Positions 1-36,480 of a DNA stretch of 36,480 nt are shown one piece after another (positions within the stretch are counted from its first letter, which is position 1; each line of letters opens with the position of its first letter). The DNA is from a virus. The DNA is taken from the IMG/VR virus record IMGVR_UViG_3300009160_000082, positions 1 through 36,480 of that record, one strand, 5' to 3'. The position numbers were made by a program, and so were the translations under genes. The notes under the pieces were generated by a model, which saw only the letters and a list, made by a program, of their open reading frames with translations, did not search any database and was not told the origin of the DNA.

Positions 1-48
1 AGTAGTACTACTTCTACATCTACTAGTAGTACTACTTCTACATCTACA
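1..48 (+). repeat. Two 24-nt tandem copies encoding a Ser/Thr tract
   Basis: Bases 1-24 and 25-48 are identical in 23 of 24 positions; the last base differs (T versus A). Each copy encodes eight residues of the Ser/Thr linker of the truncated gene. More copies may lie to the left of the window. In-frame 24-nt units can change copy number without shifting the frame. Confidence 0.85.
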
Positions 49-147
49 ACTACTGTACCTTTTGAATGTACATTAGTACCAGGATCTTTTACAACAGAAC
101 CTGATTGTGCATTAGTAGCAGGAGAATTTATATATGAACCTTCATAA
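1..147 (+). CDS. C-terminal end of a Ser/Thr-rich phage structural protein (5' truncated)
   Basis: Frame 1 is open from the first base and ends at TAA 145-147, giving 48 residues of a gene that starts before the window. The first 18 residues are almost only Ser and Thr, a low-complexity linker. The rest is two copies of a short motif: CTLVPGSFTTEP followed at once by CALVAGEFIYEP, with D between them. Ser/Thr linkers between small beta repeats are common in phage tail and fibre proteins. Its place directly upstream of two small structural genes agrees with a virion role, but the family cannot be named from this fragment. Confidence 0.7.
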   Translation, partial: SSTTSTSTSSTTSTSTTTVPFECTLVPGSFTTEPDCALVAGEFIYEPS

Positions 148-163
148 AATAATATAATATAAT

Positions 164-598
164 ATGCCATTTTCAGCAACAATAAGTTTAACTTCAGCAG
201 GAACAGATACAGGTCCTTTTGATTTATATTCAGATGTGGATTCTTTTGTAACTCCCTTTGAATCAGGAGTTAGTAAATCAGCTTTACTTTCAGGATTTTT
301 ATCATTTAATGTGCCTAATACAACAGTTACCTGTAGAGTTAAGTCTGCAGGAGCGTGTGTTAATTATGTAGATATGCCTATTGATGATCCTTACATATTT
401 GTATATCAAAGATGTGATACATTAGATTATTATTATAGGATAGGATTATCAACAACAGGTAATGTAGAAGATGATAATGCACCTACACCAAATTGTTATC
501 AATATGTTGCTCAAGGATTATTATCAGTTATGAATGCTACTTATCCAAGTTTAACAATTAATAACACTCTATCTCCTTCAGGTTGTTTCTGTGTTTAA
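164..598 (+). CDS. Small phage structural protein with TGPFD-type N-terminal domain
   Basis: 144 residues ending in TAA. No known family was recognised. The first ~60 residues align with the start of the next gene: both have a TxxGxxTGPFD motif near residues 10-20, a middle segment with a leucine-glycine turn (LLSGF here, LIDGY in the neighbour), a short beta stretch and a Cys after a QSxGKC/KSAGAC element. The rest has several Cys residues (GDTLDYYY region, PNCYQY, final GCFCV). The leader is A/T only with no Shine-Dalgarno sequence, as is usual in Bacteroidota. Its position between structural genes suggests a virion component; the exact role is unknown. Confidence 0.7.
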   Translation: MPFSATISLTSAGTDTGPFDLYSDVDSFVTPFESGVSKSALLSGFLSFNVPNTTVTCRVKSAGACVNYVDMPIDDPYIFVYQRCDTLDYYYRIGLSTTGNVEDDNAPTPNCYQYVAQGLLSVMNATYPSLTINNTLSPSGCFCV

Positions 599-608
599 AA
601 TAATATAA

Positions 609-1475
609 ATGGCTAAAACAGTAATAATAAGATTGACATGTTCAGGTGGCAGAACAGGACCCTTTGATATCTCTGATAACTTAGGGACAGTCTTGGGCAC
701 TGACATCACTAAGCAAAACCTTATTGATGGTTACACTGTTAGTGTTGCTGATGCTGTTACTACAATAGTTATACAATCTCAAGGTAAGTGTTCTACTACT
801 ATAAACGTTACTATTGGCACAGCTACAAAAGAACAACTAGCTGCGTTAACATACACTGTATGTAACACAGGATCTATGTGGAGACATCTAACAGATGTAA
901 TTAACTATAACAAGTATTATGGTAATGTAGAACCATACATAATTGAATATCCATTTGCTTACCAAAGCTATGATGAGATACTTCAGAATGTAAAAGATTA
1001 TAGTAAGGTGTTTAATTACTTACCTATTCCAGATGGTGTGTTTAATGACAACGCTCAAATACAGGTTGATAATCAATGGTTTAACAAAGCTGTTCTATAC
1101 AATGGACAACAGTCCACAGGTATATTAGAACTTGTACCAAAGCCAATCAATAACCTAAGTCAATATCTAACCTACCCTATATACAATGAGTTTAGCAAGA
1201 CTATCACTTATACTAAATCAGATAACTTCTATCAATATAATACATTCTGGGGGTTAGTTAAGAATAAATCAGTACCTTTGTTTTCAACAAGTTGTGAGTC
1301 TTTATCAATAGATAAGATTGTATATCAACCAAATATGGACTATGGAAAAAGATCATTCAAGAAAGAACCATTAAGAGCTAAGGATCTTAAGGTGAGACAC
1401 ATTCTTGATAACAGCTCTGAAGCACATATAGTGAGCCAATTTATTATTGCACCATCTCAAATCTCTTACAAATAA
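609..1475 (+). CDS. Phage structural protein sharing the TGPFD domain, role unknown
   Basis: 288 residues. Residues 1-~75 are a paralogue of the N-terminal domain of the preceding gene (TCSGGRTGPFD, then an LIDGY turn and a QSQGKCS end). The remaining ~210 residues are rich in Tyr and Asn and unlike the neighbour, so this looks like the same anchoring domain joined to a different effector part. It starts 11 bases after the preceding stop behind an A/T leader. Its stop TAA overlaps the start of the next gene by one base (TAATG at 1473-1477), so the two are probably translationally coupled. A tail or connector accessory protein is likely from position only. Confidence 0.65.
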   Translation: MAKTVIIRLTCSGGRTGPFDISDNLGTVLGTDITKQNLIDGYTVSVADAVTTIVIQSQGKCSTTINVTIGTATKEQLAALTYTVCNTGSMWRHLTDVINYNKYYGNVEPYIIEYPFAYQSYDEILQNVKDYSKVFNYLPIPDGVFNDNAQIQVDNQWFNKAVLYNGQQSTGILELVPKPINNLSQYLTYPIYNEFSKTITYTKSDNFYQYNTFWGLVKNKSVPLFSTSCESLSIDKIVYQPNMDYGKRSFKKEPLRAKDLKVRHILDNSSEAHIVSQFIIAPSQISYK

Positions 1476-4400
1476 TGAAAAATAAATCTTTAAATAAATA
1501 CGAACAAGGAGGATTAGTCTTAAAGAAAAAGACTAAGGATAACTATGGTAAAAAAGAGAATGCCAATGCAGGATATTCCACTGCTGGCCCAGGTTGGGTG
1601 GGTGAAGGAACAACAAACAGAGGATTTAACTATAATGGAGCATGGGGAGGCACTATGCAAATGGGTGGATCTCTACCAGGTGCTGTAGGATTCACATACG
1701 CACGTACGCAAGACCCTGCTCCTGCTAATGGTAAATATACAAAGAAGACAAAAGCTTCTGCTCAAAATGGACAAGAAATGAAATACTATCAAGAAGGATT
1801 AGACTTCAAACCTAAGACAATTAGTAAAAATGGTAAAAAGTTAAGTAAGGCTGCTATGGGTAAAGCTATGGTAAATAAGCAGTTACATCAACTTACAGAA
1901 TGGGAAGGTGTTCCTCAATATTATAATGGAGGTCCACTTGATACAAGTATAATAAAGTCATACCAACCTATAGGTATGCCTAGTATGAGTGCTTTGAGTG
2001 GCAAGTTATCTGATCCAGGATTTCAACAACAAGCAATTAAGCAAGTAGAATCAATACAACCTAAAGGTGGGTTTGATGGAGCAGGTGCAGCTATGGCAGG
2101 ATTAGGAGCAGTACAAGGAATCATAGGAGGTATCGAAGCAATAGGTGCACAAAAGAAGGCTAAGAAGAAAGCAGAACAAGCTACTCAGTTATCAGGACTT
2201 GCTTTACAAGCTCAGAATACTATGGAAGATCCTGCACGTAAGTATGTCAGACCAGAAGATATGGTTTTACAACCTGGACAGATGGGTAACCCTTATGGAT
2301 CAGGTACAAACTTCTTGGCTAAGAATGGTACAATGATAGGTGGTAATCCTACAGAGATTCAGAATATCTACAACCCTGGTGATATTTATACAGATGGTGG
2401 ATATGAACCTATAGATTCTAAAAGTATAAAACAATATAAACATGGTGGTGGTATGCACAAAGCAGAACTTGGAGATTACTTCCAAGATTCTGGTCAAGCA
2501 CAGATTGGTAGTGCTGTAGGAGGAGCAGCTGCTGCTGCTTTTGGATTGCCTCCAGAGTTAGGACAACTAGTAGGTAAGATTGGAGGTAACTTATTAGGTG
2601 GGGCTAAACAAGCTAATGAATTAAAAGCAGAAAAAAATAAAGCTGTTATGAATAATGCACAATTAGCATTTAGTCAAAGCAATCAGTTTGGTGCATATAT
2701 GGAACAAGGTGGTAAGGTAGATGTAGGAGATGAATATAAGTGGGTTAGTCATGAATGGCAACCACAAACAATTACTAAGTTTGGTGAGTATAATGTTAAA
2801 GACTTATTAAAACCTCCACATGATGCAGACATGCTAAGAAGTGGTGGTCATTTAAAAGATGAATATTATACACCTCCTAGTGCAGCAGCAATGTTTACTG
2901 GCAGACCTGAGTTAAAACCTTTGACTATGGAACATGGTGGAAAATTTGCTATGGGTGGTGATTTAGAAATCTTAGATGGTGGTAAGGCAGAAACTATTTC
3001 TTATAATCCTTTCCTACCAGATGGTGGTGAGACAGTTATGTTTAAAGGAAGGTCTCATGACAATGGTGGTATTCCTATCAACTTTGGTGAGAATGGTGTA
3101 GAAGTTGAAGGTGGTGAACCAGCTGTTAAATTGAGAGATGGTGGAAATGAAAGTAATATGGTTGTCTTTGGTAATATGAAACTATCAAAGATGGCTGCTG
3201 ATGAGTTTGGTATCCCAGATGCAAAAGGCAAGAAGTTTAAACATGTTGCTAATGAAATAAGTAAGGTGGAGAAAAAACAAAACAAATTAATAGATCAAGC
3301 TACAGAAAGAGCAGACATGACTACAGGAAGTAGTGGCTTTGATCAATTGAAAATGAATACAAGTGAGGCCCAACTCATGGGAGCTAATATGAAATTAAGA
3401 AACGCAGCTATTTTAAAACAAAACTTAGGAGCTGTTCAAAATGCTATTCTTGATACAGCTAGTGAACTAGGTGTAAAGAGTGATGAGTTAGCTCAAGGTA
3501 AGTTAGTAAAAGAAAAAGATCCTCGTATGATGGCAGAAACAGGTACTAATGTTCCTTATAGTGGCACACCATTTACAGATGCACCTCAGTTATATCCTGG
3601 TCCTACTCCTAGAGAATTAGTGACTAATGTTGTATCTAATGCATTAAAAGGAGTTCCTCCTATACAAGAGTATACTCAAATACCTTATCAACCAGGCTTT
3701 GGTTCAACTAGTATGTTACCTGAGGTTACAGTGACTAGTGATAAACTAAGCAGCACAGCTAACCTATCTCCTATATCAGATGCTTCTATGTCAGATAAAG
3801 GTAAATTTGATTTTAAAGGATTAGGTCAAATGGCTCTATCAAACGTAGCTCCATTCTTAAGACCTAAAACTAATTTAAGTCTTGATCCTGAAGAACTATA
3901 TCCTGAATACTATGCCATGGCTACCAATCAGTTAGAACCTGTACAGGCTCAGACATTCCAGCCAATGCTAGATACTCCTATGGACATTTCTTTGAATGAT
4001 CAATTAGCTGCTATTGATTCTCAATCTAGAGCACTTATGAGACAAGTTGGTAATAATCCTAGTGTATTAGCAAATATTGCAGGTCAAACATTAGAAGCTA
4101 AGAACAAAGTGTTAGGAGAACAAACAAGAATTAATGCTACAAATAAGATGCAGACTTATGATAAGAATAGAGCTTTGTTAAATGATGCTCAGCTTAAGAA
4201 CTTACAAATTCTTGATAATCAATACGTTAGACAAGCTCAAGCCAAGTCTAATACTAAAGCTCAAACTTTTGAAGCTCTTAAGTCTATTGCTGCTAAGACT
4301 GCTCAGAACAAACTTGAGAATCAAACACTTAACACTTATGAGAACATGTACAACTACAGATTCTCTCCAAGTGGTGTAGCTTACAATACTAATGCTCCTG

Positions 4401-4591
4401 CTCAATTTAATATTCCTGATATTGGAAATATAGAAAACATGTCTACTTCTGATAAGTCTAAGATAAAAGACTTATATGAGAGAATTGTAAGTAAGGATAA
4501 AGCTGGCAACATTACAGGAAGTAGAGAGAAAACCAGCACATCTAAAGTGAGTAGAAATGGTGCAATTGTTCAAGCTCTAAAAAATCTATAA
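1475..4591 (+). CDS. Large Gly-rich virion protein, probable ejected cargo or tail protein
   Basis: 1038 residues. Two hydrophobic Gly/Ala segments (about 198-223, followed by a Lys-rich stretch, and about 342-375) look able to enter a membrane. A central module around residues 500-560 has the pattern SHDNGGIPI then VEVEGGEPAV (542 on) then VVFGN; I recall the HxxGGI/EVEGGE pattern from uncharacterised virion proteins of Bacteroidota phages. The C-terminal third is Gln/Asn/Lys-rich and predicted helical, with coiled-coil-like stretches. In crAss-like phages the genes next to the virion RNA polymerase code for large cargo proteins stored in the particle, and this gene sits in that position. 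The start overlaps the previous stop (TAATG). The stop lies inside a hairpin, consistent with an operon end. Confidence 0.7.
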   Translation: MKNKSLNKYEQGGLVLKKKTKDNYGKKENANAGYSTAGPGWVGEGTTNRGFNYNGAWGGTMQMGGSLPGAVGFTYARTQDPAPANGKYTKKTKASAQNGQEMKYYQEGLDFKPKTISKNGKKLSKAAMGKAMVNKQLHQLTEWEGVPQYYNGGPLDTSIIKSYQPIGMPSMSALSGKLSDPGFQQQAIKQVESIQPKGGFDGAGAAMAGLGAVQGIIGGIEAIGAQKKAKKKAEQATQLSGLALQAQNTMEDPARKYVRPEDMVLQPGQMGNPYGSGTNFLAKNGTMIGGNPTEIQNIYNPGDIYTDGGYEPIDSKSIKQYKHGGGMHKAELGDYFQDSGQAQIGSAVGGAAAAAFGLPPELGQLVGKIGGNLLGGAKQANELKAEKNKAVMNNAQLAFSQSNQFGAYMEQGGKVDVGDEYKWVSHEWQPQTITKFGEYNVKDLLKPPHDADMLRSGGHLKDEYYTPPSAAAMFTGRPELKPLTMEHGGKFAMGGDLEILDGGKAETISYNPFLPDGGETVMFKGRSHDNGGIPINFGENGVEVEGGEPAVKLRDGGNESNMVVFGNMKLSKMAADEFGIPDAKGKKFKHVANEISKVEKKQNKLIDQATERADMTTGSSGFDQLKMNTSEAQLMGANMKLRNAAILKQNLGAVQNAILDTASELGVKSDELAQGKLVKEKDPRMMAETGTNVPYSGTPFTDAPQLYPGPTPRELVTNVVSNALKGVPPIQEYTQIPYQPGFGSTSMLPEVTVTSDKLSSTANLSPISDASMSDKGKFDFKGLGQMALSNVAPFLRPKTNLSLDPEELYPEYYAMATNQLEPVQAQTFQPMLDTPMDISLNDQLAAIDSQSRALMRQVGNNPSVLANIAGQTLEAKNKVLGEQTRINATNKMQTYDKNRALLNDAQLKNLQILDNQYVRQAQAKSNTKAQTFEALKSIAAKTAQNKLENQTLNTYENMYNYRFSPSGVAYNTNAPAQFNIPDIGNIENMSTSDKSKIKDLYERIVSKDKAGNITGSREKTSTSKVSRNGAIVQALKNL

Positions 4592-4606
4592 CTAATTAAG
4601 TTATAG
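4586..4606 (+). terminator. Hairpin overlapping the stop codon, possible weak terminator
   Basis: CTATAACT (4586-4593) and AGTTATAG (4599-4606) form a perfect 8-bp stem with a 5-base loop; the TAA stop at 4589-4591 lies in the left arm. No clear T tract follows. A second inverted repeat TTACCAA (4611-4617) / TTGGTAA (4633-4639) lies just downstream. Together they mark the boundary between two blocks of genes. The AT-rich stem makes true terminator strength uncertain. Confidence 0.4.
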
Positions 4607-4632
4607 TGATTTACCAAAAAATGTTATACCTC

Positions 4633-4663
4633 TTGGTAATTCTAATATTTTAAATTAAATTTG
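4633..4663 (+). promoter_or_regulatory. Candidate Bacteroidota-type promoter of the giant-gene operon
   Basis: TTG at 4633-4635, a 20-base spacer, and TAAATTTG at 4656-4663 match the Flavobacterium consensus TTG-N17-23-TAnnTTTG. Transcription would begin about 7 bases further on, leaving a very short leader before the ATG at 4678. A 16-base stretch here (4651-4666) recurs with one change at 23486-23501, in front of the other operon. In an AT-rich genome this match could be chance, but it occurs in the only two sizeable intergenic gaps. Confidence 0.5.
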
Positions 4664-4677
4664 CTAATTATAATACC

Positions 4678-7455
4678 ATGGCATCCTTTACTGATCAAAT
4701 ACAAACATTTAACCCTTACGTATCAAAGGCCCCTTTGATAGAAGCAATGGTCACTGTTGGCACTCAAAAGCAACAACAGTATGACCAAGGTGTGCAAAAG
4801 ATTCAAGGGTATGTAGATAGCATTGCTGGAATGGATGTTGTCAATGATGCTGACAAAAAGTATTTACAGTCCAAGCTAAATGACTTGGGTAGTAAATTAA
4901 AGACTGTCGCAGCAGGAGACTTCTCTAACCAACAGCTAGTTAACTCTGTTGGTGGTATGGCTACTCAAATTGTTAAAGATCCTACAGTTCAGAATGCTGT
5001 ATACTCTACAGCCAATTATAGAAAAGAGTTAGCTAAATTACAGAAAGATGTAGAAGAAGGAAAGTCTAGTCCAGCTAATATTGAGTTCTTTAACAAAAGA
5101 GCTAACAGTTGGTTATCTTCTGACAAAGCTGGTCAAAAGTTTTCAGCAAGTTATGTTCCTTACTTTGATGTACAAAAGTTTGCTAAAGAAACGTTTGATG
5201 CTGTAAAGCCTGATGGTTTTACAATTGATCAAGTGTATGAAACAGATACTCAAGGTAACATCAAAGTTGATAAAGCAGGTAGACCTATCTATTCTCCAGT
5301 GATGAAAAGAATGGAACAAGAAGGTAGATTTCCAGAGAAGGTAAAACAAACTATAGAACAAATCTTTTCTGATTCTAGAGTGGGTCAACAATTAGATATT
5401 TCAGGTCAATATGAATACAGAGGTTACTCTCCACAGATGTTAACTCAAAAAATTAACTTACAAAAAGAAGACATCATTGCTAAGTATAATGACCAGATAA
5501 ATGAACTTGCTTTACAAAAAGGCACAGGTAAGGATGTCCAAGCTCAAATAGATCAGCTTGAGTTAAGAAAGAATAACATTAAAAGTCAGTATGATGATAT
5601 AGTTTCTGTAGCTCAAGATAACCCAGATGCTATCAGATCTCTTTTATATAAGGATGATGTTAAAAGTAGATTCACCACAATGTTTGGTGAGATGAAAACT
5701 AAAGAAACTTTGATGAGTAATCCAGGTTGGGAAGCTAACTTTAAGTTACAACAAGAAGCTAATGAACAATCTAGATGGGCTCAAGGAATGGCATGGGATG
5801 TTAAGAAGTTTAACATAGGATTATCAGAGGCAGAGAAAAATCGTAACTTACAAATACTTCTTGCTCAAATGAGAGGAACCAAAGGCAAAGGTGTTGATAC
5901 TAATGGTGATGGTATTCCTGATGATTTTGGAGCAGGTGCTGGTTTTGAACAAGCTGATATGCCAGGTAATATTGATACTATCGCTAGGTTTGAATCAGAC
6001 TTAACTAATGCTGCAGATAACTTTACTAATGCTTCTGATAACTTTATATGGACTTCTGTTCTATCTAAAATTCCTGGTAATCAGGCTAAGTTAGATGGTA
6101 TGATGAAACAAGGTATTGGAAAAGACCAAGCTATTAAAAACTTACTTGATAATACAGCAGCTCAAAATAAAGAAACTCCAGAAAACTTCAGAGCAAGATG
6201 GGGAGATAAATCTACAGTGGCTTATAACAATATGACTGCTGAACAAAAGAAAAGAAACCCTGATGTTCAAGATGCTTACTTCTTGTATGGTGAATCAAGA
6301 AGAAACTATGACATGTTAAACACTGTTAAGAATAAAGTTAATGAAGTTGCAGGAAACATATTAGGAAAGGATTTTGATAAAACAAAAGTAACAGAAGGTA
6401 TAAAGCCTGTTGCAGGACTTATTAAAGGTAAACCTGTTAGTCTTAGCTCAGAAGATTTTTATGATATGGCAGTTTATCTAAAAGGTAATGAATCTTCTGT
6501 TGGTTTCTTAAATGATAAAACTGCAAGAGAAGAAGCTAAGAAAGCTGAGGCTAGATTAGACTCAAGAGGTAAATCAGAATTATTACCTATATTGTTAGAA
6601 CAACAAGGTAAAACTAGAGGAGGAGTTATAACAGGTGCTGTAAGAGGAGTAAAGGCTTTAGCAAGTTTAGCAGGAGCAGGAGGACCTATTCCAGTTCCTA
6701 ATGCAATGAATTTTATTGATTTGTCTCAAGTTAATAAAATATATGATAAGATGGGTAATGATTATGCAGGAGCTTTAAAAACAAAAGCAGATGTTGTAAA
6801 ACAATACTATAACATTCAACCAAACTTAAAAGCTGGTTTATTAACTGGAGATGCTGGTGATGATAAAGTTACAGTAGATAAGTTAACAAGATATGCTGCT
6901 AATTACAATACAGCAGGAAAGAATCTTTCTCCTGACTTTAAAGCATTTGCTTCTAATGTTGGTGGTAAAGATGTTACTTATGAAGCACAAGTTATTACAG
7001 GTCCTGGAAGTAAACCTTTGGTTGAAATTGTAGCATATGGTGGAGAAGATAATAAGAGACTAGGTGGTATGATTGTAGCAAATGATGAAGCTCAAAGACT
7101 TGGCATTAACCCTGCCACATTATACGAACCAAAAGAAGTAACTAATCTTAGAACTTATATCCAAGCAAGTGGTGACCAAACTTCTAAGGGAGATCCTAAA
7201 GAGAAGTCAACATACATACAAGGAGATAGCTATCTTAAGACTCCTAATTTTATAAACTTAAGAGGAAGTGGCTATGATGCAGCTGCTAATATTACATATA
7301 AAAATGGTTTATATTATGCAAACATATTTGGAAGTGATGGCAGAAGATCAAATATAATGACCATGCCTGGTAGTCCAAACTTACAAGCTGTTCTTCAGAA
7401 CTTAACAAATAACGTAAACGCACAGTGGATTGAAGCACTTTTAACTGAAAGATAA
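4678..7455 (+). CDS. Large virion cargo protein upstream of the RNA polymerase
   Basis: 925 residues, mostly helical and polar. The N-terminus has the pattern FNPYVSKAPLIEAMVTVG then a Gln-rich helix with QYDQGVQKIQ, which I recall as the opening of large structural proteins in crAss-like and other Bacteroidota phages. Around residues 407-415 there is a DTNGDGIPD loop of the DxNxDGxxD calcium-binding type. A Gly/Ala stretch with GVITGAVRGVKALASLAG lies near residues 645-662. No enzyme motif was found. It is the first gene of the giant operon, behind a candidate promoter, and its stop overlaps the next start (TAATG at 7453-7457). A role as a protein packed in the particle and ejected with the polymerase is inferred from context. 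Confidence 0.7.
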   Translation: MASFTDQIQTFNPYVSKAPLIEAMVTVGTQKQQQYDQGVQKIQGYVDSIAGMDVVNDADKKYLQSKLNDLGSKLKTVAAGDFSNQQLVNSVGGMATQIVKDPTVQNAVYSTANYRKELAKLQKDVEEGKSSPANIEFFNKRANSWLSSDKAGQKFSASYVPYFDVQKFAKETFDAVKPDGFTIDQVYETDTQGNIKVDKAGRPIYSPVMKRMEQEGRFPEKVKQTIEQIFSDSRVGQQLDISGQYEYRGYSPQMLTQKINLQKEDIIAKYNDQINELALQKGTGKDVQAQIDQLELRKNNIKSQYDDIVSVAQDNPDAIRSLLYKDDVKSRFTTMFGEMKTKETLMSNPGWEANFKLQQEANEQSRWAQGMAWDVKKFNIGLSEAEKNRNLQILLAQMRGTKGKGVDTNGDGIPDDFGAGAGFEQADMPGNIDTIARFESDLTNAADNFTNASDNFIWTSVLSKIPGNQAKLDGMMKQGIGKDQAIKNLLDNTAAQNKETPENFRARWGDKSTVAYNNMTAEQKKRNPDVQDAYFLYGESRRNYDMLNTVKNKVNEVAGNILGKDFDKTKVTEGIKPVAGLIKGKPVSLSSEDFYDMAVYLKGNESSVGFLNDKTAREEAKKAEARLDSRGKSELLPILLEQQGKTRGGVITGAVRGVKALASLAGAGGPIPVPNAMNFIDLSQVNKIYDKMGNDYAGALKTKADVVKQYYNIQPNLKAGLLTGDAGDDKVTVDKLTRYAANYNTAGKNLSPDFKAFASNVGGKDVTYEAQVITGPGSKPLVEIVAYGGEDNKRLGGMIVANDEAQRLGINPATLYEPKEVTNLRTYIQASGDQTSKGDPKEKSTYIQGDSYLKTPNFINLRGSGYDAAANITYKNGLYYANIFGSDGRRSNIMTMPGSPNLQAVLQNLTNNVNAQWIEALLTER

Positions 7456-10400
7456 TGCCAGATAAAATAGTAAACTTAGGAGGTACAATTGAGGGTTTTC
7501 CAAATACACCTGTAGTAAATACAGATATTAGACAATCTAAAGGACCTACTCCTTCTATAACTGATTTGTATACACAAGGATTAAGTACTGTTAAACCAGC
7601 AGGTATAGAGGCTATTCCTACGTCCAATCTATATTCTGGTGATAGGTATGCTGCTGTTAGACCTGGTGAAGACTTAGAAGAAATGTATGGTCAGCAACAA
7701 TCTTCAATGGATAAATGGAAGAATGGTGCCATTAAGTTTTTTGGTACTGCAACTGCTTCTCTTGTTTCTGGCACAGCTGGTCTTGTTTATGGTGTTGGTT
7801 CTGCTATAAAGGATGGAAAGTTTTCCAATCTTTATAATAATGATTTGACTAGAAAGATGGATGAGACATTTATCCAAGGTTTAGAAGATACTGCTCCTAA
7901 CTATTACACAGCAAAAGAAAGAGACGCTGACTGGTGGTCTCCTGATAATATCTGGACTGCTAACTTCTTCTCAGATAAGTTGATGAAGAACTTAGGGTAT
8001 ACAGTGGGTGCTATTGGTGGTGGTGTGGCTTGGGCTAAATTATTAAAAACATTAGGTACAACAAATGCATTGGTTAGAGGTGGATATGGTTTAGAAGCTG
8101 TAACTGCTGCAGAAAATGCAATGCAAGCTGTTCCTAAAGTAAATCAATTTGCTGCATTTGATGGTGCAGTTAATTCTGTAGCACAGAAGTATTTAAAGAC
8201 TCCTTTAGCTAAGATACTAAGTGATCCTGAAAGAATTGTTGCTTCTACAATGGGTACGTTTGGTGAAGCTTCATTAGAGGCTTTACAAAATGCAAATGAG
8301 TTTAGAAAAGGAGCAATAGAACAATATGTAAAAAAGTATGGTAAAAATCCTACAGGTGCTGACCTAGAAGAGATTGATGACTACGTAAGTAGCGTTGGTA
8401 ACTTCACTTGGGGAATGAATACTTTATTATTAACTGGCACAAACTATATTCAACTTCCAAAGATATTAGGTTCTTCTAATAGAGCTGATAAGATGTTACT
8501 TAATCAGATTGAAAAGAAAGGACAAGGGGCTGCATTCACAGAAGTGATGCCAGCTACTAAGTTTGGAAAAGTGTTACAAAGATCAAAGGATGTTTCAAAA
8601 CTATTCTTTGCTCCATCAGAAGCATTTGAAGAAGGTGCACAGTTTGCCATCCAAGTAGGTACAAATGATTATTTCAACAGAGCCTTTAGAAACAGACAAG
8701 GTACACAAGACTTCTTGACTGCTCTAAGTGGCACTATGGGTAATGTACTTGGTAAAGGTGTAGAAGATGCTATATCTACTAAAGAAGGATTAGAGAGTAT
8801 ATTAATTGGTGGCTTGTCTGGTGGATTACAACAAGCTAGAAATACAATTAAAGAACAAGGTGTGTTAGGTACAGGAGGATTAAGAAGAGCTAATACAGAT
8901 ATTGCTCTAAATGCTTTGAATCAAAGTAATATTGAAAATGTACTTGGGGACTATGCTAGATATATAGGTATTGGTATTGGTTCTCAAAAGGCTAGACAAC
9001 AAGCTATTGCAAATAATGATAAGGTTTCTGAGAAAGATTTTGAGAATGACTTCACTCTATCTTACATTATGCCAAGAGTTAAGTATGGTAAGGTGGATTC
9101 TATTGGAGAAGAACTTTCATACTACTCTCAACAATCATCTACAGAAGAAGGCTTCCAACAATTGGTTGCAAATGGTATTGTAAATGCTGGTGAAAGTAGA
9201 GAAGACTTTTTAGATAGAATTAAAAATGTTGGAAGAATTACAAAGAACATTAATGATCTTTATGATTCATTAGGTAGAAAATATAGTAATCAACCTGGCT
9301 ATACATCAGAGATATTAGATAAGATGGTGTATTCTTTAGCTAAGGTGGGTAGTTATGATTTGCGTATTCCTGAAGTAAACAATCTATTGTTTACAGCAGG
9401 AGTTAATACACAAGATATATTACAAAGTGTCATTAAGGAAAACAAACCTAATAAGGAAGCTGTAGAAGAATCATTGAAACAAATCAATGAGATGGATGTA
9501 ACTTCTGAGACTAAGGATGATTTGAAGACAGCATTGTCTGATATCATTGAGTTAGGCTTACGTAGGAAAATGTTTATTGATGAGTATGATGCTATCAAGG
9601 CTAATCCTACAGAATTCCAATTCAAGCCTGATGTAGAGTTTGGTGCTACAGAAGAAGTACCTGTAACAGTTACAGAAGAAGAAGAACAACAAGTTACTCC
9701 AGAAGGACAAATTGAATTGTTTCCTACAAAGAAAGAAAGAAAACTAGAGGTTGGTAAAGAGTACTTCTTAAAACAACCTGTTAGAAAAGAAGACAATACA
9801 CTTACACTAGCACCTAAGATTAAGGTGTTATCTCAAACATTGGGTGGTGAGTTTGAAGTACAGTTACCTAGAGGTAATGTAAGCTTCTTAACTCCTGAAG
9901 ATTTTGCAACATTAGATTTGGCAGATGAGGGTGCAGCGTCACCAGAGCTGAGAGATATAATGGAAGCTGCTATTGATAACGTATTATCTAAACCAGAGTT
10001 TGCAGGTGTTACACTTCCTGAGGGAGAAGATAAGTTAACATCTCTTAACTCTTTAAATAACGCACAATTAGTTGATGCTGTTGAGACTGAGTTTAATGCA
10101 CTTTCAGAAACATATTTGAAAGAACAAGCTGATCTTCAAGCTAATAGAGAGAAGATGAATGCTGTAGCAAATAAGATTAAATCTGCACAAACTGATATTG
10201 CTGCTACATCTGGAGTTGTCCCAACAGGCAACAATGATGAAGACTTAATGAATACTCCTAAGGAGACTCCTAAGAAAGATGCAGGTATATTGTTTACCTC
10301 TTCTACATCTGCCTCTATTGACTGGGAGAAAGTATTAGCTCCTAACGTTACACGTTATAATGAGTTTATAAACAAGGTAAAGACCTTTAAGAATAAGAAG

Positions 10401-13400
10401 AACATCAAAACCATCATTGTCACTCAGAAGCAAGAAGCTGCATTGGGACTAGCTGGTCTTGGTGAACTATCTTTTAGAGAAGGTAACTTTGATACAGGTT
10501 TATTAAATGATCCTGTTTATGGTTTCATTGGTCTTGTATTTGTAGAAGATAAGAAAGGAGAAAGACAATTTGTAGATAAGGATGGCAATCCTATTGGTAA
10601 AGTGGGTGAGCAAGTAGAATTAAACAAGGTGGTATTTACAAGTATGCCTGCTGCTAAATTAGACAATAGTAAAGGTGAACCTAGAAATAGAGCTGGTCAA
10701 GAAGAGCAAGCTGCATTAGAGTTAGCAGCATACGAAGTATATCGTAAAGACTTAAGAGAAGCTGCTGAAGAAGAGTATCCAATATTTAACTTCACTCCAT
10801 CTAAAGGTATTGCTATTACAGATGATGTTAAAAAGTCTGTAGGTGGTATTCTTGTTCCTGAGAATCAAATTGCTACACAACAAGTTTTGACTGTTGTGAC
10901 TAAAGGAGGTGTTGACCATGTAGATGGTATAACTTATAACTTTCCTAATGGAAGACCTGTATTCCAAGACCAAGATACATTAGAATATCTAAACAACTCT
11001 AACTTAACTAAAGACCAAGCAAGTGCAATTTATAGTGTACTCAAAGCTATGTCTAATGAAGCTAAGCAACAAATTGCTGCTAAGAAACCAGTTAAGTTTA
11101 ATGAGATATATAAGAGATTTTTACAGGGTGTTACATTCTATACCAACGCAGATGCTGTAGCAAAAGGTGTGGGTGAAGGAAGTAGCAATCGTATTTATAT
11201 AGAAGGATCTGTATTACACATTGGAACTAATACATATGACTTTGCTAATATAGAGAAACAAGAGATTCCTATTGTAAGTGATTTACAAGGAGTGTTCCAT
11301 AATGTAAATAGCTTCACAGTTAACTTAGGATTAGGTGAACCATTTGTAGAATTCTATGTAGACGCTGCTGGTAAGTTAGCACAAAGAAGTTGGAAGAACT
11401 ATCAGTCTTATTTGTTAGCAAGTAAGAACCCTGATGGATCTGGACGTATAGCTCCTTTGACAACCAATGTAGTTAAACCTACAGTGGCTGTTCCTTATAC
11501 ACACAAACAAAAGTATATTATTCTAAATGGCTTAGAGCTTCCAAAACAATCTGTAGTTAAACCTGCAGAACCTGGAGTGGAGACATATAAGTCTAATGTA
11601 GGTGATGTTACATATACAGTTACAACAGACAGTAAAGGTGACTTCACTGTAGAGTTAGTTGGTGAGAATCCAAACATTCAGAAGATTGTAGACAACTCAC
11701 AATTAATGGCTGTTGCTACACAACAGTTGAAAGACTTAGGTAAGTTTGATGAGTTAGATCAACCTATTCAAACTGCTGCTAAGTTTGCTGCTGAGGTTAT
11801 TACAGCTAAGTTATTAAGTGAAAGAAAAGCTGCAGCTCCTGTTGTTGAAGAAAAAGTCTCTGCTCCTGACCAACCTAAGAACATCAACATTGGTGATGCT
11901 GAATATAGAAGAATTGGTAGAACAGATGTAGATAGAATAAGTGATGCTGAGCTTGCGTTGTTTAAAGAATGGCACGCTAAGAATGCTAAAACTATTCCTT
12001 ACGAAGTGTTAGAGAATGTTATTAAGATTAATAACACAGAGAAGGCATGGGGAGCATTTGAGAATGGTGTAGCTAAGTTCTTTAAAGGAGCTCAAAGAGG
12101 TACAGAATACCATGAGATATTTGAAGGTATCTGGAAAGGTTTCTTATCTCAAGGAGAACAACAATCTATCCTTGATGAGTTCAAAGCTCAAACAGGTTCT
12201 TTCTTAGATAGAGAGTCTGGTAGAAGAATAGATTATGCAAACGCTACAGATCAACAAGCTAAGGAAAGAATAGCTGATGACTTTGCTGAGTTCAGACTTG
12301 GTAAGTTACCTGCTAGAAATCTTACAGAAAAGATCAAGAACTTCTTCAAAGCTATTATGGATTTCTTCAAATCATTTGTAAATAAACCTACATTGAAAGA
12401 AGAGTTATTCAAAGCTATAGATACAGGTGAGTTTGCAGATAGAACACTTCCTGAAACTATTAAGAATGAAGCTGCTGAGTATAGAAAGATTGAAGGTATA
12501 AATGCTAAGCAAACTAATGAGTTTGTACAAGACATTACAGCTAGAGTGTTTGGTGAGATATTTGCCAACAACAGCTCTTTGTTTAATATAGAAGATATTA
12601 CAGCTTTTGATTTATTTAATAGAATCAGAGAAAAATATATACAAAACAATATTATAGGAGATAACCCTGTAACACAAATCTCTGAGAATCAATACGTTAA
12701 GTTAGTTGAAAGAACTAAAGAGTTCTTGAAGACATACAGAATTGAGTTTGATGAAGATAGTAGAGTTGCAGTTAATGATGATGGAGCTAATAGAAAAGAC
12801 TATGCAGCTGAAGCATTCACTGTTAATTTCAAGAAGTCTTCTCCATACGCTGTTAAGTTATTGATTGGTACTTTGATTAAGACTAAAGGTTTGAATCAAG
12901 AAGCAAGTGCAGTACTTAAACGTCCTGAAGCTGATACATCTAGTATTGGTGGACTTAAGTTATTACCTTTCAATCAAGCATTCACAACTTTGATGAATAG
13001 ACTATCTAACACAAGAAGTATCCCTGAGTTTGTGTCTAAGCTACATGAGTTAGCTAAACAGAACAGTGACTACGTTAGATTGTTTGAACGTTTAGGTGGT
13101 AACCTAACCACTGGTAAGATTGACTTTAATTCTTACAAACCTCATGACATTAGATTGTTTACTAACTTCTATCAGGTGTTTACAAAACAAAGACCTGATG
13201 CGTTAGCTATGTTTATAGATGGTAATAATGTATACTCTGCTCCTGCTAATCAAGCTTCTGCTATTGCTGCAACAAGATCTGAGTGGATAGAGAACATGAA
13301 GACTAAGGCTGAACAGCCTGGTTCTATCATTAGCTTTAATGGAAAAGTATATAAAGTTAAGAAAGAAGATTATAATATTAAGACTCCTCAAGATAAGGTA

Positions 13401-16400
13401 GAGTTCTTAGCACAATTGGGTATAGAATTCCCAATGGCTGTATATAATAAGGTGAAGAATAAGAAAGCTTTCTCTGATGCTGTAAGTGGTATTAAGTTAG
13501 GTCTTAGTAAGACAGATGAGTTGATGAGCTTTGGTGGTAGAAAGCTTGGTATTCGTACACAGTTAAATGAGCTGGCTAAGTTATATACAGTAGCTGCTTC
13601 TCCTGCAGAAGACAGCACATACTTTGGTGTAGATGGTAATAGAATACAATCTGACACAGATGCAAACTATCCTTCTTTATTAGAATACGTATTTAACTCT
13701 TCTGACACGTTAGAAGAATTGAAGCAGAACATGCCTCAGTTAAATGATGTATTCTCTACAAGCAGCCAAGTGTTAAAGCTAGGTGGTAAGTTCTTTGATG
13801 AAGAAGGTAATAGAATTGATGAAATCAAGTTACAATACATACAAGGGGTTAAGGACGTTGTAGACAATGAAGGAAAAACAACATCTTCTCTAAGCATAGG
13901 TGATAGGTACATTACAGAAATGAATCAAAACCTAGATGGTAGATATTATGTATTAATACCTGCAGATAGTTCTAGAGAATGGATGATGGACTTAGGTAAT
14001 ACAATTACCTATACAGACGTAGCTGCTGGTAATGCAGATAAACTATTTACTGATACATTCTTAGGATATTTAAAGGATGAGATTAAATTAGCTCAAGATA
14101 GCACTAACAGAACTAAGCTTAGAAATGTAGGAAACAAAGCTACAGAGCTTAGATTCTTAAAAGATATGCTTCCTGCTACATTGTTGAATAAGGTACAAAA
14201 GCTTATTGATAATAGAGCATCAGAAGAAAGTATCAATACTTTTATTAATACAAATCGTGAAGATTTAGATGCAAGTATATTAGAGTCATTAGATAACACT
14301 GTAACTAAGACTAGACAAAACTTAGTGGAGACACAAAAGGTTATTGCTGGTAAAGAAGCAGGTAGTTTCCTAATGCCTGAACTAGAGAATAGATTCACTG
14401 AAAAGGCTGGTTTGAATAAGTTGGCTTTGACAGATCAAGATGTTAATAATGTTATCAAGTTTGCTAATGCTAACTACATGATTAACAACGTGGAGTTCCA
14501 CAAGATCTTGTTTGGTGATCCATATCAGTTTGAGATTAAGGGCAATCAATTAGATGAGACCAAGCGTATTAAGTCTTTCTTATCTCCAAGAAGAATCACT
14601 GTAAACTCTGATGAGTTTAACAACTTATTTAATAGTGAATACAATACAGTGGCTGGTGTTCAATTAACGTCAGAAGACTATGGATATCATGAGCATAAAA
14701 ACTTTGCTAAGACATTCACAGCTGCTGATGTAAATGTAATAGATAGTTTCTATCCTAAATCAAATGAAGCAGATGCTGCTTCTTGGATTATGGATGGTGC
14801 GTTTAAAGAAGTGAAGTTAAAGAATGGTCAATGGTCTGATGAAGCTGAAGATTGGCATCAATGGCAAATGGCTTATACAAGACAAAATGTTCCTGGCTAC
14901 ACATATAGAAGTGACGCTCTTCGTAAGCATGATGAAGCGTTAATAGAACAATCTGAGCCTAAGAATTTTATAGAGGAATTAAAACCTATTGTATCTGGTA
15001 ACAAGTTTGGTAAAGTAAACTTTGATCTAGTGTTAGATAAGTTCTCTCAAATGCCTTTGTATTATAAGGCTATCAAAGGAACTAATTTAGGTAAGCTTTA
15101 TGAGAAAATGTTTAAAGAAGGATATGACTATGCTATTGTAGTTTCTGGTAGAAAGGTTGGTGCTGAGAAGTTACATAAGTTATACAATGAAGATGGTAGC
15201 TTTAATGAAGAAGCATTTAACAATACAATCAATGTTGGCTGGGATACTTATGGTATCCAAGTAGAGAATAGCTATGACAAAGATAGCAAACAAACTCTTG
15301 GTTCTCAGTTAACTAAACTTGCCACTGTTGACTTATACAGTGATGGTAAAGCTAATAATGAAGCTGCTAAGAAGGCAGTAGAGAAGAACACTGAGGTGTT
15401 AAAAGAGATGTTACTTAATGGATATCAAGAGTTATTAAGAAAGCTTGGTATTGAAGACCTAGGTGATAATTTTGTTGTTAAAGACAAAACTGTTGTAGCT
15501 GATACATTAAGACAAGAGATGCTTAAGAGAGAAATGTCTGAGAATGGTATTGATAGTATATCTATTAATCCAGAAATTGGAGAGTTTTATATTCCATTCG
15601 AAGCATCTACAAACTATATTCAGATCAAAGACATACTGTATTCAATTGTAGACAAATCTATTGTATCTCCTAAGGTAAATGGTTTCCCTGCTGTACAGGT
15701 TCCTGTAACAATGTGGGAGAAAGCTGGTGAGTCTAGAGGAGAAGGATTGAAGAAGTCTGCTCTTAAATTCTATAGCAAAGAAGATCCATATATAGAAGTA
15801 TATCTTCCTGCATGGTTCAAGAAACAATTACCTAAGGGTAAAACTGATGAAGAATTAATTAAGTTATTAGAAGGATCAGAGATATTAAAGGGTATAGGAT
15901 TTCGTATCCCAACACAAGGATTGAATTCTATGGAGGTATTTAGAATCAAAGGTTTCCTACCTGAGTTTATGGGTAAGACAATTGTGGTTCCTTCTGAGAT
16001 CACTACAAAGGCTGGATCTGACTTTGACATAGATAAGTTAAATCTATACTTAAAGAACATATATGTAACTCCTTCTGGAGAGATTAAGTCTGTACCATTC
16101 TTTGGATATGGAGATCAAGCTAAAGAGGCTATCAAGAAGTTTATTCTTGAAGAAGATATCAAAGCAATGTTAGATATCAATAGTGAAATCTCTGGAAGCA
16201 GAGTTGATGACTATGGTACATTAGCAGATAAGCTTTACAAACAATCTCTTGAGAATGAATACTTTAGATCTATCGAGGCATTGTTAACTCTACCAGAGAA
16301 CTTTGATAGATTAACTTTTCCTAATACAGACACAGCTCTTAAAGATATTGCTAATGATTTAGATAGATTAAGAGAAGAGAATGAAGGTGATATTAAGAAT

Positions 16401-18422
16401 AGATTGTTGGATAGAAACTACATGACTAATCAAAGACATGCGTTTCTAACTGGTAAAAGATGGATTGGTATTGCTGCTGTAAACATTACAGGTAATTCCC
16501 TTGCACAAAAGACAGATGTGTTTGTAGAGAACCCACAAACAGAAATGGCTTTAAAACATAATAAGTTTATTGATGGTGGTTTTGAGCATATATCACTTTC
16601 TGGTATGTTGGATCAATCTGGTAAATACATCTCTGATAAATTATCAATGTATGCAAATGCTTTTGTAGATATTGCTAAAGACCCATACATTATGAAGATT
16701 ATCTACAGCAATAGAGTTGTAGGTACATTTATGTTGTTAGAGCGTGCAGGTGTTCCTATGAAGACAGTGGCTATGTTTATGAACCAGCCTATTATAAGAG
16801 AACACATTAAAAACTTAGATGCTAATGGTGCTTCTAGATATGCAATAAGTAATGCTGATTATATTAAGCAAGCTAAGATAAACTTCCCTGCAAATCCAAA
16901 AGCTATCCAAGCAGCTACAGTTGCTGAAGGTAACTTTGAAGATAATATATCTTCTTATGCTAAGAATACAATGACTGAAGCTCAGAATGCTGAACAACAC
17001 AAGATACTGAATGAGTTCTTATCTTATGTTGCTCTAGCTGATGAGAACTTCAATTTCACACAAGCTATTAATTATGACACTAGTACGTTTAGAAGTGCTG
17101 ATGATTTTTATAGAAAAGAACTAATGACTGATCGTGCACAAGAGAAAGGAGCTATTAGCTCTCCACAAAAGGTGTTAGATAGTTCTTTCTTAGGTACAGA
17201 AAAAACTGTGTTAGATCAATCTAATTCAGCATTAGGTGCTATCCTTAAATTTAATCAACCTGAATTTAGAGGTGTACTTGAGAATACTATTCAACAGTTT
17301 GCTGAGAAGTTCTATCTTGGTGATAAATTTAATAAGGTGACTCAAAGAGCAACAGCAAGCTTACTTGATTATATTATTCAAACAGGTAGAAAGAACGCAT
17401 TGAATATCAGTGAGTTATCTTTTGGTCCAGAGTCTGTAGCAGTAAAGTTAGAAGAAGCTAAACAAAAATATCCTAATATACAAATACTACAAGACTTAGT
17501 TGTAGTGTCTGCAGAAAGACCAAATAGCCCTAAGACTATTAAACTTAGAGCTAACATTAAGGAAGCTTATGACGAGAACATGTATATTGGTATGATGAGA
17601 GAGTTGAGAGACAATCCAGACACTAACCAACTATTCAAAGATCTTATCAAAGTAGCTATCATACAAGGTACATATCAATCTGCTGTATCTATTAAGAACA
17701 TTATTCCTATTGAAGACTATTCTGCAGAAGTGAAGAACATTGTGAACACTGCTGTAGTAGATACAAACGTTCAAGAGTTTGCTAACAACAACTGGTTCCA
17801 AAGAAACAATTGGAAGAACTCAGATATTACTCCTGCTATTGCTCCTTATATTGATGAAGAGTCTGTAACAGAGATTGGTGAGTTTAAGAATGAAATAATT
17901 TCTCAATACAAGTTTACAGGATTTGTAGAAATACCACAGATTGGAATTGGTGAGAATGATAAACTTGTAATCACTGTAGGAGAAAAATCTAAAGCTGCTG
18001 GCTATGATATGGTAACTATTCCACGCATTATCACTACTAAGTATGGTGAGATGATTGACTTCATGACTGGCAAGACTATTACAAGAGCAGGATATGCAGA
18101 ACTAAAAGCCAAGGGTGATCCTATAATTGGACAAATGTTTGGTTATCAGAAAGTTAAGTTTGTAAGTGGTGAAGCATTAAGAACATATAAAGGAAAGTTT
18201 GTATTCAAGATGGTAAACTTATATGGAGATGGACAATTCACTTCTGAGTATTATAAATTCAACAAACCTTCTGAGCTAGATAATAATACAGGTAAGGTTA
18301 ATAATGAAATACCTAATTCAGAAATCATCAAATACTTTACAGGTATTGTTGAAAATGAAGTATCTTCACAACCTGAAACAGAAACAGATCTAAGTACTAA
18401 AGACTTTAAATGTAAATTCTAA
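7455..18422 (+). CDS. Giant virion DNA-dependent RNA polymerase polyprotein with zincin-like domain
   Basis: 3655 residues. The polymerase signature is in the C-terminal half: RIPTQ (2817-2821), a conserved beta stretch, then AGSDFDIDK with DFDID at 2856-2860. This is the double-psi beta-barrel metal-binding loop (DxDxD) reported for the single-chain virion RNA polymerase gp66 of crAss-like phage phi14:2, which is related to QDE-1-type polymerases. The protein is well over a thousand residues longer than gp66 as I recall it (about 2180). The extra N-terminal part has hydrophobic Gly-rich segments (about 93-118 and 180-196), an acidic Glu-rich linker near 735-755, and a segment at about 1480-1680 resembling phage zincin metallopeptidases: YHEIFE with H1553/E1554, where the usual second His is Glu1557. 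The family is packed in the virion and transcribes early genes after ejection. Both ends use TAATG overlaps. Confidence 0.85.
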   Translation: MPDKIVNLGGTIEGFPNTPVVNTDIRQSKGPTPSITDLYTQGLSTVKPAGIEAIPTSNLYSGDRYAAVRPGEDLEEMYGQQQSSMDKWKNGAIKFFGTATASLVSGTAGLVYGVGSAIKDGKFSNLYNNDLTRKMDETFIQGLEDTAPNYYTAKERDADWWSPDNIWTANFFSDKLMKNLGYTVGAIGGGVAWAKLLKTLGTTNALVRGGYGLEAVTAAENAMQAVPKVNQFAAFDGAVNSVAQKYLKTPLAKILSDPERIVASTMGTFGEASLEALQNANEFRKGAIEQYVKKYGKNPTGADLEEIDDYVSSVGNFTWGMNTLLLTGTNYIQLPKILGSSNRADKMLLNQIEKKGQGAAFTEVMPATKFGKVLQRSKDVSKLFFAPSEAFEEGAQFAIQVGTNDYFNRAFRNRQGTQDFLTALSGTMGNVLGKGVEDAISTKEGLESILIGGLSGGLQQARNTIKEQGVLGTGGLRRANTDIALNALNQSNIENVLGDYARYIGIGIGSQKARQQAIANNDKVSEKDFENDFTLSYIMPRVKYGKVDSIGEELSYYSQQSSTEEGFQQLVANGIVNAGESREDFLDRIKNVGRITKNINDLYDSLGRKYSNQPGYTSEILDKMVYSLAKVGSYDLRIPEVNNLLFTAGVNTQDILQSVIKENKPNKEAVEESLKQINEMDVTSETKDDLKTALSDIIELGLRRKMFIDEYDAIKANPTEFQFKPDVEFGATEEVPVTVTEEEEQQVTPEGQIELFPTKKERKLEVGKEYFLKQPVRKEDNTLTLAPKIKVLSQTLGGEFEVQLPRGNVSFLTPEDFATLDLADEGAASPELRDIMEAAIDNVLSKPEFAGVTLPEGEDKLTSLNSLNNAQLVDAVETEFNALSETYLKEQADLQANREKMNAVANKIKSAQTDIAATSGVVPTGNNDEDLMNTPKETPKKDAGILFTSSTSASIDWEKVLAPNVTRYNEFINKVKTFKNKKNIKTIIVTQKQEAALGLAGLGELSFREGNFDTGLLNDPVYGFIGLVFVEDKKGERQFVDKDGNPIGKVGEQVELNKVVFTSMPAAKLDNSKGEPRNRAGQEEQAALELAAYEVYRKDLREAAEEEYPIFNFTPSKGIAITDDVKKSVGGILVPENQIATQQVLTVVTKGGVDHVDGITYNFPNGRPVFQDQDTLEYLNNSNLTKDQASAIYSVLKAMSNEAKQQIAAKKPVKFNEIYKRFLQGVTFYTNADAVAKGVGEGSSNRIYIEGSVLHIGTNTYDFANIEKQEIPIVSDLQGVFHNVNSFTVNLGLGEPFVEFYVDAAGKLAQRSWKNYQSYLLASKNPDGSGRIAPLTTNVVKPTVAVPYTHKQKYIILNGLELPKQSVVKPAEPGVETYKSNVGDVTYTVTTDSKGDFTVELVGENPNIQKIVDNSQLMAVATQQLKDLGKFDELDQPIQTAAKFAAEVITAKLLSERKAAAPVVEEKVSAPDQPKNINIGDAEYRRIGRTDVDRISDAELALFKEWHAKNAKTIPYEVLENVIKINNTEKAWGAFENGVAKFFKGAQRGTEYHEIFEGIWKGFLSQGEQQSILDEFKAQTGSFLDRESGRRIDYANATDQQAKERIADDFAEFRLGKLPARNLTEKIKNFFKAIMDFFKSFVNKPTLKEELFKAIDTGEFADRTLPETIKNEAAEYRKIEGINAKQTNEFVQDITARVFGEIFANNSSLFNIEDITAFDLFNRIREKYIQNNIIGDNPVTQISENQYVKLVERTKEFLKTYRIEFDEDSRVAVNDDGANRKDYAAEAFTVNFKKSSPYAVKLLIGTLIKTKGLNQEASAVLKRPEADTSSIGGLKLLPFNQAFTTLMNRLSNTRSIPEFVSKLHELAKQNSDYVRLFERLGGNLTTGKIDFNSYKPHDIRLFTNFYQVFTKQRPDALAMFIDGNNVYSAPANQASAIAATRSEWIENMKTKAEQPGSIISFNGKVYKVKKEDYNIKTPQDKVEFLAQLGIEFPMAVYNKVKNKKAFSDAVSGIKLGLSKTDELMSFGGRKLGIRTQLNELAKLYTVAASPAEDSTYFGVDGNRIQSDTDANYPSLLEYVFNSSDTLEELKQNMPQLNDVFSTSSQVLKLGGKFFDEEGNRIDEIKLQYIQGVKDVVDNEGKTTSSLSIGDRYITEMNQNLDGRYYVLIPADSSREWMMDLGNTITYTDVAAGNADKLFTDTFLGYLKDEIKLAQDSTNRTKLRNVGNKATELRFLKDMLPATLLNKVQKLIDNRASEESINTFINTNREDLDASILESLDNTVTKTRQNLVETQKVIAGKEAGSFLMPELENRFTEKAGLNKLALTDQDVNNVIKFANANYMINNVEFHKILFGDPYQFEIKGNQLDETKRIKSFLSPRRITVNSDEFNNLFNSEYNTVAGVQLTSEDYGYHEHKNFAKTFTAADVNVIDSFYPKSNEADAASWIMDGAFKEVKLKNGQWSDEAEDWHQWQMAYTRQNVPGYTYRSDALRKHDEALIEQSEPKNFIEELKPIVSGNKFGKVNFDLVLDKFSQMPLYYKAIKGTNLGKLYEKMFKEGYDYAIVVSGRKVGAEKLHKLYNEDGSFNEEAFNNTINVGWDTYGIQVENSYDKDSKQTLGSQLTKLATVDLYSDGKANNEAAKKAVEKNTEVLKEMLLNGYQELLRKLGIEDLGDNFVVKDKTVVADTLRQEMLKREMSENGIDSISINPEIGEFYIPFEASTNYIQIKDILYSIVDKSIVSPKVNGFPAVQVPVTMWEKAGESRGEGLKKSALKFYSKEDPYIEVYLPAWFKKQLPKGKTDEELIKLLEGSEILKGIGFRIPTQGLNSMEVFRIKGFLPEFMGKTIVVPSEITTKAGSDFDIDKLNLYLKNIYVTPSGEIKSVPFFGYGDQAKEAIKKFILEEDIKAMLDINSEISGSRVDDYGTLADKLYKQSLENEYFRSIEALLTLPENFDRLTFPNTDTALKDIANDLDRLREENEGDIKNRLLDRNYMTNQRHAFLTGKRWIGIAAVNITGNSLAQKTDVFVENPQTEMALKHNKFIDGGFEHISLSGMLDQSGKYISDKLSMYANAFVDIAKDPYIMKIIYSNRVVGTFMLLERAGVPMKTVAMFMNQPIIREHIKNLDANGASRYAISNADYIKQAKINFPANPKAIQAATVAEGNFEDNISSYAKNTMTEAQNAEQHKILNEFLSYVALADENFNFTQAINYDTSTFRSADDFYRKELMTDRAQEKGAISSPQKVLDSSFLGTEKTVLDQSNSALGAILKFNQPEFRGVLENTIQQFAEKFYLGDKFNKVTQRATASLLDYIIQTGRKNALNISELSFGPESVAVKLEEAKQKYPNIQILQDLVVVSAERPNSPKTIKLRANIKEAYDENMYIGMMRELRDNPDTNQLFKDLIKVAIIQGTYQSAVSIKNIIPIEDYSAEVKNIVNTAVVDTNVQEFANNNWFQRNNWKNSDITPAIAPYIDEESVTEIGEFKNEIISQYKFTGFVEIPQIGIGENDKLVITVGEKSKAAGYDMVTIPRIITTKYGEMIDFMTGKTITRAGYAELKAKGDPIIGQMFGYQKVKFVSGEALRTYKGKFVFKMVNLYGDGQFTSEYYKFNKPSELDNNTGKVNNEIPNSEIIKYFTGIVENEVSSQPETETDLSTKDFKCKF

Positions 18423-21400
18423 TGAGTTGTCAAACAGGTATAAAAACTGCAGTTGAGAAATATGTACAGAACAAGCCTTACTTAAACTTTGATGGTAAGG
18501 ACTTTATAGAAGTGAGGACATCTCCTAAAGAGAAAGTTAATCCTGAAAACTACTATGGAGTGGCACGTTCTGTGGCAGACACTCTTAACAAAGCAATCAA
18601 TTCTGAAATTGCCCTAGGGAAAGTATTCTATCCAAAAGCATATTCAGATAAGATAGGAGTTATTATTGCTCCTACAGTGAAGCAGTTGGATGCTTTGAAT
18701 GCAAAAGATGCAGCTGAGCTTGATCAAGCTTTGGCTGAATTAGATATTGAGATACCTGAGGCTAATAGATTAGATCTTGAGAATGACACTACATTTGGTG
18801 TTAACTCTGATGGAGATAGCATTTTATTACAAACAGGAGAAATACCTGCTTCTAAAGCAGCCCCTCAAACTGTAAGTCTTGTTAAAGATCTTTTAAATAG
18901 AATAGGTGTAGATATTAAAACATTACAAGCTATAGAGGTAGATGGTGTTAAGCAAGACGTAAATGGTGTTGCTGACATTATGCAAAAGCTTGTAAAGGTA
19001 ACTCAAGGTAAAGAAGATGTAGCTCTTACAGAAGAAGCTATGCACTTTGTTGTAGAAATACTAGAGCAAAAGAATCCTCAGTTATTTAATAGATTGCTAG
19101 GAGAAATCAACAGTTACAAAATGTACTCTGATGTCCTAGCTACATATGGTAAGTATAAACAATATCAAACTGCTGATGGCAAACCTAACATCAGAAAGTT
19201 AAAGGTGGAGGCTATTGGTAAAATATTAGCTGAAACTATTATTAAAAAGAATGAAGGTTCTACAGAGAAGCCAGAACTATTGGCTAGTGTAGAAGGTTGG
19301 TGGAACCAAATAGTTGAATTTATTAAAGGATTATTTGTTAAGTCTGGCTTTGACCAAGCTGCAATGATGGTGTTGGGTGGTGAAGAAATTGGAAACGTTG
19401 ATGATATTAGAAATGCTGAAGGTGTATATTTCCAACAAAATATTAATTCTCAACAGGCTATAATTGATAAGCTAAGATTTACTAGTGATCAGATTACAAA
19501 AGATGACACTGGTTATTTAATCAATGGTAATAGAATCAAAAGAAGAGTTACTGACTTTGTTAAGGATTGGTATAGCACAAGATTTGCTAACAAAGATTTG
19601 ACTAAGTCTGAGTATGACCAAGCTGTAGATGATCTTAAGAAAGAAAAAGGTACAGCAGGACATGCTGATATTGAGCATATGCTTAAAGACTATTTCTTAA
19701 ATGAAGATGGTACATTAAGACCTGAGAATGAAAGACCTGATGATAATGGATATGTGTCTCAGTTAAATCCTAAGAACAAAGACTTGTACACTATATTAAA
19801 GAAAAACATGGCTGCTCGTTTGGAACAATTTAACCAAACAGCTCCTGGTACTAAGTTTCTTGCTGAGATGACTGTATATGATGCATCACGTGACGTAGCT
19901 GGTACTATAGACTTTATTGCTGTTACTCCTGAAGGAAAGGTGAGCATCTTAGACTGGAAATTTATGGACGTAAATGTTCAAAGATATAAAGATGTTCCTT
20001 GGTATAAAGTGAATGCTTGGAGACAACAGATGAAACAATACAAGTCTATTGTAGAAAAAGCATATGGTGTTAAGCCAGAAGACTTTGAACAAACAAGAAT
20101 GATTCCTATCAGAGCAATATATTCTGGAGCTATTCCTAAAGAAGGAGTGCTACCACAATTAACAGGTGTTCAGATAGGAGATGTAGATTTAAAGAAAGAA
20201 GAACTAGCATACTTACTACCTGTAGGACTAGAGATTGAAAAGACTGGTATCACTAAAATAGATACATTAATTGAGAAGCTTAATAAGATATATGACACCA
20301 TATCTTCTAAGAAAGCTACTCTTGAAGAGAAGAGAAGTAAAGCTGAGTTATTGAATTCATTGTATGAGTCTATCAGACAATTACAGATGAGACAAAACGT
20401 TGAGCCTTTGTTAAAGCAAGCTAAGTTATTAAATGCTGAGGTTCAAAGAGTTATAGATAATTACAATAATGTATGGAAAGGAAAAGAGGCTGCTTCATTT
20501 ACAAATAAACAAAAGAATGAATTTTCTGATAAGATCTTATCTTATGAAACATCTTTGATGGTGTATACATCTTTGGCAACAGACTTAAAGACTTTGTTTA
20601 AGAAAGACTTATCTGAGAAAGATCAAGCTTTGTGGCAAGATATTAGGAACACTGCAGAAAATGCAAATGAACTTGAGGCTGATCTTGAAGAAGTGAGAAA
20701 AGACTTTGCTGAGAATGTTATTGCTAAGAGTGAAAATGTTATGGACTTCTTAAAGCCAGAGAAGGTGATTAAGGGGTTTGCCAAAGCTTTTGGAACAACT
20801 TCTGTAATCCAGCTTAAGTCTACTGAGATTTTATATAAGATGGCTAACAGAGCATTTGGTCTTGCATCTATTGAAACATCAGAACAAGGTGCTGAGTTAT
20901 TAAAGATTAAAGAAAAGTATGATAAGTGGGCTAAAGGTAAAGGACTTACAAATAAAAATTACTTTGATATTATCAAGAAAAAAGGAAAGAATGAGTTAAT
21001 CAATGAGTTTGATTCTGAGTTCTATAAGACATTGAAGAGTAAGATTGCTAATAAAGATTATGATTGGGTGAGAGAGAACATAGATGTAGTTAAGTATAAT
21101 GAATTTTTGAGTGACAAAAAAGAAAAAGAAATTAAGATAATAGAAGATAAGGTTAGATTTGAAGATGAAGAGACAGCAAATAAAGATAAAAAGAGAGAGA
21201 TAGCTGATACAAATGCATTATATAACACATCTACTTCTGAGTCTCCTGGTTGGTTATTGTATGAATTTGTTAGTAAGTTTCCTAAGAGAGACACATGGGA
21301 ATCAGAAGAATGGAAGAACCTTACTAAACCTGAGAATGCACCAGCTAAAACATTCTTTGATTACATCAGAAAGAGAAATGAATACCTAGAACAGATTCTT

Positions 21401-23431
21401 TATATTAACAAATCTGATGCAAGAACATTCTTACCATTTGTAAGAAAAAGTCTTACAGAGAAGATTGTAATGGGTGGTGAGTTTAAACTTGGTGAATCTT
21501 TACTAAGAAATATTACTATTACAGAAGGCGATGTTGGTTATGGTGAGATTGATCCTATTACCAAACAACCTGTATATAATATCCCTAAATACTTTACTAG
21601 AGAAACTACAGAAGAAGCAAGTGAAGACTTGTTTAGAAACATGACTCTATTAAATGGTATGGCTATTCGTTATGAATATTTAAGCAATATTGAACATCAG
21701 TTAAACTTAATTATAAAAGTTGAAGGTAATAAAGAAGCTATCAAGACATCTTACTTTAGTACAACTAAATATAAACCAGATGGTACTGTAGAAACAACAT
21801 CAGATAACTCTGACAACACTAAGTTGGTAAGAGACATGATGGAAGCCATTGTGTATGGCCATAAGTATGTTGAAAGTGAAAACTTTGACCAACTACTAGG
21901 TGGTATTTCAAACTTTGGTAAAAGAGCAAATAAAGTCTTAGGTAGAAAGGTATTCACTGAAGACTATGATGATGCTCAGATATCTTTGAACAAGACAATC
22001 ACACAGTTAAATAATGTGTTCCAAATGAAGACATTAGGATTGAATCCTATCTCAGCTCTATCAAACTTCTTAGGTGGTAGCTTCCAGAGTTATATCAATG
22101 CTGGTAAATTCTTTACAAAGGCAGACTTTGTACGTAATGAGTTTATGATGGCTGGTAAGATGAATGGTGTGGATTCTAAGAAATACATAGGAGCATTACA
22201 ATACTTCCAACCTTTGACAGAAAACTACAATAGCATTCTTGCTAAAGAGTTGTCTGTTAGTAAGTTTAGTCAAGAAGGAATACAAGACTTCTTAATGATC
22301 TTGATGAGAACTGGAGATCAGTATGTACAGTCTATCAACTTCTTTAGCTACTTAGAAAACTCTATTGTAGAAGATGGTAAGGTGTTTAACGTAAGAGAAT
22401 ATCTTAAGAAACAGCCAGAGTTTGCTAATATGTTTACAGGAACTGCTGAACAAAGAAGTCAATTAAAAAATAAGTTTGAGTTAGAGGTTAAAAAACTACT
22501 TGATGAAAAAGGATTCATGAAGGTAGCTAAGATGGAAGGAAATGAGCTTGTGGTAGAAGGTTTAGATAGAAAGTCTGAAAGTGTGATTGAACTTAGAAGA
22601 AAGGTACAGTCTATTACTAAAGATGCGTTGGGTAACCTATCTGAAGATGAGGTTAGAAAAATTAACTTAAACATCTATGGTAAGTCATTTATGGTATTTA
22701 AAGGTTGGATACCAAGACTTGTGGACGTAAGATTTGGTAACTTAAAATATAACTCAGCTACAGAAGCTTATGAGTGGGGTAGAACTAGAAACATGTTCAG
22801 ACTTCTAACAGAAGACTTCATGGGTTCTGTTGATAGCTTAATTAGTTCTATAAAAGGAGATGACCAAAAGTTTGTCGATCAAATAAAGAATCTTTATGAA
22901 TCAAAAAGATCTGACTATGAGAAAGATACAGGTAAAGAACTAAGGATGACAGAAGGGGAGTTTGTGGAATTAGTAAGTAATAATATACGTAACCAAATGA
23001 CAGACTTCATGTTCTATCTTGCATTGTCTACACTAATCATAGGAGCCAAAGCAGCAGAACCAGGAGATGATGATGATAAAGCCACAAAGAATAGATATAA
23101 GTATATGCTTAGAGTGATGGATAAAATACGAGATGAGGTTGCTTATTTCTACAATCCAACATCCTTCTTGGGCCTAACCACATCAGGAATCTTCCCAGCA
23201 ATAAGTTACTTGGAAAACTTCAAGAAGCTGTTCCTAAACTTTGGTATAGAGATGTATGCTTTAGGAGTAGGAGATGAAGAGTTAGCAAAGAAAAATCAAG
23301 TGGTTAAGTATGCATTGAAAGGATTCCCTATAGCTTCACAAGTAGATGCTGTTCTGTTAATGTTCTACCCAGATATAGCTAAAGATCTTGGTATGAAGGC
23401 ACAATCTGAAGCTAAACCATTTGGTAAATAA
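18422..23431 (+). CDS. Giant virion protein with PD-(D/E)XK (RecB/Cas4-like) nuclease domain
   Basis: 1669 residues. Residues about 410-545 hold a full set of RecB-type nuclease motifs in order: GTAGHADIE (H414, E418), AEM (E482), GTID (D497), ILDWK (D511, K513) and QMKQY (Q536, Y540). The acidic residues and lysine bind metal and cut DNA in this superfamily. Upstream, EEAMH (204-208) in an alpha-helical segment resembles a degenerate zincin helix; this is weak. The remainder is long, Lys/Glu-rich and helical with coiled-coil-like stretches. Near the C-terminus are a hydrophobic segment (FMFYLALSTLIIGAKAA) and an acidic GDDDDK turn. Start overlaps the polymerase stop (TAATG). Likely co-packaged with the polymerase. 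Whether the nuclease attacks host DNA, processes phage DNA or serves maturation cannot be told. Confidence 0.75.
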   Translation: MSCQTGIKTAVEKYVQNKPYLNFDGKDFIEVRTSPKEKVNPENYYGVARSVADTLNKAINSEIALGKVFYPKAYSDKIGVIIAPTVKQLDALNAKDAAELDQALAELDIEIPEANRLDLENDTTFGVNSDGDSILLQTGEIPASKAAPQTVSLVKDLLNRIGVDIKTLQAIEVDGVKQDVNGVADIMQKLVKVTQGKEDVALTEEAMHFVVEILEQKNPQLFNRLLGEINSYKMYSDVLATYGKYKQYQTADGKPNIRKLKVEAIGKILAETIIKKNEGSTEKPELLASVEGWWNQIVEFIKGLFVKSGFDQAAMMVLGGEEIGNVDDIRNAEGVYFQQNINSQQAIIDKLRFTSDQITKDDTGYLINGNRIKRRVTDFVKDWYSTRFANKDLTKSEYDQAVDDLKKEKGTAGHADIEHMLKDYFLNEDGTLRPENERPDDNGYVSQLNPKNKDLYTILKKNMAARLEQFNQTAPGTKFLAEMTVYDASRDVAGTIDFIAVTPEGKVSILDWKFMDVNVQRYKDVPWYKVNAWRQQMKQYKSIVEKAYGVKPEDFEQTRMIPIRAIYSGAIPKEGVLPQLTGVQIGDVDLKKEELAYLLPVGLEIEKTGITKIDTLIEKLNKIYDTISSKKATLEEKRSKAELLNSLYESIRQLQMRQNVEPLLKQAKLLNAEVQRVIDNYNNVWKGKEAASFTNKQKNEFSDKILSYETSLMVYTSLATDLKTLFKKDLSEKDQALWQDIRNTAENANELEADLEEVRKDFAENVIAKSENVMDFLKPEKVIKGFAKAFGTTSVIQLKSTEILYKMANRAFGLASIETSEQGAELLKIKEKYDKWAKGKGLTNKNYFDIIKKKGKNELINEFDSEFYKTLKSKIANKDYDWVRENIDVVKYNEFLSDKKEKEIKIIEDKVRFEDEETANKDKKREIADTNALYNTSTSESPGWLLYEFVSKFPKRDTWESEEWKNLTKPENAPAKTFFDYIRKRNEYLEQILYINKSDARTFLPFVRKSLTEKIVMGGEFKLGESLLRNITITEGDVGYGEIDPITKQPVYNIPKYFTRETTEEASEDLFRNMTLLNGMAIRYEYLSNIEHQLNLIIKVEGNKEAIKTSYFSTTKYKPDGTVETTSDNSDNTKLVRDMMEAIVYGHKYVESENFDQLLGGISNFGKRANKVLGRKVFTEDYDDAQISLNKTITQLNNVFQMKTLGLNPISALSNFLGGSFQSYINAGKFFTKADFVRNEFMMAGKMNGVDSKKYIGALQYFQPLTENYNSILAKELSVSKFSQEGIQDFLMILMRTGDQYVQSINFFSYLENSIVEDGKVFNVREYLKKQPEFANMFTGTAEQRSQLKNKFELEVKKLLDEKGFMKVAKMEGNELVVEGLDRKSESVIELRRKVQSITKDALGNLSEDEVRKINLNIYGKSFMVFKGWIPRLVDVRFGNLKYNSATEAYEWGRTRNMFRLLTEDFMGSVDSLISSIKGDDQKFVDQIKNLYESKRSDYEKDTGKELRMTEGEFVELVSNNIRNQMTDFMFYLALSTLIIGAKAAEPGDDDDKATKNRYKYMLRVMDKIRDEVAYFYNPTSFLGLTTSGIFPAISYLENFKKLFLNFGIEMYALGVGDEELAKKNQVVKYALKGFPIASQVDAVLLMFYPDIAKDLGMKAQSEAKPFGK

Positions 23432-23433
23432 AC

Positions 23434-23453
23434 AGTATAGTTATTGCTATATT
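23434..23453 (+). terminator. Hairpin just after the giant-gene operon, possible weak terminator
   Basis: AGTATAG (23434-23440) pairs with CTATATT (23447-23453), one G-T pair included, around a 6-base loop, three bases after the TAA at 23429-23431. There is no T tract. The layout (stop, hairpin, candidate promoter) is the same as at 4586-4663. Confidence 0.35.
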
Positions 23454-23478
23454 ATGTAGGAATAATTATTCTAACTCA

Positions 23479-23507
23479 TTGAAACTAAATTAAATTCGCT
23501 ATTTTTG
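23479..23507 (+). promoter_or_regulatory. Candidate Bacteroidota-type promoter of the tail-fibre operon
   Basis: TTG at 23479-23481, an 18-base spacer, and TATTTTTG at 23500-23507 match TTG-N17-23-TAnnTTTG. The sequence TAAATTAAATTCGCTA (23486-23501) is 15/16 identical to 4651-4666 near the other candidate promoter. The transcript would carry a leader of roughly 70 bases before the ATG at 23584. Confidence 0.55.
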
Positions 23508-23512
23508 CGTAT

Positions 23513-23545
23513 ATAGGTGTACACTTTCCCATAGTATACACCTAT
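23513..23545 (+). promoter_or_regulatory. Leader hairpin in front of the tail-fibre operon
   Basis: ATAGGTGTA (23513-23521) and TACACCTAT (23537-23545) are perfect 9-base inverted repeats with a 15-base loop; an 8-base palindrome GTGTACAC lies at 23518-23525. It sits just downstream of the candidate promoter, so it could be a 5' UTR structure, an operator for a dimeric regulator, or part of a terminator. It is notably more GC-containing than the surrounding A/T leader. Confidence 0.4.
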
Positions 23546-23583
23546 TTGTATATCAATTACTTATACATTATTATTATTAATAT

Positions 23584-26500
23584 ATGGATCCTATTTGCTC
23601 TGCTGAACCATGTCCAGTCATACTGAATTCCACCTGCGTATTTTACGAGGGTGCTAATTTGTTATACACTGGTATCAATACTAATGACAGCTTACAAACT
23701 GCTCTACAAAAAATAGATGCTAAGTTTCAGGAAGCTGCCATAGGATACATATTTAATAATGGTGTTTTTCAATCTGGACCAGGATTACCTGTAGGGCTTG
23801 GAGGAACACTAAATCAGAATACAGTCATTACTAGCAATGGGTATACATTCAGAATGACAGGAACTATTGAATCAGCAGGATTCATAACCACTGGGGGAAC
23901 ATCATCAGACTTTGTTAAAGGAGATGGTAGCTTAGATCCAAATTCCTATCAACCAGCTGGTAACTATATTACAGGATTGGTGGGTGATGGTACAGCAACA
24001 GGTCCTGGATCTGTAGCTTTAACATTAGCTACAGTGAATGCTAACCCTGGTACATATGGTAGTGGAACATCTGTTCCTATCATTACAACTGATGCTAAGG
24101 GTAGAATAGTTAATATTAGTTCTGCATCTATTCCTTTTGCTTCTAGCACTATTATTATTGTAGGTGACATGAGTGGTTCAGGAACCATAGGCACTCCTGT
24201 TACACTAACATTGAACTCAGTTAATAGCAATGTTTACGCTAGTAATACATTCTTAAAGGTGGCTGTAAATGGTAAAGGATTAGTTACATCAGCAGTTACA
24301 GTGGGACCTGGAGACATCATCACAGCATTAGGATACACTCCTGTTCCAGACACTCGCACCATTACAATCAATGGTGTTACAAGAGATCTATCTGCTAACA
24401 GAACATTCAATGTAGGTACAGTGACAAGTGTAGGCATAACTATGCCTTCAGGTTTTACAGTGTCAAATAGTCCCATTACATCTAATGGAGTTATTAATAT
24501 AACAGCCAATGGTACTATTAGTCAATATATAAGAGGTGATGGTTCTATAGGTACATTCACTGCTAGTACAAGTGGTAGTTCAGGTACTGCTGGAACTAGT
24601 GGTAGTTCAGGAACTAGTGGATCTAGTGGGACAGTTGGTACAAGTGGGACTAGTGGAACTAGTGGAAGTTCAGGAACTAGTGGTACAGCTGGTACCAGTG
24701 GAACAAATGGTTCAAGCGGTACAAATGGTTCAAGTGGTACAGCAGGAACTAGTGGCACTACAGGTACAAGTGGGTCATCTGGTACAAGTGGATCGTCTGG
24801 TACAGTGGGTACTAGTGGTACATCAGGGTCTAGTGGAACTAGTGGTACAACTGGTACATCAGGAACTACTGGTACATCTGGGAGAAATGGTACTAGTGGT
24901 ACAACAGGCACATCAGGTACAAGTGGTTCTACAGGAACTACAGGTACAAGTGGAACTAGTGGCACTACAGGAACAAGTGGTACAGCAGGAAGCTCTGGTG
25001 TAAGTGGTATCTCTGGTGGTCAGATTTATTGGCTAAATCTATCTAATAATACAAACACTGCTTTTGGCACACCTACATATAAACAATGGAGTCCTAATCC
25101 GTCTGGTGCTGCACAGCAAACAACTAGTATTACATTAGGTGCTTCAGCTAGTGGAACAGTTGCAACCTTTGCAACAGATAGTGGTGTTCCAAACATCACT
25201 TCATTAAATGGAGGTAACTGGGCTTGGACATTACACTTCTTATCTAGTGCTAGTTCAACATGGGATTTAGATGTACGTTTATATAAATATACAATAGGTG
25301 GTGTTTCTACATTATTAGGAACTACAAATAACGTTGTAACAACAATTGATGGAACAATTGTTGCACAAATATATCTCGACACATTCATACCTGCACAATC
25401 ATTAAATGCAACAGATAGGTTGTATTGTGAAGTGTATGTTATAAATAATGATAGTGTAAGTAGAACATTAACTTTCTATACAGAAGGTTCAACGTATTAC
25501 TCTTACGCACAAACCACATTCAATGCACCTTCAGGTACCTCTGGTACAGCAGGGGCTAATGGTACATCAGGAACTAATGGCTCATCAGGAACATCTGGCT
25601 CCACTGGTACCACTGGTACATCTGGCACGTCTGGAACTAGTGGATCTTCAGGTACAAGTGCATCTAGTGGATCTAGTGGAACAAGTGCTTCTTCAGGAAC
25701 TAGTGGATCTACAGGTACTTCAGGTACCTCTGGTACATCAGGTTCATCTGGTATATCTGGTTCTAGTGGAACTAGTGGGTCTAGTGGAACTAATGGTTCT
25801 AATGGATCTTCTGGTTCATCAGGAACTAATGGTTCTTCTGGAACCAATGGATCTAGTGGTACTACTGGTACATCTGGAATAAGTGGTACTAGTGGTTTAT
25901 CTGGTTCATCTGGTACAACTGGAACAAGTGGTTCATCAGGAACCACAGGTACTAGTGGCTTTAGTGGAACTAGTGGGTCTAGTGGAACTAATGGTTCTTC
26001 AGGAGTTAATGGAACATCAGGAACTAATGGTTCTAGTGGTATAACAGGAACTAATGGATCTAGTGGTACATCAGGAACCGCAGGTACTAGTGGTACTAGT
26101 GGAAGCTCTGGCTCTTCTGGAACAGATGGTTCTAGTGGAACAAGTGCTAGTTCTGGTACAAGTGGATCTAGTGGTACAAATGGTTCTTCAGGGTCTTCAG
26201 GAACAAGTGGAAGTTCTGGTTCTACAGGAACGAGTGGTTCTAGTGGAATAAATGGAAATGGAACAGCTGGTACTAGTGGTGTTGGTTCTCCTGGTACAGC
26301 TGGAACTTCAGGTGTTGGTAGTCCTGGAACAAGTGGAACAAGTGGATTAAATGCTACAGCTGGTACTAGTGGAGTTAGTGGAAATGGAACAGCTGGAACA
26401 AGTGGAGCTACATTTGGTACTGCAGGTACTAGTGGTAATGCCTCAATATTAACTAGTCCTTCTACAACAACAATTCAAATTCCTCTTGCTACATATATAA

Positions 26501-28065
26501 TTGGGCAAGCTGCTCTTGGTGGTATAATAGCATATATTCTTCAATCTGGAGATCCAGGATATATTTCAAGTGCTCAGAAAGGTTTAGTGGCAACAACTGC
26601 AAATACTTCAACAGGTGCACAATGGGGATGTCAAGGAACTACTATATCAGGAGCAGATGGAACTGCAATAGGAACAGGTAATCAAAACACCATTGATATA
26701 ATGGCTGGTTGTGCTACAGCAGGAATTGCTGCTAGATTATGTGGTGATTTAGTAGAAGGAGGATATGACGACTGGTATTTACCAAGTAAAGATGAGTTAA
26801 ATAAATTGTACTTAAATAAAATAGCTATTGGTGGTTTTGCGAATAACTCCTATTATAGTTCTACAGAGGCCAGCGACATCTTCGCGTGGGCCCAGGATTT
26901 CATCGCTGGCGGTCCATACGTCAACGCTAAGTCCAACAATAGCTATGTTCGCGCCATTAGATCATTTGATGCATCTCTAGTAACATTAACTGTAAATACA
27001 GGACTTGCTTTTACAACTGGGCAGTTTGTTCAAGTTATAAATAGTTCTACTAATTATATATTTGGACAAATTGTATCATATAATTCTAGCACAGGTGAAT
27101 TAGTTATTACAGCAAGTACTACAAGTGGTAATGGTACATTTAGTTCTTGGATAGTTGTTGCTGGTGGTAATAATGGCTCTAGTGGAACTGCAGGTACATC
27201 TGGTTTAACTGGTTCTTCTGGTACAGATGGATCTAGTGGACAAACATATGGTACTTCTGGAACCTCAGGAACAAATGGAACAAGTGGGACATCAGGAACA
27301 TCTGGTACAAATGGATCAAATGGATCTAGTGGAACTACTGGTACTTCTGGTACAAATGGTTCAGCAGGAACTAGTGGAGCAACCTTTGGTACAGCTGGTA
27401 CTTCTGGAGCTACCTTTGGAACTGCAGGAACGTCAGGAGCTACCTTTGGAACTAGTGGTACTAGTGGATTTGCTATATCAGAAATTGCTATTTCTGGTAC
27501 ACAAAATGGATCAAATAAAACATTTACATTAGCATCTGCTCTTATAATAGGAACTGTACATCAGTTTTATTTAAATGGTCAATTGTTAGTTTATACTAAT
27601 GACTACACTATATCAGGAACAACATTAACCTTTGCTACAGACAGACCTGCTCCTACACCATCTGATGCTTTGAAAATATATGGAGCTGTTGGTGGATCTA
27701 CTATGGCAGGTATTCCTTTAGGTGGATCTACAGGACAGGCTTTATTAAAAGCTTCAGCTACAAACTATGATGTTGTATGGGGAGATGTATTAAACATACA
27801 ACAAATCAATGGCCAATCTGGTAATATAACAGCAGGTAATGCACCAGAAGTAATTTATGTATATGAGTTTACAGGAGCTGGTACACTTACATTACCTACA
27901 GCTGTAGGAAATTCTTGTATTTATAAAATAAAAAATAGGGCTAGTGTTAATATTTTTGTTACCTTTACATCTGGACAGAATGCTGATGGGTCTACAAGTA
28001 TATCATTAACACCATATACAGCGTTAGACTTTATATCAAATAACTCAAATTATAATATTTATTAA
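23584..28065 (+). CDS. Collagen-like tail fibre with DGR-diversified DUF1566-type domain
   Basis: 1493 residues. Residues 1-330: N-terminal beta-rich fibre region with repeated TVNANPGTYGS-like and VNGKGLVTSAVTVG elements, familiar from phage fibres. Residues 331-479, 651-952 and 1198-1295: Gly-X-Y triplets dominated by GTS, GSS, GTA and GTN with almost no proline. Residues 480-650: a beta domain. Residues about 973-1129: a DUF1566/Lcl C-terminal (C-type-lectin-like) domain with GGIIAYI, GYDDWYLPSKDELNKLY, YYSSTE and YVRAIRSF. The stretch 1096-1120 in this domain looks like a DGR variable region. Residues 1296-1493: C-terminal beta domains with HQFYLNGQLL. The triplet blocks would trimerise into a stalk presenting the lectin-like domain to host surface receptors. 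First gene of the fibre operon, behind a candidate promoter. The ATG at 23584 follows an A/T leader. Confidence 0.85.
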   Translation: MDPICSAEPCPVILNSTCVFYEGANLLYTGINTNDSLQTALQKIDAKFQEAAIGYIFNNGVFQSGPGLPVGLGGTLNQNTVITSNGYTFRMTGTIESAGFITTGGTSSDFVKGDGSLDPNSYQPAGNYITGLVGDGTATGPGSVALTLATVNANPGTYGSGTSVPIITTDAKGRIVNISSASIPFASSTIIIVGDMSGSGTIGTPVTLTLNSVNSNVYASNTFLKVAVNGKGLVTSAVTVGPGDIITALGYTPVPDTRTITINGVTRDLSANRTFNVGTVTSVGITMPSGFTVSNSPITSNGVINITANGTISQYIRGDGSIGTFTASTSGSSGTAGTSGSSGTSGSSGTVGTSGTSGTSGSSGTSGTAGTSGTNGSSGTNGSSGTAGTSGTTGTSGSSGTSGSSGTVGTSGTSGSSGTSGTTGTSGTTGTSGRNGTSGTTGTSGTSGSTGTTGTSGTSGTTGTSGTAGSSGVSGISGGQIYWLNLSNNTNTAFGTPTYKQWSPNPSGAAQQTTSITLGASASGTVATFATDSGVPNITSLNGGNWAWTLHFLSSASSTWDLDVRLYKYTIGGVSTLLGTTNNVVTTIDGTIVAQIYLDTFIPAQSLNATDRLYCEVYVINNDSVSRTLTFYTEGSTYYSYAQTTFNAPSGTSGTAGANGTSGTNGSSGTSGSTGTTGTSGTSGTSGSSGTSASSGSSGTSASSGTSGSTGTSGTSGTSGSSGISGSSGTSGSSGTNGSNGSSGSSGTNGSSGTNGSSGTTGTSGISGTSGLSGSSGTTGTSGSSGTTGTSGFSGTSGSSGTNGSSGVNGTSGTNGSSGITGTNGSSGTSGTAGTSGTSGSSGSSGTDGSSGTSASSGTSGSSGTNGSSGSSGTSGSSGSTGTSGSSGINGNGTAGTSGVGSPGTAGTSGVGSPGTSGTSGLNATAGTSGVSGNGTAGTSGATFGTAGTSGNASILTSPSTTTIQIPLATYIIGQAALGGIIAYILQSGDPGYISSAQKGLVATTANTSTGAQWGCQGTTISGADGTAIGTGNQNTIDIMAGCATAGIAARLCGDLVEGGYDDWYLPSKDELNKLYLNKIAIGGFANNSYYSSTEASDIFAWAQDFIAGGPYVNAKSNNSYVRAIRSFDASLVTLTVNTGLAFTTGQFVQVINSSTNYIFGQIVSYNSSTGELVITASTTSGNGTFSSWIVVAGGNNGSSGTAGTSGLTGSSGTDGSSGQTYGTSGTSGTNGTSGTSGTSGTNGSNGSSGTTGTSGTNGSAGTSGATFGTAGTSGATFGTAGTSGATFGTSGTSGFAISEIAISGTQNGSNKTFTLASALIIGTVHQFYLNGQLLVYTNDYTISGTTLTFATDRPAPTPSDALKIYGAVGGSTMAGIPLGGSTGQALLKASATNYDVVWGDVLNIQQINGQSGNITAGNAPEVIYVYEFTGAGTLTLPTAVGNSCIYKIKNRASVNIFVTFTSGQNADGSTSISLTPYTALDFISNNSNYNIY
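24574..25020 (+). repeat. Collagen-like Gly-X-Y repeat, block 1 of the long fibre
   Basis: About 149 codons (residues 331-479) in which nearly every third residue is Gly. X and Y are mostly Thr, Ser, Ala and Asn. The DNA is made of variants of GGT-ACT-AGT and GGA-TCT-AGT units. Antisense and shifted frames stay open because of the periodic sequence and should not be annotated. Confidence 0.9.
25534..26439 (+). repeat. Collagen-like Gly-X-Y repeat, block 2 of the long fibre
   Basis: About 302 codons (residues 651-952), the longest triplet block. Sub-blocks include GVGSPGTAGTS-like pairs near the end (26278-26340), the only prolines seen, and the first copy of a GATFGTAGTSG element. The block leads straight into the lectin-like domain. 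Confidence 0.9.
25764..25998 (+). repeat. Exact 37-nt direct repeat within block 2
   Basis: Bases 25764-25800 and 25962-25998 are identical over 37 bases, offset by 198 bases (22 Gly-X-Y triplets). Recombination between them would delete or duplicate 66 residues in frame. A shorter part of the same unit recurs near 32047 in the second collagen-like gene. Confidence 0.8.
26869..26961 (+). other. Diversity-generating retroelement variable region (VR)
   Basis: Bases 26869-26958 have 50 G/C in 90 by hand count, versus 25 in the 90 bases just upstream. Codons end mostly in C or T. Residue by residue the stretch from A1101 fits the common DGR template-encoded pattern AWNQNFNNGNQNNNNKNN then NNYVRAIR. 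Each departure (Asn to A, D, I, G, Y, V or S; Gln to P) can be made by changing only A bases in AAC, AAT or CAA codons. The unchanged end, GTTCGCGCC at 26947-26955, is a candidate initiation-of-mutagenic-homing site. Residues 1096-1100 (A, S, D, I, F) also fit mutated AAC codons. No template repeat or reverse transcriptase was found in the window. Confidence 0.85.
27175..27468 (+). repeat. Collagen-like Gly-X-Y repeat, block 3 of the long fibre
   Basis: About 98 codons (residues 1198-1295) after the lectin-like domain. It ends in three consecutive GATFGT-containing units (about 27376-27455), which also occur at the end of block 2 and in the second collagen-like gene. Confidence 0.88.
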
Positions 28066-28067
28066 AT

Positions 28068-28460
28068 ATGGCATATAATCCAAATAACCCTAATGGTCAA
28101 GCAACTAGTGCAAATAGTGCACCAGTTGTTTTGTCATCTACACAATCTCCTTCATTAGTATCTCAAGATGATACACTTGTTATATTAGCTAGAATATTAA
28201 AATTACTTGAATCTTTATCAATTGTTGACTCTGCTCAAAGACAAAGAGTGGTAGTTGATGCTTTTGGAGCAGGATTAAGTGTTACAGTATCTTCAGGAAA
28301 CATCACTGTAGCAGGAACTGTTTCAGCTAACTTAAATGCTGGAGCAAACATTATTGGTAGCATAAATAACATATCTACCATGGCAGGTATGGATAGAGAG
28401 ATGTATATTAACCAAGCAAGAACTGCTTATAACACTGGCATTAGTGCTAAATTAAACTAA
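28068..28460 (+). CDS. Small fibre-associated structural protein
   Basis: 130 residues starting two bases after the fibre stop. The N-terminus has NPNGQATSANSAPVVLSSTQS; the pattern GQxxxANSxPVVLxSxQS is one I know from small proteins near phage tail-fibre and baseplate genes. A helical stretch (about 37-58, ILARILKLLESL) follows, then an alternating Val/Ser beta region, and a C-terminal MDREMYINQARTAYN segment. No enzymatic motif is visible. An adaptor or fibre-base role is inferred from the position and the N-terminal motif. Confidence 0.7.
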   Translation: MAYNPNNPNGQATSANSAPVVLSSTQSPSLVSQDDTLVILARILKLLESLSIVDSAQRQRVVVDAFGAGLSVTVSSGNITVAGTVSANLNAGANIIGSINNISTMAGMDREMYINQARTAYNTGISAKLN

Positions 28461-28481
28461 TTAAATTAAAATAAACATATT

Positions 28482-31322
28482 ATGGCAATCATTAATACGC
28501 TTAGGAAGCAGATAGATTTACCAGTTTTTGAATGGACAAGGTTTGCTCCAGCAGTTTCTTCTGCTGTTTCATCATCTGCTGTTTGTGACACTCCTATATT
28601 TTCAATCACTCAAGGTAGATACATCTATTATTTAATAGGTGCTGGATCTTTTTGGAGATATGATACAGTGGCAGATTCTTATTCTCAGTTGTCATCTCCT
28701 CCAATTGGTGTGGGTACATTTAGTTCAATGAGATTTTCAGAATTACAAGCTCCTGAAAGTAATATTATTTCTGCTACATCAAGCACAGCAAATATTCCTG
28801 CTTACTTTACCAAGACGTTTAAAGGATATGATATCTATATTACATCTGGTACAGGTGCTGGTCAAAGAAGAACTATTACAAATGTTTCTGATCCTATTAT
28901 TCAGGATTCAGGTAACCTTACAGCATTTACAAATGCTTTAGGTGGTATTTCAATTACTGACACTCTTAAAAACTGGACAATTAATCAATGGGTTGGTTAT
29001 CAAGTGAGAATCATTCAAGGAGCTGGTGCTGGTCAAGTGAGAAAGATTTTATATAATTCAGCTACAGCATTAACATTAGCTGATTCTGTAACTTCTGGTT
29101 CAGAAGTTTTTTGTAATCCAATGATTTTTTCTCCAGCAATTGCTGCTGGTTCCATCTATCAAATTGAATCTTCTAATGTCACTGTAGATACAAACTGGTT
29201 AGTAACACCAGATGCTACATCAAAATTTAGAGTGCAAGGAGGAAGTGTGTTTTTAGTTTCTTCAAATGGTGCTACACCATTCTATTCATTACAACAATAT
29301 GATGTATTAACAGATATATGGTATATTAGAACTGCTAACTCAGCTAATATTGCTCTTGTTGGTACAGACTCTACATTAGAAAGAACAGGAGAAGGACCTA
29401 CTATATGGGCAAGAACAACTTCTACAGTGGTAGGTACATCTATGACTTCTGTTGTTACAGGTACTACTACAACATTGACAGATAGTGGTCAAGCTTGGAC
29501 AGTTAACCAATGGGCAGGATATTATGTTAGAATATTTAGTGGATCAGGAGAAGGACAACAATCTTTAATTGCGTCTAATACAGCTACAACATTAACCTTT
29601 GCTTCTATGTCTGTAGCTCCTGGAGCTACTAGTCAATATTTTATTGAGGGGTTTGATGCAGGTACTGCTTCTGGTTCTGGTTCAACAACAACATTAGTTG
29701 ATTCTACAAAGAGCTGGGCAGTGAATAGATGGAAAAACTATGCTGTTAAAATAACTGCTGGTACAGGTAAGGGACAAGTTGCTTCTATTCTTTCTAATAC
29801 ATCTACAACATTAACATTCTATAAAGCTATATCAGCAGTTACAGATGCTACATCTGTATACACTATTATAGGTGATGCTGATAAACTTTATTTGATGTTA
29901 GGTAATAATGCTGGTGTATTTATACAAAATTTAAATGATGACTTAGGTACATATAGTAAATTATATGATTCTGGATTAACCTCAATTGGTTCAGTTCAAT
30001 ATGCAAGTAATAAATCAATAGCTCTTACAACATTAGCAAACGTTACAACAACAGCCACTGTCACTACAGCTATTTCACACAATTTTAAAGTGGGTCAATC
30101 TGTTGTAGTGAGAGGTGCTACAGATGCTAACTTCAATGGTACGTTTACTATTGCTACAGTTCCTTCTTTAACCACCTTTACTTACACAATGGGTGGTACA
30201 CCAGCTGCAACAACATTTGTAAACTCTTTAACAACACAAACACTTGCTGATTCTACTAAAAACTGGTCAACAAATCAGTGGGCTGGTTATGTAGTTTGGA
30301 TGAATACAACAGCTGTCACTGCTAGTACAGGTGTTACTACAGGACAATGTTTACAGATTTTATCTAACACTGCTACAACATTAACATTTACAGTGGTTGG
30401 TACAGCTCCTGTAAATGGTGTTACAAGATATATTATAGGAAGAAGACAACAAGTTATTGGAAATATGTTTTCTGGTATTGCTACAGGTACACATTCTACA
30501 ACAACGTTACAAGATACAAACGTTTCTTCTTTTAGTGGTACAGCTTCTATTACAGGAAATACATTAACTGTCACTGTTGTAACAGCTGGATATTTAGGCA
30601 TTGGTTCTGTAATAACAGGTGGTGCTACATTAGCAGGTACAACAATTACAGCAATTGGTATTAATACATTTGGTGGAGTTGGTACATATACAGTGAATTA
30701 TTCTCAGTCAGTAAGTTCAGGAACATTAACTTCTACAGGATGGGCTGTGAATATATTTGCTGGTAGAAGATTAAAATTCTTGGGTGGTACAGGTGCAGCA
30801 CAAGAGCTTTTAATTTCATCTAATACAGCAAACGTTCTTACATTTGGAGCTGGTACAGCACCAGTTACTTCTAGTACAGTTTATTCTATTCTTCAACAAC
30901 CAATTAGAGGTGTAGGTATATCTATGAACTGGACATTTGGTACAACAGATATTAGTGTTCGTGGTAAACGTCTAATAGTTCCTCGTGGTGGTGCAACAGT
31001 TAACTGGGATGCGGTTGATCTTACAACAGATACATTTGATCAAATTGCTATCACTCCTCAAATAGAAACTCTATCAACAGGTAGTATGTATGCTTATGAT
31101 GGTGTAGATAGAATTTATTATACAAAAGATGTTACACAAAGATTATACTATTTAGATGCTACTACATTTACAGCATATGGTGCAGGACAATATCCATATT
31201 TAGCAGGTGCCGCTATTATTGGAAATAGAATGGAAGTGTTTCAAACAGTGGATGGATTGAAATACTTATGGTTAAACAGACACTCTAATACTGAGTGTTA
31301 CAGAGAATTATTGTTCTATTAA
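28482..31322 (+). CDS. Modular repeat tail protein with five WxxNQWxGY units
   Basis: 946 residues. A ~60-residue unit (TTLxDSxxxWxxNQWxGYxVxIxxGxGxGQxxxIxSNTATTLTF) is seen at about 156-200, 328-395, 398-464, 583-653 and 671-803. Between the third and fourth units lies a separate module (about 517-578: ATVTTAISHNFKVGQSVVV then NFNGTFTIATVPSLTTFTY), known from many phage and environmental proteins. The fifth unit is split by another mobile-looking module (about 685-752) ending in GGVGTYTVNYSQSV. The ends (about 40-85 and 805-946) have kelch-like repeats such as FWRYDTVADSYSQL and RLYYLDATTFTAYG, so a beta-propeller may enclose the rest. Probably a tail appendage that binds the cell surface. 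It follows a 21-base A/T leader. Confidence 0.7.
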   Translation: MAIINTLRKQIDLPVFEWTRFAPAVSSAVSSSAVCDTPIFSITQGRYIYYLIGAGSFWRYDTVADSYSQLSSPPIGVGTFSSMRFSELQAPESNIISATSSTANIPAYFTKTFKGYDIYITSGTGAGQRRTITNVSDPIIQDSGNLTAFTNALGGISITDTLKNWTINQWVGYQVRIIQGAGAGQVRKILYNSATALTLADSVTSGSEVFCNPMIFSPAIAAGSIYQIESSNVTVDTNWLVTPDATSKFRVQGGSVFLVSSNGATPFYSLQQYDVLTDIWYIRTANSANIALVGTDSTLERTGEGPTIWARTTSTVVGTSMTSVVTGTTTTLTDSGQAWTVNQWAGYYVRIFSGSGEGQQSLIASNTATTLTFASMSVAPGATSQYFIEGFDAGTASGSGSTTTLVDSTKSWAVNRWKNYAVKITAGTGKGQVASILSNTSTTLTFYKAISAVTDATSVYTIIGDADKLYLMLGNNAGVFIQNLNDDLGTYSKLYDSGLTSIGSVQYASNKSIALTTLANVTTTATVTTAISHNFKVGQSVVVRGATDANFNGTFTIATVPSLTTFTYTMGGTPAATTFVNSLTTQTLADSTKNWSTNQWAGYVVWMNTTAVTASTGVTTGQCLQILSNTATTLTFTVVGTAPVNGVTRYIIGRRQQVIGNMFSGIATGTHSTTTLQDTNVSSFSGTASITGNTLTVTVVTAGYLGIGSVITGGATLAGTTITAIGINTFGGVGTYTVNYSQSVSSGTLTSTGWAVNIFAGRRLKFLGGTGAAQELLISSNTANVLTFGAGTAPVTSSTVYSILQQPIRGVGISMNWTFGTTDISVRGKRLIVPRGGATVNWDAVDLTTDTFDQIAITPQIETLSTGSMYAYDGVDRIYYTKDVTQRLYYLDATTFTAYGAGQYPYLAGAAIIGNRMEVFQTVDGLKYLWLNRHSNTECYRELLFY

Positions 31323-31337
31323 TATAAATAAAGAATT

Positions 31338-32294
31338 ATGGCTATAACAAGAATAGGAGTGTATGCAGAAATCAAGGGGGTTAGTTATAGCCTTCCTTGT
31401 CGTGTTGCTACAACAGCAGCAATTACACTAAGTGGTACACAAACCATTGATGATATTGCTGTTGTTGCAGGAGAAAGAGTGTTAGTAAAAAACCAAGGAA
31501 CTGCATCAACTAATGGTATATATGTTGTTAGTGCTGGAGCTTGGAGTAGATCTGTGGATATGTCATTAGACGATGATGTGTTCCAAGGATTACAAGTTTA
31601 TATTATTTCTGGAACAGTTAGTCAAGGATATGTATACACTATATCAACATCTAATCCAATTACACTTGATGTAACATCTCTTACATTTACAAGAACTTTG
31701 TTTGGTGCTACATCAGGAACTGCTGGAACAACAGGTACTGATGGTTCTTCAGGAACAGCTGGTACATCTGGTTTATCTTTTGGCACAGCTGGAACAAGTG
31801 GATTTAATGGTTCTAGTGGTACAAGTATTGGTTCATCAGGTTCAAGTGGAACTAGTGGTTCTTCAGGAACAACTGGTACATCAGGTTCTACAGGAACAAC
31901 TGGTACAGATGGTTCATCAGGAACTAGTGGATCAAGTGGATCTTCAGGAACAACAACTGGATCTAGTGGAACATCTGGCTCTTCTGGAGCAACATTTGGT
32001 ACATCTGGAAGTTCAGGTACAACTGGTACATCTGGTATATCTAATGGAACTAGTGGGTCTAGTGGAACAGCAGGTGGTGGTGGTACAGCAGGAACAAGTG
32101 GTACATCTGGTTCAACAGGAACATCAGGTACAGTTGGAACTTCAGGAACTAGTGGACTATCCACAGGTACTGCAGGAACAAGTGGTGCATCTTTTGGTAC
32201 TTCAGGAACAAGTGGAGCTAATGGTGTCAGTCTCACTCTTGGATTAACTTATACAGGATCAGTTAGAGCTTTAAATGTTTTACAAATATATTAA
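31338..32294 (+). CDS. Second collagen-like tail fibre
   Basis: 318 residues. Residues about 20-125 are a common phage fibre domain: VATTAAITLSGTQTID, then AGERVLVKNQG and NGIYVVSAGAWSRS. Residues 127-296 are Gly-X-Y triplets like those of the 1493-residue fibre, including GATFGT and GASFGT elements. The C-terminus is a short hydrophobic tail (LTLGLTYTGSVRALNVLQIY). The N-terminal domain normally sits on the virion side of a fibre, and the triplets would form a trimeric stalk. The protein lacks a large distal head, so a downstream protein such as one of the Gly-rich adhesins could cap it. Antisense Pro/Val-rich frames here are shadows of the repeat. Confidence 0.8.
   Translation: MAITRIGVYAEIKGVSYSLPCRVATTAAITLSGTQTIDDIAVVAGERVLVKNQGTASTNGIYVVSAGAWSRSVDMSLDDDVFQGLQVYIISGTVSQGYVYTISTSNPITLDVTSLTFTRTLFGATSGTAGTTGTDGSSGTAGTSGLSFGTAGTSGFNGSSGTSIGSSGSSGTSGSSGTTGTSGSTGTTGTDGSSGTSGSSGSSGTTTGSSGTSGSSGATFGTSGSSGTTGTSGISNGTSGSSGTAGGGGTAGTSGTSGSTGTSGTVGTSGTSGLSTGTAGTSGASFGTSGTSGANGVSLTLGLTYTGSVRALNVLQIY
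31716..32225 (+). repeat. Collagen-like Gly-X-Y repeat of the second fibre
   Basis: About 170 codons (residues 127-296) of Ser/Thr/Ala-rich Gly triplets with no proline seen. The DNA units are similar to those in the 1493-residue fibre gene, giving chances for recombination between the two genes. Confidence 0.88.
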
Positions 32295-32311
32295 AATTAA
32301 AATTATAAATT

Positions 32312-32725
32312 ATGCCAGCGAATACCGCCCCTATTTTTACACTCACAGCTAAAATTGGCTGGGGTACAACTGCAATCACCACTGCAAACACTGCTATGGA
32401 CGGTACAGGTACTGTCTTAGGTTGTTATACAGCAGGTGCAAATGGTTCATATGTACAAAGAATAAGATTTAGACCAGCAGGTACTAACGTACAAACAGTA
32501 GCTAGATTGTTCATTAACAATGGTTCTACAAATGAAACAGCTGCAAATAATATTTTATTTGATGAGATTACTATTCCAGCAACAACAGCATCTGATACTT
32601 CTGCACAATCTACTTTTGAAATTCCATTAAACTTTGCATTACCAACAGGATATGTTCTTAATGTAACCATTGGTACAACAATAGCCGCAGGGTTATATGT
32701 ATCAGTTATAGGAGGAGATTACTAA
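32312..32725 (+). CDS. Small beta-rich phage structural protein
   Basis: 137 residues, beta-rich, opening NTAPIFTLTAKIGWGT and ending in GLYVSVIGGDY. The pattern (NNGSTNETAANNILFDEITIPATTAS) resembles small hypothetical proteins seen near tail genes of phages, but I cannot name a family. No catalytic motif or signal peptide. Its stop overlaps the next start by one base (TAATG at 32723-32727), so the two are probably translated together. Confidence 0.65.
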   Translation: MPANTAPIFTLTAKIGWGTTAITTANTAMDGTGTVLGCYTAGANGSYVQRIRFRPAGTNVQTVARLFINNGSTNETAANNILFDEITIPATTASDTSAQSTFEIPLNFALPTGYVLNVTIGTTIAAGLYVSVIGGDY

Positions 32726-32970
32726 TGAAATACATTAAAATAAAATTCACACTTGGTTTAGACTGCGAAGCATATCAAGTGATTGACAATATGGTAGTAG
32801 TGAGTTATGTTGACTTACAATGTAATCCATTAGAACTACCTGAAGTAACAGAAAGTTATGTAATAGATGGAGAAATATTAGAATATTGTGGAGATGTACC
32901 ACCTACTACTACAACTACCACTACAACTATTGCTGTTATTGTAGAAGAAATAATACCAGAAATAATATAA
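32725..32970 (+). CDS. Small protein with poly-Thr tract, unknown function
   Basis: 81 residues. The first ~60 form an acidic beta-like domain (YIKIKFTLGLDCEAYQV; CGDVPP), followed by eight Thr in a row and a hydrophobic/acidic tail (IAVIVEEIIPEII). The poly-Thr tract recalls the Ser/Thr linker of the truncated gene at the left edge. Translational coupling to the previous gene (TAATG) supports that it is real. It could be a linker or assembly helper for the adhesin genes that follow, but this is a guess. Confidence 0.6.
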   Translation: MKYIKIKFTLGLDCEAYQVIDNMVVVSYVDLQCNPLELPEVTESYVIDGEILEYCGDVPPTTTTTTTTIAVIVEEIIPEII

Positions 32971-32971
32971 T

Positions 32972-33832
32972 ATGTTTTTTGATATATTAAATAAAGAAGG
33001 ACTTTGGATATATAATATAACTTCATCTAGTTGGTTTACTTGGGATAAACCTGATCAATATCAAAACTTTTTCATCATGGCTTGTGGAGCTGGTGGTGGG
33101 GGTGGTAATGGTTTTTCAGGAGCAGCAAGTACTAACAGAGGTGGGGGAGGTGGTGGTGCTGGTGGTCAAATCATGAATATGTATGCCCCATCATTTCTTC
33201 TTCCAGATACATTATATATAAGTGTGGGAGCTGGTGGAGCAGGTATTATAAATGGAAGAGCTTCAAGTGTATTAAATCAGGGTAACACAACTTATGTAAA
33301 CTATTATCCAAACTTAAATATAAGTAATATTATATTAAATGCTGCAGGTGGTGGAGCTGGTGGTATAGGATTATCTACTGGAACTGCTGCAGGTGGTATA
33401 GGATTACCCAACTCTCCTACTAACACTTTACTATCTATATCAGCACAAGGAGCAAGTGCAGGAACTCCTGGTGGTATTAATACAGGTGATGTTGGTACAA
33501 ATTTTTCAGCAACAACCTCTTGTATATATGGTGGAACTGGTGGAGGAAGTATTGGAACAGCCAACACTGCTTTTGCAGGAGGAAATATTTTAGCAAGTGA
33601 TGTTCATCCACAAATAAATGGTGGAGCTATAGATTCAAATGGAGGTGATGGAGTTTTTATAAAAAAACCTTTTTCAGCTATTGGTGGAACTGGTGGAGGT
33701 TCTTCTACTACTACTGGTGGAAAAGGTGGTAATGGTGTTTGGGGATCTGGTGGCGGAGGAGGTGGTGGTGGTATTATTGGAGGCAATGGTGGTAATGGTG
33801 GTAATGGTTTTGTAATAATAATAGGATTCTAA
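32972..33832 (+). CDS. Gly-rich adhesin-like tail protein, copy 1
   Basis: 286 residues. An N-terminal beta segment with WFTWDKP is followed by a Gly-rich body (ACGAGGGGGNG, GGGGGGAGG, GAGGAG, GGAGGIG, GGTGGGS) with the short beta stretch LLPDTLYISVGAGG, and ends in GGNGGNGFVIIIGF. The two genes that follow are paralogues with the same order of parts. Gly-rich proteins with this architecture are known at phage fibre tips; in phage S16 the gp38 adhesin forms a sandwich of polyglycine type II helices. A receptor-binding role is inferred from that likeness and from the operon. The start lies one base after the previous stop, and the stop overlaps the next start (TAATG). Confidence 0.7.
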   Translation: MFFDILNKEGLWIYNITSSSWFTWDKPDQYQNFFIMACGAGGGGGNGFSGAASTNRGGGGGGAGGQIMNMYAPSFLLPDTLYISVGAGGAGIINGRASSVLNQGNTTYVNYYPNLNISNIILNAAGGGAGGIGLSTGTAAGGIGLPNSPTNTLLSISAQGASAGTPGGINTGDVGTNFSATTSCIYGGTGGGSIGTANTAFAGGNILASDVHPQINGGAIDSNGGDGVFIKKPFSAIGGTGGGSSTTTGGKGGNGVWGSGGGGGGGGIIGGNGGNGGNGFVIIIGF

Positions 33833-34797
33833 TGATAGATTTTAAATACTTAACATCAGACATGAATGTTGATAGACAAACTTTCTATTCAACTAGTGGA
33901 TTGACATGGCAAACATGGACTAAACCAAAAGGTAGATCTATGGCTTACATGCTCATAATTGGTGGAGGAGGTGGTGGAGGAACTGGAACCCAATTTTTTG
34001 GATTTGTAAATACTCAAGGTGGAGCTGGTGGTGGTGCTGGTGGTATTACATCTTTACTAGTTCCTTTTTTCTTAATTCCTGATACACTATATATACAACC
34101 TGGAACATTTGGTACAGGTGGGCCTTTTGAAAATGGTGGAAGTGCATCAGGACAACCAGGAGCAGCAAGTTATGTATCAGTGTATCCAAATACTAATGCA
34201 AATAATGTTTTAGCTCAAGCTAATGGAGGGGGTGCTGGTTTTGCTGTTACTACTACTCCTGGAGTTGGAGGAGCACCTATTTTAGCTACTAGTACAACAA
34301 AACCTAGATATTTTAGTCTGTGTAATGTAACTTCATATGCAGGACAAGATGGTGGTGGTGGAAGTAACACTGGAAATAATTCTAGTAGAACTTTTACATC
34401 TCCTTGGTCATCTCTTGTAATCAATAGTATTGCCACTGGTGGTGCTGGTGGTGGAGGAGGAGGAGATGGTTATGAATTTGGTGCTGCTGGTGGATATGGT
34501 GGAAGTATAATAGGAGGAGATGATCTATCTACATTTTTAAAAGATGTTAATGGAGGTCCTGCTGCTGCAGGTGCTGGTGGTGCAGGAGGTGATGGATATT
34601 TTAATTTAAAACCTTGGTTATCTGTAGGGGGTGCTGGATCTGGTGGTCAAGTGAACTACGTTTCTGGTGGAGCAATAGCAGGTAAAGCTAATGGATATGG
34701 TAGTGGAGGAGGAGGAGCTGGTCCTGGATCTGCTAATGATGGTGCAGCAATTGGAGGAGATGGTGCTCCTGGAATAGTGATAATAATAAGTTATTAA
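33832..34797 (+). CDS. Gly-rich adhesin-like tail protein, copy 2
   Basis: 321 residues, paralogue of its neighbours. Opening SGLTWQTWTKPKGRSMAYM, then IIGGGGGGGTGTQ, AGGGAGGIT, LIPDTLYIQPG, many Gly-rich turns (GGAGGGGGGDGYEFGAAGG) and the C-terminal strand PGIVIIISY. It is the longest of the three, with extra Gly/Ala loops in the middle. The start overlaps the stop of copy 1. Differences among the three copies lie mainly in the loops between the Gly runs, as expected for receptor-contacting loops. Confidence 0.7.
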   Translation: MIDFKYLTSDMNVDRQTFYSTSGLTWQTWTKPKGRSMAYMLIIGGGGGGGTGTQFFGFVNTQGGAGGGAGGITSLLVPFFLIPDTLYIQPGTFGTGGPFENGGSASGQPGAASYVSVYPNTNANNVLAQANGGGAGFAVTTTPGVGGAPILATSTTKPRYFSLCNVTSYAGQDGGGGSNTGNNSSRTFTSPWSSLVINSIATGGAGGGGGGDGYEFGAAGGYGGSIIGGDDLSTFLKDVNGGPAAAGAGGAGGDGYFNLKPWLSVGGAGSGGQVNYVSGGAIAGKANGYGSGGGGAGPGSANDGAAIGGDGAPGIVIIISY

Positions 34798-34799
34798 TT

Positions 34800-35681
34800 A
34801 TGATAAGTTTTCAAAATTTACCAACAAATGCTAAGGTGACATGGTTCATGCAACCTACATCAGGTAATGAAGTACATACTTGGACTAAACCTACAGGTTG
34901 TAACTTTATATATATAGTTGCTGTTGGTGGTGGAGGAGCTGGTGGTGCTGGATTTTCAGCAGCAGCAGGTAATCAAAGAACAGGAGGTGGTGGTGGAGGA
35001 TCTGCAGCTATGTCATCTATACTTGTACCAGCAGTTTTAATAACAGATTCAATATTTATAAGAGTTGGTAGAGGAGGAACTTCATCAACTGTTCCTACAT
35101 CAACTATAGTATCAGCATATAGAGTGGCTGCAGTGGGTGAATATTATCTAGTTGGATATCCTGGAAATAATGGAAGTGGTGGTACATCAATTATTCCTGG
35201 TACAGCAGGTGCTGGTGGAATTTGTCCTCTCACAGATCCAACATTAACATTTGGATTAGGTCAGGTGGGTAAGTTTTCTGGATTTGATGGAGATGGTGGT
35301 GTAATAGGAGCAATGCCAGGTATGAGTGCTGTTAATAAAAACTGTGATTTTATTCTTTCTGGAGGAGGTGGAGGAGCTGGCATAACAAATAATAATGCTG
35401 GAGGTCTTAGTGGTAGTAACTTATTATCAAACTTTCAACAAACAAATTATTCTACAGCTGTTTCAGGAGGTCTTTTAGGAAGTGCTGGAGGAAATGGTTT
35501 CTGGATACCAAAAACATTTAAGTTTTATGGTGGAGGCGGTGGAGGTTCAAACAATAGTATTGCAGGAGGTAATGGAGGTAAGGGTGCCCCTGGTTGTGGA
35601 GGTGGAGGAGGAGGTGGTGGAACCACAGGTGGAACAGGAGGAAATGGTGGAGATGGGTTTGTTCTTATAATAAGTTACTAA
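34800..35681 (+). CDS. Gly-rich adhesin-like tail protein, copy 3
   Basis: 293 residues, third paralogue: HTWTKPTGCNFIYIVAVGG, GGGGAGGAG, GGGGGGSAAMS, LITDSIFIRVGRGG, GGGGGAGIT, and the end GGNGGDGFVLIISY. Its stop (TAA 35679-35681) lies inside the 3' end of the convergent glycosyltransferase gene, with a 17-bp tail-to-tail overlap and no room for an intergenic terminator. Last gene of the fibre operon. Confidence 0.7.
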   Translation: MISFQNLPTNAKVTWFMQPTSGNEVHTWTKPTGCNFIYIVAVGGGGAGGAGFSAAAGNQRTGGGGGGSAAMSSILVPAVLITDSIFIRVGRGGTSSTVPTSTIVSAYRVAAVGEYYLVGYPGNNGSGGTSIIPGTAGAGGICPLTDPTLTFGLGQVGKFSGFDGDGGVIGAMPGMSAVNKNCDFILSGGGGGAGITNNNAGGLSGSNLLSNFQQTNYSTAVSGGLLGSAGGNGFWIPKTFKFYGGGGGGSNNSIAGGNGGKGAPGCGGGGGGGGTTGGTGGNGGDGFVLIISY

Positions 35682-36480
35682 TCTGTTCAATAACGTCTTT
35701 AGAAGTGATAACCTTATGACATTCAAAATGTTTAGGGCTATCTTCATTTACAGGACACCAATTCCAATCTCCTTTGTTAAATTTAAACAGTGGATTGTTC
35801 CAACATCCATTACATACATCCTTCTTAACTATACGTGTGCAGTTAGAAACAAACTCATGGTCTTCATTAGTGAAATTACTAATCATCACTGTATGTTTAC
35901 CTATAGCCCAGTTCAACCAACTTATACCACTAGACAGTCCTATGTATAAGTCTGCATGATGTAGATAGTTCATTACATTATTAAGGCTTGTGTCCTCAAG
36001 TTTCTCTGCTCCATAGTCTCCTGCTTCTTTAGACATCTCAAACACGCTATATCCTTTTTCTTTATAATAAGAAATCAACTCATCCCAATAATACCAATGT
36101 TTACATTGTGATGTAGATTGTGTGGATATACAAATGTATTTATCTGTTACAGGTCTTTCTCCTGGTGTAAAGTCTATTCTACATGGAAGTTCTTTATAAG
36201 GAAGATTCAATGTGTTGCTAGCTGTCTTTTGTAAAGGAATTGTAGCTGGATGTTCAGGTTCTTTATTAACATCCCAATACCAACCATATTCAAACTGTGC
36301 TACAATATTGTTAACAACCACACCTCTATCTATAAACTGAAGTTCTGGATATGCCTTTTCAAACAAGAAGTTTTTAAATGTAGACACAACCACATCACAC
36401 TGATAGATGTTTTTAAACTCTAAACAGTATGGCATCCAAGCAATGCTATCTCCTAATGAATGAGACTCAAAGGATATCAA
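35665..36480 (-). CDS. TibC/Aah-like protein O-heptosyltransferase (5' truncated by window edge)
   Basis: 271 residues visible; the frame is open to the window edge and the first codon shown (TTG) is probably internal. Diagnostic parts of the autotransporter strand-loop-strand O-heptosyltransferase family in order: SLGDSIAWMPY (8-18), ISTQSTSQCKHW (118-129), YIGLSSGISWLNWAIGKHTVMIS (179-201), and the C-terminal Cys set CNGC (223, 226), WNWC (242), FEC (254), which in TibC binds iron. The family has a GT-B fold and transfers heptose or other sugars from nucleotide-sugar to Ser/Thr on repetitive surface proteins. Here it is phage-borne and convergent with the fibre operon, whose products are exceptionally Ser/Thr-rich, so it may glycosylate virion fibres. 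Modification of host proteins is an alternative. Confidence 0.88.
   Translation of the reverse strand: MISFESHSLGDSIAWMPYCLEFKNIYQCDVVVSTFKNFLFEKAYPELQFIDRGVVVNNIVAQFEYGWYWDVNKEPEHPATIPLQKTASNTLNLPYKELPCRIDFTPGERPVTDKYICISTQSTSQCKHWYYWDELISYYKEKGYSVFEMSKEAGDYGAEKLEDTSLNNVMNYLHHADLYIGLSSGISWLNWAIGKHTVMISNFTNEDHEFVSNCTRIVKKDVCNGCWNNPLFKFNKGDWNWCPVNEDSPKHFECHKVITSKDVIEQISNLL

What the first reader, a model, noticed from the sequence alone, without database searches (positions are those of the whole stretch)
35665..36480. Phage-encoded TibC-like O-heptosyltransferase beside Ser/Thr-rich fibre genes
This protein has the full C-terminal signature of the bacterial autotransporter O-heptosyltransferase family, including the four-Cys metal site. 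That family glycosylates Ser/Thr in repetitive surface adhesins. The neighbouring operon encodes hundreds of Ser/Thr residues in Gly-X-Y repeats. A phage that sugar-coats its own fibres, perhaps to stiffen proline-free triple helices, resist proteases or mask receptor sites, would be a new use of the family.
Basis: partly seen in the sequence, partly recalled or inferred. Interest (0 to 1): 0.82.

Follow-up and report, generated by a model that had tools for sequence, protein, structure and literature searches.

The report
Phage enzyme sugar-coating its collagen-like fibres
This virus of bacteria carries an enzyme, related to one that attaches sugars to bacterial adhesins, which very probably acts on the virus's own collagen-like fibre proteins, because in phages and bacteria alike the enzyme gene and serine/threonine-rich collagen-like genes keep turning up together.

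Summary
The gene is on the minus strand and cut by the window edge; a near-identical contig gives the full 357 aa. It is a TibC-like GT9 glycosyltransferase: TIGR04414 above cut-off, only TibC in the PDB by sequence, and whole-length TibC fold. It is the last gene of a seven-gene sugar operon running tail-to-tail against the fibre operon.

In 46 phages sharing a virion protein, all 15 with the enzyme have Ser/Thr-rich Gly-X-Y repeats. In records of at least 80 kb, presence and absence match perfectly, and a close sibling with a non-collagen fibre in the same slot lacks the whole operon. Of 44 records picked only for (Gly-Thr-Ser)3, 20 carry the enzyme; of 41 random records, none does. In unrelated bacteria a stand-alone relative sits beside an exported (Gly-Ser/Thr-Ser/Thr)n gene, often the only such repeat in the genome.

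Two corrections. It is not an autotransporter heptosyltransferase proper: the β-hairpin thumb is missing and TibC's adenine-contacting Arg286 is Val. It belongs to a short-thumb sister clade tied to collagen-like repeats. The sugar is therefore unknown; heptose is not shown.

The parts
35665..36480 (-). C-terminal 271 aa of a TibC-like (GT9) O-glycosyltransferase; 5' end cut by the window edge; full gene 357 aa at L002:9743-10816
31338..32294 (+). 318-aa collagen-like protein, 52 Gly-X-Y triplets in runs, 82% Ser/Thr in X+Y, no proline; proposed substrate
   Evidence: (PF01391 7e-14)
23584..28065 (+). 1493-aa collagen-like fibre, 154 Gly-X-Y triplets in runs, 82% Ser/Thr in X+Y, one proline; N-terminus 62% identical to an S74-chaperone fibre of a sibling phage; proposed substrate
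   Evidence: (PF01391 2e-57)
34800..35681 (+). Gly-rich (PF21722) protein, convergent with the transferase; the two genes overlap by 17 bases
33832..34797 (+). Gly-rich (PF21722) protein of the fibre operon
32972..33832 (+). Gly-rich protein of the fibre operon (few Ser/Thr in its Gly-X-Y runs, so not an obvious substrate)
28482..31322 (+). 946-aa probable virion protein between the two collagen-like genes; no Gly-X-Y runs
18422..23431 (+). 1669-aa protein of the structural-gene region, conserved in the lineage; used as neutral anchor for the linkage test

Best explanation
The gene encodes a GT-B-fold (GT9) O-glycosyltransferase of a short-thumb sister clade of TibC. During infection it attaches the first sugar to Ser/Thr in the Gly-Thr/Ser-Ser/Thr repeats of the phage's own collagen-like fibres. 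The other operon enzymes (a second GT9, an 885-aa GT4-containing protein, GT2, GT4 and a methyltransferase) then extend or cap that glycan. Shown: fold (by model), catalytic Asp and metal-site residues, operon, and very strong, repeated linkage to Ser/Thr-rich Gly-X-Y genes. Inferred: that the repeats are the acceptor, that this enzyme initiates, and that glycans replace proline/hydroxyproline in stabilising or shielding the triple helix. Unknown: the sugar.
For: Family and fold: (TM 0.81 to TibC over the whole length; other GT9 structures at most about 0.5). Lineage test: 15/15 phages with the enzyme have the repeats, 26 have neither. In records of at least 80 kb, 11 have both, 9 neither, none is discordant; 5 independent pairs on the tree all concordant. 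GT4 family members and the 885-aa gene are in exactly the same phages and in none of the 9 without repeats. Sibling L063 (89% identical anchor) has a non-collagen S74 fibre with a 62% identical N-terminus in the same slot and no transferase operon. Unbiased test: 20/44 (GTS)3 records against 0/41 random records (p 1.4e-7). 30/36 records with the enzyme carry repeats; five of the six others are 20 kb or less and in the sixth (55 kb) the gene lies about 2 kb from a contig end. Bacteria: a stand-alone relative next to small exported (GTS/GSS)n proteins, in several genomes the only such repeat, on ordinary chromosome. Isolated Microcystis phage Mel-JY01: all 36 repeat matches of 190 kb flank the gene.
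Against: No biochemistry. Linkage could come from a shared exchangeable module. The gene is on the opposite strand from the fibres. Five repeat-bearing anchor records (fragments of 30-74 kb) and 24 of 44 (GTS)3 records show no such enzyme. Phylogeny-corrected tests are small (5 pairs, p 0.06; all records p 0.03). The thumb that TibC needs for its active dodecamer is absent.
Confidence: 0.76

Rival explanations
1. The sugar operon remodels the host's LPS or other surface glycan (superinfection exclusion, seroconversion). This is the usual reading of glycosyltransferases beside phage tail genes, and the link to collagen-like fibres would be incidental.
For: Stated for pelagimyophages, where glycosyltransferases lie in the host-recognition cluster (PMC7029224). 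The operon holds several GTs and a methyltransferase. GT9 enzymes are classically LPS heptosyltransferases.
Against: Related phages with non-collagen fibres lack the whole operon. In bacteria the enzyme stands alone beside an exported (GTS)n gene with no LPS cluster among the neighbours examined. The closest solved structure is a protein O-glycosyltransferase, not an LPS one.
Confidence: 0.12
2. Module hitch-hiking: collagen-like fibres and the sugar operon are exchanged as one host-range cassette, so they co-occur without the enzyme acting on the repeats.
For: The two are adjacent in the window lineage; one recombination could move both.
Against: The pairing survives in rearranged orders (co-oriented in L036; fused GTs in L028-L053), in T4-like and huge phages, and in bacterial chromosomes with different neighbours.
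Confidence: 0.08
3. As the best explanation, but the sugar is specifically heptose from ADP-heptose, as in TibC/AAH (a sub-hypothesis, not exclusive of the best explanation).
For: D110, T226, K230 and W305 equivalents kept; Ser at TibC position 300, as in AAH, which takes both ADP-heptose isomers.
Against: R286, the residue that contacts adenine and is needed for activity in TibC, is Val here and Val/Thr/Ile/Cys in every phage protein. Some repeat-linked bacterial members keep Arg, others do not.
Confidence: 0.3
4. The operon glycosylates modified bases in phage DNA to resist nucleases.
For: A common role of phage glycosyltransferases, proposed for freshwater actinophages (PMC10202952).
Against: TibC fold, linkage to repeats, presence beside exported proteins in bacteria; no base-modification gene was seen near it.
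Confidence: 0.02

Closest known systems
TibC / AAH, bacterial autotransporter heptosyltransferases (BAHT, TIGR04414; PDB 4RAP, 4RB4; PMC4358343)
   Same: Whole-length fold including the N-terminal beta-barrel; catalytic Asp; T226, K230 and W305; four-Cys iron finger; repetitive, Ser/Thr-containing protein substrate (proposed here)
   Different: Beta-hairpin thumb deleted, R286 lost, no autotransporter among the neighbours scanned, roughly 190-350 bits in the short-thumb proteins scored against 484-650 for genuine BAHTs; partner is a collagen-like repeat; often fused to other glycosyltransferase domains in phages
Mimivirus L230 (collagen lysyl hydroxylase/glucosyltransferase; PMC9614988)
   Same: A virus-encoded enzyme that glycosylates viral collagen-like protein
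   Different: L230 hydroxylates Lys and adds glucose to hydroxylysine; different chemistry and (own knowledge) an unrelated enzyme family; eukaryotic giant virus
BclA of Bacillus anthracis exosporium (PMC8968730, PMC9614988)
   Same: Prokaryotic collagen-like protein that is glycosylated
   Different: Firmicute collagen-like repeats hold proline as well as threonine, and BclA is a spore-surface protein; a link of its transferases to TIGR04414 is not known to me
Virion glycosylation in mycobacteriophages (suggested for Maravista from its two glycosyltransferases, PMC11256854; demonstrated elsewhere, my own knowledge)
   Same: A phage that glycosylates its own structural proteins
   Different: Capsid or tail proteins, other glycosyltransferase families, no collagen-like substrate (own knowledge)

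Membership tests
BAHT / TIGR04414 (autotransporter O-heptosyltransferase) | Score above the curated TIGR04414 cut-off (200 bits) | tested here: met
   211.8 (fragment) and 226.2 bits (full); genuine BAHTs score 484-650
BAHT / TIGR04414 (autotransporter O-heptosyltransferase) | Catalytic Asp110 and ligand residues T226, K230, W305 | tested here: met
   All present in the window protein; invariant in the 12 diverse phage proteins
BAHT / TIGR04414 (autotransporter O-heptosyltransferase) | Arg286 contacting adenine (ADP-sugar specificity) | tested here: not met
   Val in the window; never Arg in the phage proteins aligned; Arg in TibC and 8 of 8 genuine BAHTs fetched
BAHT / TIGR04414 (autotransporter O-heptosyltransferase) | Iron finger: four Cys (TibC 339, 342, 358, 370) | tested here: met
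   All four aligned; iron binding itself not testable
BAHT / TIGR04414 (autotransporter O-heptosyltransferase) | Beta-hairpin thumb needed for the dodecamer | tested here: not met
   8 residues where TibC and 8 genuine BAHTs have 19
BAHT / TIGR04414 (autotransporter O-heptosyltransferase) | N-terminal beta-barrel domain | tested here: met
   AF2 model with seven N-terminal strands, pLDDT 87; Foldseek match over the whole length of TibC
BAHT / TIGR04414 (autotransporter O-heptosyltransferase) | Partner autotransporter gene | tested here: not met
   Neighbours scanned are collagen-like, Gly-rich or sugar enzymes; no autotransporter domain among them
BAHT / TIGR04414 (autotransporter O-heptosyltransferase) | Heptose transfer from ADP-heptose; dodecameric ring | not testable with these tools
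   Needs enzyme assay and gel filtration or cryo-EM
GT9 glycosyltransferases | Pfam Glyco_transf_9 domain and GT-B fold | tested here: met
   PF01075 33.6 bits, cut-off 22; WaaC and heptosyltransferase II among structural matches
LPS core heptosyltransferases (WaaC/F/Q) | Score above the curated cut-offs | tested here: not met
   20.0 bits (heptosyltransferase I, cut-off 185.3) and 16.0 bits (RfaQ, cut-off 467)
Short-thumb, collagen-linked TibC-like clade (proposed here) | Thumb region of 7-15 residues and a Ser/Thr-rich Gly-X-Y gene beside it | tested here: met
   Window: 8 residues, collagen-like genes 3.4 and 7.6 kb away; 23 of 31 clade members have repeats beside them

The most novel reading that the evidence does not exclude
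A widespread, unrecognised two-part system shared by phages and bacteria: a short-thumb TibC-like O-glycosyltransferase dedicated to proline-free, Ser/Thr-rich collagen-like repeats (Gly-Thr/Ser-Ser/Thr)n. Sugars on the repeats would do the job that proline/hydroxyproline does in animal collagen, giving stiff, protease-resistant, hydrated fibres. Part of TIGR04414 would be misnamed.
Probability: 0.55. Interest if true: 0.85.

Novelty: new variant of a known kind. Interest (0 to 1): 0.74.

Why it matters
Phage glycosyltransferases are usually explained as acting on host LPS or phage DNA. Here comparative evidence names a specific protein substrate and gives a simple test. It would join three topics that have been separate: phage virion glycosylation, bacterial collagen-like proteins without proline, and the TibC family. 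It would also re-assign the name of an NCBI family branch ('autotransporter O-heptosyltransferase') that automatic annotation would now give to proteins with no autotransporter. An isolated phage (Microcystis phage Mel-JY01) and named bacterial strains (Methylobacter, Methylomicrobium) carry the pair, so it is directly testable.

Tried and rejected
Single-sequence scan with the 1669-aa virion-region protein reached only 8 loci; the alignment A1 was used instead. A 2OG-Fe(II) oxygenase beside the collagen genes of some relatives was considered as a required collagen hydroxylase partner; it is in only 3 of 21 phages and absent from the near-identical contig L002/L057, so it is an accessory at most. 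PHROGs has no model for the enzyme. The idea that any phage of the lineage carries such glycosyltransferases was tested with PF00534 and rejected: no GT4 in the nine repeat-less phages. DNA glycosylation was considered and found unsupported. The literature searches found no paper linking TibC-like enzymes to collagen-like repeats, but only open-licence papers are held.

Full report
WHAT IS THERE. The finding lies on the minus strand of 35665-36480; the gene's start is beyond the window edge. The window is a 36,480-base virus record. Contig L002 (from a 68.6-kb record) matches the window at 10809 of 10813 positions and completes the gene: 357 aa, L002:9743-10816. It is the last gene of a same-strand run, L002:2946-10816: GT9-like (308 aa), an 885-aa protein with a GT4 domain, a methyltransferase (183 aa), GT2 (224 aa), a 331-aa protein without a Pfam match, GT4 (335 aa) and the TibC-like enzyme. 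The run is tail-to-tail with the fibre operon. The last fibre-operon gene (Gly-rich, PF21722) overlaps the transferase by 17 bases. The two collagen-like genes (31338-32294 and 23584-28065) hold 206 Gly-X-Y triplets, 82% Ser/Thr in X+Y and one proline.

WHAT THE PROTEIN IS. TIGR04414 is above its cut-off. TibC is the only PDB relative by sequence. An AlphaFold2 model from 15 phage homologues (pLDDT 87) matches TibC over its whole length, N-terminal barrel included (TM 0.81), well ahead of WaaC and other GT9 structures (at most about 0.5). Against the TibC paper (PMC4358343): D110, T226, K230, W305 and all four iron-finger cysteines are kept; R286 (adenine contact, needed for activity) is Val; P300 is Ser, as in AAH; the beta-hairpin thumb needed for the dodecamer is deleted. 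Eight BAHT proteins fetched from the phylum of Methylomicrobium all have the thumb and R286. In a tree of 45 domains the BAHTs and the short-thumb proteins fall on two sides of a branch (SH-aLRT 89, so moderate support). Repeats were seen beside 23 of 31 short-thumb members and beside none of the 14 on the BAHT side, though the loci of the eight fetched BAHT proteins are only about 4 kb long.

LINKAGE, THREE TESTS. (1) Same lineage: homologues of the window's 1669-aa structural-region protein anchor 46 IMG/VR records searched whole. All 15 with the enzyme have the Ser/Thr-rich Gly-X-Y pattern; 5 have repeats only (30-74 kb fragments); 26 have neither. At 80 kb or more the split is 11 with both against 9 with neither, none mixed, with five independent concordant pairs on the tree (sign test p 0.06; with all records p 0.03). 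The 885-aa gene and GT4 proteins follow exactly the same phages. The closest sibling without the enzyme, L063, has a 2550-aa S74-chaperone fibre in the slot of the 1493-aa collagen-like fibre, with 62% identical N-termini. (2) Selected on repeats only: 20 of 44 (GTS)3 viral records of at least 30 kb carry TIGR04414, against 0 of 41 records picked by random 14/15-mers, with similar total length (3.7 and 3.2 Mb; Fisher p 1.4e-7, not corrected for relatedness). (3) Bacteria: of 23 genome loci with a relative, 12 have the repeats within 10 kb. In several multi-megabase genomes the pattern occurs only or almost only there (L115 37/37, L116 11/11, L130 12/12, L119 6/6, L110 15/16, L113 14/17). Exceptions: L114 2/21, L123 0/20. 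In Methylobacter, Methylomicrobium and a Polaromonas MAG the partner is a small protein with what looks like an export signal and a (GTS)n or (GTA)n tract, and the neighbours scanned are ordinary chromosomal genes such as Mfd, FAD- and FeS-domain oxidoreductase genes, a radical-SAM protein and a subtilase. Some of the other MAG loci (L108, L119, L120, L130) may be phage sequence binned with bacteria.

MECHANISM. Most likely the enzyme glycosylates Ser/Thr of the repeats and the rest of the operon elaborates the glycan. That it initiates is inferred from being the glycosyltransferase shared by phage and stand-alone bacterial cases. In many phages it is fused to other glycosyltransferase domains (ORFs of about 670-1447 aa), which fits stepwise building on one acceptor. 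Some relatives add sulfotransferase, APS kinase, FkbM methyltransferase and 2OG-Fe(II) oxygenases. What the sugar does (stiffness, protease resistance, masking) is inference. Heptose is an open question because of R286.

RIVALS. Host-surface modification is the standard reading (PMC7029224). It does not explain why repeat-less siblings lack the operon, or why bacterial copies stand alone beside (GTS)n proteins. Cassette hitch-hiking is weakened by persistence across rearranged orders, T4-like and huge phages, and chromosomes.

NOVELTY. A virus-made collagen-glycosylating enzyme is known from mimivirus (PMC9614988), glycosylated bacterial collagen from BclA (PMC8968730), and phage virion glycosylation from mycobacteriophages (own knowledge; suggested in PMC11256854). 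A TibC-like enzyme paired with proline-free collagen-like repeats was not found in the held literature.

Noticed in passing
L043:12927-13514 (-), L017:3377-4015 (+), L017:9165-9749 (+): 2OG-Fe(II) oxygenases (PKHD-type-like, TIGR02466-like) and a DUF6445 protein among or beside the collagen-like genes of some relatives; possible collagen hydroxylases
   Followed up: partly
L017:12081-12896 (-), L023:10758-11207 (-), L005:1437-1829 (+): Sulfotransferase, APS-kinase-like and nucleotidyltransferase-like genes near the sugar operon in relatives, suggesting sulfated glycans
   Followed up: no
L463 (PP395634.1) 739-2298: CDS WWT39287.1 of Microcystis phage Mel-JY01 is annotated on the strand opposite to Ser/Thr-rich collagen-like repeats; it looks like an antisense annotation
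   Followed up: partly
L464 (LR756501.1, 735 kb huge phage): 1639 matches to the Ser/Thr Gly-X-Y pattern in one phage genome that also carries the TibC-like gene
   Followed up: no
L002:2946-3872 (+): Second GT9 protein in the operon, with its own four cysteines near the C-terminus (CGLHC...C...C), possibly another metal site
   Followed up: no
window 7455-18422 and 18422-23431: Very large structural-region proteins (3655 and 1669 aa); the second weakly matches an uncultured phage cr108_1, and the 288-aa protein at 609-1475 matches Flavobacterium phage Fpv1 structural proteins, suggesting a Bacteroidota phage
   Followed up: partly
window 24522-24965, 25503-25946, 31622-32236 (-): Long open frames antisense to the collagen repeats (VPLVPEEP...), a by-product of repeat composition and a trap for gene callers
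   Followed up: no
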